Source: Parasporobacterium paucivorans DSM 15970 (GTDB lineage: Bacteria; Bacillota; Clostridia; Lachnospirales; Lachnospiraceae). From it: a stretch of DNA of 64,000 nucleotides. The position numbers and the translations under genes are program-made. This document shows, piece by piece, positions 1-64,000 of this stretch. The notes under the pieces are model-generated. The model ran no database searches and was not told the DNA's origin. It saw nothing but the letters and a program-made list of their open reading frames with translations. Location: contig NZ_FQYT01000007.1 of NCBI RefSeq assembly GCF_900141895.1, positions 1 through 64,000 on the forward strand, written 5' to 3'. Numbering within the stretch: the stretch's first letter is position 1; every line of letters starts with the position of its first letter.

Positions 1-228
1 CATATAATGAACCTCTCTTTTTATACTGATTTTAGTATATCAGATTCATTAAAAACTGTCCGTAAAAGTGTCTTGATTCATGGAACCATTATAGACAATC
101 CAAATTGCCCCCAATGGAAACAGCGAAATCGGACGGTGGTCAGTCATAATAGGTAATTCCCTGCAGGTTCAGAAAACTGAACCCGCAGGGAATTTTTTAT
201 TTTAATTAAATTAATGCAAAAAGAAGTA
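1..228. other. Gene-poor left edge with a terminator
   Basis: No recognisable gene. A frame is open from the window edge to a TAA at 154-156 on the + strand (ATG at 7), but the roughly 50-residue product matches nothing I know and could be the tail of a gene or IS that starts outside the window. It is followed at once by a terminator hairpin, which fits the end of a + strand transcription unit. Confidence 0.3.
155..199 (+). terminator. Intrinsic terminator
   Basis: A 16-bp stem (155-170 with 179-194, one G-T pair) closes an 8-nt loop and is followed by a T-rich run. It insulates the ABC transporter operon from whatever lies to the left. Confidence 0.75.
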
Positions 229-257
229 TTGACAAGGCGGGCCGGACAGTATATCAT
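229..257 (+). promoter_or_regulatory. Sigma-A-type promoter of the organosulfur operon
   Basis: TTGACA (229-234), a 17-bp spacer and TATCAT (252-257). The predicted transcript start near 264 leaves only a few bases before the ATG at 278 but a normal leader before the TTG at 323, which supports the TTG start. Confidence 0.7.
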
Positions 258-322
258 ACTAAACATATCAAAAAGATATGAATACCAGACCGACGGAGAT
301 TCGGTTGGAGAGGAGTGATTGT

Positions 323-1150
323 TTGGATAAGGCACTAGAGGCGGAACCAATCAAAAAAAATATCATCAAGAAGACGGGAACCGGAAAAGGGACGGTCAGG
401 AACGGCGGGGCATTATTCGGAATTATACTTCCGGCAATAATTTTTCTGACGTGGTTTATCGTCACAGAAAATGGGGTTTTCTCTTCTGCGATATTGCCAT
501 CGATAAAAACGGTTTGGGAATCCTTTCTCAGCCAGGCACAATCCGGCCAGCTGGCACAGGATCTGGGCGTAAGTCTTGTAAGGGTACTGAAGGGATTCTG
601 TGTAGCGTCAGTTCTCGGAATTATGTTTGGCGTTTTGATGGGCATATCGGAAAAGACAGACCGATTCTTTTCACTGACTTTCAATTCGATCCGGCAGATA
701 CCCATGATGGCATGGATTCCCCTTATCATCCTGTGGTTTGGAATCGACGAATTGTCCAAGACGGTTATAATCGTTCTTGGCGCCTTCTTTCCGGTTCTGG
801 TCAACACGATCAGCGGAATCAAGGAGGTGCCGAAAGGTTTCATAGAAGTCGGGAAGATGTATCGGCTTAGCAAGTGGGAACTGTTCAGAAAAATATATTT
901 CCCTTCTGCCATTCCTTCCATTTTTGTCGGGCTGAAACTGTCACTGGGTTATTCCTGGATGGTTGTCGTCGCGGCAGAACTCGTATCGGCAAGCTCAGGC
1001 ATTGGGTACAGAATCAACGATGCAAGAAGCCTTATGCAGCCGGAGGTCGTCATAGTGGGAATGTTTGCGATTGGAATAATCGGGATACTGATGGACAAAA
1101 TACTGGCGGGAATCTCAAGGCGGATTACCCCGTGGACTGCAGACAGATAG
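323..1150 (+). CDS. ABC transporter permease, SsuC/TauC type
   Basis: Inner-membrane permease of a nitrate/sulfonate/taurine-type ABC importer. The protein has about six hydrophobic helices and the BPD_transp_1 coupling segment near E-V-P-K-G-F-I-E-V-G-K-M. I place the start at TTG 323 because AGGAG at 311-315 sits 7 nt upstream. An in-frame ATG at 278 has no ribosome site and would add 15 polar residues. It is the first gene of a run of five same-strand genes: permease, ATPase, binding protein, arylsulfotransferase, sulfite reductase. The neighbours suggest an organic sulfonate or sulfate ester as substrate, but the sequence alone cannot separate this from nitrate- or thiamine-precursor-type transporters. 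Confidence 0.88.
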   Translation: MDKALEAEPIKKNIIKKTGTGKGTVRNGGALFGIILPAIIFLTWFIVTENGVFSSAILPSIKTVWESFLSQAQSGQLAQDLGVSLVRVLKGFCVASVLGIMFGVLMGISEKTDRFFSLTFNSIRQIPMMAWIPLIILWFGIDELSKTVIIVLGAFFPVLVNTISGIKEVPKGFIEVGKMYRLSKWELFRKIYFPSAIPSIFVGLKLSLGYSWMVVVAAELVSASSGIGYRINDARSLMQPEVVIVGMFAIGIIGILMDKILAGISRRITPWTADR

Positions 1151-1173
1151 AAGCTTAAAGAAGGGAGGCCGGC

Positions 1174-1947
1174 ATGTCAGAAGCGAATCTGGTCCTAAGG
1201 GACATAAACAAGTCTTTCATTGTGGACAAGGAAAAAGTTGAAATCTTAAAAGGTATTAATCTCGACGTAAAAAGAGGAGAAATAATAAGCATTGTGGGCC
1301 ACAGTGGATGTGGAAAAAGCACTTTACTGAAAATCGTGGCTGGTCTTATGGGCTATGACTCGGGAGATTTAGAATTGGAGGGCAGGCATATCAGCGGGCC
1401 AGATACGGACAGGGGCATGATATTCCAGGAACACAGGCTGTTTCCGTGGCTCACGATCAAGGACAACGTATGCCTGGGCCTGAATAAAATGCAGAAAGAC
1501 GAAAAGTACAAACTGGCTTACGAATATCTGGAGCTTGTTAAACTGAAAGGATTTGAAAATGCCTATCCCCACCAGCTGTCCGGAGGGATGTCCCAGCGTG
1601 CGGCCATTGCGCGGGCGCTGGTGAACAGACCGGGAATCCTTCTTCTCGATGAACCATTCGGGGCTCTGGATGCTCTGACCAAAATACAGCTCCAGCAGGA
1701 GGTTCTCCGGATATGGGAAAAGGAGAAGACGACCATGATTCTTGTTACGCATGATATAGATGAGGCTATTTATCTGGGAGATAGAATAGTTGTCATGTCT
1801 TCAAGGCCGGGAACGATAGAAGAAATCATACCGGTGGAACTTCCGAGACCGAGGGACAGAGGCTCATCAGACTTCGCCTATATCAAGAAGAGGGTATATA
1901 ACCACTTCTTCAAGGATGTCGAGATTATTTCGGACTATGTAATCTAG
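1174..1947 (+). CDS. ABC transporter ATP-binding protein, SsuB/TauB type
   Basis: Cytoplasmic ATPase that drives the importer formed with the adjacent permease. Walker A is GHSGCGKST at residues 42-50, the signature is LSGGMSQRAAIARAL near residue 135, and Walker B is LLLDEPFGALD followed by the H-loop VTHD. The 257-residue length is normal for the SsuB/TauB group. GGAGG precedes the ATG at 1174. The gene lies 23 bp after the permease and 54 bp before the binding protein, so one transcript is likely. Confidence 0.93.
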   Translation: MSEANLVLRDINKSFIVDKEKVEILKGINLDVKRGEIISIVGHSGCGKSTLLKIVAGLMGYDSGDLELEGRHISGPDTDRGMIFQEHRLFPWLTIKDNVCLGLNKMQKDEKYKLAYEYLELVKLKGFENAYPHQLSGGMSQRAAIARALVNRPGILLLDEPFGALDALTKIQLQQEVLRIWEKEKTTMILVTHDIDEAIYLGDRIVVMSSRPGTIEEIIPVELPRPRDRGSSDFAYIKKRVYNHFFKDVEIISDYVI

Positions 1948-2001
1948 CGATGGATGGCTGTTTTAGAATGGAACTGCCGAAAATACAAAAGGAGAACAAA
2001 T

Positions 2002-3018
2002 ATGAAAAAGAAAATAATAATATTGGCAGTGGCGGTGTTTGCCCTTATTGCATTCACAGCCTGCTCAAAAGGAGCGAGCACCGAAGCTGCAGCGAAAAAC
2101 GACGAAAGCAAGGTTGTCAGACTGGGGTATCCCGGGTCGGCCAATTTCATGGGTGGGCTGGCCGGCGTGGCTCAGGAAAAGAAATTCTTCGATGAAGAGC
2201 TGGATAAAATCGGCTATAAGATCGAATATGTACCTTTCGCAGCGGCAGGCCCTGCTGTGAACGAAGCTTTGGCAAGCAACAGCATAGACGTGGCTATTTA
2301 TGCCGATTTCCCCGGTGTAGTCCTGAAGTCGAAGGGCGTACCCATCGATCTTCTGGGCATACCGGAAAGCAGGTTTTATTCCCAGATATTGGTGAAAAGT
2401 GATTCTGACATAAAATCCGTAAAAGATCTTAAAGGCAAGAAGATAGGTTTTACAAAAGGGACCTACATGCAGAAGAACCTTCTTGAAATTCTTGCCAAAA
2501 ATAATCTGGTCCCGAGCGATGTAGAGCTTGTTAATGTTACCACAGATGCTGAATCGGCACTAATTTCAGGAAATCTGGATGCAATCGTTCAAACAAACCA
2601 GGGAGCCCTGATGCTGACTACGACAAAAAAAGTCGCAATATCCATTGCTGACACCAGAGATTATCCGGAGACCACAGCCCAGGTCATTTTCGTTGGCGTG
2701 GACAGTTTCGTTAAATCTAATCCAGAGGTGGCGGTGGCCATGAACAAGGCCCTTTTAAGAGCAAAAGAATATTTTGAAATGGATAGCGAGGATGCATTTA
2801 CTATCCTTACAAAATCCGGCCTAAACCTGGAATCTGTGAAATTGCAATATGGCAGTGAGGCTCCGGGATTCGATCTTTTCACAGTAGGAATCACAGAGGA
2901 ATCTATAAGAAAACTTCAAGAAACCCAGAAATTCCTGATTGACGAAAAGCTTATAACGGGAGAATTCGACATTGCGGCCTGGACTGATAACTCTTATTAC
3001 GAAAAAGCATTGAAATAA
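2002..3018 (+). CDS. Sulfonate/nitrate-type substrate-binding lipoprotein
   Basis: Extracellular binding protein (SsuA/TauA/NMT1 fold) of the same importer. The N-terminus carries lysines, a hydrophobic stretch and a lipobox ending in FTAC at residues 18-21, so it should be a membrane-anchored lipoprotein. The ATG at 2002 has AAAGGAG upstream and gives this signal peptide; an ATG at 1954 would put 16 charged residues before it and is rejected. The segment around LGYPGSANFMGGL resembles the ligand-pocket start of aliphatic-sulfonate binding proteins. Substrate is inferred only from family and the arylsulfotransferase and sulfite reductase downstream. Confidence 0.9.
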   Translation: MKKKIIILAVAVFALIAFTACSKGASTEAAAKNDESKVVRLGYPGSANFMGGLAGVAQEKKFFDEELDKIGYKIEYVPFAAAGPAVNEALASNSIDVAIYADFPGVVLKSKGVPIDLLGIPESRFYSQILVKSDSDIKSVKDLKGKKIGFTKGTYMQKNLLEILAKNNLVPSDVELVNVTTDAESALISGNLDAIVQTNQGALMLTTTKKVAISIADTRDYPETTAQVIFVGVDSFVKSNPEVAVAMNKALLRAKEYFEMDSEDAFTILTKSGLNLESVKLQYGSEAPGFDLFTVGITEESIRKLQETQKFLIDEKLITGEFDIAAWTDNSYYEKALK

Positions 3019-3043
3019 TGATGGATAAAGGAGATAATTAAAA

Positions 3044-4498
3044 ATGGGACATCCGACAGTATACCCCACTGGGGCTACAATTTACAATCCGCAAAAAGCC
3101 TGGAGCGGATACACTCTTTTTCAGGTAGGCGGATTAGGAGCTTTACTTATTGATATGAGCGGCAAAGAGGTTCAGCTCTGGAAAGGTCTTCATGGTTTTC
3201 CAAACAAACTTCTACCTGGCGGAAACGTGCTTGGCAGCACAGGAGAGAGAAAAGCGGAATACGGATACCAGGATATGACGGATCTGGTTCAGGTGGATTG
3301 GGACGGGAATATTGTCTGGAAATTCAACCGGCATGAGCTTATTCAGGACCCGGACCAGCCCCCGCAGTGGATGGCGAGGCAGCACCACGATTATCAGCGG
3401 GAGGGCAGTCCAGTAGGATATTATTCACCAGAAGCGACGCCTTTGGTCGACAGGGGAAACACGCTGCTCCTTACCCATGCGGACGTTGCAAATACAGATA
3501 TTTCAGACAAGGTCCTTGTCGATGACCGGATCATAGAAGTGACCTGGGATGGGGAAATTGTATGGGAATGGAATGTGAATGAGCACTTTGACGAATTTGG
3601 ATTTGATGAGGCAGCCAAAAACATAATATACCGCGATCCGAACATCGTAAGGACCGGAAAAGGGGACTGGATGCATATTAATTCGATGTCGACCCTCGGA
3701 CAGAATAAGCATTACGATGGCGGCGATGAGAGATTCCATCCGGACAATATCATTTGGGACAGCAGGGAATCCAACATCCTGGCAATAATAAGCAAGGAAA
3801 CCGGCAAAATAGTATGGAAGTTGGGGCCGCTTTATAATACCAGCGACGCACTGAAAAAACTAGGGTGGATAATTGGGCAGCATCATGTACACATGATTCC
3901 GAGAGGCCTCCCGGGAGAAGGAAACATCCTGTTATTCGACAATGGAGGATGGGCTGGATATGGACTGCCAAACCCGAACTCGCCGACAGGCAGACAGAAT
4001 GCGAAGAGGGATTACTCCAGAGTGTTGGAACTAGATCCAATCAGTCTTGAGATTGTGTGGCAATATACGCCCAAAGAGGCTGGATTCGTAGAACCGCTGG
4101 ATTCTTCCCGGTTCTACAGCCCGTTTATAAGCGGTGCCCAAAGGCTTGAAAATGGGAATACACTGATAACGGAAGGATCGAACGGAAGGATTTTTGAAGT
4201 AACTGAGAAGCATGAGATTGTATGGGAATACATCAACCCGTACATTGAGGTGGAACAAGAGCAGGGTACGGTGTACAACGGCAGGCTCAACATGGTGTAC
4301 AGAGCCTACAGATACCCGTATGACTGGGTCCCGCAGGTGGACAAGCCGGCCGAAACCGGCATCGAAAAAATCATACCAAAGCATTTCCGCGTTCCCGGTG
4401 CCGCAGATATCGGCGCTGCTAAGGTCACAGAGGTTGCGGGGGTTGGCGGTTATGAAAGCAAGGACAACTTTTGCGTTGTCACCTTCGAGGCCGTTTAG
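3044..4498 (+). CDS. Arylsulfotransferase (ASST)-family protein
   Basis: Similar to PAPS-independent aryl sulfotransferases, beta-propeller enzymes that move sulfate from one phenol ester to another through a histidine. Repeated blade motifs such as DWDGNIVWKFNRHE, TWDGEIVWEWN, ETGKIVWKLG and KHEIVWEYINP are visible, with conserved histidines in DWMHINSM and QHHVHMIPRG. At 484 residues it is somewhat shorter than the periplasmic E. coli enzyme. No signal peptide is visible, so unlike the classical enzyme it appears cytosolic. It lies between an organosulfur importer and a sulfite reductase, suggesting a role in releasing sulfate or sulfur from imported aryl sulfate esters. The actual reaction is inference. 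Confidence 0.8.
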   Translation: MGHPTVYPTGATIYNPQKAWSGYTLFQVGGLGALLIDMSGKEVQLWKGLHGFPNKLLPGGNVLGSTGERKAEYGYQDMTDLVQVDWDGNIVWKFNRHELIQDPDQPPQWMARQHHDYQREGSPVGYYSPEATPLVDRGNTLLLTHADVANTDISDKVLVDDRIIEVTWDGEIVWEWNVNEHFDEFGFDEAAKNIIYRDPNIVRTGKGDWMHINSMSTLGQNKHYDGGDERFHPDNIIWDSRESNILAIISKETGKIVWKLGPLYNTSDALKKLGWIIGQHHVHMIPRGLPGEGNILLFDNGGWAGYGLPNPNSPTGRQNAKRDYSRVLELDPISLEIVWQYTPKEAGFVEPLDSSRFYSPFISGAQRLENGNTLITEGSNGRIFEVTEKHEIVWEYINPYIEVEQEQGTVYNGRLNMVYRAYRYPYDWVPQVDKPAETGIEKIIPKHFRVPGAADIGAAKVTEVAGVGGYESKDNFCVVTFEAV

Positions 4499-4518
4499 CC
4501 AGATAAGAAAGGGGCAGT

Positions 4519-6165
4519 ATGATATTGATAACGGATCTGTTTTTGAAAGATATCGAAGATTTCAAAAGGGACGTGCAGCTATTCAAAGATGGCGGAATTG
4601 AGCAGTTCAAATCGTTCGGCTCAAAAATGGGAATATATGGTGAAGGGCCGAAGAACACCTACATGGTGAGGCCGCGGATTCCGGGAGGTGTCATTTCAAT
4701 CGGGCAGCTCAGGGCAATAAGCGCAATTTCGGAAAAGTACCCGGGAATGCAGATAAGACTGACCACAAGACAGGACATCCAGCTTCACTCCCTGGAACTT
4801 GACGACCTGGGGAACGTGCTGGAGGACCTTGCAAAGTCGGGACTGACTACAAGAGGTGCAGGAGGGGACAGCACGAGAAACATAACCTGCTCTCCTCTGT
4901 CCGGTGTGGCCGTGAATGAGGCATTCGATGTTACTCCATACATGGAAAAAACTACAAATCATTTGATGTCTGTGCCGGGCGCATTCAGCCTTCCCAGAAA
5001 GTTCAAGGTGTCCTTTTCCAATAACGGAGAAGATACTGCGAATGCAACGATTGCGGACATTGGTTTCATCGCGAAAAAAGTCGATGGCAGAGAGGGTTTT
5101 GAGGTTTACGTCGCTGGAGGCCTCGGAGGAGGAGCCAGAAAATCACTGAAAATCGAAGATTTTATCGAAGCCTCGGAAGTGCTGTACTATGCGGAGGCTG
5201 CCATGGAAGTGTTTAAAAATGAAGGAGACAGGACAAACCGGCACAAGGCCCGACTGCGGTTCGTGCTGAACAGACTGGGGGAAGAACAATTTGTCGAATT
5301 GTTCAACAGACAGCTTGAAAAATTAAGAAAAGAGAAGCAGCTGACCCTGGATTTGGATCCGGTCGGAACCGGGCAGGCGACTGTGACCAAATGGAATTAC
5401 ATGGTGGCCGATAAACACCGGAGGGTGGTTGTTCCACAAAAACAGAAATCGAGATATTCCCTGTATATTCATCCATATGATGGGAGGCTTTTGCCTGACA
5501 AACTGGATGATATCCTGGATTTCATTGAAGAGCTTGATTATGACATAACAATCAGGCTGAGCATGTCACAGGGGTTATTTGTCAGAAACTTGAAGAAAAA
5601 GGACCTGAACAAACTGATAAAAATTGCTGCCGGGATGATATCCACAGTAGATTTATTCAATTCCGTATCCTGCGTAGGTCCGACGGTATGTAATCCGGGC
5701 ATTTGCAACTCACAGGGGCTACTGGCGGATATCAGGAAGACCTTCGCCGATTCTGGCAGCAGATTGCAAGGGGAGCTCCCGCTGGTACACATTTCGGGCT
5801 GTCCAAATTCATGCGCACAGCATCAGGTGGCCGAAATTGGATTCAGCGGAAGAGCAAAAAAGACCAAGGACGGTTTGATTCCTGCCTATTCGCTTTCAAT
5901 CGGAGGCAAACTGGGACAGGGGCAGACGAGCTTTGGAGAGGTCTATGGGGATATTCCTGCCAAGAGGGTTTCATCCTTCCTTTTGGAGCTGGCTGGACTG
6001 AAAAGTATAACGAACCATAAGAGCTTTGGAGAATTTGTAAGGGCGGAAGATCATTCGATAAGAGAGCTGGTTTCAAGGTACTCGGCTCTTGAGGGTATTG
6101 CGGAAGCTCCGGGAATATACAGGGATTTTGGCTCCGACAGTCTGTTTTCAGTCGGAAAGAAGTGA
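4519..6165 (+). CDS. Nitrite/sulfite reductase, siroheme and 4Fe-4S
   Basis: Six-electron reductase of the ferredoxin-dependent nitrite/sulfite reductase family, 548 residues. The N-terminal ferrodoxin-like half contains the segment GIYGEGPKNTYMVRPRIPGG and TTRQDIQLH. The siroheme/cluster ligands are clear: C-X5-C in SCVGPTVC followed by C-X3-C in GCPNSC about 40 residues later. It is the last gene of the organosulfur operon, with a strong GGGG ribosome site and a hairpin just downstream. Context favours sulfite as the substrate, giving sulfide for the cysteine genes at 17.9-25.9 kb. No reductase partner subunit is adjacent, so ferredoxin is the likely donor. Confidence 0.9.
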   Translation: MILITDLFLKDIEDFKRDVQLFKDGGIEQFKSFGSKMGIYGEGPKNTYMVRPRIPGGVISIGQLRAISAISEKYPGMQIRLTTRQDIQLHSLELDDLGNVLEDLAKSGLTTRGAGGDSTRNITCSPLSGVAVNEAFDVTPYMEKTTNHLMSVPGAFSLPRKFKVSFSNNGEDTANATIADIGFIAKKVDGREGFEVYVAGGLGGGARKSLKIEDFIEASEVLYYAEAAMEVFKNEGDRTNRHKARLRFVLNRLGEEQFVELFNRQLEKLRKEKQLTLDLDPVGTGQATVTKWNYMVADKHRRVVVPQKQKSRYSLYIHPYDGRLLPDKLDDILDFIEELDYDITIRLSMSQGLFVRNLKKKDLNKLIKIAAGMISTVDLFNSVSCVGPTVCNPGICNSQGLLADIRKTFADSGSRLQGELPLVHISGCPNSCAQHQVAEIGFSGRAKKTKDGLIPAYSLSIGGKLGQGQTSFGEVYGDIPAKRVSSFLLELAGLKSITNHKSFGEFVRAEDHSIRELVSRYSALEGIAEAPGIYRDFGSDSLFSVGKK

Positions 6166-6198
6166 TAATACAATACAAACAAAACGTATATATCCATG

Positions 6199-6252
6199 AA
6201 CTGACCCCTATGAGTTAGACCTGAAAATCTAACTCATAGGGGTCAGTTTTAT
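6199..6252 (+). terminator. Perfect 21-bp palindrome, terminator or paired IS ends
   Basis: 6199-6219 pairs without mismatch with 6228-6248 around an 8-nt loop, followed by TTTTATTT. It would terminate the sulfite reductase transcript and also serve the convergent transposase gene. Each arm (AACTGACCCCTATGAGTTAGA) resembles IS3/IS150-group terminal repeats, so this may be two abutted IS ends. Confidence 0.7.
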
Positions 6253-7271
6253 TTGTGAAGTCTGCCCGGAAACAGGAGTTTGAATTCGATTTTGATTTTA
6301 TCCCAGTCCCGTATGGCAGCAGTCCATTTTTTGCTGACTTCAGAAGTGGACAGGTACAGAGACTTCAGAAGCTCCATTTCATCTGTGAATACACTTTTTT
6401 GAATATTTGTGCGCCTGTAGATGCTGTTCAGGCTTTCAAGCATATTTTTGGAATAAATAGCGGACCTGACAGAACTGGAGAATTTATACAAGGGGCTGAC
6501 AGTATCCCATCTCTTTTCCCGGATTTTCAAGGAATACCTGTCCTTATCAGAAACATCTTTCAGTGTTTCACGTACACGGTGGGCGGGGCAGCGCTGATAT
6601 TCAGCTTTTGGAAAAGTGATAGCCAGTGAATCCCTGATTCCATTTGAATCGTCTGCACAAAAAATCAGAATATCCTTTACTCCTCGGTTCTTTAATCCGT
6701 CCAGAATTTCTGAACCACTTACATTATCTCCAACCAGAATGGAAATGACTTCCTTTCTGCCTCTATCATTGACTCCGAGCATGATGTTAGCCGGTATTTT
6801 CCGGATGACCTCATTTTCCTGTACAGAAAAGTACGCTGTGTCCAAAAAGACAATTGGAAATACCGCAGATAAAGGTCGTGCCTGCCATTCCCGGATTTTC
6901 GGGAAAAGCTTATTGGTCGATGCTGATATCATAACCTCGCTGACCTCCAATCCATAAAGGTCATCGATTGTTTCGGATATCTGGTGATTAGTCAAACCCT
7001 TTGCATACATGGAAATAATCTTATCTTCGATGTCTAAAATGTTGTCAGGTGTCTTCTTGGTCGTTTTTGAAGTGTTGCGGCATCTCGAGGAAGAGGATTC
7101 TCCCTTCTTTTTGTGACCAGGTTGTTCCCTGACATCGCCTTCCCGGATCAACTCGGTGGTAGCCACAAACAGATCCTTTAAAGCTTTCTGGATGTCATCT
7201 GCGGTCTGAATTTTATATTCATCCAATAACACGGATATCAGGTTTCTTTTTCCTTCAGTTATTGGCTCCAT
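6249..7271 (-). pseudogene. Degenerate IS256 (mutator)-family transposase
   Basis: The 340-residue frame clearly matches IS256-type transposases: IEDKIISMYAKGLTNHQISE, EWQARPLSAVFPIVFLDTAYFSV, GVKDILIFCADD and ESLNSIYRRTNIQKSVF. The candidate DDE residues are in FLDTA, FCADD and MLES. The family is usually about 400 residues. Compared with typical members two blocks are missing: the zinc-finger-like GY.R... region near residue 55-75 (replaced by a low-complexity K/S/T/R stretch) and about 40-50 residues of the helical insertion after KDVSDKDR. This is most likely a dead remnant despite the open frame. No terminal repeats could be assigned with confidence. Confidence 0.75.
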
Positions 7272-7424
7272 ATTATAGACCTCCCTATTCTTTCTCTTGC
7301 AATTAAATCAATTATATCATATCATAGTACTTGGATATGATATAAGATATCACTGATATGCTATCAAGTCAAGAGATTTGTTGATTTTTAGATATTGCAA
7401 AACCAATGTTAGGAGTAGAAAGAC

Positions 7425-8042
7425 ATGAAAAATCCGTTAATATATCAATCCACAGAATACGATTGTGGGCCAACATCTATGCTGAATGCAATCAGCTTTT
7501 TATTTCACAGAAAAGATATCTCGCCGGATGTAATCAAAAGCATCATGCTGTATTCTCTGGACCGGTATAACAAAAAAGGGGAAGCATATAAAAGCGGAAC
7601 AACCGGTATGGCGATGTTATTTCTAGCGAATTGGCTCAACCAGTTTGGCAAGGTGAAAAAATGGAAGATATATTGTGAAGTGTTAAATGGGGAAATGGTT
7701 ACAGTTAGTCAGAATAGCAGGATTGCTGAGTGCATAGGACAATCCGGTGCAGTTGTGGCTCGCGTGATGCTTGGATGCTGGCATTATGTTCTCATAACCG
7801 GAATAGATAACGAATACGTGTATCTATTTGACCCGTACTATAGGGAAAGGCCATTTCCGGAGGAAGGTATAGAGATGATCAAAGATGCTCCAAAAAAAAT
7901 GAACCGCAAAATAAGACATTCCGTATTGAACAGTGAAGAAAAAGGAAATTATGCGCTGGGAAAGCTGGAAACTCGGAAATGTGTTCTGATATACAATAAG
8001 CAGACGCGGCTGACGATGGATAGCATAGAGTATATTATTTGA
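7425..8042 (+). CDS. C39-like cysteine peptidase family protein
   Basis: 205 residues with the papain-like C39 layout: YDCGPTSMLNA near residue 12-22 supplies the catalytic Cys, CWHYVLITG near residue 118 the His, and YLFDPYYRERP the Asp. No transmembrane, ABC or signal segment is present, so it is not a bacteriocin exporter; the fold is shared by free-standing C39_2 proteins of unknown substrate. AGGAG precedes the ATG. It stands 40 bp before a deleted TcdA gene and a TtcA-like gene on the same strand, but no functional link is known to me. Confidence 0.7.
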   Translation: MKNPLIYQSTEYDCGPTSMLNAISFLFHRKDISPDVIKSIMLYSLDRYNKKGEAYKSGTTGMAMLFLANWLNQFGKVKKWKIYCEVLNGEMVTVSQNSRIAECIGQSGAVVARVMLGCWHYVLITGIDNEYVYLFDPYYRERPFPEEGIEMIKDAPKKMNRKIRHSVLNSEEKGNYALGKLETRKCVLIYNKQTRLTMDSIEYII

Positions 8043-8082
8043 ATGTAAAAATATGATAGGAAAATGAAAAGGAAGAACAACA

Positions 8083-8577
8083 ATGAATCAGTTAGCAAGA
8101 ACGCAGCTGTTATTGGGAACGGATGCAATGAAAAGGCTGGAACAGAAAAAAATAGCAGTTTTTGGAATCGGCGGCGTAGGTGGATATGCGGTGGAAGCTT
8201 TGGTAAGAAGTGGAATCCGGTCGTTTGTATTAGTCGATGATGACAAAATCTGCCTGACCAATCTGAATAGGCAGATTATCGCAACCAGAAAAACTGTTGG
8301 GAAATATAAGGCAGAAGTCATGCGGAGAGAACTAAAAAAACGCGGGGTAAAAAAGCTGAAGGTGGTGTATTCCACAGAAACCCCTACAAGGCCATGGGAA
8401 GACATGTCGATCAGCTGCAGGACGCATTGCGTCTGCCCGCCCGGAACGGAACATAAATGTACAGACCGGAGGGATATCCCGGGGAGTGTGGCGTTTGTCC
8501 CTTCAGTGGCCGGTCTGATTATTGCAGGTGAGGTGATTAGGGATCTGGCAAAAAGAGGTGAAAAAGATGTCAGGTAA
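8083..8577 (+). pseudogene. Internally deleted TcdA (ThiF/E1-like) protein
   Basis: TcdA is an ATP-dependent enzyme that cyclises threonylcarbamoyl-adenosine in tRNA. The N-terminal nucleotide-binding part is intact (FGIGGVGGYAVEALVRSGI, residues 27-45, then VDDDKICLTNLNRQI), as is the C-terminal tail with the Cys-rich CRTHCVCPPGTEHKC and SVAGLIIAGEVIRDL. The protein is 164 residues against about 240-270 for the family. At KAEVM-RRELKKRGVKKL it jumps from the 'KAEVM' block straight to the 'RELRKRG' block, dropping roughly 80-90 residues that hold the catalytic centre. It is either a pseudogene by in-frame deletion or a minimal E1-like protein of new use. Confidence 0.7.
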
Positions 8578-9745
8578 CAAGGATATTGTAGACAGCTGCG
8601 ATATATCCATAGAGCAGTTTCGAAAGCTTAACGAAAAAGACTATACCCTGGTGGATGTCAGGGATGAAATATCATATCAGCACGGATATATCCCGGAGGC
8701 CATTCATATTGAAAACAAGCAGATTCTGGAAGGCGGCTGCGAGTTTGAGAACGATAAAAAAATAATTTTATATTGCATGAAAGGCATTATTAGCAAAGAA
8801 ACAGCAGAATATCTCAATGGAAAAGGGTATGAGGCATACAACCTTGCAGGTGGGTATGGACAGTGGCTTATGGAAATCATGCAGGAAGAGGAAAAAGGAG
8901 GCAGCCGGATTGAAGAAATCGAAAGGAGCCTCCAGAAGAAATTCCATAAGGTTCTGTTCAGCCGATTCACAAAGGCTATTAATCAGTATGAATTAATCAG
9001 AGAAGGGGATAAAGTGGCTGTCTGTATTTCCGGCGGAAAAGATTCCATGCTGATGGCAAAGCTGTTTCAGGAATTGAAACTTCATCATAAATTCGAATTT
9101 GAACTGGAATTTCTTGTCATGGATCCGGGATACAGCGCAATGAACCGCGAGATAATAGAAAACAATGCAAAACTTCTAGGGATTCCCATTACGGTATTTG
9201 AAACACGGATATTTGATGCAGTCTTTGACGTGGAAAAGTCACCGTGCTATCTTTGCGCCCGCATGCGGCGCGGTCACCTCTATAATAAGGCCAAGGAGCT
9301 GGGCTGCAATAAAATTGCGCTGGGGCATCATTATGATGATGTCATCGAAACGATTATGATGGGAATGCTGTACGGGGCTCAGGTGCAGACCATGATGCCA
9401 AAGCTTCATAGTACAAATTTTGAAGGGATGGAACTGATACGTCCGATGTATCTGATACGGGAAGAGGATATCAAGCATTGGAGGGATTATAATAGTCTGC
9501 ATTTTATCCAGTGTGCCTGCAGATTTACAGATACCTGCAGCGTAGACGGTGCAAACGGAAATACTGGTTCTAAGCGGAAGGAAATAAAGAATCTGATAAG
9601 ACAGATAAAAGAAGTGAACCCGAACGTGGAGGGAAATATTTTTAAAAGCGTGGAAAATGTAAACCTGGACACGATTATTGCCTATAAAAATAATGGAGTG
9701 AAGCACTGCTTTTTGGAAAGCTACCACATACAAACCACACATTAA
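8567..9745 (+). CDS. Rhodanese-TtcA-like fusion, tRNA thiolation PP-loop protein
   Basis: The N-terminal ~115 residues form a rhodanese domain (FRKLNEKDYTLVDVRDE, active-site Cys in YCMKGIISKE, then LAGGYGQW). After a linker comes a TtcA/TilS-type PP-loop ATPase with SGGKDSMLMAKL near residue 155, a cysteine pair in CYLCARMRRG and GHHYDDVIETIMMGMLYG. TtcA makes 2-thiocytidine in tRNA; the fused rhodanese would supply persulfide sulfur in cis. I choose ATG 8567 because AGAGGTG lies 6 nt upstream; a GTG at 8558 overlaps that site. It overlaps the end of the TcdA remnant, so both were probably co-transcribed. Confidence 0.8.
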   Translation: MSGNKDIVDSCDISIEQFRKLNEKDYTLVDVRDEISYQHGYIPEAIHIENKQILEGGCEFENDKKIILYCMKGIISKETAEYLNGKGYEAYNLAGGYGQWLMEIMQEEEKGGSRIEEIERSLQKKFHKVLFSRFTKAINQYELIREGDKVAVCISGGKDSMLMAKLFQELKLHHKFEFELEFLVMDPGYSAMNREIIENNAKLLGIPITVFETRIFDAVFDVEKSPCYLCARMRRGHLYNKAKELGCNKIALGHHYDDVIETIMMGMLYGAQVQTMMPKLHSTNFEGMELIRPMYLIREEDIKHWRDYNSLHFIQCACRFTDTCSVDGANGNTGSKRKEIKNLIRQIKEVNPNVEGNIFKSVENVNLDTIIAYKNNGVKHCFLESYHIQTTH

Positions 9746-9789
9746 CCTTGTATGATGGGCTGGAACCTAATCAAAAGGAGGGCTTTGCT

Positions 9790-11652
9790 TTGAAAGGCAA
9801 TATAAAAAGAATAAAAATCCACATTGGTGGGATGACCTGTGCAAGCTGTCAAAATAAGATTGAAAGAAAACTGCGGAATGCTGCCGGTGTGACTGAAGCA
9901 AAGGTTAGCTACAGTGATGGAACGGCTGATGTTGCGTATGATCCGGAAATCATCTCTTTAAAGGATATAAACGAGATTATAGAAAAGCTGGATTATACGG
10001 TTCTTTCCGGGAACAAAAAACGGGAACACAATACCGGCCGCGTAATCGGGATATTGCTGATCATCATTTCCCTGTATATGCTTTTGCAGCAATCCGGAAT
10101 CCTGAATCTTCTTGTGCCCAGCCAGCTGGCGGATTCGAAAATGGGCTACGGCATGCTGTTTGTCATAGGTCTGATTACGTCCATCCATTGCATAGCTATG
10201 TGCGGTGGCATCAATCTCTCCCAGTGTATTCCTCGCGGCGATGTGACGGAGGATGAGAAAAGCCGTTTTTCCACCTTTGGACCTGCATTCTTATATAACT
10301 TTGGCAGGGTTATCTCCTATACTGTCATCGGTTTCCTATTAGGTTTTGTCGGATTGCTGCTTGGCGGCGGCACAGATGCGGGACTGCCGACAATGCTTCA
10401 GGGAATACTCAAGCTGGCAGCTGGCATTTTCATGGTCATAACGGGTATCAACATGCTCGGCATCTTTCCATGGCTTCGCAGGCTGCAGCCCAGAATGCCG
10501 GAAACTTTTGCCCGCAAAATCGGGATGCAGAAAAGTAAAAGCAAAAGTCCGCTGGTTGTTGGACTGTTAAATGGCCTGATGCCATGCGGTCCCCTCCAAT
10601 CCATGCAGATTGTGGCCCTGGCTTCCGGGAACCCATTCACTGGCGCACTCTCTATGCTGCTTTTCAGTTTGGGAACTTTGCCGCTTATGCTTGGACTTGG
10701 AACAATCGTTTCGGCACTTGGAAAGAAATTCACGAGGAAAGTTATGGTTGTGGGTGCGGTGCTGGTTGTGGTGCTGGGTCTGGCAATGTTTTCACAGGGC
10801 GGAAGCCTTTCTGGCCTTTTCCAATCAGGCATTGCCAGCAATGTGGTGTCGGGCAGCTCATCCGGCGGGGAGAATATTCAGGTCGTAGATGGGGAACAGG
10901 TAGTCAACAGTACCCTCTCGTCAGGTCAATATCCAAATATTACTGTACAGGCAGGAATACCTGTTAAATGGGTTATAGACGCACCGAAAGGCAGCATTAA
11001 CGGATGCAATAATAAAATGATCATTCGGGACTTTGGCATCGAGTGTTCACTTAAGACAGGAAAAAACGTGATTGAATTCACTCCGACGGAAACCGGTAAC
11101 ATTCGATACAGCTGCTGGATGGGTATGATCCGGGGAAATATTACGGTGACAGAATCGGGCAGTACTCCAGACACATCTGTGAACTCAGACAGTACTACGG
11201 GACCTGCGCCTGCGGGCTACACTATACCGACGGATACTGTGGCAGCTGCGGTAAAATCCACAGACGAGCAGGGGCTTGAAATGCAAGAGGTAACAATAGA
11301 ATTGACAGACACAGGCTTTAGTCCTGCCGTTGTTATCGTGCAAGCCAATTTGGAGGTCAAGTGGAATATAGTCAACAAATCATCCAAGGCGGGAGAGGGG
11401 GTACAGCTTCTGGTTCCGACCTATGGATCTCAGGTCGATTTGCTGGAGGGCGAAAATCCGCTGTACTTCTATCCTGATGTCAGCTTTGATTTTTCCGACG
11501 GCGAAAGTGCTTTCTATGGATATGTCAAGGTTGTGGATGATATCAGCACGGCGGATATTCCGGCGATTAAAGCGGAAGCCGGCCAGTTTGAGACCCTGAT
11601 ATGGCCGCCGGATACTTTCATCGCTGCGGACAGCGGGGCAAGCTGCCATTAA
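9790..11652 (+). CDS. HMA-DsbD_2/SafE-cupredoxin fusion membrane protein
   Basis: Three-part metal-handling membrane protein. Residues ~5-70 form a heavy-metal-associated domain with MTCASC. Then follow six or so membrane helices of the DsbD_2/SafE type with paired cysteine motifs HCIAMCGG and LMPCGPLQ. The last ~270 residues are outside and hold two cupredoxin-like domains, the first with the C-W-M-G-M ligand motif. The start is TTG 9790, with AAGGAGGG seven bases upstream. It opens the copper island that continues with a DUF2318 lipoprotein, CopA and CopZ. Likely role: passing copper (or silver) between the cytoplasmic chaperone and outer sites; direction of transport is not decided by sequence. 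Confidence 0.78.
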   Translation: MKGNIKRIKIHIGGMTCASCQNKIERKLRNAAGVTEAKVSYSDGTADVAYDPEIISLKDINEIIEKLDYTVLSGNKKREHNTGRVIGILLIIISLYMLLQQSGILNLLVPSQLADSKMGYGMLFVIGLITSIHCIAMCGGINLSQCIPRGDVTEDEKSRFSTFGPAFLYNFGRVISYTVIGFLLGFVGLLLGGGTDAGLPTMLQGILKLAAGIFMVITGINMLGIFPWLRRLQPRMPETFARKIGMQKSKSKSPLVVGLLNGLMPCGPLQSMQIVALASGNPFTGALSMLLFSLGTLPLMLGLGTIVSALGKKFTRKVMVVGAVLVVVLGLAMFSQGGSLSGLFQSGIASNVVSGSSSGGENIQVVDGEQVVNSTLSSGQYPNITVQAGIPVKWVIDAPKGSINGCNNKMIIRDFGIECSLKTGKNVIEFTPTETGNIRYSCWMGMIRGNITVTESGSTPDTSVNSDSTTGPAPAGYTIPTDTVAAAVKSTDEQGLEMQEVTIELTDTGFSPAVVIVQANLEVKWNIVNKSSKAGEGVQLLVPTYGSQVDLLEGENPLYFYPDVSFDFSDGESAFYGYVKVVDDISTADIPAIKAEAGQFETLIWPPDTFIAADSGASCH

Positions 11653-11725
11653 ATATAAATCAGCGACTCTGAGAACCAAAACAAGCACGTGGACAAATCG
11701 TCTTCGATAAATGGAGGAAAATTCG

Positions 11726-12265
11726 ATGTTCTTTAAAAATAAAAAGAGATTTATCTCTGTGTTAGCGTCTATGGCAGCAATTGTGATGGTCCTCGCTCTA
11801 GCCGGATGTTCAACACAAAAAAAGATTGCAGGGACCGACGAAACATTAATTACACAGCAGCCTGGCAATCTGCAGAGCAGCAAGGCACCGGACAGTTCTG
11901 ATGATACCGGTCTGGTTATTCCGACAAGTGAAATCTCGGAAACAGTAAAGTTCTATCCGGTAGAAATTGACGGAACAGCAATGGAGGTCATCGCAGTAAA
12001 AGCACCGGATGGCACTATCCGTACAGCATTTAACACGTGTCAGGTCTGCTACGATTCCGGCAGAGGATATTATAAGCAGGAGGGCAACGTTCTTGTGTGC
12101 CAGAACTGTGGGAACCGATTTAAGATGGACCGGGTAGAGGTGGAATCTGGCGGATGTAATCCGTGGCCGATATTCGATGAAAACAAAACAGTGACAGATG
12201 ATACTATAACAATTTCCGCTGATTTTCTGAAAGAATCTAAGGATATATTTGCCAATTGGAAGTGA
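11726..12265 (+). CDS. DUF2318-like lipoprotein with CxxC motifs
   Basis: Starts at ATG 11726 (GGAGG eight bases upstream), giving a signal peptide with lipobox LALAGC near residue 28. The mature part matches the DUF2318 pattern: TAFNTCQVCYDSGRGY, then LVCQNCGNRFKMD and GGCNPWP near the C-terminus, which together look like metal or cluster ligands. DUF2318 proteins are membrane-associated and found with metal (iron/copper) transport genes. It lies between the cupredoxin fusion and copA, so a copper-binding role outside the membrane is likely. Exact function is unknown. Confidence 0.75.
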   Translation: MFFKNKKRFISVLASMAAIVMVLALAGCSTQKKIAGTDETLITQQPGNLQSSKAPDSSDDTGLVIPTSEISETVKFYPVEIDGTAMEVIAVKAPDGTIRTAFNTCQVCYDSGRGYYKQEGNVLVCQNCGNRFKMDRVEVESGGCNPWPIFDENKTVTDDTITISADFLKESKDIFANWK

Positions 12266-12291
12266 AATAAACAGTGAGGTGATCGAGATAA

Positions 12292-14772
12292 ATGGACAGT
12301 CAGATACTGAGCATCCGGGGGATGACCTGTGCCGCCTGCGCGCAGCGAATCGAAAAGACGGTAAAAAAACTCTCCGGCATAGAGCAGGCTAACGTAAACC
12401 TTGCCAGCGAAAAGCTGTTTGTGGAGTATGACTCCGCAAATCTCCCGCTGGGCAAAATCAAGGAAACTGTAGCAAAAATTGGATATGAAGTGGTGGAAAA
12501 TAGCGACAACACAAGCATTACAATACCAATCGGCGGGATGACCTGCGCCGCCTGCGCCCAAAGGGTTGAAAAGGCTGTGGGCAGGCTTGATGGCGTCGTC
12601 AGCTCTGTGGTGAATTTTGCCACCGAGAAAGCAACCGTAACCTATGATCCATCAAAGGTGCGCCAGTCGGTTATTCGGGAAGCAATCGAAAAGGCAGGAT
12701 ATAAGGCGTTAGAAATCAATAAGGCCGATTCTGTGGATGAGGACAGGGATCGTAAACAGCGTGAAATAAAAACACTCTGGACGAAGTTCATTATATCCGC
12801 CATATTCTCCCTGCCGCTGCTGTACATTGCCATGGTGCCGATGATCAAGATTGTGCAGCTTCCGTTTCCGGCAGGACTAAATCCTATGCAGTATTCATTG
12901 ATATACGCGCTGGTTGAACTCCTGCTTGTTATTCCGGTTATCGGAGTGGGATACAGGTTCTACACGACTGGACTCAAGGCGCTGTGGATGCGAAGCCCGA
13001 ATATGGATTCGCTCATTGCAATAGGAACGAGCGCAGCGGTACTCTACAGCATATACAACACATTTCAGATAGCGGGCGGTAATTTTGCAGCAGTTGAATC
13101 GCTCTATTTTGAGACTGCGGGGATTATTATCACGCTGATACTGCTGGGCAAATCGCTGGAAGCGGTTTCAAAAGGCAGGACGAGCGAAGCTATCAAGAAA
13201 TTGATGGGACTTGCGCCAAAGACTGCGTTTATTCTGCAGGACGGAATAGAAAAAGAAATCCCTATTGGTGAAGTCGAAATCGGGGACATTATCATTGTGA
13301 AGCCAGGTTCGAAAATACCTGTTGACGGCACAGTAGCAGATGGACATACATCCATTGATGAGAGCATGCTGACCGGTGAAAGCATGCCGGTCGATAAGAA
13401 AGCAGGCGATCTGGTTTACGCAGCGAGCCTGAATACTACAGGAACGATCCAGTTTCGTGCCGAGAAAATAGGATCGGATACCGCTCTGGCACAGATTATC
13501 AAGCTTGTTGAGGATGCGCAGGGCAGCAAAGCTCCGATTGCGGCTATGGCAGATAAGGTTTCCGGAGTATTCGTGCCTGTTGTATTCGTAATAGCACTCC
13601 TTGCGGGAGCGGCATGGTTTATAGGTACAGGCGGCGATTTGAAATTTGCACTGACGATTTTTATCTCCGTGCTGGTCATTGCCTGCCCCTGTGCTCTGGG
13701 TCTGGCAACTCCTACGGCCATTATGGTCGCCACGGGGAAAGGCGCGGAGAACGGTATCCTCATCAAGGGCGGCGAGGCTTTGGAAACTGCCCATAAGATA
13801 AATACCATTGTATTCGATAAGACCGGTACGATTACCGAGGGAAAGCCGACTGTAACAGATATACTGGTGACGGAGGATGGCAGTGCGGATAATCTGCTCA
13901 GGCTGACTGCTTCAGCCGAGAAAGGTTCTGAACACCCACTGGGACAGGCAATTGTCGCCGGGGCACAGGAGAGGGGATTGGAATTCCTGAAAGTCAGTCA
14001 TTTTGAATCCCTTACCGGCCGTGGAATTGAAGCAGTTATTGACGGGCAGAACATCCTTGCCGGCAACCGCAAGCTGATGGATGAAAGTGAAATCCAGCTT
14101 TTGGATTTGGAATCCGCCAGCGATAGCCTCGCTGATGAGGGGAAAACACCGATGTACGTGGCAGTTGATGGCCGGATTGCCGGAATCATTGCGGTGGCAG
14201 ATGTGCTGAAACAAAGTAGCAAGGCAGCGATCAATCGCCTTCATGAAATGGGGATTGAAGTTGCTATGATTACGGGTGATAACAGGAAAACAGCCGCAGC
14301 CATAGCAAGGCAGGTCGGTATCGACCGGGTTCTATCAGAAGTCCTTCCCCAGGATAAATCAAATGAGGTCAAGAAGCTTCAGGCTGAAGGCCGCAAGGTG
14401 GCTATGGTTGGCGATGGCATTAATGATGCTCCGGCTCTTGCCCAGGCAGACGTTGGTATTGCGATTGGCTCCGGCACCGATGTGGCAATGGAGAGTGCGG
14501 ATATCGTGCTGATGCGAAGTGACCTGATGGATGTCCCTGCAGCGATTTACCTGAGCAAAAGGACCATCCGAAACATCAAACAGAATTTGTTCTGGGCATT
14601 CGGATATAATGTCATAGGAATACCAGTAGCAGCAGGCGTGTTGTATCTGCTGGGAGGTCCTTTGCTGAATCCGATATTTGCTGCAGCCGCAATGAGCCTG
14701 AGTTCGGTATCTGTTCTCACAAATGCACTCCGGCTCAAAAAAATTAAGAAGGATAGAGGTGAAGCAGCATGA
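12292..14772 (+). CDS. copA: Copper-transporting P1B-type ATPase CopA
   Basis: 826-residue heavy-metal ATPase that exports Cu(I). Two N-terminal HMA domains carry MTCAAC (Cys 13/16 and 85/88). The core shows the TGES loop (MLTGESMPV), the membrane metal site CPCALGLATP near residue 465, the phosphorylation site DKTGTIT near 509, MITGDNRKTA and GDGINDAPALAQADVG. Length and domain order are typical of CopA. Its stop overlaps the next ATG by four bases (ATGA), so the two are translationally coupled. The two-component system and CopZ follow in the same direction. Confidence 0.96.
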   Translation: MDSQILSIRGMTCAACAQRIEKTVKKLSGIEQANVNLASEKLFVEYDSANLPLGKIKETVAKIGYEVVENSDNTSITIPIGGMTCAACAQRVEKAVGRLDGVVSSVVNFATEKATVTYDPSKVRQSVIREAIEKAGYKALEINKADSVDEDRDRKQREIKTLWTKFIISAIFSLPLLYIAMVPMIKIVQLPFPAGLNPMQYSLIYALVELLLVIPVIGVGYRFYTTGLKALWMRSPNMDSLIAIGTSAAVLYSIYNTFQIAGGNFAAVESLYFETAGIIITLILLGKSLEAVSKGRTSEAIKKLMGLAPKTAFILQDGIEKEIPIGEVEIGDIIIVKPGSKIPVDGTVADGHTSIDESMLTGESMPVDKKAGDLVYAASLNTTGTIQFRAEKIGSDTALAQIIKLVEDAQGSKAPIAAMADKVSGVFVPVVFVIALLAGAAWFIGTGGDLKFALTIFISVLVIACPCALGLATPTAIMVATGKGAENGILIKGGEALETAHKINTIVFDKTGTITEGKPTVTDILVTEDGSADNLLRLTASAEKGSEHPLGQAIVAGAQERGLEFLKVSHFESLTGRGIEAVIDGQNILAGNRKLMDESEIQLLDLESASDSLADEGKTPMYVAVDGRIAGIIAVADVLKQSSKAAINRLHEMGIEVAMITGDNRKTAAAIARQVGIDRVLSEVLPQDKSNEVKKLQAEGRKVAMVGDGINDAPALAQADVGIAIGSGTDVAMESADIVLMRSDLMDVPAAIYLSKRTIRNIKQNLFWAFGYNVIGIPVAAGVLYLLGGPLLNPIFAAAAMSLSSVSVLTNALRLKKIKKDRGEAA

Positions 14773-15485
14773 AAAAGAAATTATATATCGGAATCGGATC
14801 CGCTATAGCAGTAATTGCAGTCCTGGTGGGGGTTATCCTGAAAACTGCAGGCGGCAGCCTGGATGTAGTCGGCGAAGAATCAGCCATCTCCTTCGAAAAT
14901 GTACTGAACACTATTCCCGGCAATGTAAGCCAGGATGAAATGAATGGGGGATTCTCCCTAAAGGCTCCGGATGGCAGCGTACGCTTCATCTGGAGCGAGG
15001 ATTACAGCAGCAGCCCGCTCCATGACGTTATGTTAGAGCTCGATGCGAAACCATTCGTGGATGCCGGGCTGGACGCAGGCAAGCTGCCGGAAAATTACTC
15101 CTTTTATGAGGGAATGCTCATGGTGGGCACAAAATATGGTGAGGACGCTTTATCCTATAGTGGCGAGCCTACACCACTGGCGGCATACGAAAATATTGTA
15201 AAGAAATATCGCAGCAAAATCGGGTTCCACACAGCTCTTGACCATTTCAATGTAAATATTGGGGATGGGAACTTGTTTGAGTGGGCGAAGGACTTCAGTA
15301 CAAATTCTACTACCGGCGAAAACCAGGACAAAGATATCGTGTTCGTGCTGAACCCCGAACCGCTGATAGCGGCCGGCGTTGATCCGGAAAAGGTAGAAGG
15401 CTGGGTGTATGCACAGGTAACCGTTGATATAAATGGCAAATCCACGAATGTGTGGAAATTTTTGAAGCTATTCAATTTGAAATAA
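14769..15485 (+). CDS. Unknown membrane-anchored protein with internal repeat
   Basis: 238 residues: a short lysine start, one N-terminal membrane helix (about residues 5-25) and an external domain. I recognise no family. The external part seems to contain two related units: LDAKPFVDAGLDAGKLPENYSF near residue 95 and LNPEPLIAAGVDPEKVEGWVYA near residue 200. No cysteine or Met-rich copper site is visible. It is coupled to copA by an ATGA overlap and sits 13 bp before copZ, so it belongs to the copper operon and may act on the outer face, for example as a sensor partner or assembly factor; this is inference. Confidence 0.7.
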   Translation: MKKKLYIGIGSAIAVIAVLVGVILKTAGGSLDVVGEESAISFENVLNTIPGNVSQDEMNGGFSLKAPDGSVRFIWSEDYSSSPLHDVMLELDAKPFVDAGLDAGKLPENYSFYEGMLMVGTKYGEDALSYSGEPTPLAAYENIVKKYRSKIGFHTALDHFNVNIGDGNLFEWAKDFSTNSTTGENQDKDIVFVLNPEPLIAAGVDPEKVEGWVYAQVTVDINGKSTNVWKFLKLFNLK

Positions 15486-15498
15486 CGGAGGTATAATC

Positions 15499-15705
15499 AT
15501 GACAACAGCAGTTATCAGAGTGGACGGAATGTCCTGCGAGCATTGTGTCAAAGCAATCATTAAAGCGGTGGGTGCATTGGATGGTATAGAAAACGTGGCA
15601 GTCAATTTGGAAGGCAAAACTGTAACGGTGGAATATGATCCCATTAAGAGTCCACTCGACAAAATCAATCAAGAGATTGAAGAGCAGGGTTACGACATTC
15701 AATAG
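15499..15705 (+). CDS. copZ: Copper chaperone CopZ
   Basis: 68-residue single HMA domain with the MSCEHC metal site at residues 11-16 and the usual beta-alpha-beta pattern (VNLEGKTVTVEYDP). It should hand Cu(I) to CopA's HMA domains. GGAGG precedes the ATG; 27 bp separate it from the response regulator gene. Confidence 0.93.
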   Translation: MTTAVIRVDGMSCEHCVKAIIKAVGALDGIENVAVNLEGKTVTVEYDPIKSPLDKINQEIEEQGYDIQ

Positions 15706-15731
15706 AGGAAGGTCTCAGGAGGTGGACAATC

Positions 15732-16433
15732 GTGTCCGTAAAGGAAATACTTGTGGTGGATGACGAACCGAAAATACTGGAGGTTGTCTCCTCTTATCTG
15801 GAGAGCAAAGGATTTAAAGTCTTTACCGCCGAAACCGGCGGGGAGGCTTTAGATATTTTTGCAAAAAACCGCATTTCGCTTGTAGTTCTTGACCTGATGC
15901 TGCCTGACATTTCCGGGGAAGAGATTTGTACAAGGCTGCGTAAAGAATCCCGTGTACCGGTAATTATGCTTACGGCAAAAACACAGGAAAATGATTTACT
16001 GAATGGTTTGCAATCAGGAGCAGACGACTATATTACCAAACCGTTCAGCCTGAAGGAATTGCACGCCCGGATAGAAGCTATCCTTCGAAGGTCCGCTGAA
16101 GATCTGGCGCCCCTCCTGGCGAAGCTGACCTGGAACGAGGGGGATTTAATCATTGATTTTGACAGGAATGTTGTTAAAAAGGGCGGCGAAGAAGTAAGCC
16201 TGACCCCAATCGAATGGAGAATAATCTCGGCTCTCGTGAAGTATCCGAAAAAGGTGTTCACGCGGGATGAGTTGATAGATATTGCTTTTGACGCAGGATT
16301 TGACGGTTATGACCGCGTAATCGATACACATATCAAGAATCTGCGGCAAAAAATTGAGGACGATACAAAAAACACCATATATATCCTCACCGTCAGAGGA
16401 AGGGGCTATAAATTCGGGGGTGAACGGCAATGA
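15732..16433 (+). CDS. OmpR/PhoB-type response regulator
   Basis: Receiver domain with acidic pocket VVDDEPKI, phospho-acceptor Asp in VVLDLMLPD (about residue 54), TAKTQ and the K of ITKPF; then a winged-helix DNA-binding domain with [13 protein letters not shown]. Starts at GTG 15732, with AGGAGGTG seven bases upstream. Its end overlaps the histidine kinase start. By position it probably controls the copper operon upstream, but no operator was identified. Confidence 0.94.
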
Positions 16434-17830
16434 AGCACAGACTTCGCACACAGTTATCCGCAGGTTTTGCACTGATAGTGCTTATTGCGATTTCTCTAAT
16501 CAGTCTATCTGCAAATCTGCTCATCAACTGGCAGTTTGAAAAATACATACAGCAGCAGCTGGAAACCCACTCCAAGGAATTGGTGGAGAGTCTGAGCTCG
16601 CAATATGACAGCCTGTCTCAAAAATGGAATGTAAGCTATATCCACGGTATGGGGATGTATGCACTGAACGACGGCTTTATCCTCAAGGTGTATGACCTTG
16701 ATAATAACGTAGTATGGGATGCTCAAAGCCATGATATGACGCTCTGCAATCAGATTATGCAGGAAATCGCCACCCGGATGGAACAGGAACGTCCTGAACT
16801 GGACGGAAAATTTGAAACTTTCAGACATGAACTTAGTCAAAATGGAATAACAATCGGATATGTGGATATAAGCTACTATAGCCCCTATTATTTCAATGCT
16901 GATGATTTCAGGTTTTTAGATTCTCTGAATGTCATGCTTTTAATAATAGGAGTAATCTCCATTCTGGGTGCAATCCTTGCGGGGACGCTTCTTGCCAAAC
17001 GGCTTACAGGACCCATAGTAAAGACTGCTCAAATCACAAATGAGATTTCCCGGGGAAACTACGAAATGCGTTTCGAGGGAAATGTAAAGACGAAAGAACT
17101 GGAAGAACTTGTCAGTGCGGTAAATCATATGGCAGCAACGCTGTCAGAACAGGAGAACCTGCGAAGAAGACTGACTACCGATGTGGCCCATGAGCTGCGC
17201 ACGCCGCTTACGACCGTCGCATCCTATCTGGAGGCAATCATGGAAGGCGTATGGGAGCCAACGACGGAGCGTCTGCAGAGCTGCTATGATGAAATAGACA
17301 GGATTACGAGGCTTGTATCAGATTTGGAAGGCCTTGCACAGATGGAAAGTGAAAATCTCAGACTGGAAAAACTGGAAATCAATTTTCTGGAACTGGCAAA
17401 AAATGTCGGGAATAACTTTGCCGCCGAATTGGATAAGAAGAAGCTGCACCTCTCTATCGAAGGGGAGCCAGCCATTGTATCCGTAGACGAAAAAAGGATG
17501 ATCCAGGTTATCGCGAATCTATTGTCAAATGCAGTAAAATATTCTCACGAGAGCGGACAGATCCGGATCCACATTAAAGACACAGAGGAGAATGTGCTGT
17601 TCGTCATGGAAGATGACGGCATAGGAATTCCGGCAAAAGAGCTGTCTCTGGTCTTCGAACGTTTCTACAGAACTGATAAATCGCGTAACCGCAAGACCGG
17701 CGGTGCAGGGGTTGGTCTGACTATCGCAAAGTCGATAGTGGATGCCCATGGCGGCACGATTGCGGTAGATAGCGAGGAGGGAAAAGGAAGCCGGTTTATT
17801 GTCACTCTGCCAAAACATACAAGATCATAA
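16430..17830 (+). CDS. Sensor histidine kinase, HAMP-HisKA type
   Basis: 466 residues. Two membrane helices (about 10-30 and 165-185) enclose an extracellular sensor region, followed by a HAMP linker, the HisKA box [16 protein letters not shown] with the phospho-His, and ATPase motifs [33 protein letters not shown] and [13 protein letters not shown]. The start overlaps the regulator stop by four bases, so the pair is co-translated. Likely signal is envelope copper or metal stress, inferred from context only. Confidence 0.93.
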
Positions 17831-17834
17831 TAAG

Positions 17835-17878
17835 CATGCCGCAGACCTTTAGAAGGATCTGCGGCATGTTTGTTTTTA
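17835..17878. terminator. Bidirectional terminator
   Basis: Stem 17835-17845 with 17858-17868 (CATGCCGCAGA) followed by TGTTTGTTTTT on the + strand. It separates the convergent kinase and aminotransferase genes. Confidence 0.8.
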
Positions 17879-17889
17879 TACTTATAACC

Positions 17890-19065
17890 TTACCTGGAGC
17901 GGACTGCCTGCTCTAAGTTTTCCAGAGCCTGTCTAAGTACGCTCCTTGGGCAGGCAATATTGATTCTCTCAAAGAGGGCAGTTTCCTTTCCAAAGATAAT
18001 TCCTCCGTCCAGCCAGAGCTTTGCCCTGTCCACCACCAGATGTTCAAGCTCTTTGTAGTTCAGCCCTAATTTGCTGCAGTCCAGCCAGATAAGATACGTG
18101 CCTTCCGGTTCTATCATTTTGATTTCAGGCATTTTTTCGCGTATGAAGGACCTTGCAAAATCCAGATTGCCCTCCAGATATACCTTTAATGCGGTGAGCC
18201 ATTTTTCACCTTTCGTATAAGCGGACTGGCATGCGACCAGCCCCAGGGTATTCAGCTGGCTGTATCCGCTCGCGTATAGCTGAAGAAGGAAAGCTTTTCG
18301 GATGGATTCATTTGGAATGAAAATATTCGAAACCTGCAGTCCCGCCATATTAAAGGTTTTGCTGGGAGCTGTGCAGATGATGGAATTCATGGCAAAATCT
18401 TCGCGGATGGATGCAAAAACAGTGTGTCTGTGGCCCGGATAGGTGAAATCACAATGAATTTCATCAGATAAAACGATAACGTTGTGTTTGAGGCATATCT
18501 CGCCGACCCTTGTCAGTTCATCTTCGGTCCAGACACGGCCTACCGGATTATGCGGGCTGCAAAGCAGGAACAGCTTAACGTTTTCCTTAATGATTTTTGA
18601 CTCGAAGTCTTCAAAGTCAATAAAATACTTACCATCTTTATAGGCCAGCTGGTTGTTGACCAGTTTCCGGCTGTTGTCCAATATACATTCAGAAAAAGGA
18701 TAGTAGACAGGCTGCTGGATCATAACCCCATCGCCTTCTTTTGAAAAGGCCTTGATTGCTAAAGCGATGGCAAAAACGACGCCGGGAGTTTTTATGAGCC
18801 ACTCCGGCTTGGTATCCCAGTTGAAATGTTTTTCAAACCAGTTATGAAGAGCATGAAAATAATCCACTTTTGATTCACTGTATCCAAAAATGCCATGGGA
18901 TACGGCTTTCGAAATATCTCCGATAACCTCATCCGGCAGGCAGAAATCCATATCAGCAATCCAAAGGGGCAATAAATCCTCTCTTTTTTTTCGTTCGAGT
19001 GCAAAATCATATTTCAGACAGTTGGTATTCCTTCTGTCTATAATCTCATCAAAATCAGTACTCAT
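17890..19065 (-). CDS. MalY/PatB-type PLP C-S lyase or aminotransferase
   Basis: Class I/II aminotransferase fold, best matched by the MalY/PatB cystathionine beta-lyase group: IIDRRNTNCLKYDF at the start, WIADMDF, SPHNPVGRVWTEDEL, LSDEIHCDF and the PLP lysine in CTAPSKTFNMAGLQ. These enzymes cleave cystathionine or cysteine to thiol, pyruvate and ammonia. I choose the start at 19065, where GGAGGAG lies five bases upstream; an upstream in-frame ATG at 19107 runs into the preceding gene. It lies 19 bp after the MetB/MetC-like gene, so both act together in sulfur amino acid turnover. Confidence 0.85.
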   Translation of the reverse strand: MSTDFDEIIDRRNTNCLKYDFALERKKREDLLPLWIADMDFCLPDEVIGDISKAVSHGIFGYSESKVDYFHALHNWFEKHFNWDTKPEWLIKTPGVVFAIALAIKAFSKEGDGVMIQQPVYYPFSECILDNSRKLVNNQLAYKDGKYFIDFEDFESKIIKENVKLFLLCSPHNPVGRVWTEDELTRVGEICLKHNVIVLSDEIHCDFTYPGHRHTVFASIREDFAMNSIICTAPSKTFNMAGLQVSNIFIPNESIRKAFLLQLYASGYSQLNTLGLVACQSAYTKGEKWLTALKVYLEGNLDFARSFIREKMPEIKMIEPEGTYLIWLDCSKLGLNYKELEHLVVDRAKLWLDGGIIFGKETALFERINIACPRSVLRQALENLEQAVRSR

Positions 19066-19084
19066 AATTCTCCTCCGACTCAAG

Positions 19085-20224
19085 TTAGAACGCCTGGGCC
19101 AGATCATTTATCAGATCACTGATATCTTCGATTCCGACCGAAATGCGCAATATTGTTTCCGTGATTCCATTCTTTTCTCTGTCCTCGTCTGATACGTCGG
19201 CATGGGTCTGCGTAATCGGATACGTGATCAATGTCTCAACGCCCCCCAGACTTTCCGCAAACCGGATCAGTTTCACGGATCCAAGGATATGCCTGGCCAG
19301 ATCGGCACTTTCAACCTCAAATGTAAGCATGCTGCCAAATCCGCTGGACTGCAGTTTACTGATTTCATATCCCGGGTGATCAGGCAGTCCGGGGTAATAA
19401 ACATTTTTGACTTTTTCATTGGTCAGAAGCCACTGCACTATGGCAAAGGCATTCTGCTGCTGGCGCTCCAGCCGGATGGCCAATGTCTTGATTCCTCTGA
19501 GAATCAGCCAGCTGTCAAATGGAGCAAGACCGGAGCCTACTGTTTTGAATATGAACCTTAATTTCTCAGACAGCTCCTTGCTGTTGACTACGATAAAGCC
19601 AGCCAGCGTGTCATTGTGCCCGCCCATGAATTTTGTCCCGCTATGCACAACGACGTCAGCGCCAAGGTCCAGTGGATTCTGGAAATACGGTGAAAGGAAG
19701 GTATTGTCTACTATAAAGAGCAGGCCGTGTTTCCTGGCTATGGAAGCCACCTTGCGTATATCGGTAACATTCATCATCGGATTGGTAGGTGTTTCGATGA
19801 AGATGGCTTTCGTTGAGGGGGTTATGTGTTTTTCTATGTCATCCTTACTGGTATCAATAAAGTCGAACGTTATCTGATTCTTCCTATTGATGTGGTTAAA
19901 CAGGCGGATGGAGCCCCCATATAAATCGTTGCCGGAAATAACGTGGTCTCCGGGATGGAATAATTCCATTAGCGCTGTGATCGCCGCCATGCCGCTGGAA
20001 AAAGCAAGCGCATCAAAACCATTTTCCAGCGAACATACAACATTTTCCAATTGCTCTCTGGTCGGATTCTGCAGACGGCTATAGTCATATCCCGTGCTGC
20101 TTCCCAGTCCAGGGTGGGCAAATGTGGCCGTCTGATAAATGGGAAAGCTTATGGCACCGGTGTTTTCGCAAGTATTGTTTGTGTTGTCTCCATATATACA
20201 TTTCGTTGTAAATTTATAATCCAT
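19085..20224 (-). CDS. Cystathionine gamma-synthase/lyase family enzyme
   Basis: 379-residue Cys/Met-metabolism PLP enzyme. Conserved blocks: TKCIYGD, PIYQTATFAHP, YDYSRLQNPTREQLE, FSSGMAAI, FIETPTNPMMNV, DNTFLSPYFQNPLDLGADVVVHSGTKF with the PLP lysine in SGTK, and ESLGGVETL. Sequence alone does not separate gamma-synthase from gamma-lyase. A promoter with TTGACG-17-TATATT lies upstream. It is divergent from metY, forming a sulfur amino acid cluster. Confidence 0.87.
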   Translation of the reverse strand: MDYKFTTKCIYGDNTNNTCENTGAISFPIYQTATFAHPGLGSSTGYDYSRLQNPTREQLENVVCSLENGFDALAFSSGMAAITALMELFHPGDHVISGNDLYGGSIRLFNHINRKNQITFDFIDTSKDDIEKHITPSTKAIFIETPTNPMMNVTDIRKVASIARKHGLLFIVDNTFLSPYFQNPLDLGADVVVHSGTKFMGGHNDTLAGFIVVNSKELSEKLRFIFKTVGSGLAPFDSWLILRGIKTLAIRLERQQQNAFAIVQWLLTNEKVKNVYYPGLPDHPGYEISKLQSSGFGSMLTFEVESADLARHILGSVKLIRFAESLGGVETLITYPITQTHADVSDEDREKNGITETILRISVGIEDISDLINDLAQAF

Positions 20225-20258
20225 AAGCAGGCTCCTTATATGTTTTTAGGTTAATTTA

Positions 20259-20287
20259 AATATATAGTAAGAAAATAAATTCGTCAA
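20259..20287 (-). promoter_or_regulatory. Promoter of the MetB/MetC-like operon
   Basis: On the minus strand TTGACG (20287-20282), a 17-bp spacer and TATATT (20264-20259), about 35 bp before the ATG at 20224. Confidence 0.6.
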
Positions 20288-20348
20288 TAAAAATATAATA
20301 AATCATATAGGCATAATATGATATTAAAATAAATACATATAAAACATA

Positions 20349-20377
20349 TTGACAAAGTATGAATTAGGATTTAAGAT
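20349..20377 (+). promoter_or_regulatory. Likely metY promoter and leader
   Basis: TTGACA (20349-20354) with TAAGAT 17 bp further on. The 140-nt leader holds an 8-bp inverted repeat (20483-20490 with 20493-20500) just before the ribosome site. I see no S-box or T-box features in it. Confidence 0.5.
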
Positions 20378-20516
20378 AAGCATATAATTTAGAAACGGAC
20401 AAAAGGAAAGGGATGATAAAGTTGAATTTTAAACGATGTTGCAGTCAATTTTAGCAAACTATTGAAATAAAATAATATAAGACATACAGGGACCTGTATG
20501 CAGAATGGAGATTATT

Positions 20517-21827
20517 ATGAGTGATAAAATTAAAAGAGAAGACAGGAAATTGAAGTTTGAAACCTTGCAGCTGCACGTAGGCCAGGAAAAGCCTGATCCG
20601 GTAACGGATGCAAGAGCAGTACCCATTTACCAGACGTCATCTTACGTATTTCATGATTCAGAACATGCAGCAGCAAGGTTTAATCTGGCAGATGTCGGAA
20701 ATATTTACGGAAGATTGACGAATCCGACACAGGATATTTTTGAACAAAGAATCGCAGCCCTTGAAGGCGGCGTTGCAGCCCTTGCGGTAGCTTCCGGCGC
20801 AGCAGCCGTCACGTATACAATCGAGAATCTGGCCCAGCAGGGCGACCATATCGTTTCAGCTAAGAACATATATGGCGGGACATATAATTTACTGCAGCAT
20901 ACACTGCCTCAATATGGCATTACCACCACCTTTGTTGATCCCTTTGAGGACGGAGCCATTGAAAATGCAATCCAGGAGAACACAAAAGCTGTATTTATTG
21001 AAACCCTGGGAAATCCGCATTCGGATGTTGTGGATATCGAAGCGATAGCCGAAATAGCACATGCTCACAAGATTCCGCTTGTGGTGGACAGCACATTCGC
21101 AACTCCCTATTTATTGCGTCCAATTGAATATGGGGCGGATATAGTAGTCCATTCTGCAACGAAATTTATTGGCGGTCATGGTACTACGATAGGGGGCGTT
21201 ATTATTGACAGTGGTAAATTTGATTGGGAAGCATCCGGTAAATTCGCATCTCTTACGGAGCCGAATCCAAGCTACCATGGAATCAGCTTTACGAAAGCGG
21301 TCGGACCGGCAGCTTTTGTAACTAAGATTAGAGCAATACTGTTGAGGGATACTGGTGCCACCCTGTCGCCGTTCCATGCCTTTTTCTTCCTGCAGGGACT
21401 GGAAACACTTTCATTGAGGGTGGAGCGTCATGTGGAAAATTCCCTGAAAGTAATCCAATATCTGAACAATCATCCTCAGGTTGAAAAGGTCAACCATCCT
21501 TCCGTAAGCGCCGAAGCAGATAAGAAGGTCCTGTACGAGAAGTATTTTCCAAATGGAGGAGGTTCGATATTCACGTTTGAAATCAAAGGGGATGCGCAGA
21601 CAGCGAAAGACTTTATAGATAATCTAGAGCTATTTTCCCTGCTTGCAAATGTTGCAGATGTAAAATCTCTGGTCATTCACCCGGCGTCTACTACGCATTC
21701 CCAACTTTCCGGGGAGGAACTGACAGACCAGGGAATCCGGCCCAACACGATACGCTTATCCATCGGAACTGAAAACATCGATGATATTATACAGGACTTA
21801 GAGGAGGCATTTAAAGCAGTGAAATAA
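20517..21827 (+). CDS. metY: O-acetylhomoserine sulfhydrylase MetY
   Basis: Converts O-acetylhomoserine and sulfide to homocysteine. Typical OAH/OAS sulfhydrylase blocks: FETLQLHVGQEKPDPVTDARAVPIYQTSSYVF, GNIYGRLTNPTQDIFEQR, LASGAAAVTY-like VASGAAAVTYTIENLA, IETLGNPHSDVVD, and the PLP lysine in VVHSATKFIGGHGTTIGG. About 436 residues, right for the family. ATG 20517 has GGAG six bases upstream and is preferred over ATG 20505, which overlaps that site. It gives a direct use for sulfide from the sulfite reductase at 4.5 kb. Confidence 0.94.
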   Translation: MSDKIKREDRKLKFETLQLHVGQEKPDPVTDARAVPIYQTSSYVFHDSEHAAARFNLADVGNIYGRLTNPTQDIFEQRIAALEGGVAALAVASGAAAVTYTIENLAQQGDHIVSAKNIYGGTYNLLQHTLPQYGITTTFVDPFEDGAIENAIQENTKAVFIETLGNPHSDVVDIEAIAEIAHAHKIPLVVDSTFATPYLLRPIEYGADIVVHSATKFIGGHGTTIGGVIIDSGKFDWEASGKFASLTEPNPSYHGISFTKAVGPAAFVTKIRAILLRDTGATLSPFHAFFFLQGLETLSLRVERHVENSLKVIQYLNNHPQVEKVNHPSVSAEADKKVLYEKYFPNGGGSIFTFEIKGDAQTAKDFIDNLELFSLLANVADVKSLVIHPASTTHSQLSGEELTDQGIRPNTIRLSIGTENIDDIIQDLEEAFKAVK

Positions 21828-21910
21828 TATCTGTGCTAAGTCTTATGCATGCAGGAGGCACCAGTCAGGTGATTGGTGGCAGTTTTGAAAAAACATGAAA
21901 GGGTGGGATT

Positions 21911-22195
21911 ATGGCAATATTAATCGTAGGAGCAGATCGTCTCGGAAATATTAACAGGGAAATATATAACAACTGTAATGAAGATATAATACATTGGACT
22001 GGAAGAACCAAAATAGGCAGTAAAAAATATGTCATACCGAATGATGTAAGCCGGATTTTTGTCTTCTGCGATTTTATTAATCATAATCTGATGCACCTGA
22101 TAAAAAAGCAGGCAAAGAGGAACAATGTCCAGATCTTTTACAGCAGGAGGTCAATGGCTATTTTAAATGAAAAAGAGGCACAGCAGTATGGATAA
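21911..22195 (+). CDS. DUF2325 domain protein
   Basis: 94 residues with the DUF2325 pattern: MAILIVGADRLGNI, HWTGRT, PNDVSRIFVFCDFINHNLMHLIKKQAKR and FYSRRSMAIL. Function is not established. A GGGTGG ribosome site precedes it. It is in the sulfur cluster between metY and cysK and its stop overlaps the start of the next small gene by eight bases, so they are translated together. Confidence 0.75.
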   Translation: MAILIVGADRLGNINREIYNNCNEDIIHWTGRTKIGSKKYVIPNDVSRIFVFCDFINHNLMHLIKKQAKRNNVQIFYSRRSMAILNEKEAQQYG

Positions 22196-22334
22196 GGTCA
22201 ACGATAAAAACAAAGGTGACTTTGCTAAAATCATTGAATTGGCAAACACAATCCAATATGGTTCAATCACGGTAATTATCCAGGATGGCAGGATTATACA
22301 GATTGAAAAAAATGAAAAAATAAGACTGAAGTAA
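22188..22334 (+). CDS. YezD/DUF2292-like small protein
   Basis: 48-residue frame with ATG 22188 overlapping the DUF2325 gene. The core IQYGSITVIIQDGRIIQIEK matches the short YezD (DUF2292) family, which I know from Firmicutes sulfur-assimilation loci. It has no catalytic motif; two beta strands around a turn are predicted. Short genes like this are easily missed, but overlap, position and the family pattern support it. Confidence 0.72.
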   Translation: MDKVNDKNKGDFAKIIELANTIQYGSITVIIQDGRIIQIEKNEKIRLK

Positions 22335-22349
22335 TTTATTCAAAGGCTA

Positions 22350-22378
22350 TTGACATACTAAAAATACTGGAATATAAT
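22350..22378 (+). promoter_or_regulatory. Consensus promoter of cysK
   Basis: TTGACA (22350-22355), exactly 17 bp, TATAAT (22373-22378). Such a perfect promoter usually needs a repressor; the Rrf2 regulator encoded after cysK is the obvious candidate. Confidence 0.8.
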
Positions 22379-22428
22379 CAAACATATAAAGCATAGTGAA
22401 AAAGTATGAAATATAAAGGAGAGATATT

Positions 22429-23361
22429 ATGGCAAATATTAAGACAAGTGTTACACAATTAGTTGGTAAAACACCATTGCTGGAATTGGCAAATTTTGAA
22501 AAAGCAAATAATTTAAAAGCGAAAATCATTGCAAAATTAGAATATTTTAATCCGGCTGGAAGCGTAAAGGACAGAATTGCTTTGGCAATGATTGAAGAAG
22601 CTGAAGAAAAAGGGGTTCTGAAACCGGGATCTACGATTATTGAACCAACTTCAGGAAACACAGGAATCGGAATATCCTCCATTGCGAGAGCGAAGGGATA
22701 TAAGGCCGTCCTGACCATGCCAGAAACGATGAGCGTCGAACGTAGGAATCTCCTGAAGGCTTACGGAGCAGAATTAGTGCTCACGGAAGGCGTAAAAGGA
22801 ATGAAAGGCGCAATAGCCAAAGCAGAAGAACTGCAAAAAGAAATTCCTGGCTCTGTAATATTGGGACAGTTCGATAATCCGGCTAATCCCAAAGTTCATT
22901 TTGAAACAACCGGTCCCGAAATCTGGAATGACACTGATGGTAAAGTGGATATCCTGGTGGCAGGTGTTGGTACGGGCGGTACCATCAGTGGTGTCGGAGA
23001 ATATTTAAAATCAAAGAACCCCAATATCCAGGTGGTTGCTGTTGAACCTAAGGATTCACCTGTATTGTCAAAAGGTACAGCGGGATCCCATAAGATTCAG
23101 GGTATCGGTGCGGGCTTCGTTCCCACTACCTTAAATACCTCCATTTATGACGAAATCATAGCTGTCGAGAATGAAGACGCATTTGCTTCCGGCCGAGACA
23201 TTGCCAATTATGAAGGTGTCCTCGTAGGAATATCCTCAGGAGCAGCGGTATGGGCCGCGAAACAGCTGGCGCTCAGGCCTGAAAATGAAAACAAAGTTAT
23301 CGTGGTCATATTGCCTGACACTGGAGAGCGTTACCTGTCAACAGCGTTGTTTGGTCTGTAA
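22429..23361 (+). CDS. cysK: Cysteine synthase A (O-acetylserine thiol-lyase)
   Basis: Makes cysteine from O-acetylserine and sulfide with PLP. Conserved features: VGKTPLLEL, the PLP lysine in [11 protein letters not shown] near residue 45, [24 protein letters not shown] and SSGAA near the C-terminus. 310 residues, standard length. AAAGGAG precedes the ATG. It has its own perfect promoter and is followed by a stem-loop at 23385-23425. Confidence 0.96.
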
Positions 23362-23384
23362 TCATTAAAGATACCTTAGTGGAT

Positions 23385-23425
23385 AATAAGGAAATTATTC
23401 TGATGAGATGGATAATTTCCTTATT
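23385..23425. terminator. Stem-loop after cysK
   Basis: 14-bp perfect stem (23385-23398 with 23412-23425) with a 13-nt loop, followed by only a short A/T run. It may be a weak terminator or an operator-like repeat near the Rrf2 gene. Confidence 0.5.
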
Positions 23426-23497
23426 AATATTGAAAACAATGGAAAGTTACTGTAAAATGATTAATAAAATGCAATAATAGCAAGGAGGTGAATATAA

Positions 23498-23935
23498 ATG
23501 AAAATATCTACAAAAGGACGTTACGCTTTACGGCTTATGCTGGATTTGGCTTTAAATAATACCGGTGAATACATCACAATAAAAAGTATTGCGGCAAGAC
23601 AGGAAATTTCCGAGAAATATTTAGAGCAGATCATCACGATTTTAAGCAGGGCAAAATATGTAAAAAGCACACGTGGAGCCCAGGGCGGATATATGCTTGC
23701 AAAAAATCCGGAAGAGTACACGGTCGGCATGATTTTAAGGCTGACAGAAGGCAGCCTCGCTCCTGTCTCCTGCCTTGATGATGATACGAATGAATGTTCC
23801 CGCAGCGGTGACTGTGTCACGCTGGATATTTGGAAAGAAATAGATGACGCCGTCAAAAATGTCGTGGACAATATAACACTGGCGGATTTGGTGGAACGCC
23901 AAAGAGCCAAAGCCGGAAACGACTACGTTATTTAA
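23498..23935 (+). CDS. Rrf2-family regulator with cluster-type cysteines
   Basis: 145 residues: winged-helix start MKISTKGRYALRLMLDLA, recognition region ISEKYLEQIITILSRAKYVKSTRGAQGGYML, and three cysteines spaced C-X7-C-X5-C (SCLDDDTNEC...GDC) near residues 91-106. IscR-type Fe-S sensors have three cysteines here, whereas the cysteine regulator CymR of Bacillus lacks them. A near-perfect AAGGAGGTGA site precedes the ATG. Between cysK and a cysteine desulfurase it probably senses cysteine/sulfide or Fe-S status and controls these genes. Confidence 0.88.
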   Translation: MKISTKGRYALRLMLDLALNNTGEYITIKSIAARQEISEKYLEQIITILSRAKYVKSTRGAQGGYMLAKNPEEYTVGMILRLTEGSLAPVSCLDDDTNECSRSGDCVTLDIWKEIDDAVKNVVDNITLADLVERQRAKAGNDYVI

Positions 23936-23937
23936 AG

Positions 23938-25086
23938 TCAGTGAATGATGCTCTGCAATGCAGATAAAAGCGTATCGATTTCTTCAAATGTATTGTAATA
24001 ACCGAAACTGACCCGGACTGTTCCTGCTGGAAACGTGCCAATGGATTTATGTGCATGTGGCGAACAGTGGAGTCCGGAACGAACCTGAATATGATAGGCC
24101 TGGTCTAAAATGGTTTCAATTACCGAAGGCTCAACGGAATCCGCTGTAAAGGAGACAACTCCTGACTGCGGATTCTTTGTATTGCAGTACAGGTTTATGC
24201 CTTTCATCTGGTTAAGGCCATTGATTAAGCGACTGGCCAGCTCTGATTCATGACGGGCAATCATATCCAGTCCTGTTGATTTAAGAAAGCGTATGCCTTC
24301 AAGCAGCCCTGCAATGCCGGGAAGATTGGATGTTCCGGCTTCAAGCCTGAATGGAAGATTCTCAGGCTGGGAATCTTCATCGGAAAGGATTCCTGTTCCA
24401 CCTTCCCGGAAGGGTTTGATTGAAAAGTTATCAGATAGCACCAATATACCGGTGCCCATAGGTCCCATGAGACCTTTGTGGCCCGGAGCGGCCAGGATAT
24501 CGACGCCCAATTCTTTCATATCAATCTGGATGATGCCGGCACTTTGCGCGGCATCCAGAATAACCAGACCGCCGGCCGAATGTACGATCCTGGATATGCC
24601 GGCAATGTCGGCAACAGATCCGGTTACATTCGATATATGGGAAATCACCGCAAAATCTATCCCGTCGCGGCATATGCGGGCAACGGATTTCAAATCAATT
24701 GCATAATCCTCAAGCCTGCCTGCCGCAGTTATGATTGCACCTCTTTCCCGCAGACTATTAAGGGGACGCATTACGGAATTGTGTTCATAGGGACCTGTCA
24801 AAACTTTACTGCCGGGATTTATCAGGCCTTTCAGGGCAATATTGAGCGAATCGGTTCCATTGCAGGTGAATATCACATAATCGGGTGAAGGTGCATTGAA
24901 GAACCCGGCTATTTCTTCGCGGGCGTCATTTAGTATTTTGTTGCCCAGAGAAGCGGAAGAGTTCAAACCTCTTCCCGGATTCCCGCGGACCTTTCTGGAA
25001 ACGGAATCCACATTCTGGTATACTTGTTCTGGTTTTGGCCATGAGGTGGCAGCATTATCCAGATAAATTGTACGATTGCTCATCAT
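23938..25086 (-). CDS. Cysteine desulfurase-like class V aminotransferase
   Basis: NifS/SufS-like PLP enzyme: YLDNAATSWPKPE, GNPGRGLNSSA, FTCNGTDSLNIALKGL, ISHISNVTGSV, LDAAQSAG and the PLP lysine in AAPGHKGLMGPMG. The candidate persulfide Cys is in RSGLHCSPHAHKSIGT near the C-terminus. The start at 25086 overlaps the fdhD stop as ATGA and has AAAGGA upstream; an in-frame ATG at 25119 is inside fdhD and less likely. The coupling to fdhD suggests a dedicated sulfur donor for FdhD, which passes sulfur to Mo/W cofactors. Confidence 0.85.
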   Translation of the reverse strand: MMSNRTIYLDNAATSWPKPEQVYQNVDSVSRKVRGNPGRGLNSSASLGNKILNDAREEIAGFFNAPSPDYVIFTCNGTDSLNIALKGLINPGSKVLTGPYEHNSVMRPLNSLRERGAIITAAGRLEDYAIDLKSVARICRDGIDFAVISHISNVTGSVADIAGISRIVHSAGGLVILDAAQSAGIIQIDMKELGVDILAAPGHKGLMGPMGTGILVLSDNFSIKPFREGGTGILSDEDSQPENLPFRLEAGTSNLPGIAGLLEGIRFLKSTGLDMIARHESELASRLINGLNQMKGINLYCNTKNPQSGVVSFTADSVEPSVIETILDQAYHIQVRSGLHCSPHAHKSIGTFPAGTVRVSFGYYNTFEEIDTLLSALQSIIH

Positions 25087-25883
25087 AGTATCCTTTCCGG
25101 ATGCGTAAATACCGTGCACCGGTCATCTCTTGAAAAGCCGACAACCGTGACACCCAGATTTTCAGCAAGGTCAAGAGCAAGCTCCGTAGGCGCTGAACGG
25201 GATATTAATATGGAGACACTCATTTTCACTGCCTTTAGCAAAATTTCCGAAGAGACTCTGCCGCTGAACACAATGATTTTATCATGTGTCGGTATGTCCT
25301 CCAGGAAACATTTTCCATATATTTTATCCAGGGTGTTATGTCGGCCGATATCCTCACTGAACAGGAGGATTTCACTGCGGTCGGCAAGTCCTGAACAGTG
25401 GACTCCGCCGGTTTCCTTGAAGATATCCGACCTGTCTTCTAATTCCTTGGAAAGGTCAAGGATCTGTTGGCCTGAAATCTTAAGATCCGAATCGACAAGC
25501 TTGCATATCAGGGCGTCTGAAGAATAATAAAAAGAAGCCCGTCCCTTCCCGCAGCATGGATTGATATATCTTTTTAGGAATATTTTCCCGGACACGGCAT
25601 TTTCGAACCCTTCAACTTCCGTATAGACCAGACCTTTTTCCTCATCGATGCGCAGGCTTTTCAATTTAGACTTGTCATTCAGTATGCCTTCTGAACATAA
25701 GAAGCCAACTGCCATGTTTTTCAGATCCCACGGAGAGCAGACTATTGTAGCCAGCTCTTTTGAATTCACATAAATCGTAACAGCCTTTTCCTGGACGATG
25801 TTTTCGCCAGATTCATACCAGACACCGTCACTCATTTTTCTGACTGATTTTGTAACATATGGTGATTGAGTTTTGTCACTCAT
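25083..25883 (-). CDS. fdhD: Formate dehydrogenase accessory sulfurtransferase FdhD
   Basis: FdhD carries sulfur from a cysteine desulfurase to the molybdenum/tungsten cofactor of formate dehydrogenase. Visible motifs: INPCCGKG (the reactive cysteine pair region), TGGVHCSGLA, EDIGRHNTLDKIYG, FSGRVSSEILLKA and ISRSAPTELALDLAE. Start 25883 has AGGAGG seven bases upstream; an in-frame ATG at 25943 lacks one. No formate dehydrogenase lies in the window, so its client is elsewhere, or the protein serves other molybdoenzymes. Confidence 0.92.
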   Translation of the reverse strand: MSDKTQSPYVTKSVRKMSDGVWYESGENIVQEKAVTIYVNSKELATIVCSPWDLKNMAVGFLCSEGILNDKSKLKSLRIDEEKGLVYTEVEGFENAVSGKIFLKRYINPCCGKGRASFYYSSDALICKLVDSDLKISGQQILDLSKELEDRSDIFKETGGVHCSGLADRSEILLFSEDIGRHNTLDKIYGKCFLEDIPTHDKIIVFSGRVSSEILLKAVKMSVSILISRSAPTELALDLAENLGVTVVGFSRDDRCTVFTHPERIL

Positions 25884-26141
25884 TTTACTTCCTCCTGATG
25901 AATAGTACTTTAATGATAACACAGAAGAGACTCTCTTTTCCATAGTTTTTTGGTCTGAATAATATATTTAATGGATGGTGTATTATATGAGCAGCATTTC
26001 ATGTGCAGCATAGAATTGATACTACAGCCTGTCTTATAGTATAATACGTCCATACGGCTGTATGAATTTTGAATTGCATAATGGCAGTGAGGTCATGCCG
26101 GGAGCTGGTAGGAAGTGCCGCAAGAATAATGGAGGAGCTGA

Positions 26142-27011
26142 TTACAACCCCCTCCATTCCTCCGGTTTGAATGCGCCATTCCGCGCGGCTTCATCGAGCT
26201 CAGCCAGCATCCTGGGGGTATCCCTGTTCAGGCTTCCCGCCAGATTGATATAGTTGGAAGCATGATTTGCCCTGAAAACTGTGCCCTCGCTATCTGTGTT
26301 TTCAAGAAATAGCCGCATTTCCCGGATGACTTCTTCCGGTCCTGGCAGCTCAAAGCGGCCGGAGGATATATCTTCAAACAGCGGGGACTGCGGATCTGCC
26401 ATTAGAGTCAGGAAGGATACATATTCCGGCTTGATGACGCTGATGACCCGGGCAGAATCCAGTGCATGGGGGGCAAGCAGATCTCTGTCGCCGAGCCCGG
26501 ATATAAGCGTTACGGAGGACTGCATCCGTGCTTCCTTCAGCCGGAGCCCGGCCTGGATGATTTCCCGGGAGGTAACGCCTTTTTCCATCCGGGCGAGAAC
26601 CTCATCGTTTCCGGATTCTATTCCCATGTAGATCAGGGTGAGTCCGGCTTCTCTCAGCCGGGCCAGCTCCTGTACACTTTTGTCCAGAATGTCCCCTGGC
26701 GCCCCGTAGGCAGAAACTCTTTCAACCTCCGGAAACAGTTCCCGGATTCTCTCCAGGAGCTTAAGAAGGGTTTCTGTTTTGACAATCAGCGCGTCTCCGT
26801 CTGCCAGAAATATTCTGCGGATCCCCCGGGGATACCTCTTTCTTGCTGCTTCAAGATCCTCCAGGATTTCTTCAAAGGGGCGAATCCGGAAATTTTTGCT
26901 TTTATACATATAGCAGAAACGGCAGGTGTTTCTTGCACAGCCGATTGTCAGCTGGATAATCAGGCTTGCCGCCTCACTGGGAGGACGGTAGACGGTTCCT
27001 TCATAGCGCAT
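26142..27011 (-). CDS. Radical SAM protein
   Basis: 289 residues. The SAM-cluster motif is C-X4-C-X2-C in TIGCARNTCRFCYMYKSK near residue 25-37, followed by LADGDALIV, GAPGDILDKS and YMGIESGNDEVLARMEKGV, which form the TIM-barrel SAM-binding parts. It matches small stand-alone radical SAM proteins related to the Elp3/MiaB-like B12-independent group; substrate unknown. Its codon use is visibly more G+C-rich than neighbours, which may point to separate origin. It is a single gene between fdhD and the URO-D cluster. Confidence 0.82.
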   Translation of the reverse strand: MRYEGTVYRPPSEAASLIIQLTIGCARNTCRFCYMYKSKNFRIRPFEEILEDLEAARKRYPRGIRRIFLADGDALIVKTETLLKLLERIRELFPEVERVSAYGAPGDILDKSVQELARLREAGLTLIYMGIESGNDEVLARMEKGVTSREIIQAGLRLKEARMQSSVTLISGLGDRDLLAPHALDSARVISVIKPEYVSFLTLMADPQSPLFEDISSGRFELPGPEEVIREMRLFLENTDSEGTVFRANHASNYINLAGSLNRDTPRMLAELDEAARNGAFKPEEWRGL

Positions 27012-27223
27012 GTCTTGTCACCTCTTTTTTTTATACATTGTACCACAATACCTGATAAATCAAGCAGGAACTATAACAAAAAGTGGATATGTATATCCTT
27101 TTTGTCTATTTGTGTTTTTGGAAGAAATAAACTATAATTGGTATAAATTATTAAATTTTTTAGTACAATGAATCATTTTTAGACTGTATGAATGTAGAAT
27201 GCAGATACGAAAGGAGAAATTTT

Positions 27224-28216
27224 ATGTTAACAAAGAGAGAAAATTTATTGGAAACCATCCGGGGAGGTCATCCTGACAGGTACGTGAACTCATACGAACC
27301 TTATGTGCTCATCGTTGACCCGATAATGAAAGCAATCGGTGGCATGCCATTTACCATGAAACCTGGCGATACGGATATAAATGGCTGGGGAGTTAAAGTG
27401 GATTTTCCCCTTGGCGCGCCGGGACCTTTCCCAATGCACAGCGAGGAGCTGACTGTACTCAAAGACATAACCAAATGGAAAGAAATGGTAAAAGCTCCCA
27501 AAGTGGTTTATTCAGATGAAGACTGGGCTGAGACCAAGGCAGAGGTAGCAAAAATCGACAGGAATGAATATTTTGTAACCGGATTTATTGCTCCTGGAAT
27601 TTTCGAAAAAGTACACTATCTGATGGGAATGCAGGAAGCGCTGATCAGTTTCTATGAAGAGCCGGAAGCCATGCATGAGCTGATTGATTTCCTGGCTGAC
27701 TGGGAAATCTCACATGGAAAAGAAATGATGAAGCACATCCAGCCGGATGCTTTATTCCATCATGACGACTGGGGCAGCCAGATATCCTCTTTTATATCCC
27801 CTGAAATGTTTGAAGAATTCCTGCTTCCTGCTTACAAAAAGGTTTACGGATATTTTAAAGAGCAGGGCTGTATCATCATCCACCATTCAGATTCCTACGG
27901 GGCCAACCTTGTCCCATTCATGATTGAAATGGGAATGGATATATGGCAGGGGACTATGTCTACAAACAACATCCCTGAACTGATCAAAAAGTACGGCGGC
28001 CAGATTACATTCATGGGCGGAATTGATAATGGAATTGTGGACAGAGTAGACTGGACACCGGAAAAGATTGCTGAAGTAGTCGAAAATGTCTGCCGCGAAA
28101 ATGGCACGAAGTTCTTCATTCCAGGAACGACCATGGGCGGACCGGACAGCGTCTATCCAGGTGTATATGATGCTGTAACCAAGGAAATCGACAGAATGAG
28201 TAAGGTTATGTTTTAA
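27224..28216 (+). CDS. Uroporphyrinogen decarboxylase-family protein, copy 1
   Basis: 330-residue URO-D/MtaA/CmuA-fold protein. Such proteins are mostly corrinoid- or thiol-dependent methyltransferases, not heme enzymes. Start ATG 27224 has AAAGGAGA upstream. The usual zinc motif H-X-C is replaced by HHSDSYG near residue 221, and the second ligand region reads PGTTMGG without cysteine, so a classic zinc-thiolate site is absent. Copy 2 (29753-30748) differs at 14 positions plus one added C-terminal lysine. An NCS2 permease lies between the copies, so the pair may act on its imported compound. No corrinoid protein is adjacent. Confidence 0.82.
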   Translation: MLTKRENLLETIRGGHPDRYVNSYEPYVLIVDPIMKAIGGMPFTMKPGDTDINGWGVKVDFPLGAPGPFPMHSEELTVLKDITKWKEMVKAPKVVYSDEDWAETKAEVAKIDRNEYFVTGFIAPGIFEKVHYLMGMQEALISFYEEPEAMHELIDFLADWEISHGKEMMKHIQPDALFHHDDWGSQISSFISPEMFEEFLLPAYKKVYGYFKEQGCIIIHHSDSYGANLVPFMIEMGMDIWQGTMSTNNIPELIKKYGGQITFMGGIDNGIVDRVDWTPEKIAEVVENVCRENGTKFFIPGTTMGGPDSVYPGVYDAVTKEIDRMSKVMF

Positions 28217-28246
28217 AAATGATATAATAAAAAAGGAGAAAAATTT

Positions 28247-29599
28247 ATGGAAATCAGAGTCAAATCGGGGGAAAAACTTTCTGTAAAACAGTCACTGTTT
28301 TATGGTTTCCAGTCAGTACTCGCCTGCAATCTTTTCTTAGGTCCCATCGTACTCATCGGCATTTTCCAAATGAACGTTCAGCAGTCGGCTGCTTTTATTG
28401 GAATGACCTTCCTGGCTTGTGGTATTGCTACATTGATTCAGTCAGGCTTCTTTTTGAAAATGCAGGTAATTCAGGGTGTTTCGTTTGCTGCACTCGGTGC
28501 AATTGTGGCCGTTGTAATGGGAGGGGGATGGCAAACACTTGTCGGCGCCGTTATAGTATCTTCCATATTTATTATTCTTCTGGGCGCATTGCGAATTTTC
28601 AGTAAATTTGTAAGAATCTTCATACCGGGTCTGATTGCGGGTACCGTAATCATCGTAGTAGGCATTTCCCTTATACCGGTTACTTTTAGTTCCGTCGTAA
28701 ATCTTCCCGGCAATGCAAATGTCAACTTTTTCCTTGCCGGAATAACCTTTGTATTGCTTTTGATATTTATGAGACTCGGTCACATGAAAAACCGTTTTGC
28801 GAAAATTCTCAGCATCGGCGGTATTATCTATGCTATTGTAATTGGTACTGTGATTGCTTCATTCTTTGGTCAGGTAAATCTTGAGCCGGTTAAAGAAGCC
28901 GCCTGGTTTGCCCTTCCAAAAGTACTTCCTTACGGAGCGCCAAAATTTGATATTGCTTCTATAATTGTTTTCTGTGTAATTATGATTGTTGTAATGATTG
29001 AATCTGTTGGAACCTGGTTCACACTCACTGAATTGAGTGGAGAAAAAGTAGATGAAAAACGAATGGACCGAGGTGTTGTTGGTGAAGGAATCGGAGTTTT
29101 AATAGGTTCGTTTTTCGGTGGACTTCCAATCACCAGCTACGCATCGAATACAGGCGTACTTGTTCTTACCAAGGTGTTTAGCCGCTACGCTGCATTCGGA
29201 GCTGGTGTCATTGCGGTTGTCATGGCTTTCTGCCCTAAACTGTTATATCTGATTGCAGTCGTACCTAGTTCTGTTATCTGGGGTGTATATGGAATCGTGG
29301 CAATATCCGTATTCATGAGCGGAATAACCAGTATCAAGAAATATCCGTCAACAGAACGTAATAATCTGATTGTAGGCATTTCCGTTATGATGACAATTGG
29401 TGTTGGGCTTCTTCCAGCGGCAATGGTAGGAGCTATGCCAGGCGTTCTCAGCTACTTCTTCCAGGCACCAATTGCTATTGGAAGTATTACTGCCATAATA
29501 TTGAATCTGGTACTGCGGGCAAGGCCGGAAGATCAGGCTCCGGAACCGGAAAAAGTAACAGAAGTACAGCCGGAAGAAGTCGTTCAGGCTGCAGTATAA
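28247..29599 (+). CDS. NCS2 (xanthine/uracil-type) permease
   Basis: 450-residue nucleobase:cation symporter-2 family protein with 12-14 hydrophobic segments, the QVIQGVSFAALGAI element in the first half and the signature N-T-G-V-L-V-L-T-K-V near residue 304. Substrates of the family include xanthine, uric acid, uracil and ascorbate; sequence reading cannot choose. The C-terminal 25 residues are acidic and proline-rich. GGAG precedes the ATG. It sits between two copies of a URO-D-like gene, suggesting uptake of their substrate. Confidence 0.87.
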   Translation: MEIRVKSGEKLSVKQSLFYGFQSVLACNLFLGPIVLIGIFQMNVQQSAAFIGMTFLACGIATLIQSGFFLKMQVIQGVSFAALGAIVAVVMGGGWQTLVGAVIVSSIFIILLGALRIFSKFVRIFIPGLIAGTVIIVVGISLIPVTFSSVVNLPGNANVNFFLAGITFVLLLIFMRLGHMKNRFAKILSIGGIIYAIVIGTVIASFFGQVNLEPVKEAAWFALPKVLPYGAPKFDIASIIVFCVIMIVVMIESVGTWFTLTELSGEKVDEKRMDRGVVGEGIGVLIGSFFGGLPITSYASNTGVLVLTKVFSRYAAFGAGVIAVVMAFCPKLLYLIAVVPSSVIWGVYGIVAISVFMSGITSIKKYPSTERNNLIVGISVMMTIGVGLLPAAMVGAMPGVLSYFFQAPIAIGSITAIILNLVLRARPEDQAPEPEKVTEVQPEEVVQAAV

Positions 29600-29608
29600 C
29601 AATACTGA

Positions 29609-29638
29609 GTGGAAGCTTTCGGGCTTCCACTTTTTTAT
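29609..29638 (+). terminator. Terminator after the NCS2 permease
   Basis: GTGGAAGC/GCTTCCAC stem (29609-29616 with 29623-29630) and a run of six T. Copy 2 of the URO-D gene therefore needs its own promoter; TATAAT at 29662-29667 is the same element as TATAAT at 27133-27138 before copy 1. Confidence 0.85.
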
Positions 29639-29752
29639 TTGTGTTTTTGGAAGAAACAAACTATAATTAATATACAATATTGGAATTTTTGGTACAATGC
29701 ATGGTTTTTGGACTGCGTCAATGTAAAATGCTGATTTGAAAGGAGAAATTTT

Positions 29753-30748
29753 ATGTTAACAAAGAGAGAAAATTTATTGGAAACCATCCGGGGAGGTCAT
29801 CCTGACAGGTACGTGAACTCATACGAACCTTATGTGCTCATTGTTGACCCGATAATGAAAGCAATCGGTGGCATGCCATTTACCATGAAACCTGGCGACA
29901 CAGATATAAATGGCTGGGGAGTTAAAGTGGACTTTCCCCTTGGCGCGCCGGGACCATTCCCAATGCACAGCGAGGAGCTGACTGTACTCAAAGACATAAC
30001 CAAATGGAAAGAAACCGTAAAAGCCCCCAGAGTGGTTTTTTCTGATGAAGAATGGGCTGAGACCAAAGCAGAAGTAGCAAAAATCGACAGGAAGGAATAT
30101 TTTGTAACCGGATTTATTGCTCCTGGAATTTTCGAAAAAGTACACTATCTGATGGGAATGCAGGAAGCGCTGATCAGTTTCTATGAAGAGCCGGAAGCCA
30201 TGCATGAGCTGATCGATTTCCTGGCTGACTGGGAAATCTCACATGGAAAAGAAATGATGAAGCACATCCAGCCGGATGCTTTATTCCATCATGATGACTG
30301 GGGCAGCCAGATATCCTCTTTTATATCCCCTGAAATGTTTGAAGAATTCCTGCTTCCTGCTTACAAAAAGGTTTACGGATATTTCAAAGAGCAGGGATGT
30401 ATCATCATTCATCACTCCGATTCCTATGGTGCAAACTTGGTTCCTTATATGATTGAGATGGGAATGGACATATGGCAGGGTGCCATGTCAACGAACAACA
30501 TTCCTGAACTGATCAAAAAGTATAAAGGACAGATTACCTTCATGGGCGGAATTGATAATGGAATTGTGGACAGAGCGGATTGGACACCGGAAAAGATTGC
30601 AGAAGTAGTTGAAAAAGTATGCCGCGAAACCGGCACGGAGTTCTTCATTCCAGGCACAACCATGGGCGGACCTGAAAGCGTCTATCCAGGTGTATATGAT
30701 GCTGTAACCAAGGAAATCGACAGAATGAGCAAGATAATGTTTAAATAA
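29753..30748 (+). CDS. Uroporphyrinogen decarboxylase-family protein, copy 2
   Basis: 331-residue near-duplicate of the protein at 27224-28216, with 14 substitutions by my count (mostly conservative, clustered around residues 90-120 and 230-315). The duplicated block also includes about 110 bp upstream, from the shared GTGTTTTTGGAAGAAA to the AAAGGAGAAATTTT ribosome site. The modified HHSDSYG site is kept in both, so the change is not a recent defect of one copy. A UspA gene follows after 23 bp. Confidence 0.82.
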   Translation: MLTKRENLLETIRGGHPDRYVNSYEPYVLIVDPIMKAIGGMPFTMKPGDTDINGWGVKVDFPLGAPGPFPMHSEELTVLKDITKWKETVKAPRVVFSDEEWAETKAEVAKIDRKEYFVTGFIAPGIFEKVHYLMGMQEALISFYEEPEAMHELIDFLADWEISHGKEMMKHIQPDALFHHDDWGSQISSFISPEMFEEFLLPAYKKVYGYFKEQGCIIIHHSDSYGANLVPYMIEMGMDIWQGAMSTNNIPELIKKYKGQITFMGGIDNGIVDRADWTPEKIAEVVEKVCRETGTEFFIPGTTMGGPESVYPGVYDAVTKEIDRMSKIMFK

Positions 30749-30771
30749 ATGCGTCGCATGGAGGGAATCCA

Positions 30772-31203
30772 ATGAAAATTCTTGTACCTGTGGATGGCTC
30801 GCTTGCATCCAAAAATGCAGTGGCGGAAGCCATTAAGATTGCAAAGAAGGATAATGGATCTATAAAACTTATAACAGTAGTTGATTTCCACGCTCTGGCT
30901 GCGGCCACTGGAGAGGTCTACGTGGCGATTGTCAAGCAGATGGGGGAAGATGCTGATATTTTGCTTAATTCCATCATCAATGAAACGGATTTCGGAGGCC
31001 TTTACGTAGAGAGGGAAGTGCTGACCGGAAGGGCTTACGAAGAAATCCTGCGGGCAGCAGAAGACGAGAAATTTGACATGATTGTCATGGGCAACAGAGG
31101 CTTCTCAAGGATCAAACGTTTCTTTGTAGGGTCTGTTACGCAAAGGGTGATTTCGGAAGCGACATGTCCTGTGCTTGTAGTGCACACTGAGGCCGAAGAG
31201 TAA
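30772..31203 (+). CDS. Universal stress protein UspA family
   Basis: 143 residues with the UspA fold: KILVPVDGSLASKNAVAEAI at the start and the nucleotide-binding signature VMGNRGFSRIKRFFVGSVTQRVISEATCPVLVV near residues 104-137, a G-2X-G-9X-G-(S/T) motif of the ATP-binding class. It probably shares a transcript with the second URO-D gene and is closed by a strong terminator. Confidence 0.9.
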   Translation: MKILVPVDGSLASKNAVAEAIKIAKKDNGSIKLITVVDFHALAAATGEVYVAIVKQMGEDADILLNSIINETDFGGLYVEREVLTGRAYEEILRAAEDEKFDMIVMGNRGFSRIKRFFVGSVTQRVISEATCPVLVVHTEAEE

Positions 31204-31207
31204 AAGA

Positions 31208-31247
31208 ACCGGGTGTCCTGATAAATACAGGGCACCCGGTTTGTTTA
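31208..31247 (+). terminator. Terminator after uspA
   Basis: 13-bp stem (31208-31220 with 31228-31240, one G-T pair) and TTGTTT. Confidence 0.88.
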
Positions 31248-31260
31248 TCTGCATTAACGT

Positions 31261-31496
31261 TTGACAAACATATGCAAATGGTGTTATCATACAAGGGATT
31301 GTATGTCCGGAAATTTGAATTAATCTGCAGCTATGGAAAATCCATTGCTTAGGCTTTTAAAGGACAGTATTATGGAAGAATAATATTGCCCAGTGAAAAG
31401 AAATGCAGGTCTGAATTGAACGATTAACAAAATAAACCAGAAGACAAATGCAAGGGAATTCTAATGGAATTCCTCTTGTTTTTATTAGGAGAATGA
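31261..31496 (+). promoter_or_regulatory. Promoter and attenuator-like leader of the RNase J gene
   Basis: TTGACA (31261-31266), an 18-bp spacer and TATCAT (31285-31290) are followed by a leader of about 190 nt without a convincing gene. Near its end 31449-31478 forms a GGGAATTC/GGAATTCC stem-loop followed by TGTTTTTATT, immediately before AGGAG and the ATG. It looks like a terminator inside the leader, so transcription into the RNase J gene may be attenuated. Confidence 0.5.
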
Positions 31497-33173
31497 ATGA
31501 AGAAAAACGAATTAAATGAAAAGAAAGTAAAAATAATCCCACTTGGAGGATTGGAAAAAATCGGAATGAACATCACTGCCTTTGAATACGAAGACAGTAT
31601 TATTCTGGTGGATTGCGGGGCTTCTTTCCCGGAAGATGAGATGCTGGGAATCGATCTGGTAATACCTGACATTTCTTATCTCATTGAAAACAAAGAAAAA
31701 GTTAAAGGAATTTTCATCACCCATGGCCATGAGGATCACATCGGGGCATTGCCTTATGTGCTGAAAGAACTGAACGTGCCTATATATGCAACGCAGCTGA
31801 CCCAGGGCCTGATCGAACTGAAGCTGAAGGAGCACAGGCTGCTGAGAGAAACAAAAAGGAAAACCGTAAAACATGGGCAGACCATTACCCAGGGGGCTTT
31901 TCGTGTTGAGTTTATAAAGACGAATCACAGCATAGCTGATGCTTCGGCACTGGCCATATATTCTCCGGCAGGAATTATTCTGCATACGGGAGATTTCAAA
32001 ATCGACTATACCCCGCTGTTTGGGGATGCCATTGATCTTCCAAGGTTGGGCGAGCTGGGGAAAAAGGGCGTACTGGCCGTAATGTGCGACAGCACGAATG
32101 CAAAAAGACCAGGCTTCACAGTCTCAGAAAAACTGGTGGCAAGAACCTTTAAACACCTTTTTGCGGATAATACCACAAACAGGATGATTGTGGCTACCTT
32201 TGCCTCCAATGTGGACAGGGTCCAGCAGATTATTAACACAGCGCATGAATTTGACCGGAAAGTAGTTGTTCAGGGGAGAAGCATGATCAATGTAATCCGC
32301 GTGGCAACAGAGCTCGGTTATATAAAAATCCCGGAAAATACCTTGATTGAACCAGATCAGATGAAGAATTATTCGGATGAAAAACTCGTAATCGTAACAA
32401 CCGGAAGTCAGGGAGAAGCTATGGCAGGTCTTTCCAGAATGGCGGATTCCACCCACAAGACTATCTCCATCAAACCAGGCGATCACATTGTATTCAGTTC
32501 CACTCCGATTCCGGGGAATGAAAAGGCTGTTTCAAAGGTCGTAAACGGACTGACGATGAAAGGTGCAAAAATCATTTATCAGGATACTCATGTATCCGGA
32601 CATGCCTGCCAGGAAGAAATCAAGCTGATCTATTCCCTGCTTCGTCCGAGGTACTCCATTCCGATTCACGGAGAATACAGTTTCCGAATGGCCCAGAAAG
32701 AGCTGGCTGAATCGATGGGAATGGATTCAGACCATATATTCATGCTGAATTCCGGCAATGTACTGGAATTATCCGAGAAAAAAGGAGCCGTCACAGCACA
32801 GGCCAAATCCGGAGGAATATTCGTTGACGGTCTCGGTGTAGGCGATGTTGGAAATATTGTCATCCGGGACAGACAGAACCTCGCTGAAAACGGATTGATT
32901 GTCGTAACCATAGGAATCGAGAAATCAAGCAATCGGATCATCACAGGACCGGACATTGTTACCAGAGGTTTTGTATACATACGGGAATCCGGAGACCTGC
33001 TGGAGAAAATCAAAAAAGTTGCAGCCAAAAGTCTGGACAAATGCGAAGACAAGAAAATAACCGACTGGAGCAAAATCAAGACGACGGTGAAAGATGACCT
33101 GGGAGAATTCCTCTGGAAAGAAATGAAAAGAAGTCCTATGATCATTCCGATCATTATGGAAATTGACAGATAA
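31497..33173 (+). CDS. Ribonuclease J
   Basis: 558-residue metallo-beta-lactamase/beta-CASP ribonuclease that matures and degrades RNA, including from the 5' end. Motifs: IIPLGGLEKIGMNIT, the zinc site THGHEDHIGALPY near residues 75-87, HSIADASALAI, HTGDFKIDYTP, CDSTNA, TTGSQGEAMAGLSRMA and the beta-CASP histidine in HVSGHACQEE. The C-terminal domain is present, so the protein is full length. Which of RNase J1 or J2 it equals cannot be decided here. AGGAG precedes the ATG; uppP follows after 31 bp. Confidence 0.95.
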   Translation: MKKNELNEKKVKIIPLGGLEKIGMNITAFEYEDSIILVDCGASFPEDEMLGIDLVIPDISYLIENKEKVKGIFITHGHEDHIGALPYVLKELNVPIYATQLTQGLIELKLKEHRLLRETKRKTVKHGQTITQGAFRVEFIKTNHSIADASALAIYSPAGIILHTGDFKIDYTPLFGDAIDLPRLGELGKKGVLAVMCDSTNAKRPGFTVSEKLVARTFKHLFADNTTNRMIVATFASNVDRVQQIINTAHEFDRKVVVQGRSMINVIRVATELGYIKIPENTLIEPDQMKNYSDEKLVIVTTGSQGEAMAGLSRMADSTHKTISIKPGDHIVFSSTPIPGNEKAVSKVVNGLTMKGAKIIYQDTHVSGHACQEEIKLIYSLLRPRYSIPIHGEYSFRMAQKELAESMGMDSDHIFMLNSGNVLELSEKKGAVTAQAKSGGIFVDGLGVGDVGNIVIRDRQNLAENGLIVVTIGIEKSSNRIITGPDIVTRGFVYIRESGDLLEKIKKVAAKSLDKCEDKKITDWSKIKTTVKDDLGEFLWKEMKRSPMIIPIIMEIDR

Positions 33174-33204
33174 ACCGCGCCATTTGAGGTAAAGGGAGAA
33201 CATC

Positions 33205-34026
33205 ATGACAGAGATATTAAAGGCGGCATTATTCGGTATAGTGGAAGGCATCACGGAGTGGCTTCCCATAAGCAGTACAGGACACCTGATCCTTCTGAAA
33301 GAATTTATAGACCTGAATGTAAGCAAGGAATTCTGGAGCATGTTTGAAGTAGTGATCCAGCTGGGAGCCATACTTGCGGTTGTGGTTATTTTCTGGAAAA
33401 AGTTGTGGCCCTTTTCAATCAAAGAAAAATTCTTCATCAAACAGGAAACTCTCATCATGTGGCTGAAGATACTGGTATCCTGTGTGCCGGCGGCACTGGT
33501 TGCCATAATCCTGGGGGATAAGATCGAGGAACTGTTCTATAATTACTGGGTGATTGCCCTGGCCCTTATCGTGTTTGGCGTGGCATTTATAGTGATAGAA
33601 AACCGGAACAGGCATGCAGCTGTCCGAATAAAAAGCCTTTCCCAGATCACCTTTCAGGCTGCACTGATTATAGGGGTATTTCAGTTGGTTGCAGCAGTAT
33701 TCCCCGGCACAAGCCGCTCGGGGGCTACCATCCTGGGGGCCATTCTCATCGGCGTTTCCAGAAGCGTAGCGGCAGAGTACACATTCTTTCTGGCGGTTCC
33801 GGTAATGTTCGGGGCAAGTCTGATCAAACTCCTCGGTTTTGGATTGAATTTCACAGGCATGGAAATGGCGATACTTCTGACTGGAATGATTGTGGCATTT
33901 CTGGTATCCCTATTCGTTATACGTTTTCTTATGGGCTATATCAAAAAGCATGATTTTAAGGTTTTTGGATGGTACAGGATCGTACTGGGAATTGCAGTTA
34001 TTCTTTATTTTTCCTTTATCCACTAA
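33205..34026 (+). CDS. uppP: Undecaprenyl-diphosphatase UppP (BacA)
   Basis: 273-residue membrane enzyme that recycles the undecaprenyl pyrophosphate lipid carrier of wall synthesis and gives bacitracin resistance. Family motifs: the N-terminal GIVEGITEWLPISSTGHLIL (acidic E and S/T-rich catalytic loop) and FPGTSRSGATILGAIL near residue 170. About eight hydrophobic helices. Follows the RNase J gene and ends in a strong bidirectional terminator. Confidence 0.95.
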   Translation: MTEILKAALFGIVEGITEWLPISSTGHLILLKEFIDLNVSKEFWSMFEVVIQLGAILAVVVIFWKKLWPFSIKEKFFIKQETLIMWLKILVSCVPAALVAIILGDKIEELFYNYWVIALALIVFGVAFIVIENRNRHAAVRIKSLSQITFQAALIIGVFQLVAAVFPGTSRSGATILGAILIGVSRSVAAEYTFFLAVPVMFGASLIKLLGFGLNFTGMEMAILLTGMIVAFLVSLFVIRFLMGYIKKHDFKVFGWYRIVLGIAVILYFSFIH

Positions 34027-34028
34027 AA

Positions 34029-34056
34029 AAAGGACGGGATTTTCATCCCGTCCTTT
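34029..34056. terminator. Bidirectional terminator
   Basis: 12-bp stem AAAGGACGGGAT with ATCCCGTCCTTT, four-base loop, A-run before and T-run after. It serves uppP and the convergent gene at 34064. Confidence 0.9.
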
Positions 34057-34063
34057 ATTATGC

Positions 34064-35638
34064 CTATTTATCGATGGATATCAATTCCGTTATATCTTCC
34101 GCTTTCAGATACTGGATATTCGCGGTATCCCCTACATTCAGAAGAATCAGATTTTCCGTAAAGACTGTCCTGTAGACATTTTTGTTTTCGTCTTTTATGT
34201 AGCAGAAGGTCTCTCCGTCGTTCACTATGAACTGGATGTCCGTTATGATGATCTGGGCGGTCGTGATGTCGTCTTCCTTGATTTCTTCTCCCGGAACGGA
34301 TCTGGCCAAAAGCTTTTTGTATTCGGACAAGGTCGCATCCTGGGTTTTTCCTGTGGCCACAACATTATAATTCTCCATATTTACCATGGCGTATAACTTG
34401 ACGATGCTGTTGTCGTCTTTCAGTACCATCAGGTAGGTGGCCTGTCCGTTCACGTTGATGACGGAAGGGAAGGACGCGGTATATTTATACTGCTGTACTT
34501 CGCCCTCTGCTGCGGACATGGCACTGTATTCCTCCGCACCGGAGACCGGGTAGTAGGTGAAGTCTCCCGTCCTGGAGTTTACCATTATGAAGCCTACGTT
34601 GGACTCATCCTGTGCCGTGAGGGATGTTATGCCTGTAAATACATAGACATCATCACCAATGGTCTTATATCCGAAGTTATCTGTGGTCGCGGTGCAGCCT
34701 TCCTGGCCGAAGATGGAGTTCCAGTAGCCTGACTGATATGCGCCATACCAGTTGTACAGCTGGGAAATCTTTTCCCCGGAGAAAACATAATCAATCCAGG
34801 TGGGAGCCTTGTCCACATCGTATTTCGTGCTTTCACCTGTGACGGCATCCATGATGATGACAGTTTCTATGTTCACGGCTCCGAAAAGTCCTGCCTTGGG
34901 CTTAAGTACGGAGCAGATCCAGTAGGGGTTGCCCTCGTCATCAATCTCGAAATGCTTTTCTCCGAATATATCCGTAGGGTGGGAAAGACGCAGCTTGCGG
35001 TCCAGGTTCTTGAAGAAATAAGCGGAGGGGCTGTACTGGATTTTTTTATCCAGGCGGACGAATTCGGCCGTATTCTTAACGGGATCGACCAGCACATAAC
35101 CGGGAATGCCGTCATTCTTCAGATATTTAATGAATCCCACATAGTTCAGTGGCGACACTTTCATCGGGCTGCCCTTGTAATTGATCTGCGTGTAGTTATC
35201 GGAAACTTTGAACTGGGAAACGAGGTCAGAGAGGGTTCCCAGGGTACGGTTGCCGATAATGATGGCGGATTGGGTGTCCATCAGTGCGATATTGGAGATG
35301 TTTTCCTCCTCCGGGAAGTCCTCTTGAAAAACTCCCTGCTTCAGGGCAACCTGGGAAGAATAGGTTTCGGAATGGAAGAATGCTCCGCTTATGATGTTTG
35401 CGGCGATAAAAATGGCGATGGCAATGATCACGCCAATGATCAGTCTTCTGAATTTCTGCGGGTTTTCGTGGACAGTCACTGCCCAGAGGATATTGATGGC
35501 GGCATAAACAGCCACAAAAAAGATTACAAATCCCCAGGTGGCGGTACTCCGTATGTTCATAGGCGGAAGAACCACATAATAAGCGGCCGCCGCTAAAATG
35601 AGGACGATAATCGCGGATAACCAGTATCTCTTTTTCAT
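34064..35638 (-). CDS. Membrane protein of unknown function
   Basis: 524 residues. The first ~110 hold three hydrophobic helices (about 7-25, 33-53 and 66-86), then about 410 residues of mostly beta-type soluble domain, probably extracellular. Segments such as IIMDAVTGESTKYD and FIMVNSRTGDFTYYPVSGAEEYSA resemble repeated blades. I do not recognise a family. There is no catalytic motif visible. GGAG precedes the ATG at 35638. Neighbours (uppP convergent, IPP isomerase divergent) do not clarify its role. Confidence 0.75.
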   Translation of the reverse strand: MKKRYWLSAIIVLILAAAAYYVVLPPMNIRSTATWGFVIFFVAVYAAINILWAVTVHENPQKFRRLIIGVIIAIAIFIAANIISGAFFHSETYSSQVALKQGVFQEDFPEEENISNIALMDTQSAIIIGNRTLGTLSDLVSQFKVSDNYTQINYKGSPMKVSPLNYVGFIKYLKNDGIPGYVLVDPVKNTAEFVRLDKKIQYSPSAYFFKNLDRKLRLSHPTDIFGEKHFEIDDEGNPYWICSVLKPKAGLFGAVNIETVIIMDAVTGESTKYDVDKAPTWIDYVFSGEKISQLYNWYGAYQSGYWNSIFGQEGCTATTDNFGYKTIGDDVYVFTGITSLTAQDESNVGFIMVNSRTGDFTYYPVSGAEEYSAMSAAEGEVQQYKYTASFPSVINVNGQATYLMVLKDDNSIVKLYAMVNMENYNVVATGKTQDATLSEYKKLLARSVPGEEIKEDDITTAQIIITDIQFIVNDGETFCYIKDENKNVYRTVFTENLILLNVGDTANIQYLKAEDITELISIDK

Positions 35639-35773
35639 GTTTTTTCTCCTTTTGCGATGTGCGATGGTGGTTAATAGAAGTATTATACACTATCGACATA
35701 AGGGATGCCATAAGATTCGGGTTATGCTATAATAAGGAAGATTGAAAACTGAGGTTTCGGAGGTATGCGGAAA

Positions 35774-36301
35774 ATGACAGATGGATTGATAACGGTTGAT
35801 TTGCTGGATAATGAAACAGGATGCGGGGATAAGGCCGGCATACACAAGGATGGGGTGCTGCACAGAGCATTTTCGGTTTTTTTGATGGACGGAGATAAGA
35901 TGCTCATACAGAGACGCCAACGGAATAAGTATCATTCAGGCGGATTGTGGGCCAACGCATGCTGTTCCCACCCGAGGTCAGGAGTAAGCCTGATGGAGTC
36001 TGTCCGCATCAGAATGATGGAAGAAATCGGAGTGGACTGCGAGGTGGAGGAAATCTTCGATTTTGTTTATTATGCCAGGTTTTCCGATGTCATGCATGAA
36101 TACGAGTATGATCATGTCTTTCTGGGGGAATATAATGGAGAGCTGGCCATAAACCCGGAAGAAATCGAAGAAGTGAAGTGGGTGGATCTGCAGGTTCTTA
36201 TGGCGGATATGATGGAAAATCCGGATGAATATGCGGTCTGGTTCCTGATTGCGGCTCCTAAAGTAATCAAGCATATAATAAGCAGGAATGAAAGGGGATA
36301 A
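35774..36301 (+). CDS. idi: Isopentenyl-diphosphate isomerase, type I (Nudix)
   Basis: Interconverts IPP and DMAPP. Matches type I isomerases: LHRAFSVFLMDGDKMLIQRRQRNKYHSGGLWANACCSHPR (metal-binding histidines and catalytic Cys), the Nudix-like MEESVRIRMMEEIGVDCEV stretch and the catalytic Glu in HEYEYDHVF. 175 residues. ATG 35774 is nine bases after GGAGGT; an ATG at 35765 directly abuts that site and is unlikely. Many Firmicutes use the unrelated FMN-dependent type II enzyme, so the type I form is notable but not unique. Confidence 0.92.
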   Translation: MTDGLITVDLLDNETGCGDKAGIHKDGVLHRAFSVFLMDGDKMLIQRRQRNKYHSGGLWANACCSHPRSGVSLMESVRIRMMEEIGVDCEVEEIFDFVYYARFSDVMHEYEYDHVFLGEYNGELAINPEEIEEVKWVDLQVLMADMMENPDEYAVWFLIAAPKVIKHIISRNERG

Positions 36302-36309
36302 TCATTGTT

Positions 36310-36711
36310 ATGGAAGGAAAATTAAAAGCACTGCATGCCGGCATCAGCGTGGGGGATATGGATGGAGCGATTTCATGGTATGGGAAAAATCTGGGATTCC
36401 GGGTAGTCAGCGATGAATACATTCAGCCGCTGAAATCCAGGATTGTATTTATCAAAAATGGAGACTTCGAAATCGAGCTGTTCGAGCACGATGATAGAAA
36501 GCCTATTCCCCAGGAAAGGCTGGCCCCGAATTCCGATATCCAGACAATCGGGACAAAACACATCGCGTTCAGGGTGGAGGACATGAAGGCATTAAAGAAG
36601 AAATTTCTGGAGAATGGGGTGGATATTGCCCATGAAGTAACGATGGGGACGGACCATGTCATGTTTGTCCGGGATAATTCAGGAGTTTTGATAGAATTTA
36701 TCCAGAATTAA
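36310..36711 (+). CDS. VOC (glyoxalase/dioxygenase-fold) protein
   Basis: 133 residues with two beta-alpha-beta-beta-beta units: LHAGISVGDMDGAISWYGKNLGF and KHIAFRVEDMKALKKKFLENGVD...FVRDNSGVLIEFIQN. Metal ligands of the superfamily would be the H near residue 9, the E in FEIELFE, H77 and the E in VLIEF. Members include glyoxalase I, epimerases and ring-cleaving dioxygenases; no specific activity can be assigned. It follows idi by eight bases and probably shares its transcript. Confidence 0.8.
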   Translation: MEGKLKALHAGISVGDMDGAISWYGKNLGFRVVSDEYIQPLKSRIVFIKNGDFEIELFEHDDRKPIPQERLAPNSDIQTIGTKHIAFRVEDMKALKKKFLENGVDIAHEVTMGTDHVMFVRDNSGVLIEFIQN

Positions 36712-36715
36712 AGAA

Positions 36716-36736
36716 ATGCCGCTGTGTAAGCGGCAT
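36716..36736. terminator. Hairpin between convergent genes
   Basis: ATGCCGCT/AGCGGCAT 8-bp stem between the VOC gene and the convergent LpdD-like gene, with only short T runs on either side. Confidence 0.55.
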
Positions 36737-36745
36737 CCTTCCAAT

Positions 36746-37132
36746 TTAATCGGTGCTTTTCTGCAGTTCATCTATCAGCTGTGCCACCAGACGGTCCACA
36801 ATGGACAGGATAGCCGGGAAATCCTCCGGTTTGCCATTGTCATAATGTATTCCGCAAGCTACGGCTACGATTGTATTCAGTGAACTGGCAAGCCGATTGG
36901 CTGCTGATTCGGCAACGCTGCCTTCCTTATGTCCAACGACAGAAAGGATGGAGGATGTCGCACTGAGCATGGATGGATCTGCCAGCGACGGACGGGGCTG
37001 GGAAAGTGCAACACTTCCAATGTGGGGGAGGTCTCCTCCGCTTAACGAAACCACCAGGTTTGATCCCTGTCTGCAGGCCGTGATGGAGATATCCTTGTCT
37101 TTGTAGGTTTCCTTAATAGTTATGATGTTCAT
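36746..37132 (-). CDS. LpdD-like (prenylated-flavin chaperone domain) protein
   Basis: 128 residues. The pattern GGDLPHIGSVALSQPRPS, then SATSSILSVVGHKEGSVAESAANRLASSLN and VAVACGIHYDNGKPED matches the small LpdD-type domain, whose namesake is the small subunit of gallate decarboxylase and is thought to help load prenylated FMN into UbiD-type decarboxylases. No UbiD gene is adjacent or elsewhere in the window, but a UbiX gene is at 45240. AAGGGGA precedes the ATG. Stand-alone members occur in many anaerobes and archaea, so its partner is uncertain. Confidence 0.65.
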   Translation of the reverse strand: MNIITIKETYKDKDISITACRQGSNLVVSLSGGDLPHIGSVALSQPRPSLADPSMLSATSSILSVVGHKEGSVAESAANRLASSLNTIVAVACGIHYDNGKPEDFPAILSIVDRLVAQLIDELQKSTD

Positions 37133-37217
37133 TGGGCAGTCCCCTTTCGGTTTTTTTATAATTTATTCTATCATTACAAAGGAGAAATTGCCAGAATTAT
37201 ATGGTATGGAGGCGAGA

Positions 37218-38156
37218 ATGATTTACTATCAGATGGGTGAGAAAATCACTACCATTTCCCAGGGGGAAATAAATGAAAATATAATCACGGCAGGAGTTAT
37301 AACCCTGGCTGAATTGGAGTCCGAGTTCGTGAAGTTTGGTTTTTCGGAAGCCACTGTAATCCAGTGCAAAAAGAATGAGAGACGGATCCATGGAACCATT
37401 GACGTATACGACGATTATCATTTTGGAATCATTAACGGGATAGATGCCCGGAACTATCTGAATCTGCAGGACAAAATTGCCCTATATATCAAGAAAAATC
37501 TTTTCATTGTCGTAATCATAAAGGACGAAGATGAAAGCGTAGGCGCAAAATTCAGGGAGGCACTGGAACACGTAAACAAGCGCATGCTGACTCTGGAGAA
37601 GATGATTTCTGCTTTTCTGGAACGTCTGATTTCGGAAGACTATGATATCCTGGAAGATTTGGAGGAAAAAATCAGGCAGCTGGAGGAGAATATAAGCAAT
37701 CGGGAAATCAATAAAGAATTTCCTATCGACATCACAGACATCAGGAAGCACCTGCTGATATTGCATGATTTTTACGACCAGCTCATTATTCTGGGAGAAA
37801 CGCTTCAGGAAAACGAAAACGACCTGTTTGAAGAGGAGAAGCTTCGATATTTCAGGATATTTACAAATCGGGTGAAGAGGCTGAGCTATGACGTGCAGAT
37901 GCTGCAGGAATATTGTTCTCATGTGAAGGAAGCCTACCATGCCCAGATGGATAATAACCTGAATTCCGTAATGGAAATATTCACGGTCGTGGCCGCCATA
38001 TTCCTGCCGCTGACCCTTATAGCCGGCTGGTATGGGATGAATTTCGAATCCATGCCGGAGTTATCCTGGAAGTTCGGGTATCCAATGGTTATACTGATAT
38101 CCGTCGTGGTAGTCATTCTGGCTCTGCGGTATTTCAGGAAGAGAAAGCTCTTTTGA
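37218..38156 (+). CDS. corA: CorA-family magnesium/divalent metal channel
   Basis: 312 residues. A long cytoplasmic part rich in helices with heptad patterns (KMISAFLERLISEDYDILEDLEEKIRQLEENI) is followed by two C-terminal membrane helices, the first ending in the family signature Y-G-M-N-F near residue 273. I choose ATG 37218, with GGAGG five bases upstream; an in-frame ATG at 37122 would overlap the divergent LpdD-like gene. Substrate is probably Mg2+, but Co2+ or Ni2+ transport is possible. Confidence 0.92.
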   Translation: MIYYQMGEKITTISQGEINENIITAGVITLAELESEFVKFGFSEATVIQCKKNERRIHGTIDVYDDYHFGIINGIDARNYLNLQDKIALYIKKNLFIVVIIKDEDESVGAKFREALEHVNKRMLTLEKMISAFLERLISEDYDILEDLEEKIRQLEENISNREINKEFPIDITDIRKHLLILHDFYDQLIILGETLQENENDLFEEEKLRYFRIFTNRVKRLSYDVQMLQEYCSHVKEAYHAQMDNNLNSVMEIFTVVAAIFLPLTLIAGWYGMNFESMPELSWKFGYPMVILISVVVVILALRYFRKRKLF

Positions 38157-38278
38157 AAAAGTAAAGCTTCTATTATTCCGAATATTCAATCAATTAATTG
38201 CAAATATAGATAAATACGAGACTCTAAGTGTGGTAAAATTAGTTAGAACGACGATGACTAATTTTCTACTCGGATTTG

Positions 38279-38309
38279 TTTTGAAAGAATATACCAAATT
38301 CTTTCAAAA
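38279..38309. promoter_or_regulatory. 12-bp perfect inverted repeat before livK
   Basis: TTTTGAAAGAAT (38279-38290) and ATTCTTTCAAAA (38298-38309) with a 7-bp gap, 35 bp before the livK ATG. It may be a repressor site or an mRNA hairpin controlling this ABC operon. There is no T-run, so it is not a normal terminator. Confidence 0.55.
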
Positions 38310-38344
38310 AATAAAATACAAATTTTATCACAAGGAGGAGTTTT

Positions 38345-39613
38345 ATGAAAAAGATCACTCGTATTTTTGCTTTACTATTGTCATTGATTCTGCTGGTACC
38401 GGCTGTATTGGCAGGATGTGGCAGCTCGGATGAGACTGCCGACAAGACTGAAATTGTCATTGGGTATGTGGCTCCGTTTACCGGTCCGATTTCTGCCCAC
38501 ACAGCAGCTTTCAGCTGGGTTATGGATCAGGCGGTTGCGAAAATCAACGAAGATGGAGGCATCTACATCAAGGCATATGATAAGAAGCTCCCTATCCGTG
38601 TTGTGACAGCAGACTCTGAATCGAGTTCCACGAAAGCATCTGAAGTGGCAAACAAGCTTGTATTGGATGAGAAAGTTGATATCCTTGCAGGAGCGTGGAC
38701 TCCGGATACATCCCTGCCGGTTGCGGCCGTCGCAGAACGTAATCAGATTCCATGCCTTATCGAAAACAGTCCGGCTGATTCCTGGCTGACAGGAGGACCT
38801 TATGAGTGGTCCTATGGAATCATGTTTTATCTGGATGACCTTGTGGAAGGATACATTGATGCTTTGGACAAGCTGGACACAAACAAAAGAGTCGGATATT
38901 TGTTTGACAGTGAAGTTGACGGCGTAACCTTCTCTGCCATGCTGAATGAGAAACTTCCAGGCCGTGGCTATGAAATCGTAGATCCGGGCCGTTTCGCCTC
39001 ATCTACCACAGACTATACCAACATTATCACCCAGCTGAAAAATGCTGATTGTGATATCGTTATTGGAAATCAGATCACACCGAACTTTACAACTGCCTGG
39101 CAGCAGTTCCAGCAGCAGGGATATGTTCCTAAAGCAATGGTTGTAGGAAAAGCATTACAGTTCTACACGGATGTTGCGGCATTAGGAAACGATATCGGAA
39201 CAGGCATCATGTCCGAGAGACATTGGAACCGTACCTACCAGTTCAAATCCACCCTGCTCGGAAGTACGCCGGAAGAGCTGGCTACAGCCTGGGAAACTGA
39301 AAAGAAATCCGAATATCCGTTTACAATCGGTTATGACCTGGCGTTCTTTGAAGTTCTTTCAGAAGCACTTAGCAAATGCGATGATCTTAAACCGGAGACA
39401 ATCCGTGATGCCATCGGAGCAGTTGACTATGAAGGAATATTTGGAGCTTTGAAAGCGGATGAAAAGCACGTATTCCGTGCACCAATTGTTACTGGACAGT
39501 GGATTAAGAGCGATACCTGGGGATTTGAATCCAATATCATTTCCAATGGCAACTTCGTCGGGATATCAAAAGAGAACGACCCGATTTTCCTTCCTGGATA
39601 TACGGTTAAGTAA
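38345..39613 (+). CDS. LivK-type ABC substrate-binding lipoprotein
   Basis: 422 residues. The signal peptide ends in lipobox VLAGC near residue 25. The mature part is a type I periplasmic-binding fold (IVIGYVAPFTGPISAHTAAFSW, GGIYIKAYDKKLPI, TADSESSSTKASEVANKLV, GAWTPDTSLPVAAVAERNQIP) as in branched-chain amino acid or aromatic-acid ABC systems. AAGGAGGAG gives a strong start. It leads the operon livK-G-F-H-M. The substrate is not decided; such systems also import benzoate-type acids, which would fit the aromatic genes downstream. Confidence 0.92.
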   Translation: MKKITRIFALLLSLILLVPAVLAGCGSSDETADKTEIVIGYVAPFTGPISAHTAAFSWVMDQAVAKINEDGGIYIKAYDKKLPIRVVTADSESSSTKASEVANKLVLDEKVDILAGAWTPDTSLPVAAVAERNQIPCLIENSPADSWLTGGPYEWSYGIMFYLDDLVEGYIDALDKLDTNKRVGYLFDSEVDGVTFSAMLNEKLPGRGYEIVDPGRFASSTTDYTNIITQLKNADCDIVIGNQITPNFTTAWQQFQQQGYVPKAMVVGKALQFYTDVAALGNDIGTGIMSERHWNRTYQFKSTLLGSTPEELATAWETEKKSEYPFTIGYDLAFFEVLSEALSKCDDLKPETIRDAIGAVDYEGIFGALKADEKHVFRAPIVTGQWIKSDTWGFESNIISNGNFVGISKENDPIFLPGYTVK

Positions 39614-39642
39614 TCAGCAGAATTAATAACCGAATAGGATTG

Positions 39643-39674
39643 AAGATACCTGTGGCTTTGGCTGCAGGTATCTT
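39643..39674 (+). terminator. Stem-loop between livK and livG
   Basis: 10-bp stem AAGATACCTG/CAGGTATCTT without a long T-run. Such hairpins often lower expression of the transporter core relative to the abundant binding protein. Confidence 0.6.
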
Positions 39675-39769
39675 TCGGTATACCGATGGTATCTTGTATT
39701 AAAGAGGTACTTGTGCTATCATATAAGAATATAAATAAGGGTCTTTATTAATACTTGGGAGGTAAAAAT

Positions 39770-40495
39770 GTGGAACCGATATTAAAGGTGGAACACCTGG
39801 CTATTTCCTTTGGAAACAACCAGGTTCTGAAGGATGTAAATTTTGAATTGGAAGACAATGAGACCTTGGGGGTCATTGGTCCAAACGGAGCCGGAAAGAC
39901 AGTTATGCTGGACCTGCTCACGGGAATACTCAAGCCGACTGCCGGCAAGATAATATTCATGGGTCAGGATATTACGCACAAATCCATAACGGAAAGAGTT
40001 TACATGGGTTTGGGACGTACATTCCAGGTGCCGCGCGCTTTTGAAAAACTGACCGCTTATGAAAATGTTATGGTGGGCGGCGTGTTTGGAAATAAAATGA
40101 GTCAGAAGGCAGCGGGCGCCCGTGCGGAAGAAATTCTGGAACTGATCGGACTTACAGACAAAATGACGACCGTGGCCGGTACGCTCGGTATCCTGAACAG
40201 AAAGCGGCTTGAAATCGGCATTGCCTTGGCCTCAAAACCAAAGGTGCTGCTGTTTGATGAGGTAGCCGGCGGTCTGACCGAAACTGAAATCGGAGCCATC
40301 CTGGATATCGTAGCTACCCTGAAAAAGGAAGGTTACAGTATCGTGTGGATCGAGCATGTTATCCAGACAATGATGAAAGGAACGGACAGAGTCCTGCTTC
40401 TGGCTGAAGGCAAAAACGTCATATGCGGCGAAGCCTGCAATGTAATGGCGTCGGAGGAAGTGGAAAGAGTTTATCTGGGGGTGAAGAAGAAATGA
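39770..40495 (+). CDS. LivG-type ABC ATP-binding protein
   Basis: 241-residue ATPase: Walker A GPNGAGKT near residue 38, the Q-loop region FQVPRAFEKLTAYENVMVG typical of LivG, Walker B LLFDEVAGGLTETE, H-loop IEHV. In the signature position it reads LGILNRKRLEIGIALASKP rather than LSGGQ; LivG proteins often vary here. GTG 39770 has GGGAGG seven bases upstream and is preferred to a TTG at 39755, which lies within that site. Its stop overlaps the next start (ATGA). Confidence 0.9.
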   Translation: MEPILKVEHLAISFGNNQVLKDVNFELEDNETLGVIGPNGAGKTVMLDLLTGILKPTAGKIIFMGQDITHKSITERVYMGLGRTFQVPRAFEKLTAYENVMVGGVFGNKMSQKAAGARAEEILELIGLTDKMTTVAGTLGILNRKRLEIGIALASKPKVLLFDEVAGGLTETEIGAILDIVATLKKEGYSIVWIEHVIQTMMKGTDRVLLLAEGKNVICGEACNVMASEEVERVYLGVKKK

Positions 40496-41220
40496 CAGAT
40501 GAAGTGATCCTGAGAATTGAAGACGTGGATGTCAGCTACGGGGATTTCAGGGCAATCCATGATGTGACGATGGATATCCGGCGGGGATCCATCACCTCCC
40601 TGATCGGAGCGAACGGAGCGGGCAAGTCCACACTTTTGGATGCGGTAATGGGAATCAACAAACCTCAAAAAGGAAAAATCATTTTCAATGGCGAGGACAT
40701 TACAGGAATGCGAACCAGTATGATCGTGCGCAAAGGCATTACCATGGCTCCGGAAGGAAGCATGATTTTCGAAGGAATGAGTGTAAAGGAAAACCTCCTT
40801 ATGGGAGCTTATATACCGGAGAAAAGAAAGAAAAAAGAGGAACTGATAGAGAGGGTTTTTACCCTGTTTCCTGTTCTGAAAGAGAAAGAAAAACAGCTGG
40901 CCAGTTTCCTGAGCGGTGGACAAAGGCAGATGCTTGCCATTGCCCGCGCCATCATGTCCGACCCCAAGATGATCATCTGCGATGAAATCTCCCTGGGTCT
41001 TGCTCCGGTAATCATAGGAGATATTTTTGAAAGGGTGCATGAAATAAACGGAAGCGGAGTGACCTTTCTTATTGTGGACCAGGAGGTTCATAGAAGCCTC
41101 GAAAATTCGAACTACAGTTACGTTATGGTCAAGGGAGGCGTCGTAATGTCGGGCGCCTCTGCAGAGCTGCCCGAAGACGAAGTCAAGGATGCCTTTTTCG
41201 GCATCAACAAGTATGCATAG
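40492..41220 (+). CDS. LivF-type ABC ATP-binding protein
   Basis: 242-residue ATPase partner of LivG: Walker A GANGAGKST near residue 40, the LivF-type APEGSMIFEGMSVKENLLMGAY, signature LSGGQRQMLAIARAI, Walker B MIICDEISLGLAP. Start ATG 40492 overlaps the livG stop; an earlier in-frame ATG at 40423 lies within livG and is rejected. Translationally coupled to livG. Confidence 0.93.
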   Translation: MTDEVILRIEDVDVSYGDFRAIHDVTMDIRRGSITSLIGANGAGKSTLLDAVMGINKPQKGKIIFNGEDITGMRTSMIVRKGITMAPEGSMIFEGMSVKENLLMGAYIPEKRKKKEELIERVFTLFPVLKEKEKQLASFLSGGQRQMLAIARAIMSDPKMIICDEISLGLAPVIIGDIFERVHEINGSGVTFLIVDQEVHRSLENSNYSYVMVKGGVVMSGASAELPEDEVKDAFFGINKYA

Positions 41221-41232
41221 GAGGTTGAAAAG

Positions 41233-42105
41233 ATGCAATTATTGATCCAATCCATAGTGACCGGCATACTTCTTGGCGGGCTGTATGCCATCATTGGAGT
41301 AGGCATGTCCATTATTTTCGGAATTATGGGACTTACAAATATAGCACACGGAAACCTGATGATCCTGTCGTCTTTCCTTATTATGGTTTTCAGTACCCAG
41401 TTTGTAGACAGCATTATCATCGCATTGCTTATAACCATGGTCTGCATGGTTATACTGGGCTTTTTGTTTCAGAAATTCCTGGTAAACGCAGTAATCGATA
41501 AAGGGGATGAACCGGCTCTGCTGGTCACCTTCGGCCTTTCAATCATCATCCAGAATGTACTGGATCTGATTTTTGGAGCGGATGCCCGTTCCATCGCAAG
41601 TGATTTTGCACAGGTAAATGTCGTATCAACCAAATACTTTTCCATATCCGGCGCCTACCTGGCCAACTTCATTGTGGCTATTCTGGTAATCGCCGCGCTG
41701 ACGCTGATCATCCGGGGGACATACCTGGGACGTGCCATCCGTTCTGCCTCGGACAATACCAAGGCGGCTGAGCTTATGGGCGTCAATACGAAACTGTATT
41801 ATGCGATAACAATGGCTATTGCCATGCTGACTGCCTGTATTGCAGGCCTGCTGGTAGGCAATACCTTCGTGTTCTATCCATACTCTGGAACCCAGTACCT
41901 GATAATCGCCTTCGGTGTGGTTGTTATCGGAGGAATGGGAAGTATAGTGGGTACCATGCTGGGAGGTCTGATCCTCGGGCTTGGACAGCTGCTGGGTGCA
42001 TATTTCTTCGGAACCGGTGCACAGATACTGTCGGGATACATAATCATGCTGGTTCTGCTGACGATCCGTCCTGCGGGGCTGCTTTCAAATGCGAAACGTA
42101 AGTAA
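41233..42105 (+). CDS. LivH-type ABC permease
   Basis: 290-residue inner-membrane permease: IVTGILLGGLYAIIGVGMSIIFGIMGLTNIAHG at the start and the LivH coupling region TYLGRAIRSASDNTKAAELMGVN near residue 155-180, then GGMGSIVGTMLGGLILGLGQ. About eight membrane helices. AGGAGG precedes the ATG, 12 bp after livF. Confidence 0.93.
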   Translation: MQLLIQSIVTGILLGGLYAIIGVGMSIIFGIMGLTNIAHGNLMILSSFLIMVFSTQFVDSIIIALLITMVCMVILGFLFQKFLVNAVIDKGDEPALLVTFGLSIIIQNVLDLIFGADARSIASDFAQVNVVSTKYFSISGAYLANFIVAILVIAALTLIIRGTYLGRAIRSASDNTKAAELMGVNTKLYYAITMAIAMLTACIAGLLVGNTFVFYPYSGTQYLIIAFGVVVIGGMGSIVGTMLGGLILGLGQLLGAYFFGTGAQILSGYIIMLVLLTIRPAGLLSNAKRK

Positions 42106-42120
42106 GGGAGGTAAGGAAGA

Positions 42121-43101
42121 ATGAACAGAACTGAAATCAAAGAAGCCAGAAAAACCTCCCCGGTCATAAAACCGGTCATATTTGCGGTGATTGTCTTAGC
42201 TCTCATCTCTATGCCGCTCTGGGGTTCCCGTTACTCCCTGAGCGTGGCGGTACTCGTATTATTATATCTTTCCCTGGCCCAGATGTGGAATCTGCTGAGC
42301 GGATATACGGGGCTGACTTCGCTTGGACAGCAGGCGTTCATCGGCATCGGAGGCTATGCGATAGCCGTCACGACCCAGGCCTATAAAATGCCTTTGGTGG
42401 CAGGATTTATTGTAGCAGGAGTGGTTGCGGTTGTGTTTGCCCTTGTTATTTCCGCCCCGATATTTAAGATGAGCGGAGTTTACTTTACAATAGGCACATG
42501 GATCATAGCGGAAGCATTGTATATATTCTTTGTAAACTGGAAATTCGTAAACTACGGAATCGGTTATCCGATAACAGCAGCATACCGCATCCGCCCGGAG
42601 GTCATGTATTGGATTTCCCTGGTGGTGGGCCTTGGATCTATCGTTATTGTCGTATTGGTACTCCGTTCCCGGCTGGGGCTGGGGCTGATGGCAATCCGGG
42701 ATAATGCGGCATCTGCGGAAGTGCGCGGTGTCCGGCTGTACAGAAGCAAGCTGATCATTTTCCTGATCGCTGCAATCTGGGTGGCTATCACAGGATGCCT
42801 GCTCTTCATGAACCAGGCCTATATTATTCCGTCTTCGGCTTTCAGTATTGACTGGACAATAGCGATGGTATTTATGGTTATCATAGGTGGTTCGGGAACT
42901 ATAGAAGGGCCGGTTATCGGGGCAATCGTCTATATAATCCTCCGGCAGTACCTGTATAACTTCCCGGGAATCAGCAATATCATCCTGGGCGTCATCGCAA
43001 TCATAATCATCCTCATTGCACCGAAAGGGATTATGGGATTCATAAACAAACGGTTTAATCTGGATATCTTCTCAATCCGCAGAAAACCGAAAAGAAAATA
43101 A
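42121..43101 (+). CDS. LivM-type ABC permease
   Basis: 326-residue partner permease: LAQMWNLLSGYTGLTSLGQQAFIGIGGYA near residue 55 and RSRLGLGLMAIRDNAASAEVRGV near 180 are the LivM hallmarks, followed by IGGSGTIEGPVIGAIVYI. GGGAGG precedes the ATG, 15 bp after livH. Final gene of the transporter operon. Confidence 0.93.
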   Translation: MNRTEIKEARKTSPVIKPVIFAVIVLALISMPLWGSRYSLSVAVLVLLYLSLAQMWNLLSGYTGLTSLGQQAFIGIGGYAIAVTTQAYKMPLVAGFIVAGVVAVVFALVISAPIFKMSGVYFTIGTWIIAEALYIFFVNWKFVNYGIGYPITAAYRIRPEVMYWISLVVGLGSIVIVVLVLRSRLGLGLMAIRDNAASAEVRGVRLYRSKLIIFLIAAIWVAITGCLLFMNQAYIIPSSAFSIDWTIAMVFMVIIGGSGTIEGPVIGAIVYIILRQYLYNFPGISNIILGVIAIIIILIAPKGIMGFINKRFNLDIFSIRRKPKRK

Positions 43102-43106
43102 AAAAA

Positions 43107-43157
43107 GGCCTGAAACGATCTGATCGGATTCTGATCAAATGTTTCAGGCCATTTTTT
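43107..43157. terminator. Bidirectional terminator
   Basis: GGCCTGAAAC (43107-43116) pairs with GTTTCAGGCC (43141-43150), with an inner GATC-rich stem, an A-run before and six T after. Ends livM and the convergent MerR gene. Confidence 0.88.
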
Positions 43158-43174
43158 GTCAAATTGCCGGTTCA

Positions 43175-44014
43175 TCAAACTGGGGCAATGGGAATCTGCA
43201 GCTGGCAGAAGTCCACTTCACGGTCGTTTCCGTAGAATATTGCATCCATAATGCATTCATCATATATGTTTCCTGTTATTTTATAACCATTTTCGTAAAT
43301 CCAGCGCACGAGCTTTTTTACATGGGAAAATTCATAAGGCATGCCATATTTTGACATGCAGACATATTTTCCTTCCGGAAAGATTAAGGTGTTTTCCGTT
43401 ATGGTCATATCGTTGGGGACGAAGGTGCACCCTCCGGCCACATGAAGGGGATTCTCGGACTCCAGGTGTTCTGCGAACAATACGGCCCCCCATCGCCTGC
43501 TTGGAAGGTATCCGAAAGTCGATGTGAAATTCCATATTTTCAGCAAAGCGTTATGCAGCTCCGTGCGTGTATATACCCCTTCGGTCCAGGGGATCCAGAT
43601 AGCATGTCTCTCAGGAAAATACTCGATAGTGGGCTTGTTGAATTCCTGGCTGTATTCGCTTGCTGACTTGTAAATGCTGACCCTTTCCTGAATCTGCTTT
43701 TTCTGGATCTGCATAAGTCCGATCTGCTCGTCTATTTTATTCTGCTGATCATCCAGCAGCTTCATGGTGTCATCCGTGGATTCGCCGGTGGTAGTTTCCT
43801 TGATGTCTTCCAGCTTAACGCCGATGGATTTGAGGAAGCAGATTTCCTTAAGAAGGGGAATCTGCATGGAACTGTAATACCTGTATCCGTTTTCGTCCAC
43901 AAAAGCTGGTCGGAAAAGATTGATCTTATCATAATAAATAAGCGTCTGTCTTGAAATGTCATGTATCTGTGACATTTCAGAAATGGTAAGCATAACATTC
44001 TTTTCATCTTTCAA
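43175..44014 (-). CDS. MerR-family regulator with BmrR-like effector domain, copy 1
   Basis: N-terminal MerR helix-turn-helix (ISEMSQIHDISRQTLIYYDKINLFRPAFVDENGYRYYSSMQIPLLKEICFLK pattern), a long coiled coil (about residues 75-110, rich in Q/K/E) and a C-terminal GyrI/BmrR-like effector domain ending in VDFCQLQIPI. TTG 44014 has GGAGGG eight bases upstream; an internal ATG at 43993 has a weak site and an ATG at 44053 no good site. It is a clear paralog of the protein at 46134-47060. Both are prime candidates to control the six 19-bp-spacer promoters between 44.2 and 49.8 kb. Confidence 0.87.
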   Translation of the reverse strand: MKDEKNVMLTISEMSQIHDISRQTLIYYDKINLFRPAFVDENGYRYYSSMQIPLLKEICFLKSIGVKLEDIKETTTGESTDDTMKLLDDQQNKIDEQIGLMQIQKKQIQERVSIYKSASEYSQEFNKPTIEYFPERHAIWIPWTEGVYTRTELHNALLKIWNFTSTFGYLPSRRWGAVLFAEHLESENPLHVAGGCTFVPNDMTITENTLIFPEGKYVCMSKYGMPYEFSHVKKLVRWIYENGYKITGNIYDECIMDAIFYGNDREVDFCQLQIPIAPV

Positions 44015-44216
44015 TATGTATACCCTCCAAAATATGATTGTTAAAAAACACACATTATCCCTATAATAGCATAAATTGGTGCGTATTGAAAGAATGTTAA
44101 ATATGCCGACATGAAGCGGACGTTTTATCCGTATTGGGAATCAATTTTCGGTAATATATGCATTACTCATAAAATATCAAAAGCTTTATTGTGAAATATG
44201 TCTCCGCAAATAAGGT

Positions 44217-44247
44217 TTGACTGTATACTTAGTATATATGCTAAATT
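44217..44247 (+). promoter_or_regulatory. Site A: MerR-type promoter before the LysR gene
   Basis: TTGACT (44217-44222), 19-bp spacer, TAAATT (44242-44247). The spacer holds TGTATA-CTTAG-TATATA, a near-perfect dyad. The transcript would begin about 27 bp before the lysR-type ATG. Confidence 0.65.
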
Positions 44248-44280
44248 TAGATATATAAAATGAATGCGAGGGTGATTTTA

Positions 44281-45189
44281 ATGACAGACTTACAAATCAG
44301 GTGTTTTTTGGATGTGGCTAAAACTCTGAATTTTAGCAGTTCCGCAAGAAACCTGTTTATTTCGCAATCCAACATCAGCAGACAGATATCGATGCTCGAA
44401 GAAGAACTGGGGTTCATGCTATTTAATAGAACCACTAAGACGGTCAAACTTACGGCTGCTGGTGAAATAATGTCAGAGAAATTAAATGAAATGACCCTGC
44501 AGTGGGAAGAAACCCTCCTGGAAGCCCAGAGGACGGTTAATAAAAGCGAGGGACGCATCAGCATTGGGTGCACCCCGCATATCAAGACTAACAGTTTCCT
44601 TTCACAGATGCTTTCTGACTACCGATCTAAAAACAAGGGAGTACAGATTATTAAAGAAAGAAATACCCAGAAAAAACTGATTGAAGGCCTTTTGAACGGA
44701 TATTATGACGCGATACTGATTGCGAACCATGACGTATGCCGATTGAAAAATGTTGAAGCCCTCTCATTGTTTGAGTCCCAGGTAGGCATTGTTCTACACA
44801 AGAACTTTCCGTGCTTTGGGGATGAAGAAATCAGCCTGTCAGATTTGTCTGGATACGATTTCATCAGGTATAAGCCAACAGATATTCCTTTGGAAGAAGA
44901 TTTCCTGTATCAGGTCTGCGTGTACTTCGGTTTCGAGCCCCGAGTGAAGGCCGAGTTCGAAGACTTTGAAGAGTTTTTGTTTGCTATTGAGTCTGGTGAA
45001 GGCGTATCCCTGATATATGAGGAAGCCGAGATCATGGCAAATGAAAATCTCCGATTCATCCCGATACACGAAGATTGCCCGGCGAAATTCCTCCCGATGA
45101 AGCTTACCAGGAAGAAAACTAGCAAAAGCGATGTTTTAAATGATTTCTTTAAGTTTGCGGCACACTACGCCATTCATCATGCGATATAG
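44281..45189 (+). CDS. LysR-family transcriptional regulator
   Basis: 302 residues: LysR winged helix in the first 60 (QIRCFLDVAKTLNFSSSARNLFISQSNISRQISMLEEELGFMLFNRTTKTVKLTAAGE) and a periplasmic-binding-like effector domain (RISIGCTPHIKTNSFL onwards). ATG 44281 has GAGGGTGA six bases upstream; an ATG at 44260 lacks a site. It is itself preceded by shared promoter site A, so it appears to be a member of the regulon and perhaps a second control layer over the neighbouring UbiX gene or the transhydroxylase. Confidence 0.88.
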   Translation: MTDLQIRCFLDVAKTLNFSSSARNLFISQSNISRQISMLEEELGFMLFNRTTKTVKLTAAGEIMSEKLNEMTLQWEETLLEAQRTVNKSEGRISIGCTPHIKTNSFLSQMLSDYRSKNKGVQIIKERNTQKKLIEGLLNGYYDAILIANHDVCRLKNVEALSLFESQVGIVLHKNFPCFGDEEISLSDLSGYDFIRYKPTDIPLEEDFLYQVCVYFGFEPRVKAEFEDFEEFLFAIESGEGVSLIYEEAEIMANENLRFIPIHEDCPAKFLPMKLTRKKTSKSDVLNDFFKFAAHYAIHHAI

Positions 45190-45207
45190 GGTAGAAGCCA
45201 ATCATGT

Positions 45208-45244
45208 AGTGCCATGCGCATCAGCGCATGGCACTTTCTTTATT
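45208..45244. terminator. Bidirectional terminator
   Basis: 12-bp perfect stem AGTGCCATGCGC/GCGCATGGCACT, four-base loop, T-rich tail. Separates the convergent LysR and UbiX genes. Confidence 0.9.
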
Positions 45245-45824
45245 TAACTGTATCAAGTCCGTCTGGATCCCATCTGTGGAAGCGGCTGCAGGATATTCCG
45301 TATACACCGAGAATCTTGCCCACCATATGGTAGATCATATCGTCGATGGTTTTCGGCTTATTATAGAAGGTCTGCATAGGAGGCATTATAATGGCGCCCA
45401 TGTTTGAGAGTGTCAGCATATTATTCAGGTGGATAGGGCTTAAGGGGGTTTCCCGTGCTACAAGAACCAGCTTCCGCCTTTCCTTGATGGTAACATCGGC
45501 GGCTCTCAGCAGCAGATTGTCTGAATAGCCGGTTGTAATTCCTGCCAGGGTCTTCATACTGCAGGGGACGATTATCATTCCTTCAGTTTGGAAGGTTCCG
45601 CTGGCAATGCTTGCCCCGATGTCGTTCAGGTTATAGTGATGCCCGCATAAGTCCAGCAGGTCCTGTTCTGTATAGGAACTTTCCATTTCCAGCGTTCGAA
45701 GAGCACCCTTGGATATCACCACATGGCTTTCCCATTCTGGATTGTTTTTGATCTCTCTGAGCAGTTCAACGGCAATAGGCAGACCGCTGGCCCCGCTGAT
45801 ACCGATTACAAGCCTTTTCTTCAC
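45240..45824 (-). CDS. ubiX: UbiX-family flavin prenyltransferase
   Basis: 194 residues; makes prenylated FMN for UbiD-type (de)carboxylases. Motifs: VIGISGASGLPIAVELL at the start, the FMN-binding Ser/Pro region IIVPCSMKTLAGITTGYSDNLLLRAADVTIKERRKLVLVARETPLS and the C-terminal segment GAIIMPPMQTFYNKPKTIDDM. GTG start at 45824 with GGAGG upstream. It is expressed from shared site B. No UbiD partner lies in the window; by analogy with gallate or phenolic-acid systems the decarboxylase may be elsewhere. Confidence 0.93.
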   Translation of the reverse strand: MKKRLVIGISGASGLPIAVELLREIKNNPEWESHVVISKGALRTLEMESSYTEQDLLDLCGHHYNLNDIGASIASGTFQTEGMIIVPCSMKTLAGITTGYSDNLLLRAADVTIKERRKLVLVARETPLSPIHLNNMLTLSNMGAIIMPPMQTFYNKPKTIDDMIYHMVGKILGVYGISCSRFHRWDPDGLDTVK

Positions 45825-45855
45825 TTTTTATTCCTCCGGATGTGTTTATAGAAAT

Positions 45856-45886
45856 AGGTTAATATGTATATCAAGTATACAGTCAA
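45856..45886 (-). promoter_or_regulatory. Site B: MerR-type promoter before ubiX
   Basis: Minus strand TTGACT (45886-45881) and a perfect dyad TGTATA-CTTGA-TATACA. With a 19-bp spacer the -10 is TAACCT (weak); TATTAA with 16 bp is an alternative. The first 23 bases are identical to site D. Confidence 0.6.
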
Positions 45887-45987
45887 TACAGTATTTTGGC
45901 TAGTAATTGCTTCGATAGAATTGTTTCTTCTATAGAAACAAAATTGATGAAAGAAATATGTGAAAAATATTTGTGCAATAAATCAAA

Positions 45988-46018
45988 TTGACTGTATTGT
46001 AAGTATACATCATATTGT
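45988..46018 (+). promoter_or_regulatory. Site C: MerR-type promoter without a gene
   Basis: TTGACT (45988-45993), 19-bp spacer with TGTATT-GTAAG-TATACA, then TATTGT (46013-46018). No reading frame follows; the transcript would end at the terminator at 46091-46125. Confidence 0.6.
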
Positions 46019-46024
46019 GAACTA

Positions 46025-46128
46025 AGACCAAACAGATAATCCTTTTACAGCAATAAGCTAACAACTGATAAAACCCCTTTTATCGTTAGAAAAAGGCTCC
46101 CCGTCCATATGACTGGGAGCCTTTTATT
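46025..46128 (+). ncRNA. Candidate small structured RNA
   Basis: The stretch between site C and the next terminator has no open frame of note. It folds into a bulged hairpin (CTAAC 46058-46062 with GTTAG 46085-46089 and GATAAAA 46067-46073 with TTTTATC 46078-46084, CCCC loop), directly followed by an 11-bp terminator stem. A transcript of about 100 nt under the same control as the transhydroxylase genes is predicted. The start is inferred from the promoter, the 3' end from the terminator. Confidence 0.45.
46091..46125. terminator. Bidirectional terminator
   Basis: AAAAGGCTCCC (46091-46101) with GGGAGCCTTTT (46115-46125). On the minus strand it ends the MerR gene at 46134; on the plus strand it would end the site C transcript. 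Confidence 0.88.
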
Positions 46129-46133
46129 ATAAT

Positions 46134-47060
46134 TCAACTGTTTTTCTTGCGGATCGGAATCTGGATCTGACAGAAATCGACCTCGTAATCCTTATCGTAG
46201 AATGTCTGATCCAGGAAACATTCGTCATAGATATCACCGATGATTTCATAGTCGTTTTTCTCAATCCAGTCGACCAGATAATATATATACTTTATTTCAT
46301 AGGGCATGCCGTATTTGCTCATGCAGGCGAAATCGCCTTCCGGTATGGTGATGATGCCCTCCATGCCTTCGTCCACTTCGCAGTCCAGGGGCAGGTTCGC
46401 ATATCCGCCGGCTTCCCGGATGAGATCGCCGCTAGCCAGGTTTCTGGAATGAAGCATGGCACCCCAGCCGTTTTCTACATAAAGCCCATACCGCTCCAGT
46501 TCTGTCCAGGCCTGCATGAGGGCAAGATGCAGAACGGTTCGGTTCATATCCGTTGTATTCCATGGAAAGAAACAGATTTTTCTTTCCGGGAAATGTTCGA
46601 TGAAAGGTTTGAGGGCTGTATCCTTGTAAATTCCAGCTTTTTTATACACGTTCAGTCGGTTGGTCAGAGATGCACATTTCTTGCGCAGGTCAAGGATTTC
46701 ATTTTCCAGATCGGCTTTCTGGACGGTCAGGAAATCAATAGCACTGTCAAAGTTCCTGGTGTAAACATGGGAGTTGATGTCCTTCAAAGAAATTCCGATG
46801 GATTTGAGGAAGCAGATTTCTCTTAAAAAGGGTATGGATTGGGGACTGTAATACCGGTACCCGTTTTCTCCCACTAGATCCGGCTGGAAAATTCTGTTCT
46901 TGTCATAATAAATAAGAGTTTGTCGCGAAATTCCGTTGATTCTTGCCATTTCGGATATGGTATATTTAGCCTTTTCCGGCAGTTCCTTAACGTTCTGGGG
47001 TTCTTCGGGGTTTACGGATTTGGAATCCCTGGATGAAACCCTGTTTGTAAATGCTGGCAT
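46134..47060 (-). CDS. MerR-family regulator with BmrR-like effector domain, copy 2
   Basis: 308 residues. Same architecture as the protein at 43175-44014: YTISEMARINGISRQTLIYYDKNRIFQPDLVGENGYRYYS, coiled coil, and an effector domain with EGDFACMSKYGMPYE and VDFCQIQIPI that are almost word for word shared with copy 1. It carries an extra ~32-residue polar N-terminal extension; AGGAGG before the ATG at 47060 supports that long start. A minus-strand promoter TTGACG-17-CATAAT lies upstream. The effector domain type binds small, often aromatic ligands, which would fit a polyphenol signal. Confidence 0.88.
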   Translation of the reverse strand: MPAFTNRVSSRDSKSVNPEEPQNVKELPEKAKYTISEMARINGISRQTLIYYDKNRIFQPDLVGENGYRYYSPQSIPFLREICFLKSIGISLKDINSHVYTRNFDSAIDFLTVQKADLENEILDLRKKCASLTNRLNVYKKAGIYKDTALKPFIEHFPERKICFFPWNTTDMNRTVLHLALMQAWTELERYGLYVENGWGAMLHSRNLASGDLIREAGGYANLPLDCEVDEGMEGIITIPEGDFACMSKYGMPYEIKYIYYLVDWIEKNDYEIIGDIYDECFLDQTFYDKDYEVDFCQIQIPIRKKNS

Positions 47061-47370
47061 ACTTCCTCCTAACTAAAAATAAAAACACTTCTCACTGCGT
47101 GTCCGGTTCTGCATCCGGGCCAATGTTGAATGCTGATAAACGTATTATGCCTTATTTTTGAGGTCCCGTCAATATGTCAATGTTTTGCAGGAGGATTAGA
47201 AAAAAGCGTTATGATATATGTAGAAAAATAATAAAAAAAATATATCAAACGGAAAAGATATGTTAAATTTGTATATAAAACAGTATAGCTCGTACACGTC
47301 CGTGAAAGATTATATGCGAAATACATATTCCGGAGGTGTCCTGTTCTTCCAATTTGAAGACAATAAAATT
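47061..47370. other. Intergenic stretch with the MerR copy 2 promoter
   Basis: On the minus strand TTGACG (47172-47167), 17 bp and CATAAT (47149-47144) form a normal promoter for MerR copy 2. The rest, 47173-47370, is A/T-rich and I see no gene in it; a + strand frame from 47260 runs through a terminator hairpin and lacks a ribosome site. Confidence 0.6.
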
Positions 47371-47406
47371 AGCCGCCATTCCTATCGGAAAGGCGGCTGT
47401 TTTTTT
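47371..47406. terminator. Bidirectional terminator
   Basis: AGCCGCC (47371-47377) pairs with GGCGGCT (47392-47398), extended inside by ATTCC/GGAAA. Seven T follow on the + strand and AATTTTATTG on the minus strand, where it ends the 31-codon gene. Confidence 0.8.
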
Positions 47407-47424
47407 GTAACATTAAAAGTCGGA

Positions 47425-47520
47425 TCAGCCCATGATTACCTGGATCAGCCCCATGATTACAATTCCGCTGACGAAAGCGACGGTTAAAAGTATTGCCCAG
47501 AATTTCGCACCAAATCTCAT
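47425..47520 (-). CDS. 31-residue predicted membrane peptide
   Basis: ATG at 47520, TGA at 47427-47425. The product begins MRFGAKFWAILLTVAF and is one hydrophobic helix with a short basic start. GAGGT lies five bases upstream of the ATG, shared promoter site D lies 40 bp upstream, and a terminator follows 27 bp after the stop, so it is a complete single-gene unit. It is divergent from the sodium:solute symporter gene, which has two further tiny membrane peptides downstream. It may be a symporter accessory subunit; I know no exact family. Confidence 0.65.
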   Translation of the reverse strand: MRFGAKFWAILLTVAFVSGIVIMGLIQVIMG

Positions 47521-47558
47521 TTTATACCTCGAATATGAATTTATTATAATATTTAATG

Positions 47559-47589
47559 ATAATACCATGTATATCAAGTATACAGTCAA
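47559..47589 (-). promoter_or_regulatory. Site D: MerR-type promoter of the 31-codon gene
   Basis: Minus strand TTGACT (47589-47584), 19-bp spacer with perfect dyad TGTATA-CTTGA-TATACA, then TATTAT (47564-47559). Transcript start about 32 nt before the ATG. Confidence 0.7.
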
Positions 47590-47662
47590 TAGGGATTCTT
47601 ACACTATTATCAAGGATTTGTAATGATTTAGAAAAAATATGCATAAATCTGCACAATAAATG

Positions 47663-47693
47663 TTGACTGTATAGCTATTATATAGCATATAAT
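47663..47693 (+). promoter_or_regulatory. Site E: MerR-type promoter of the symporter operon
   Basis: TTGACT (47663-47668), 19-bp spacer with TGTATA-GCTAT-TATATA, then a perfect TATAAT (47688-47693). Divergent from site D. Confidence 0.72.
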
Positions 47694-47785
47694 CACAATT
47701 GTTTGGTAGAGGTAAAGGGAAAATGAATGGTGTGCTGCTTTTTTGCGGAAAAAAGTGGTAAATATGATTAAAGGGGGAAATGACA

Positions 47786-49288
47786 TTGGCTTTAGCAATT
47801 GCTTTGGTGTACTTCGTTGCACTCATTATCGTTGCCAGTCTTTACACAAGAAAGAAGGTTAAGACTGCAGCAGACTTCGCTGATGCTGGCGGACAGATGG
47901 GATGGGTTCTGGTTACGTTCGCATTCGTATTGGCGCCTTTAGGATCAGGACATACTATGTCTCTTTGGGAGGCATCAACCGGACCACTTGGAGCCTCAGC
48001 AGCAATGTGGGGTATCGGTGCAGGTGCAATCTTCCTGCCGCTCGCAATGCTCTGGTTTGGACCATGGATGCATGAGTCCGGATGTAAAACAGTTCCACAG
48101 ATTATTGAAAAAATTTACGGTAAGAAACTCGGTTTCCTTCATGCCTGCGTCCAGACGATGACTTGGACCGGAATCGGAGCATCTGAGACAATCGCGACCG
48201 GTACAGCTATCTATGGTCTGAGCGGCGGAAAAATTCCTTTCCAGCCATGGTGTATCCTGATTGGATTCTGTCTGATCGTATGCTACGTATTGTTCGGCGG
48301 CCTTCTTCAGATGGCATGGCTGAACATCATCAACTCCATCGTTATGATCATCGGTTCTTATACAGCCCTTTTCCTTCTGGGCGGATACCTGGCTGCCAAC
48401 CTTGGCGGATGGGGATATGTTAAAGACTTTTACGAAGGTCTTGGAACCGTTGGAAAACTGACCCAGTTAAATTTAGGAAATCAGGGCGTTTGGTTCAATA
48501 TCATCCTGCCTGTTATCATTCTTCATTCCACCGCCGGCGGTGTGGCTCAGGTTATGATGCAGCCTTTCTTCGGTGCAAAAGATTCACAGTCCTGCCGTAA
48601 AGGTGTTTTCCTTGGAGCCGGCATCAACTTCATGTCCTGCGTTCCTTGGGTATGTATGGGTCTGATTGGTATGACCATTCCTTCTGTTGTATCTGCAGGC
48701 GGATCTAATATTGGAAAGCTTGTAGTTCCTCTGCTTGCCCAGGAAGCACTTCCTGCCCCAATCGTTGGACTTCTTATGATTGCGTTGCTTTGCGCAACTC
48801 TTTCAACAGGCGGTGGTATCGTACTCGCAAATGCGAACGTTGTTACCACAGATATTATTAAAGGTGCTCTGTTCCCTAACATGAAGGACAAGACAGAAAT
48901 GAACCTGATGAAAGTCATGATCATCGTATGTGCGGTTCTCCTTGTTATTCCTGCTCTTACTGTTCCGGTAGTAATGCCAGTATTCCTCTGGGTGTTCTCA
49001 TTCGGTATGCCAGTATTCGTAGTCTTTATTATCGGTCTGCACTGGAAAATCAACAGAACAGCTGCATGGGTTACCATCGTTGTCGCTTTTATAGTAGATC
49101 TTATCTGGACATTTGTACCAAGTGTGGCCAATTCAATGCCTGCACCGTTCAATGTTAATATGTACGCCGTATTGCTTGTATCTATCGTATTTGGTGTTGT
49201 ACTTACGGCGATACTGCCTGGAAAACCTGGCCTTAGAAGACAGGTAAGAATGGATGCAAGGGCTGCAAAAGCTAGAGCAAATGCATAA
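47786..49288 (+). CDS. Sodium:solute symporter (SSS family)
   Basis: About 500 residues with 13 or so hydrophobic helices. SSS/SLC5-type features include the N-terminal TRKKVKTAADFADAGGQMGW, the GSGHTMSLWEAS helix, GIGASETIATGTAIYG and CATLSTGGGIVLANANVVTTDI. The family takes up organic anions, amino acids or sugars with Na+. TTG 47786 is eight bases after AAAGGGGG; the ATG at 47780 is only two bases after it, so TTG is preferred. It heads an operon with two small membrane peptides and is driven by site E, so its substrate is probably an aromatic acid such as gallate; this is inference. Confidence 0.9.
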   Translation: MALAIALVYFVALIIVASLYTRKKVKTAADFADAGGQMGWVLVTFAFVLAPLGSGHTMSLWEASTGPLGASAAMWGIGAGAIFLPLAMLWFGPWMHESGCKTVPQIIEKIYGKKLGFLHACVQTMTWTGIGASETIATGTAIYGLSGGKIPFQPWCILIGFCLIVCYVLFGGLLQMAWLNIINSIVMIIGSYTALFLLGGYLAANLGGWGYVKDFYEGLGTVGKLTQLNLGNQGVWFNIILPVIILHSTAGGVAQVMMQPFFGAKDSQSCRKGVFLGAGINFMSCVPWVCMGLIGMTIPSVVSAGGSNIGKLVVPLLAQEALPAPIVGLLMIALLCATLSTGGGIVLANANVVTTDIIKGALFPNMKDKTEMNLMKVMIIVCAVLLVIPALTVPVVMPVFLWVFSFGMPVFVVFIIGLHWKINRTAAWVTIVVAFIVDLIWTFVPSVANSMPAPFNVNMYAVLLVSIVFGVVLTAILPGKPGLRRQVRMDARAAKARANA

Positions 49289-49315
49289 ACAGCATAAGAA
49301 AGGAGCACAATAATT

Positions 49316-49438
49316 ATGGGATGGTTATGGACTATTATTTTGACTCAGTTAATTTTAGGATTCGTACTTGCCAGTATTATGACAATTATCTGGAAAGTGA
49401 CTAATCCTGGTAAGGCACTATTTAAAGAGGAGGAATAA
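49316..49438 (+). CDS. 40-residue membrane peptide next to the symporter
   Basis: ATG 49316, TAA 49436-49438, AAAGGAG site upstream. One membrane helix starting WLWTIILTQLILGFVLASIM, followed by the basic/acidic tail VTNPGKALFKEEE. It lies 27 bp after the symporter stop and three bases before the next small gene, so it is part of the operon. Probably a structural partner of the symporter; no named family recognised with confidence. Confidence 0.75.
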   Translation: MGWLWTIILTQLILGFVLASIMTIIWKVTNPGKALFKEEE

Positions 49439-49441
49439 ATT

Positions 49442-49552
49442 ATGGAACCAGTTAGTTTAGTTGTTGCATATTATTTAGTTGGTCTTGCTGTTGTACTTGG
49501 AATACTCTGTGTTATCGGATATTCCAAAAACTGGAAAGGCAAAGAAGACTAA
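49442..49552 (+). CDS. 36-residue symporter small accessory-like protein
   Basis: ATG 49442, TAA 49550-49552; AGAGGAGG overlaps the end of the previous gene and serves as ribosome site. One helix (VAYYLVGLAVVLGILCVIGY) then NWKGKED. The pattern Y-x-x-x-x-L-C-V-x-x-x-x-x-N-W-K-G-x-E resembles the tiny 'symporter small accessory protein' group found after SSS-type transporters. A terminator follows. Confidence 0.75.
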   Translation: MEPVSLVVAYYLVGLAVVLGILCVIGYSKNWKGKED

Positions 49553-49574
49553 TACTGACATATAATATATTAAG

Positions 49575-49613
49575 AAAGAGTGCTTCCGGCTGGTACGGAA
49601 GCGCTCTTTTTTC
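49575..49613 (+). terminator. Terminator of the symporter operon
   Basis: 14-bp stem AAAGAGTGCTTCCG/CGGAAGCGCTCTTT (one G-T) followed by TTTTTT. Confidence 0.92.
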
Positions 49614-49806
49614 TTGCTGCGGTCATTGACGCAGGGAGCCGAATTTGTTAGAATGTGAAGTAGTACAATCTGCACAGAATATTATACAGTTATATGGTGA
49701 AAGGATATGAGAAAATTATCCCACTAATCAAGTAGGAGAATTTATTTTGTAAATATTTCACAAAGAAGGAGGGGGTATTTTTGGGATGTTTTAAGCAAAG
49801 AAGCGG

Positions 49807-49837
49807 TTGACTGTATTCCGACTACATACACTAAAGT
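49807..49837 (+). promoter_or_regulatory. Site F: MerR-type promoter of athLS
   Basis: TTGACT (49807-49812), 19-bp spacer, TAAAGT (49832-49837). The dyad is weaker (TGTAT ... ATACA) than at the other sites. It starts a leader of about 330 nt. Confidence 0.62.
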
Positions 49838-49843
49838 ATGTTA

Positions 49844-50171
49844 TGTGGAAATGATAATTCATACAGAAGCTGTCCCGTGTCGGAAATTCCCAAACTAACT
49901 GTTGGATTGCTCCGGTATCCGCGTACCGGACGATCAGGTTGTTGTTATACGCAATATTAATTGTAAACAACAGCCACTTTTAATTACATCCCTGCCTCTA
50001 TTGAATGATGATGTTTTAATGGGACATACATGATGTTTGGGGATCCCGCGGGCTGCTGCTGAAGTGTTGTTATCAGAACCGAGAATGAATCTCTTTGTGT
50101 GGCATGTAGGAACAGCTGACATAATGTAACATGCCACATCAACAATCGAAAGTTAAGGAGGAACTATTGAA
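49844..50171 (+). promoter_or_regulatory. Long structured leader of the transhydroxylase mRNA
   Basis: No gene is seen in this stretch. It contains a 7-bp hairpin (49912-49918 with 49925-49931), a 7-bp pair (49941-49947 with 49967-49973) and a 10-bp hairpin TGTGGCATGT/ACATGCCACA (50098-50107 with 50129-50138) just before AAGGAGG at 50155-50161. Such a long folded leader suggests RNA-level control or mRNA stabilisation for an abundant enzyme. No terminator-type T-run is present, so control would be at translation or stability. Confidence 0.5.
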
Positions 50172-52832
50172 ATGCAAAATGAAAATGTAAGTTGCGTTAC
50201 CGTGGGAGCAGGAACTTCTGCATGCAGCATCAACGGATCGCAGGAAGTGCGCATGACAAATTCCAGTACGGGCGGTCCTGTTTTCGTATATGTAAAAGAC
50301 GGAAAAATTGTCAGACTGACTCCAATGGATTTTGACGAAACTGATCCTGAATCCTGGAAAATCGAAGCCAGAGGCAAGGTATTTACACCACCAAGAAAGA
50401 CTACAATCGCTCCATTCACAGCTGGACAGAAGTCTATGGTATATTCAGACAAGAGAATTTTATATCCAATGAAACGTGTGGATTTCGATCCTAACGGCGA
50501 AAGAAACATCCAGAACCGTGGTGTTTCCGGATATGAAAGAATCAGCTGGGATGAAGCTGCAGAAATAGTATGCGGCGAAGTAAACAGAATTAAACGCGAA
50601 TATGGACCAAGTGCCATCCTTTCAACACCAAGTTCCCATCATTTATGGGGTAACGTAGGATACCGCCACTCAACATATTTCCGTTTCATGAATATGATGG
50701 GATTCACTTATGCAGATCATAATCCAGACAGCTGGGAAGGCTGGCACTGGGGCGGAATGCATATGTGGGGATTCAGCTGGAGACTTGGTAACCCAGAGCA
50801 GTACGATCTTCTTGAAGATGGTCTGAAATATGCAGAAATGATCGTATTCTGGTCATCTGATCCTGAGGTTAACAGTGGTATCTACGCTGCGTTTGAATCC
50901 ACTATCAGACGTAAATGGTTAAAGGACCTGGGCGTTAAGATGGTATTCATCGATCCTTTCTTCAACCATACAGCAAACTGGATTGGCGACAAATGGTTCT
51001 CACCAAAAACTGGTACAGACCATGCTCTTTCCTTTGCAATCGCTTACACATGGTTAACAGAAGGATCCTACGATAAAGAATATGTTGCTACACATGCATA
51101 TGGATTTGAAGAATGGTCAGAGTATGTACTCGGAAAGACCGACGGAGAGCCAAAAACATGTGAATGGGCTGAAAAAGAGACAGGCATTCCAGCTTGTGAT
51201 ATCAGAGCTCTTGCCCGTGAATGGGGCAAAAAGAACACATACCTTGCTGCCGGCGGTTTAGGCGGATGGGGTGGCGCTTGCCGTGCTACTCATGGTATTG
51301 AATGGTCACGTGGTATGATTGCTCTCGCTACCATGCAGGGAATGGGTAAACCAGGCTCTAACATGTGGAGTACAACACAGGGCGCACCACTTGACACAGA
51401 ATTCTACTTCCCAGGATACGCTGAAGGCGGAATCTCCGGTGACTGCGACAACTCTGCTGCAGGCTTCAAGTTTGCATGGAGAATGTTCGACGGAAAAACC
51501 ACTTTCCCATCACCATCCAACATCAATAATGGACAGGGACAGCACATTCCAAGACTTAAAATTCCAGAATGCATCATGGGCAAAGAATTCCAGTGGTCTG
51601 GTAAAGGCTTCTGCGGCGGAGACATTCCTCACCAGATGCATCAGTACCAGTATCCAGCTCCTGGATATTCAAGAATCAAAATGTACTGGAAATATGGCGG
51701 ACCACACATCGGAACCATGACCGCTACTAACAGATATGCCAAGATGTACACGGATTCAGAACTTGATTTCGTAGTAAGCCAGTCTATCTGGTTTGAAGGT
51801 GAAGTTCCATTCGCAGATGTCATCCTGCCTGCTTGTACAAACTACGAGCGTTGGGATATCTCAGAGTTCGCTAACTGCTCCGGTTACATTCCGGACAACT
51901 ATACACTGTGTAACCACCGTGTAATCTCCTTACAGATGAAATGTATCGAGCCACTCGGAGAATCAAAATCCGATTACGATATCTATGCATTCTTTGCAAA
52001 GAAATTAGGCTTCGAAGGACAGTTCACTGAAGGAAAAGACGAACTGGCATGGGTTGAGCAGTATTACAATGCTACTGACTGTCCAAAACTCATGACATTT
52101 GCAGATTTCTTCAAAAAAGGCTACCTGGTAGTTCCAGATAACACAACACGTAAGAAAACTGTTGCTCTCAGATGGTTTGCTGAAGAGAGAGAAAAAGATA
52201 CTCCAGACTGGGGTCCACGTTGCAACAACTCTGTTGGATACAAAGGCCTTCAGACCCAGACAGGTAAAGTTGAGTTTATTGCTACCAGCATTAAGCGCTT
52301 CGAAGAGCAGGGATTTGTGGATGAATACCGTCCAGCTATGCATACCTATGTAAAAGCTTGGGAAAGTCACCACTGCGAACTTGCAAAGAAATATCCTTTG
52401 GGAATGCTTTCACCTCATCCAAGATTCTCCATGCATACCATGGGCGATGGAAAAGACAGCTTCATGAACGACATCAAAGATCACCGTGTAGAAGTTGACG
52501 GCTATTCTTACTGGATTATCCGTATCAACTCTGAAGATGCTGCGGCTCGCGGAATCAAAGAAGGCGACCTTGTAAGAGCATTCAATGACCGTGGATCCGT
52601 TATCCTTTATGCACAGGTTGGTGAGCGTACACAGCCAGGAACAGTTCATTCCTATGAATCCTGCGCGGTTTACGATCCACTTGGAAAACCAGGATGCTCA
52701 GCTGACAGAGGCGGATGTGTAAACATTCTTACTCCAGATCGCTATATGTCCAAATATGCTTGCGGTATGGCACCAAACAGTGCTCAGATCGAAGTTGAAA
52801 AATGGAACGGGGATATTTACGAAATCTACTAA
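50172..52832 (+). CDS. athL: Pyrogallol:phloroglucinol transhydroxylase, large subunit
   Basis: Molybdopterin enzyme of the DMSO reductase superfamily, 886 residues. From residue 27 (RMTNSSTGGPVFVYVKDGKI) the protein tracks the Pelobacter acidigallici enzyme closely, as I remember it. With a +12 offset the known active-site residues are present: His156 (His144), Asp186 (Asp174), Ser187 as Mo ligand (Ser175), Trp188 (Trp176) and Tyr416 (Tyr404). It has no N-terminal 4Fe-4S motif, as expected. The reaction turns pyrogallol into phloroglucinol using a tetrahydroxybenzene co-substrate, without net electron transfer. A ~23-residue N-terminal extension with two cysteines (CVTVGAGTSAC) is unusual. 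Related catechol dehydroxylases and acetylene hydratase are alternatives but lack this close match. Confidence 0.93.
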   Translation: MQNENVSCVTVGAGTSACSINGSQEVRMTNSSTGGPVFVYVKDGKIVRLTPMDFDETDPESWKIEARGKVFTPPRKTTIAPFTAGQKSMVYSDKRILYPMKRVDFDPNGERNIQNRGVSGYERISWDEAAEIVCGEVNRIKREYGPSAILSTPSSHHLWGNVGYRHSTYFRFMNMMGFTYADHNPDSWEGWHWGGMHMWGFSWRLGNPEQYDLLEDGLKYAEMIVFWSSDPEVNSGIYAAFESTIRRKWLKDLGVKMVFIDPFFNHTANWIGDKWFSPKTGTDHALSFAIAYTWLTEGSYDKEYVATHAYGFEEWSEYVLGKTDGEPKTCEWAEKETGIPACDIRALAREWGKKNTYLAAGGLGGWGGACRATHGIEWSRGMIALATMQGMGKPGSNMWSTTQGAPLDTEFYFPGYAEGGISGDCDNSAAGFKFAWRMFDGKTTFPSPSNINNGQGQHIPRLKIPECIMGKEFQWSGKGFCGGDIPHQMHQYQYPAPGYSRIKMYWKYGGPHIGTMTATNRYAKMYTDSELDFVVSQSIWFEGEVPFADVILPACTNYERWDISEFANCSGYIPDNYTLCNHRVISLQMKCIEPLGESKSDYDIYAFFAKKLGFEGQFTEGKDELAWVEQYYNATDCPKLMTFADFFKKGYLVVPDNTTRKKTVALRWFAEEREKDTPDWGPRCNNSVGYKGLQTQTGKVEFIATSIKRFEEQGFVDEYRPAMHTYVKAWESHHCELAKKYPLGMLSPHPRFSMHTMGDGKDSFMNDIKDHRVEVDGYSYWIIRINSEDAAARGIKEGDLVRAFNDRGSVILYAQVGERTQPGTVHSYESCAVYDPLGKPGCSADRGGCVNILTPDRYMSKYACGMAPNSAQIEVEKWNGDIYEIY

Positions 52833-52865
52833 AGTAAAATGGACCGAAAACTGAAAGGAGAATTA

Positions 52866-53696
52866 ATGATGAAACAGAAATATATAGTTATTGATGTTCG
52901 TTGGTGCCATGACTGCAACAACTGCTTCATGGGATGCAAAGATGAGCATGTAGACAACAATTGGGAAGGCTATACAGCCGCTCAGCCTCGTCACGGCCAT
53001 CGTTGGATGAACATCGAAAGAAGAGAGCGTGGAAAATATTCCCGTAATGATGTTAAATTCCTTCCGATGCCATGCCAGCATTGCGAAAACGCTCCTTGCG
53101 TTGCAGCTAGCAAAGGCGCTATTACCAGACGTGAAGACGGTATCGTTATGATCGATATGGTAGCAGCAAAAGGAAACAAAGAGCTGGTTGATTCATGTCC
53201 ATACGGAGCAATCTACTGGAATGATGAAGCTGATATCGCTCAGAAATGTACCATGTGTGCACACCTTCTTGACAGCGCTGAATGGGCTCCTAAAATGCCA
53301 AGATGCGTACACAACTGCCCAACAGGATCCATGTCATTCTATGACTGCGAGCCTGAAGAAATGGCTAAACTGGCTGCTGCAGAAGGACTGGAAGCATACA
53401 AGGCTGAACTGGGAACCAACCCACACGTTCTGTACAAAAACCTTTTCATGTTCACCAAAAACTTCGTAGCTGGCGGAATCACCGTTGATGGCGACTGCTT
53501 CGAAAATGCAACAGTAACACTTGAACAAGACGGTAAGGTACTCCAGACCGCTCAGACCAACTTCTTTGGAGATTTCAAATTTGATGGTCTGGAAGATGGT
53601 GAATACACAGTTAAAGTTGATGCTGCTGGCAAAGCACAGTCAAGCAACGTTACAATAGCTGGAAAATCACTGAATCTCGGATTTATCGCGTTTTAA
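52866..53696 (+). CDS. athS: Pyrogallol:phloroglucinol transhydroxylase, small Fe-S subunit
   Basis: 276 residues. Ferredoxin-like domains with three 4Fe-4S sites' worth of cysteines: VRWCHDCNNCFMGCKDEH, PMPCQHCENAPCV, SCPYGAIYW, QKCTMCAHLL and RCVHNCPTG. The last ~80 residues (VAGGITVDGDCFENATVTLEQDG ... GDFKFDGLEDGEYTVKVDA) form a transthyretin/CnaB-like domain, the same domain order as the Pelobacter small subunit. AAAGGAG lies before the tandem ATGATG (52866/52869). It follows athL by 33 bp and forms the heterodimer with it. Confidence 0.93.
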   Translation: MMKQKYIVIDVRWCHDCNNCFMGCKDEHVDNNWEGYTAAQPRHGHRWMNIERRERGKYSRNDVKFLPMPCQHCENAPCVAASKGAITRREDGIVMIDMVAAKGNKELVDSCPYGAIYWNDEADIAQKCTMCAHLLDSAEWAPKMPRCVHNCPTGSMSFYDCEPEEMAKLAAAEGLEAYKAELGTNPHVLYKNLFMFTKNFVAGGITVDGDCFENATVTLEQDGKVLQTAQTNFFGDFKFDGLEDGEYTVKVDAAGKAQSSNVTIAGKSLNLGFIAF

Positions 53697-53718
53697 TATT
53701 GAAAGGACGTATTAACGT

Positions 53719-54273
53719 ATGAAGAAATTAGTAATATACAACGGAAGTCCCCGTATGGATGGAAACACCGTAACTCTTTTAAATCTCGTGGCACAGGGTG
53801 CAAGGGATAATGGCGCGGAAGTGGATTTTTACACTCTGTTCAAAATGAAGTTTATGGCTTGCCAGAGCTGCTTTGGATGCCGCATGAATGACGACTGTGT
53901 GATTAAAGATGAGTTGCACACCGCCCTTCAGAAGGTCAAAGAAGCGGATGCAGTGGTAATCGGTTCTCCGATTTACTTCATGCAGATGTCAGGACCGGTA
54001 AAGAACTTATATGACAGATTGTTCCCTTTGGTTGGCCAGGACGGCACACCGAGGTTCGGGACGAAGAAGATTGCGACCGTCTATTCACAGGGAATGGAAG
54101 ATGAGCATGCTTATGATTCCTACTTTGACTACATTTCTTCTACGTATCCTGCTTACGGATTTGAATGGGCCGGCAACATTGTGTGCACCCAGGCGAATAA
54201 TCCGGAATCTGCGGAACATAACCAGGAATTAAAGATTCGTGCCTATGAGTTAGGAAAGCAACTTGCATTGTAA
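53719..54273 (+). CDS. NAD(P)H-dependent FMN reductase/flavodoxin-like protein
   Basis: 184 residues; flavodoxin-fold IsfD/NADPH-FMN reductase type: YNGSPRMDGNTVTLLN (FMN phosphate loop, residues 7-22), FMACQSCFGCRMNDDCVIKDEL with a CX2CX2C-like cluster or redox cysteines, and GSPIYFMQMSGPVKNLYDRLF. GAAAGG precedes the ATG, 22 bp after athS, so it is in the athLS operon. It might keep the transhydroxylase cofactor or co-substrate reduced, or reduce a ring intermediate; the role is inferred from position. Confidence 0.82.
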   Translation: MKKLVIYNGSPRMDGNTVTLLNLVAQGARDNGAEVDFYTLFKMKFMACQSCFGCRMNDDCVIKDELHTALQKVKEADAVVIGSPIYFMQMSGPVKNLYDRLFPLVGQDGTPRFGTKKIATVYSQGMEDEHAYDSYFDYISSTYPAYGFEWAGNIVCTQANNPESAEHNQELKIRAYELGKQLAL

Positions 54274-54310
54274 TCATTTTGCTGAATTTTAACTCCTCAA
54301 ATTGAGAGGG

Positions 54311-54341
54311 ATGGAAGGCCTTGGCCTTCCATCTTTTTTTT
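54311..54341 (+). terminator. Terminator of the athLS operon
   Basis: ATGGAAGGCC/GGCCTTCCAT 10-bp stem with a two-base loop centre, then C and eight T. Confidence 0.92.
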
Positions 54342-54365
54342 GCTGTATATATTTATAGGGCACAA

Positions 54366-54385
54366 AAAAAGGACCCATAGGGCCC
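54366..54385 (-). terminator. Terminator of the GntR gene
   Basis: On the minus strand GGGCCC-TAT-GGGTCC followed by seven T, just after the GntR stop. Confidence 0.7.
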
Positions 54386-54398
54386 AAGTTACAAGTTG

Positions 54399-55091
54399 TT
54401 AAAATTTGATTCTGAATAATAATTTATCAATATGATACTGACGGATATTCTGGTAGTGGTTCTTCATAGCAGCGGCAGCGGCGTCCGGATCCCGGGAGAG
54501 GAAAGCATCCAGTACGGCTTTGTGTTCCCGGGAGGAACGGCTTGCCTGGGTACGCTCTTCTGTTGCGGTGGCTTTAAAACGGGAGCTCTGGGCATCTAAT
54601 GGCTCGAACTGCTCCATCAATCTCTGGTTGCCGGAATTGACAATGAAGAACTGGTGGAAGTCGTGGTCCCAGCGGACAAAATCGTTTATATCGTCGGATT
54701 GCAGGGATGCCTCCATGGAATGAAAAATATCGGATATTTTCTGCACGGGAATGCGGTCGTAGTTCTGGATGCAGCGCTGTATGGCGTAAATCTGCATGAT
54801 CTCCATCAGGTCATAAACCTCCAGAATGTCCTCGATGGTATATTCCGGAACGGTCGCCCCCTGACCGGGCACAAATTTCAGAAGTCCCTCGTGGGTCAGC
54901 TGGTTCAAGGCATCCCGGATGGGCGTGCGGCTCATGTCGTACATCTCGCTGAGTTTTCTTTCGGACAAAACGGTGCCGGATGGGAAGACATGGCTGGTAA
55001 GCGCGTTTTTAATATAATTATATGCCTGGGATTTCTTGTTTTCAAATTCTTCAGACGCTATGGGGCTATTGACGATGTTTGTCTCTTTCAT
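54399..55091 (-). CDS. GntR-family (FCD) transcriptional regulator
   Basis: 230 residues: winged helix with VFPSGTVLSERKLSEMYDMSRTPIRDALNQLTHEGLLKFVPGQGATVPEY (residues ~35-85) and an all-helical FCD effector domain with metal-ligand pattern D...H in RWDHDFHQFFIVNSGN and H in SSREHKAVLDAFLSRD. Such regulators usually bind small organic acids. Divergent from the molybdenum cofactor operon and convergent to athLS, so it could control either. It has none of the TTGACT/19-bp promoter elements. Confidence 0.9.
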   Translation of the reverse strand: MKETNIVNSPIASEEFENKKSQAYNYIKNALTSHVFPSGTVLSERKLSEMYDMSRTPIRDALNQLTHEGLLKFVPGQGATVPEYTIEDILEVYDLMEIMQIYAIQRCIQNYDRIPVQKISDIFHSMEASLQSDDINDFVRWDHDFHQFFIVNSGNQRLMEQFEPLDAQSSRFKATATEERTQASRSSREHKAVLDAFLSRDPDAAAAAMKNHYQNIRQYHIDKLLFRIKF

Positions 55092-55218
55092 TGATTTTCC
55101 TCACTCTGGATTAAGAATCTTTGCATTTTATTGGATTCTATCATGAATATACAGGTGGTATTTATGCGAAATACCATTTACTTATCGAGATTATGCAACA
55201 TAATTATAACCTAAAAGA

Positions 55219-55247
55219 TTGAGAATATCCAGCAGTTGTGATATAAT
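55219..55247 (+). promoter_or_regulatory. Promoter of the molybdenum cofactor operon
   Basis: TTGAGA (55219-55224), 17 bp, TATAAT (55242-55247). The transcript start is predicted near 55254, 230 nt before the first gene. Confidence 0.75.
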
Positions 55248-55257
55248 CCAAGAAACA

Positions 55258-55450
55258 AAACTCCGAACTTGAATTTCTAAGGCGAAAGCTATGAATTCAA
55301 GCCTGAATGTTTCACGACATTCACAGGGTACTGCTGGAAACGGCATTGCCTTCCGTTATTAGAAGGAGATATTTTATCAAAGCATTCATTGTATGATGCC
55401 GGGTTTATGACCTGATGATAGAACCTCTGCCTTTGACAGGGGTTTTTTAT
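55258..55450 (+). promoter_or_regulatory. Candidate Moco-type riboswitch with terminator
   Basis: A leader of about 190 nt folds into several hairpins. An 8-bp CTTGAATT/AATTCAAG arm is capped by GGCGAAAGC. Next come CCTGAATG with CATTCACAGG, TGCTG-GAAA-CGGCA with a GNRA loop, and CCTTC/GAAGG. It ends in an intrinsic terminator (55422-55429 with 55437-55444, T-run to 55448) located before the ribosome site. Multi-arm aptamer plus terminator upstream of molybdenum cofactor genes is the layout of Moco (or Tuco) riboswitches. I cannot align it to the known consensus by eye, so the class is tentative. Confidence 0.55.
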
Positions 55451-55483
55451 TTGTCCAAATTCAGTATTAAGGAGAATAATCAT

Positions 55484-57199
55484 ATGGCATTTCATACACC
55501 AGTTGTGTCTTTTGTAGGGTATTCGGGCTCAGGAAAGACCACATTCATAGAGAAACTGATACCTGAGCTGAAGAGAAAAAATCTAAGAATTGCCGTAATA
55601 AAGCATGATGCGCACGAATTCGATATAGATCGGGAAGGCAAGGATACCTGGAAGTTTGCACAGGCAGGAGCGGATATCATATCCATATCCTCCCGGACCA
55701 AGATGGCCCTGATTGAGAAGACGCCCGTGGAGCTCACTCTGGCAGAGATCATGCTCAATGTCCGGGATGTGGACCTCATCATCGCGGAAGGATACAGAGC
55801 GGGAGGAGCCCCCAAGATAGGCGTATACAGGGAGGCTTCCGGCCACGAGCTGTCCGTTCCGGTGCAGGAATTAGAGGCACTCGTCTGCGACAGGAAGATT
55901 ACCGATGAGATTCCCTGTTTCGGTCTGGATGATGTAAGCGGAATGGCCGATTTCCTTGTGGAACATTTCGTCCGCAGGATTCCCTTTGGGATTCCCCTGG
56001 GGGAAGCGCTGAAGAAGCTGGAAGATATCCCGGTAGAGCTTACGTATGAAGAGGTCGGCATTGACAAGTCCAGAGGAAGGGTTCTGGCGGAGACGGTCAT
56101 TGCCAAAGAGATGATACCTCCTTTTTCCCGTTCGCCCCTGGATGGATACGCATTCCGCGCATCGGATACCGAAAATGCATCCAGAAAAGCACCCGTGACC
56201 CTGCAGATTACCGAGGAAATCCCTGCTGGCACTTACCCGCAGAAAGAAGTGCTTCCAGGTACCGCGGCGAAAATCCTGACAGGAGCTCCAATTCCAAAAG
56301 GTGCAGATGCAGTGACCAGGTATGAGGATACAGAATTTGACTCGGACACAGTCACCCTGTTTCAGTGCTATAAGCCGCATTCCAACATTGTGGACGCAGG
56401 AGAGGATATTGCCCTGGGAACGGAAGTCGTGACAGAAGGCACGGTCATAACGCCCTCCATTGCAGGACTGCTGGCTTCCCTAGGCGTTGCAAGACCCCGC
56501 GTGGTGCGAAAGCCGGTCATTAGCATCGTCAATACAGGCGATGAGCTGCTGGATGTGAACATGCCCCTGGAACCGGCCAAAATCCGCAACAGCAGCCATT
56601 ATACCCTGGGCGGGTATATGGAAGAGACTGGAGTCACGGTTCTGGATGGAGGCATAGCCAGGGATACAGCCCAGGAAATAGCCCGGTCCATCAGGACGGC
56701 TTTAGCCTTCTCAGATATGGTCGTCACCACCGGCGGCGTATCGGTGGGGGATTATGACCTGGTGAAGGACGCCCTGAAGCTTTTGGGCGCCGAAACCCTG
56801 TTCTGGAAAATTGCCATCAAGCCAGGAGGCGCCGTTGTGGCTGCCGTGCTGGACAAGAAACTGATTCTGGGACTTTCCGGAAATCCGGCTTCGGCCCTGG
56901 TAACCTTGCAGCTGCTGGGGATTCCTTTTATCCACAGACTGATGGGACGCAGTGAGTGCGGCCTTCGGAAAGTGCAGGTGGCTATGTGCCGGAATTATAT
57001 GAAACCAAGTCCGACGGGAAGATATATCCGGGGACGCCTGACGATCGAAGAGGGAAAGGCTTGCTTTGAACCCATCGAATCCCAGGAAAACGGCTCCATT
57101 TCCTCCATGAAAGGATGCAACCTGATTGCGGAAATCAAACCGGGAACCCTTACCATAGAGAAAAATCAGATGATCGATGCCTATTGGTTATATAGCTAA
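55484..57199 (+). CDS. moeA: MobB-MoeA fusion, molybdenum insertion protein
   Basis: 571 residues. The first ~165 are MobB-like: P-loop GYSGSGKTTF (12-21), KHDAHEFDIDREGKDTWKFAQAGAD and the GYRAGGAPKIGVYR segment. The rest is MoeA: PPFSRSPLDGYAFRASD, TGAPIPKGADAV, SIVNTGDELLD, VTTGGVSVGDYDLVKDAL, GLSGNPASALVTLQLL. MoeA ligates molybdate to adenylated molybdopterin; MobB aids dinucleotide cofactor formation. ATG 55484 with AAGGAG upstream and the terminator before it rule out the ATG at 55415. Transhydroxylase needs the MGD form, so a MobA must be encoded elsewhere. Confidence 0.93.
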   Translation: MAFHTPVVSFVGYSGSGKTTFIEKLIPELKRKNLRIAVIKHDAHEFDIDREGKDTWKFAQAGADIISISSRTKMALIEKTPVELTLAEIMLNVRDVDLIIAEGYRAGGAPKIGVYREASGHELSVPVQELEALVCDRKITDEIPCFGLDDVSGMADFLVEHFVRRIPFGIPLGEALKKLEDIPVELTYEEVGIDKSRGRVLAETVIAKEMIPPFSRSPLDGYAFRASDTENASRKAPVTLQITEEIPAGTYPQKEVLPGTAAKILTGAPIPKGADAVTRYEDTEFDSDTVTLFQCYKPHSNIVDAGEDIALGTEVVTEGTVITPSIAGLLASLGVARPRVVRKPVISIVNTGDELLDVNMPLEPAKIRNSSHYTLGGYMEETGVTVLDGGIARDTAQEIARSIRTALAFSDMVVTTGGVSVGDYDLVKDALKLLGAETLFWKIAIKPGGAVVAAVLDKKLILGLSGNPASALVTLQLLGIPFIHRLMGRSECGLRKVQVAMCRNYMKPSPTGRYIRGRLTIEEGKACFEPIESQENGSISSMKGCNLIAEIKPGTLTIEKNQMIDAYWLYS

Positions 57200-57210
57200 G
57201 GAGAAAAAAT

Positions 57211-58158
57211 ATGAAAGATACATTTAACAGGGATATATATTATTTGAGACTTTCCGTAACAGACTTTTGCAACCTGCGCTGTAAATACTGCATGCCTGCT
57301 GACGGTGTGGAACATATGGAGCATGAGGACATCATGTCTGTGGAGGAAATCGAAAAAGTCGTCAGGGCATCCGCAAAGAGCGGCATCCGCAAAATCAGGC
57401 TGACAGGCGGAGAACCCCTTGTACGCAAAGGTATCGTGTCTATCTGCGAAAAAGTTTCTGCCGTGGAGGGAATCGAGGAAGTGTGCATGACCACCAATGG
57501 AATCCTGCTTCCGAAATTCGCCAAAGACCTGAAGGCGGCTGGACTGCACAGGCTCAACATCAGCCTGGATACCCTGAACCCGGAGAAATATGCGGACATC
57601 ACCAGGGGCGGAAAGCTCTCGGATGTTCTGGACGGAATACGCAGCGCGGAGGAAGCCGGGTTCACCAACCTGAAGCTGAATGTAGTGCTGATGGGCGGCC
57701 ACAATGACGATGAGATCGTGGATTTTGTGAACCTGACCAGAGACAATGCCATCCAGGTCCGTTTTATCGAGTTGATGCCGATGGGACAGTGCCAGGACTG
57801 GGACCACAACGTATTCCTGACAGCCGAGACCGTCCTCGAAAAAGTGGATGGACTGCAGCTGGAGAGGACAGAAGGCGTGGCCACTCTGTACAAACTGGAC
57901 GGCGCCAAAGGTTCCGTAGGACTTATCCGCCCGATGAGCAACCATTTCTGCCCGACCTGCAACCGCGTGCGCATCACCTCGGACGGGCGCCTCAAGGCCT
58001 GCCTCCATTCAGAGCATGAAGTGAACCTGAGGGGGCTCGAAGAGGAGCTGCTGGAGAGCACTATCCGGGAGGCCATCAGCCACAAACCCCAGAATTTCAA
58101 CCTGAGCACCGAATGTCCGAGCCAGAGCAAAAGATATATGAACCAGATAGGAGGCTGA
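57211..58158 (+). CDS. moaA: GTP 3',8-cyclase MoaA
   Basis: 315-residue radical SAM enzyme for the first step of molybdopterin synthesis. N-terminal cluster CNLRCKYC (C-X3-C-X2-C, residues 18-25), RLTGGEPLVRKG, and the C-terminal GTP-binding cluster CPTCNRVRITSDGRLKACL (C-X2-C-X13-C). It ends in the conserved Gly-Gly needed for activity. GGAG precedes the ATG, 11 bp after moeA. Confidence 0.97.
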   Translation: MKDTFNRDIYYLRLSVTDFCNLRCKYCMPADGVEHMEHEDIMSVEEIEKVVRASAKSGIRKIRLTGGEPLVRKGIVSICEKVSAVEGIEEVCMTTNGILLPKFAKDLKAAGLHRLNISLDTLNPEKYADITRGGKLSDVLDGIRSAEEAGFTNLKLNVVLMGGHNDDEIVDFVNLTRDNAIQVRFIELMPMGQCQDWDHNVFLTAETVLEKVDGLQLERTEGVATLYKLDGAKGSVGLIRPMSNHFCPTCNRVRITSDGRLKACLHSEHEVNLRGLEEELLESTIREAISHKPQNFNLSTECPSQSKRYMNQIGG

Positions 58159-58160
58159 TT

Positions 58161-58643
58161 ATGGAAGGATTAACACATTTTAATAAAGAGGGCAGAGCCA
58201 CCATGGTGGACGTGTCCGACAAGGCCATCACAACCAGGACAGCCACAGCCTGTGCCACGGTCAAACTCAACGAAAATACATACAAGCTTGTCCGGGAAGG
58301 CAAGATGAAGAAAGGGGACGTGCTGGCGGTTGCCCAGGTAGCCGGAATCATGGCGGCAAAGAAGACCCCCGATATAATACCCATGTGCCATCCCATCGCC
58401 CTGACCAAGGTGGATATTTCCTACGAAATGGATGACGAAAAGAGCACCATCTACATTGAAAGCACCACAAAATGCAAGGGGGAAACGGGTGTGGAAATGG
58501 AAGCCCTTACAGCGGCCTCCGCATGCGCCCTTACCATATATGATATGTGCAAAGCGATACAGAGAGACATTGAAATAAGCGATATCCACCTGCTGACGAA
58601 GTCAGGCGGAAAAAGCGGCGATTATAATTACAAAGGAGAATAA
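58161..58643 (+). CDS. moaC: Cyclic pyranopterin monophosphate synthase MoaC
   Basis: 160 residues; acts after MoaA. Conserved blocks: LTHFNKEGRATMVDVSDKAITTRTATA, MKKGDVLAVAQVAGIMAAKKTPDIIPMCHPIALTKVDI, GVEMEALTAASACALTIYDMCKA and LTKSGGKSGDY. ATG 58161 has AGGAGG upstream and starts two bases after the moaA stop. Confidence 0.97.
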   Translation: MEGLTHFNKEGRATMVDVSDKAITTRTATACATVKLNENTYKLVREGKMKKGDVLAVAQVAGIMAAKKTPDIIPMCHPIALTKVDISYEMDDEKSTIYIESTTKCKGETGVEMEALTAASACALTIYDMCKAIQRDIEISDIHLLTKSGGKSGDYNYKGE

Positions 58644-58647
58644 GAAA

Positions 58648-59082
58648 ATGGCTACAGTAACTTCCGTAAATATCAGTGAAAAAAAAGGCGTCAGGAAAAA
58701 CAGGGTCGATGAGATCGTTTTGAAGAGAGAAGTAGGGATTGAAGGAGATGCCCATGCAGGCAATTGGCACAGACAGATCAGCCTTCTGGCAGAGGAGAGC
58801 GTGGACAAGGCGAAACAGATAATTCCGGGGCTTACTCCCGGAGCGTTCGCAGAAAACATCAACACCAGAGGAATGGAGCTGTTCACGCTGCCGGTAGGAA
58901 CCAGACTGAAGATCGGTTCTGCCCTGACGGAAGTGACACAGATCGGCAAGCAGTGCCATGACAGCGGATGTGCCATCAAAAAAGCGACCGGAGACTGCGT
59001 AATGCCCAGAGAAGGAATCTTTGTCCAGGTTTTAGAAGACGGAACAGTAAAATCTGGAGATGAAATTACAATAATAGAATAA
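58648..59082 (+). CDS. MOSC-domain protein
   Basis: 144 residues matching stand-alone MOSC proteins: VTSVNISEKKGVRKN, GIEGDAHAGNWHRQISLLAEES, PGAFAENINTRGMEL, LPVGTRLKIG and the conserved Cys in IGKQCHDSGCAI. MOSC domains bind the molybdenum cofactor and may transfer sulfur to it. Lies in the cofactor operon four bases after moaC. Confidence 0.9.
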   Translation: MATVTSVNISEKKGVRKNRVDEIVLKREVGIEGDAHAGNWHRQISLLAEESVDKAKQIIPGLTPGAFAENINTRGMELFTLPVGTRLKIGSALTEVTQIGKQCHDSGCAIKKATGDCVMPREGIFVQVLEDGTVKSGDEITIIE

Positions 59083-59094
59083 TCGGAGCGTGCC

Positions 59095-60120
59095 ATGAAG
59101 AAAATAAGCGTATATGACAGTGTCGGCCACGTACTGTGCCACGACATGACAAGAATCGTAAAAGGTGAAATGAAAGGACCGCAGTTCAAAAAAGGACATG
59201 TGGTCACGGCAGAAGACATCCCGATGCTTCTTTCAATGGGAAAAGAGAATATCTTTGTGTGGGAGAAGGTAGAAGGAATGGTGCATGAAGATGATGCGGC
59301 CCCCAGACTGAGGGATATCTGCATCAATGAAAATATGTCCGCTTCCGAACCGAGCGAAGGAAAGATAGAGATATTTGCGGACTGTGATGGATTGTTCAAG
59401 GTGGACGTGGAAAGGCTCAATGCCATAAATTCACTGGGTGAGATCATCATTGCCACCAGGCATGGCAACACTCCCGTGAAAAAAGGAGACAAGCTGGTTG
59501 GTACCCGAATCATCCCGCTGATTATAGAAGAAGAGAAGATAGAAGAAGCCGAAAGACTGGCGGGCAAGGAACCTCTGCTTACGCTTCTGCCTTTCAAACC
59601 TATGAAAGTGGGCCTGCTGACCACCGGAAGCGAAATCTTCCATGGAAGGATCAAGGATACCTTCACACCGGTAATCGTAGGAAAACTGGAGAAATACGGC
59701 CTGGAAGTTGCTGAACACAAGCTGGTGGATGACGACGATGAAATGCTGGTAAATTCCATCCTGGAAATGAAAGAAAAAGGCATGGACCTGATTCTTTGCA
59801 CAGGCGGCATGAGTGTGGATCCGGATGATAAGACCCCGGGCGCCATCAAAAAGACCGGGGTGGATATCGTGACCTACGGCGCACCCGTGCTGCCGGGAGC
59901 CATGTTCCTGCTGGGATATTTTGAGGACGGCACCCCGGTCATGGGACTGCCGGGCTGCGTAATGTATGCCAAAGCCACCATATTTGACCTGGTTCTGCCG
60001 AGGATAGCAGCCGGAGAAAAAGTGACCAGAGAAAGCCTGATGGGATTCGGACACGGCGGACTCTGTCTTGGATGCGACGTCTGCGTATTCCCGAACTGCG
60101 GGTTCGGCAAGGGATACTAA
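59095..60120 (+). CDS. Molybdopterin-binding protein with Cys-rich tail
   Basis: 341 residues. Central MoCF (MoeA/MogA-like) domain: KVGLLTTGSEIFHGRIKDTFTPVIVGKLEKYG, LVDDDDEMLVNSILEM, LILCTGGMSVDPDDKTPGAI and LPGAMFLLGYFEDGTPVMGLPGC. The N-terminal ~170 residues lack the MoeA extra domains in usual form. The tail reads C-L-G-C-D-V-C-V-F-P-N-C before GFGKGY: four cysteines in 12 residues, a likely metal or cluster site, and I recall similar tails in homologs. It probably handles molybdopterin insertion for a subset of enzymes. Confidence 0.82.
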   Translation: MKKISVYDSVGHVLCHDMTRIVKGEMKGPQFKKGHVVTAEDIPMLLSMGKENIFVWEKVEGMVHEDDAAPRLRDICINENMSASEPSEGKIEIFADCDGLFKVDVERLNAINSLGEIIIATRHGNTPVKKGDKLVGTRIIPLIIEEEKIEEAERLAGKEPLLTLLPFKPMKVGLLTTGSEIFHGRIKDTFTPVIVGKLEKYGLEVAEHKLVDDDDEMLVNSILEMKEKGMDLILCTGGMSVDPDDKTPGAIKKTGVDIVTYGAPVLPGAMFLLGYFEDGTPVMGLPGCVMYAKATIFDLVLPRIAAGEKVTRESLMGFGHGGLCLGCDVCVFPNCGFGKGY

Positions 60121-60143
60121 AAGGCGCAAAGAAAGGGGAACCT

Positions 60144-60638
60144 ATGTATAGTGCTGCAGTAATAACCGTAAGTGATAAGGGAAGCGCCGGACTCCGGGAA
60201 GACACCGCAGGACCTGCTGTGGAAGAAATCCTCAAAGCCGCCGGCTATGAGATTGTGTACACATCCATCATACCGGATGAAGCAGAAATCATAAAAGATG
60301 AGCTGATAAAAACCGCCGATGAAATGCAGATCGCTCTGGTCGTTACCACCGGGGGGACCGGATTTTCCAAGAGGGACGTAACACCGGAAGCAACCATTGC
60401 CGTATGTGAAAAGCTGACTCCGGGCATACCCGAGGCTATGCGTGCAGAAAGCATGAAAGTGACCAACCGGGCCATCCTGTCCCGGATGGCGGCAGGAATC
60501 AGGGGAGAGACCCTGATCGTCAATCTGCCTGGAAGTCCCAAGGCTGCCAAAGAAAACCTCTTAACGGTTGTTCCATCTTTAGAACATGGTCTGGATATTT
60601 TGAGGGGAAATAAACACGATTGCGCGGTAAATTCATAA
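60144..60638 (+). CDS. mogA: Molybdopterin adenylyltransferase MogA/MoaB type
   Basis: 164 residues; adenylates molybdopterin before metal insertion. MoCF signature: AAVITVSDKGSAGLREDTAGPAVEEIL and LVVTTGGTGFSKRDVTPEATIAVCEKLTPGIPEAMR, then LIVNLPGSPKAAKENL. ATG 60144 follows AAAGGGG; an ATG at 60072 lies inside the previous gene. Last gene of the cofactor operon. Confidence 0.94.
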   Translation: MYSAAVITVSDKGSAGLREDTAGPAVEEILKAAGYEIVYTSIIPDEAEIIKDELIKTADEMQIALVVTTGGTGFSKRDVTPEATIAVCEKLTPGIPEAMRAESMKVTNRAILSRMAAGIRGETLIVNLPGSPKAAKENLLTVVPSLEHGLDILRGNKHDCAVNS

Positions 60639-60643
60639 ACATT

Positions 60644-60683
60644 AGGCTTGTCTGCTGATTTTTTTACAGACTGGCCTTTTTTT
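60644..60683 (+). terminator. Terminator of the molybdenum cofactor operon
   Basis: AGGC..TCTG (60644-60654) pairs with CAGA..GGCCT (60667-60677) with a two-base mismatch, followed by seven T. Confidence 0.75.
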
Positions 60684-60753
60684 GTCGATTTGCATGATAA
60701 ATTATAGTATAATGAACATATACTTTCCACTTCACGAATCCAGGAGGACAGCC

Positions 60754-61572
60754 ATGTCGGATATGTTGAAAAGACAGTTACACAGCATTGCCAAAAAAGA
60801 GGAAAACTTCCTGGGCAGGGCGGAGAACGCGTTTCTCAGGGATACAGTTGCCCCGGTCATGGACAAGATTGAATCAAAGATACCCGAAAAAATCAGGGAA
60901 ACCCTGAATGCGGCATTTTATTCCGGGTTCAGGCTGGTATTTGAGCATGGAGACAAGATTATAGAAAAGTCCTACAACAAGGGAAAACTCGAGCTGAAGC
61001 ACGATGTAAACAATTATGCCGTGGACAAGCTGATGAGCCGTAAGACCCTGGATACTTTGGACCGGGATGCAAACATTACGGCCATAAAAAATGCATCTAT
61101 TTCCGTAGTGGAGGGAGGCGCCCTGGGTGCCTTCGGCATCGGGCTGCCGGATATACCGGTACTGATCGGTCTCATCGTCAAGACCATTTATGAAATTTCC
61201 ATAAGCTACGGCGTGGACTACAAGAGCGACAAAGAAAAGTATTTCATCCTCTTGATCATATGCGGGGCGATGGCCAAAGGAGAGGACCAGAGGACCTTCA
61301 ACCACCAGACCGACAGTTTTGCAGCAAGTCTGGAAAGGGAAGAGGAACCTGTCTTTGACCTTGAGAGGATGATGCGCATCACCTCTAAGATACTTTCCGA
61401 GGCCATGCTGACAGCTAAATTCATTCAGGGCTTTGCCGTCGTAGGTGTGATCGGCGCGGCCGTAAACTACAGAATAATTCGTAAAATCAGCACCTATGCG
61501 GGGCTGAAATACAAAAAGAGATATATCCATAAGAAAATAACAGAGGGGAGAGGAGAAAAACAAGTTGATTAG
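60754..61572 (+). CDS. EcsC-family protein
   Basis: 272 residues. The family core is the glycine-rich, hydrophobic VVEGGALGAFGIGLPDIPVLIGLIVKTIYEISISYGVD near residues 120-160, and a second hydrophobic helix FIQGFAVVGVIGAAVNY near the C-terminus. EcsC proteins are poorly understood and often sit near exporters. ATG 60754 has AGGAGG upstream; an ATG at 60682 lies near the previous terminator and is unlikely. It overlaps the next gene by eight bases. Confidence 0.8.
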   Translation: MSDMLKRQLHSIAKKEENFLGRAENAFLRDTVAPVMDKIESKIPEKIRETLNAAFYSGFRLVFEHGDKIIEKSYNKGKLELKHDVNNYAVDKLMSRKTLDTLDRDANITAIKNASISVVEGGALGAFGIGLPDIPVLIGLIVKTIYEISISYGVDYKSDKEKYFILLIICGAMAKGEDQRTFNHQTDSFAASLEREEEPVFDLERMMRITSKILSEAMLTAKFIQGFAVVGVIGAAVNYRIIRKISTYAGLKYKKRYIHKKITEGRGEKQVD

Positions 61573-62683
61573 GGAATGGCAGGAGGAACTGAACGGCAAT
61601 ATCACGAAACTGAGTGAAATCTCAGAAAAACTGAATATGTCACCGGACCAGGAAGAACAACTTGAAAGGATTGCCCGGCGCTTTCCGCTGTCGGTGCCGC
61701 GCTACTATCTCTCCCTCATCGACTGGTCCGATCCGGAAGATCCCATCCGAAAAATGTGCATTCCTTCATTGGACGAGCTGGAGATGGAAGGAAGCTTTGA
61801 CACCAGCGGGGAAGCCCAGAACACCGTGATGCCGGGAATGCAGCATAAATATAACGAGACGGCCCTGATCCTTTCCAATAATCAGTGCGCCATGTACTGC
61901 AGGCATTGTTTCAGAAAGAGACTGGTGGGCGTGAAGGAGGATGAGATCGGCGGGGATATCCTCCGTATGGCCGGATACGTGGCCGACCATCCCCAGATCA
62001 ACAACGTCCTCATAACGGGCGGAGACTTCCTGATGAATTCCAACAGCCAGATTGTACAGTACCTGGAGGCGTTCTGTAGAATGGACCAGCTGGATTTCAT
62101 ACGGCTGGGGAGCCGGATGCCGGTAGTGCTGCCCGGTCGCATAACCAGCGACCCGGAACTTCTGGATATCCTGAATTTCTATAACAGAAGAAAGCAGCTT
62201 TATCTGATTACCCAGTTCAATCACCCGAACGAATGCACTCCGAAGGCAAAAGTGTCCATAAAAGCTATCCAGGAGCTGGGAATCCCCGTAAAGAACCAGG
62301 CGGTGCTCCTCAAAGGAGTAAACGACGACAGCAACGTCCTGGCAAAGCTTTTCCGTAGCCTTACATCCTGGGGCATAGTGGGTCATTATATATTCCAGTG
62401 CCGTCCCGTGCGGGGAGTGGGCGGCCGTTTCCAGGTCTCCATCAAAATGGGATGCCAGCTTGTAAACGATGCCAATGCCAAGCAAAACGGTCTTGGAAAA
62501 TCCGCAGATTATACCATGTCCCACCGATCCGGAAAAATCCGGATTCTCGGGGAAACGGAGGAGGGGAAAATGCTCTTCAAGTACCAGCAGGCCAGGAACA
62601 GAAAGGATATCGGCAGGATATTTGCCCTTGCACTGGAGGAAGACCAGTGCTGGCTTCCGGACTCAAATTCTCTGCCTGTATAA
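61565..62683 (+). CDS. KamA-family radical SAM protein
   Basis: 372 residues related to lysine 2,3-aminomutase: ALILSNNQCAMYCRHCFRKRLVG carries the C-X3-C-X2-C cluster motif, then DHPQINNVLITGGDFLMN, LGSRMPVVLPGRIT and QFNHPNECTPKAK. The usual PLP-lysine motif with PGGGGK is not present; the equivalent segment reads MSHRSGKIRILG, so it may still bind PLP or may be an EpmB-like or different aminomutase. TTG start at 61565 with GAGAGGAG upstream, overlapping the EcsC-like gene. Confidence 0.82.
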   Translation: MIREWQEELNGNITKLSEISEKLNMSPDQEEQLERIARRFPLSVPRYYLSLIDWSDPEDPIRKMCIPSLDELEMEGSFDTSGEAQNTVMPGMQHKYNETALILSNNQCAMYCRHCFRKRLVGVKEDEIGGDILRMAGYVADHPQINNVLITGGDFLMNSNSQIVQYLEAFCRMDQLDFIRLGSRMPVVLPGRITSDPELLDILNFYNRRKQLYLITQFNHPNECTPKAKVSIKAIQELGIPVKNQAVLLKGVNDDSNVLAKLFRSLTSWGIVGHYIFQCRPVRGVGGRFQVSIKMGCQLVNDANAKQNGLGKSADYTMSHRSGKIRILGETEEGKMLFKYQQARNRKDIGRIFALALEEDQCWLPDSNSLPV

Positions 62684-62763
62684 AAAGTGTATAGCGGTAC
62701 CACAGTTGGTGCGTGAAAAGATACAATTGATGCAATGGACTTCATAAATAAGCTGATTTATGG

Positions 62764-62769
62764 TATAAT
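62764..62769 (+). promoter_or_regulatory. Possible udk promoter with leader terminator
   Basis: TATAAT at 62764-62769 with a poor TTCATA 17 bp upstream. The predicted leader meets a strong terminator (62841-62886) before udk, so udk may be attenuated. The 235-bp gap holds no gene. Confidence 0.4.
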
Positions 62770-62840
62770 CTGGATGTGATTTAGCAATAAATCATGGGAG
62801 AGAACTGTTTTTGAGAGGGTTTAAGAAGGGGTATTATCCA

Positions 62841-62886
62841 AAAACCAGAGCAGATGCCATACAAACGGCGTCTGCTCTGGTTTTTT
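62841..62886 (+). terminator. Terminator upstream of uridine kinase gene
   Basis: 14-bp perfect stem AAAACCAGAGCAGA with TCTGCTCTGGTTTT, followed by T. It ends the kamA-like transcript or acts as an attenuator for udk. Confidence 0.88.
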
Positions 62887-62918
62887 AAATCCAGAACAGC
62901 CACACGGGGGGTGAAATA

Positions 62919-63533
62919 ATGATAATCATTGGGATTGCCGGAGGATCCGGCGCCGGAAAGACGACGGTCGCACGCTCCATTGCGGACCGGTTCGGTACTG
63001 AAAGCGTAAACTATCTGTCCCAGGACTGGTATTATAAGGATTTTTCCAACCTGACTCTTACAGAAAGGGCGGAGCTGAATCTGGACCATCCGAACTCATT
63101 TGATACGGAATTGCTGCTGAGCCATTTAAATCAGCTGCGACAGGGATTATCTGTAGAAGCTCCGGTTTACGATTTTAAAATACACAGCAGAACCGAAGAG
63201 ACCAGAGCCATGACTCCCAGAATGGTTGTCGTTCTGGAGGGCATTCTTGTGCTGGCCATCGAAGAGATACGCCCCATTCTGGATATCAAGATCTTTGTGG
63301 ATGCGGACGCGGACATCCGCCTGATACGCCGGCTGGAGAGAGACATAAAAGAACGAGGAAGCACCTACGATGCAACCGTTAAACGGTATCTGGGCACGGT
63401 CAAGCCGATGCATGAAGCCTTTGTGGAGCCGTCCAAAAGGTTTGCCGATATTATAGTGCCCCATGGAGGGGAAAACAAGATTGCAGTAGACATGCTGGTT
63501 GAGCTAGTTGAACATTATTTGTTTGAGATATAA
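62919..63533 (+). CDS. udk: Uridine kinase
   Basis: 204 residues. Phosphorylates uridine and cytidine in pyrimidine salvage. P-loop GIAGGSGAGKTTVARSI (residues 5-21), LSQDWYYKDFSNLT, NLDHPNSFDTELLLSHL, PVYDFKIHSRTEET, VLEGILVLAIEEIRP and DADADIRLIRRLERDIKERGST are the family blocks. GGGGGTG precedes the ATG. Confidence 0.95.
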   Translation: MIIIGIAGGSGAGKTTVARSIADRFGTESVNYLSQDWYYKDFSNLTLTERAELNLDHPNSFDTELLLSHLNQLRQGLSVEAPVYDFKIHSRTEETRAMTPRMVVVLEGILVLAIEEIRPILDIKIFVDADADIRLIRRLERDIKERGSTYDATVKRYLGTVKPMHEAFVEPSKRFADIIVPHGGENKIAVDMLVELVEHYLFEI

Positions 63534-63560
63534 ATACCTGAAGGGAAAATAAGAATAGAC

Positions 63561-64000
63561 ATGAGAATGAAAGCATATTTGCATAAAGTACAGTATTACG
63601 AGACAGACCAGATGGGGGTGGTGCACCATTCGAACTATATCCGGTGGTTTGAAGAAGCCAGAGTCGACTACATGGAACAGATGGGGAAGGGATATGACGT
63701 GATGGAAGAGGAAGGATTCCAATGCCCTGTCGTTTCGGTCAGCTGTGACTTCAAATCCATGACGAAATTTCCAAATTCCGTTTATATCCTTGCAAAGGTA
63801 AAGGAATTCAATGGAATCACCTTCATCTTTTCCTATAAAGTCACCGATGCCGTTACCGGGGAAATCAGGGCAACAGGCGAAAGCAGGCACTGCTTCCTGG
63901 ACGGCAAAGGCGGCATCGTTTCCGTCAAAAAAACAGACAAGGAATTATTTGAATTATTCAATGCCTATGTTGGCAGCGAAACAGCAATATCCGTTTCGTG
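63561..64000 (+). CDS. Acyl-CoA thioesterase (YbgC/4HBT), cut by window end
   Basis: At least 146 residues; the 3' end is beyond the window. Hot-dog fold start KVQYYETDQMGVVHHSNYIRWFEEARVDYMEQMG with the catalytic Asp in ETDQMG is diagnostic of the 4-hydroxybenzoyl-CoA thioesterase/YbgC group, which hydrolyses acyl-CoAs. AAGGGAAAA upstream is a modest ribosome site. It lies 27 bp after udk. The natural substrate is unknown. Confidence 0.88.
   Translation, partial: MRMKAYLHKVQYYETDQMGVVHHSNYIRWFEEARVDYMEQMGKGYDVMEEEGFQCPVVSVSCDFKSMTKFPNSVYILAKVKEFNGITFIFSYKVTDAVTGEIRATGESRHCFLDGKGGIVSVKKTDKELFELFNAYVGSETAISVS

Follow-up and report, generated by a model that had tools for sequence, protein, structure and literature searches.

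Fermentation of gallate through pyrogallol and phloroglucinol is a known pathway, and pyrogallol itself is a product of tannin breakdown. Eubacterium oxidoreducens, a Gram-positive Firmicute that degrades gallate and pyrogallol, has been studied since the 1980s, as related in an excerpt of PMC10470551. A preliminary description of the Parasporobacterium paucivorans DNA analysed here (the window, 64,000 nucleotides in all) had implied that a pyrogallol:phloroglucinol transhydroxylase module was novel in a Firmicute; because E. oxidoreducens is a long-known degrader with a similar gene order, a module of this kind already had precedent in Firmicutes and this claim falls. Both transhydroxylase subunits are encoded at 50172-53696 of the window (Table 1). 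Sequence homology, retention of the catalytic residues, tree placement, gene content and co-occurrence together indicate that athL-athS very probably encodes a cytoplasmic pyrogallol:phloroglucinol transhydroxylase, a molybdenum enzyme rearranging the hydroxyl groups of pyrogallol midway along the fermentation of gallate or tannin; from these lines of evidence we infer its activity, substrate and direction.

Table 1. Features of the window around the transhydroxylase genes
Feature	Positions	Strand	Description
LpdD-like prFMN chaperone homologue	36746..37132	-	128 aa; weak match
Second MerR-type regulator	43175..44053	-	Same kind as the MerR-type regulator below
LysR regulator	44260..45189	+	57% identical to one near E. 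oxidoreducens athL
UbiX flavin prenyltransferase	45240..45824	-	UbiX subfamily models above cut-off
MerR-type regulator	46134..47060	-	E. oxidoreducens homologues within ~7 kb of athL and beside ubiX
SSS-family Na+ symporter	47780..49288	+	Candidate uptake system
athL	50172..52832	+	Transhydroxylase large (Mo-bis-MGD) subunit, 886 aa; from homology, residues and tree
athS	52866..53696	+	Small subunit; 12 iron-sulfur cysteines and C-terminal beta domain
athF (name used here)	53719..54273	+	FMN-reductase-fold flavoprotein; C48-x2-C-x2-C-x5-C60 iron-sulfur-flavoprotein-like motif
GntR/FCD regulator	54399..55091	-	Convergent with athF; 12/28 clade-A loci carry a homologue close to athL
Molybdenum cofactor genes	55415..60638	+	MobB-MoeA fusion, MoaA, MoaC, MOSC, MoeA-like, MoaB/Mog-like

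AthL, which starts at an ATG 10 nt downstream of AAGGAGG, is as close to the crystallised Pelobacter acidigallici enzyme as had been proposed: the two are 82.9% identical over 863 columns, and in phmmer searches the top PDB match was 4v4c_A (1734 bits), against at most 256 bits for the next PDB group, the TMAO/DMSO reductases. H156, D186, S187 and Y416 of AthL correspond to Pelobacter H144, D174, S175 and Y404, all four at the constant offset of +12 noted earlier, and Pelobacter Y152, R153 and W176 are likewise retained; we take the serine to be the Mo ligand of the transhydroxylase and the histidine, aspartate and tyrosine to be catalytic. The suggested comparison of a structure model with the Pelobacter enzyme also ranked 4v4c first (Foldseek TMq 0.82; next 0.66); because the AthL model is poor (mean pLDDT 67.4, built from 18 sequences), this match adds little beyond sequence. 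The athS reading frame opens at 52839, and a Shine-Dalgarno-like AAAGGAG favours a start at 52866 or 52869. AthS is 62.6% identical to the Pelobacter small subunit over 273 columns and retains 12 of its 12 N-terminal cysteines, which probably ligate iron-sulfur clusters, presumably the three 4Fe-4S clusters of the transhydroxylase small subunit. The predicted C-terminal transthyretin-like domain is present as well, the alignment reaching residue 273 of the solved chain.

Placement of AthL with catechol dehydroxylases or acetylene hydratase had been named beforehand as grounds for refutation. In our tree, built without catechol dehydroxylase, acetylene hydratase or RhL sequences, AthL fell together with the Pelobacter transhydroxylase and E. 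oxidoreducens in one 27-row clade (clade A) with support of 100/100. Six short rows (L046, L047, L049, L050, L051 and L054) were left out of the tree, as was L102, a likely duplicate of L012; of these short rows, L047, L050 and L051 were assigned to clade A by identity alone (80-85%), and L046, L049 and L054 were likewise counted as non-A by identity. The genome encodes three further AthL-type enzymes, AthL2, AthL3 and AthL4, which are 63, 54 and 37% identical to AthL (AthL1), and the resorcinol hydroxylase RhL is described in an excerpt of PMC10100899 as related to the transhydroxylase and likewise Ser-ligated. AthLS could accordingly be a family member with another main substrate, hydroxyhydroquinone or, in a resorcinol-hydroxylase-like manner, resorcinol, with pyrogallol left to a paralogue. 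We consider this improbable, because AthL1 alone of the four shares a clade with the pyrogallol enzyme of solved structure (in the tree without RhL), to which it is 82.9% identical, against 63.0, 52.5 and 36.5% for AthL2, AthL3 and AthL4. A reading of AthL as a reductive catechol dehydroxylase, or as a hydratase-type enzyme, is extremely unlikely and was dropped: catechol dehydroxylases belong to the same superfamily and likewise have phenols as substrates in gut bacteria, but a published tree places them nearest acetylene hydratase and apart from Pht (both from an excerpt of PMC7028382), AthL matches acetylene hydratase with 44 bits (phmmer) versus 1734 for the transhydroxylase in whose clade it lies, and the acetylene-hydratase-like enzyme of the genome is a separate gene just beyond the window.

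Among the paralogues, AthL2 adjoins genes for a Hyf-like membrane complex in which the large subunit lacks a CxxC motif, and AthL3 adjoins Hdr-like and menaquinone-type genes. A conserved unit of AthL2 and Hyf-like genes was rejected, HyfB/HyfG exceeding 60 bits in none of the 48 tabulated loci, and AthL had no match in the portions of two related Hyf clusters (L145 and L146) that were retrieved.

Assignment of AthLS as the pyrogallol:phloroglucinol transhydroxylase agrees with the gene content of the genome. The ubiX gene, expected beside the athLS module, is present there, and its product, which scored 253 bits with the VdcB model (below the cut-off of 290), would supply the cofactor for a UbiD decarboxylase encoded elsewhere in the genome. 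The proposed search for a gallate decarboxylase recovered this UbiD, which matches a 3,4-dihydroxybenzoate decarboxylase, presumably AroY, with 569 bits (next family 217). An AroY/LpdC-type UbiD and UbiX are both present, as an LpdBCD-type system requires, the putative substrate being gallate rather than protocatechuate. Contig ends interrupt the UbiD gene, of which there appear to be two nearly identical copies, so its genomic context is uncertain; among 46 loci, UbiD lies within 10 kb of athL in five (L009, L010, L012, L026 and L035). The LpdD-like gene claimed earlier is found ~8 kb from ubiX, and the top three PDB matches of its product are the three LpdD sequences, which makes it a candidate LpdD on a weak match (17.8 bits, E 0.033). 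VdcD, a small subunit distinct from LpdD, was rejected as a missing decarboxylase subunit: against a cut-off of 30, the best its model reached in this genome was 16.8 and 12.6 bits.

Downstream of AthLS, complete absence of phloroglucinol pathway genes would have spoken against the module; instead, the genome contains a PGR-TfD-DPGC-TAL-thiolase-CoA-transferase cluster, with PGR, DPGC, TfD and TAL at contig C19:9914-13664. The PGR candidate, sought as phloroglucinol reductase, has as its best PDB match 5g4k (321 bits; next protein 137), titled 'oxidoreductase', which we take to be a phloroglucinol reductase structure. DPGC, TfD, PGR and TAL are 77, 64, 53 and 49% identical to their E. oxidoreducens counterparts. 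DPGC was found in 36 of 42 genomes with the AthL family versus two of 59 relatives without it, the six family-bearing genomes lacking a DPGC match being counted irrespective of genome completeness. The route genes are spread over several contigs rather than forming one operon.

With UbiD, UbiX, AthLS and the ring-cleavage cluster all encoded, the postulated gallate-pyrogallol-phloroglucinol route gains support, the activities being predicted. Gallate would be decarboxylated by the AroY-type UbiD with prFMN from UbiX, LpdD possibly assisting. Pyrogallol would then bind AthLS at the Ser-ligated Mo-bis-MGD site and be converted to phloroglucinol without net redox, with 1,2,3,5-tetrahydroxybenzene as a recycled co-substrate, so that AthLS would be the phloroglucinol-producing step. 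From there, PGR could reduce phloroglucinol, DPGC open the ring and TfD oxidise the product, which would be cleaved via TAL, thiolase and CoA transferase. Within the window, molybdenum cofactor genes do lie next to athLS, MoaA, MoaC and MoaB being named by eye rather than by scan, and the SSS symporter has homologues in the vicinity of athL at 17 of 28 clade-A loci and at 10 of 18 others.

The flavoprotein gene said to complete the operon, athF, begins 22 bp after athS and encodes a member of the NADPH-dependent FMN reductase family. Such a gene lies directly 3' of athS in 23 of the 27 clade-A loci with room for it and in none of the 16 non-clade-A AthL-type loci with room, and it accompanies athLS in Bacillota, Acidobacteriota, Desulfobacterota and Actinomycetota. 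All four motif cysteines are found in 25 of 26 flavoprotein sequences (a set that includes L102, the likely duplicate of L012), the remaining one having Ser at the second position. Iron-sulfur flavoproteins (ISF) combine an FMN-binding flavodoxin-like fold with the motif CX2CX2CX5-7C, as quoted in an excerpt of PMC3164229, and AthF has both. By fold it resembles FMN reductases, azoreductases and quinone reductases, with TMq of 0.48-0.69 among the 50 matches listed. Its best PDB sequence hit is 7d38 (Cd1, flavone reductase; 35 bits) and none of the nine PDB sequence hits is named ISF; for lack of a sequence match to a solved ISF, we describe AthF as ISF-like only. No description of the flavoprotein partner was recognised in excerpts of the open-licence full-text literature, PMC8624197 included. 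Its most likely role would be to maintain the co-substrate, or other trihydroxybenzenes that have become oxidised, in reduced form, or to shield the enzyme from oxidants. We propose, tentatively and with considerable doubt, that it is a dedicated third transhydroxylase component, an ISF making or regenerating the reduced tetrahydroxybenzene co-substrate or keeping the Mo and Fe-S centres competent, co-transferred with athLS across the four phyla, and that the other AthL-type enzymes of this genome may be rewired redox enzymes (AthL2 beside the Hyf-like complex, AthL3 beside the Hdr-like and menaquinone-type genes). Such a partner, if real, would bear on how an enzyme dependent on its own tetrahydroxybenzene co-substrate is primed and maintained in the reduced state.

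Compared with described systems, the locus shares with the P. acidigallici enzyme both subunits, the active-site Ser/His/Asp/Tyr, the 12 iron-sulfur cysteines and the C-terminal beta domain, and differs in a ~21-residue N-terminal extension of AthL; a flavoprotein gene follows athLS here, and the Pelobacter genome was stated to be unavailable in 2023 (excerpt of PMC10470551). E. oxidoreducens DSM 3217 (L018, L099 and L100) has MerR, LysR, SSS symporter, athL, athS, flavoprotein and GntR genes in similar order, with UbiX-UbiD-MerR and PGR-TfD-DPGC-TAL elsewhere in its genome. Its AthL is 82% identical to that described here, but its LysR and GntR genes are oriented differently, the LpdD-like protein was searched for and not found, only MoaC of the tabulated Mo-cofactor genes was matched near athL, and UbiX lies on another contig. 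The near-complete genetic parts list for gallate fermentation in a gut-type Firmicute aids prediction of this route in bacteria of the gut, of termites and of soil that have not been cultured. By description in the excerpt of PMC10470551, the phloroglucinol cluster of Clostridium scatologenes likewise unites the PGR, DPGC, TfD and TAL families; in the present genome the cluster continues with thiolase and CoA-transferase genes, and the transhydroxylase and an AroY-type decarboxylase are encoded as well.

In a PDB sequence search, the large subunit of the putative pyrogallol:phloroglucinol transhydroxylase (AthL, residues 24-886) matched the Pelobacter acidigallici enzyme with 1734 bits (82.9% identity in 863 aligned columns), the next group, TMAO and DMSO reductases, reaching at most 256 bits and acetylene hydratase 44. 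The positions that the preliminary description had given for the three genes, athL, athS and a flavoprotein gene, were borne out, and so was its constant +12 offset: Pelobacter residues 144, 152, 174, 175, 176 and 404, which we take to be catalytic or Mo-ligand residues, are all conserved in AthL. The ATG at 50172 is preceded by AAGGAGG, so that AthL is probably translated with its N-terminal extension of some 21 residues. For AthS the likeliest start is 52866 or 52869, downstream of AAAGGAG. AthS shares 62.6% identity with the Pelobacter small subunit over 273 columns and keeps 12 N-terminal cysteines, and the flavoprotein start lies 22 bp beyond athS.

Coordinates of the transhydroxylase genes and of other features discussed (L, loci; C, contigs of the P. 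paucivorans genome)
Feature	Location	Contig
AthL	window 50172-52832	
Flavoprotein (athF)	window 53719-54273 (+)	
AthL2-AthS2 and Hyf-like cluster	L058:2143-12168	C30
AthL3-AthS3 and Hdr-like genes	L059:2804-11578	C24
AthL4-AthS4	L060:6397-12661	C14
AthL4 relative, Actinomycetes MAG	L021:5690-8326	
Molybdopterin enzyme	L055:4178-12120	C21:64177 onward, just past window end
URO-D-family methyltransferase-like proteins and permease	window 27188-30748	
B12-binding and URO-D-family proteins	L095:2076-3766	C19
Branched-chain-amino-acid-type ABC transporter	window 38345-43101	

One scan of 84,980 species genomes with AthL-derived peptide patterns yielded 46 loci, among which distant family members are under-sampled because the patterns came from the window AthL. 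In a 46-row tree, from which six short rows were left out, the window AthL grouped, as the preliminary description had implied, with the Pelobacter transhydroxylase and the Eubacterium oxidoreducens sequences in clade A (27 rows, support 100/100), and a 17-row group (100/98) united it with E. oxidoreducens and Lachnospiraceae-type sequences. Clade B (14 rows, 100/99) held 13 loci from Family XIII, Oscillospiraceae and Clostridiales records together with AthL2 of P. paucivorans, and L048 and L044 fell outside both clades. Clade-A counts take in L047, L050 and L051 by identity alone, and L046, L049 and L054 were counted outside likewise. Among 61 relatives including P. paucivorans itself, AthL matches (E up to 1e-100) were confined to its own genome and G024, a genome of the same family and apparently the same record as L012.

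At least about 1.8 kb of sequence 3' of athL, taken as room for a third gene, was available in 27/28 clade-A loci and 16/18 others. With homologues accepted at tblastn E up to 1e-10, the flavoprotein gene comes after athS in the same orientation, no more than about 320 bp away, in 23 of the 27, lies 6.7 kb away in L022, and was not found within 10 kb, nor at E 1e-3, in L023, L024 and L039. Outside clade A it occurred in 0/16 loci with room (24/27 versus 0/16, Fisher p = 3.7e-9, a value that ignores ancestry). All seven non-Bacillota clade-A loci with room (L010, L017, L020, L021, L037, L047 and L050; phyla as labelled in the MAG records) carry it directly after athS. All four cysteines of CX2CX2CX5C are present in 25/26 flavoprotein sequences, fitting the compact iron-sulfur flavoprotein (ISF) motif quoted in PMC3164229; a PDB sequence search with the flavoprotein gave no match named as ISF, and its modelled fold (mean pLDDT 79) is similar to those of azoreductases, quinone reductases and SsuE (TMq 0.48-0.69). 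We call it ISF-like. Our preferred guess is a reductase that would keep reduced either trihydroxybenzenes, which oxidise easily, or the tetrahydroxybenzene co-substrate that the transhydroxylase is stated to require (PMC13039779).

Downstream steps of the phloroglucinol pathway, described with its enzymes in PMC10470551, are also encoded. The genome search for phloroglucinol reductase proposed earlier found a candidate (PGR; best PDB match 5g4k, 321 bits; next protein 137) on contig C19, where genes for PGR, TfD, DPGC and TAL, followed by those for a thiolase and two CoA-transferase subunits (the last three identified by eye), run in a single direction. Identity to the corresponding E. oxidoreducens proteins is 77% for DPGC, 64% for TfD, 53% for PGR and 49% for TAL. 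Searching with this DPGC (E up to 1e-60) gave matches in 36 of the 42 genomes with an AthL-family locus (P. paucivorans, 25/28 with clade-A loci and 10/13 with other loci); among the relatives, 4/61 genomes matched, two of these with AthL, so that DPGC occurred in 2/59 without AthL (Fisher p about 1e-18, which ignores shared ancestry and compares sets differing in taxonomic spread). In L020, L037, L051 and L052 a DPGC gene (71-79% identity) is found no more than 10 kb from athL.

Candidate gallate decarboxylation genes were likewise detected by the genome search: a 441-aa UbiD piece scored 569 bits to 3,4-dihydroxybenzoate decarboxylase (AroY), the next family scoring 217. C14 and C28 each have a UbiD piece at one end; these two pieces share about 98% identity in the first kilobase compared and, with an N-terminal piece at the end of C49, suggest two copies. 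UbiX is encoded within the window; in E. oxidoreducens the UbiX and UbiD genes are grouped with that of a MerR regulator. A small protein adjoining UbiX in L026 shares 46% identity with the LpdD-like protein, whose best three PDB matches are LpdD, weak at 17.8 bits. Elsewhere in the window, two very similar URO-D-family methyltransferase-like proteins (by eye) flank a permease, and on C19 a B12-binding protein adjoins a URO-D-family protein; these genes possibly serve O-demethylation of methoxylated aromatics feeding gallate. The ABC transporter (by eye) adjoining the module regulators may import aromatic acids.

The genome encodes three further AthL-type enzymes, AthL2, AthL3 and AthL4 (63, 54 and 37% identical to the window AthL). 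AthL2 keeps all catalytic residues checked, and HyfBCEFG-like membrane genes lie about 200 bp downstream of AthL2-AthS2; the HyfG-like large subunit has no CxxC motif in its sequence, which speaks against a [NiFe] site, and no HyfI-like ORF was recognised by eye in the cluster. These Hyf genes recur, with an additional ferredoxin-like gene (by eye), in two same-order genomes (L145 and L146), where no AthL match was found at the Hyf loci. The right end of C30 and the left end of C19 overlap (315/317 bases identical), so that on the chromosome roughly 10 kb may separate AthL2 from the phloroglucinol cluster. AthL3 is longer at its N-terminus by some 150 residues, a stretch with no Pfam match; downstream of AthL3-AthS3 come Hdr-like genes and those for polyprenyl synthase, MenA and MenG (the last three by eye), and G024 (L147) repeats AthL3-AthS3 with the Hdr-like genes. 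AthL4 has no residue aligned at Tyr404 and carries Ala and Cys at 152 and 153; opposite AthL4-AthS4 are ApbE and an FMN-binding/ferredoxin membrane protein, and a relative with 88% identity to AthL4 is found in an Actinomycetes MAG, about 1 kb beyond its clade-A transhydroxylase operon. No AthS was found, even at E 1e-3, in the available sequence of L033, L034, L045 and L053, four of the 16 non-clade-A loci with room, where 2 to 8 kb follow athL; their large subunits may pair with a different protein. The molybdopterin enzyme on C21 is nearest to acetylene hydratase in the PDB (215 bits) and, with a TorD-type/ferredoxin fusion, a DHODB-like reductase and an old-yellow-enzyme-type protein, forms a candidate catechol-dehydroxylase-like system.

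Work on this route in E. oxidoreducens and P. acidigallici goes back to the 1980s and 1990s (PMC10470551), and genes annotated as pyrogallol hydroxytransferase are listed for Desulfitobacterium hafniense, another Gram-positive (PMC3306737). The window locus and the E. oxidoreducens locus have in common homologues of MerR, MoaC, LysR, an SSS symporter, athL, athS, the flavoprotein and GntR; the transhydroxylase locus of P. paucivorans is therefore one more case of an already known system.
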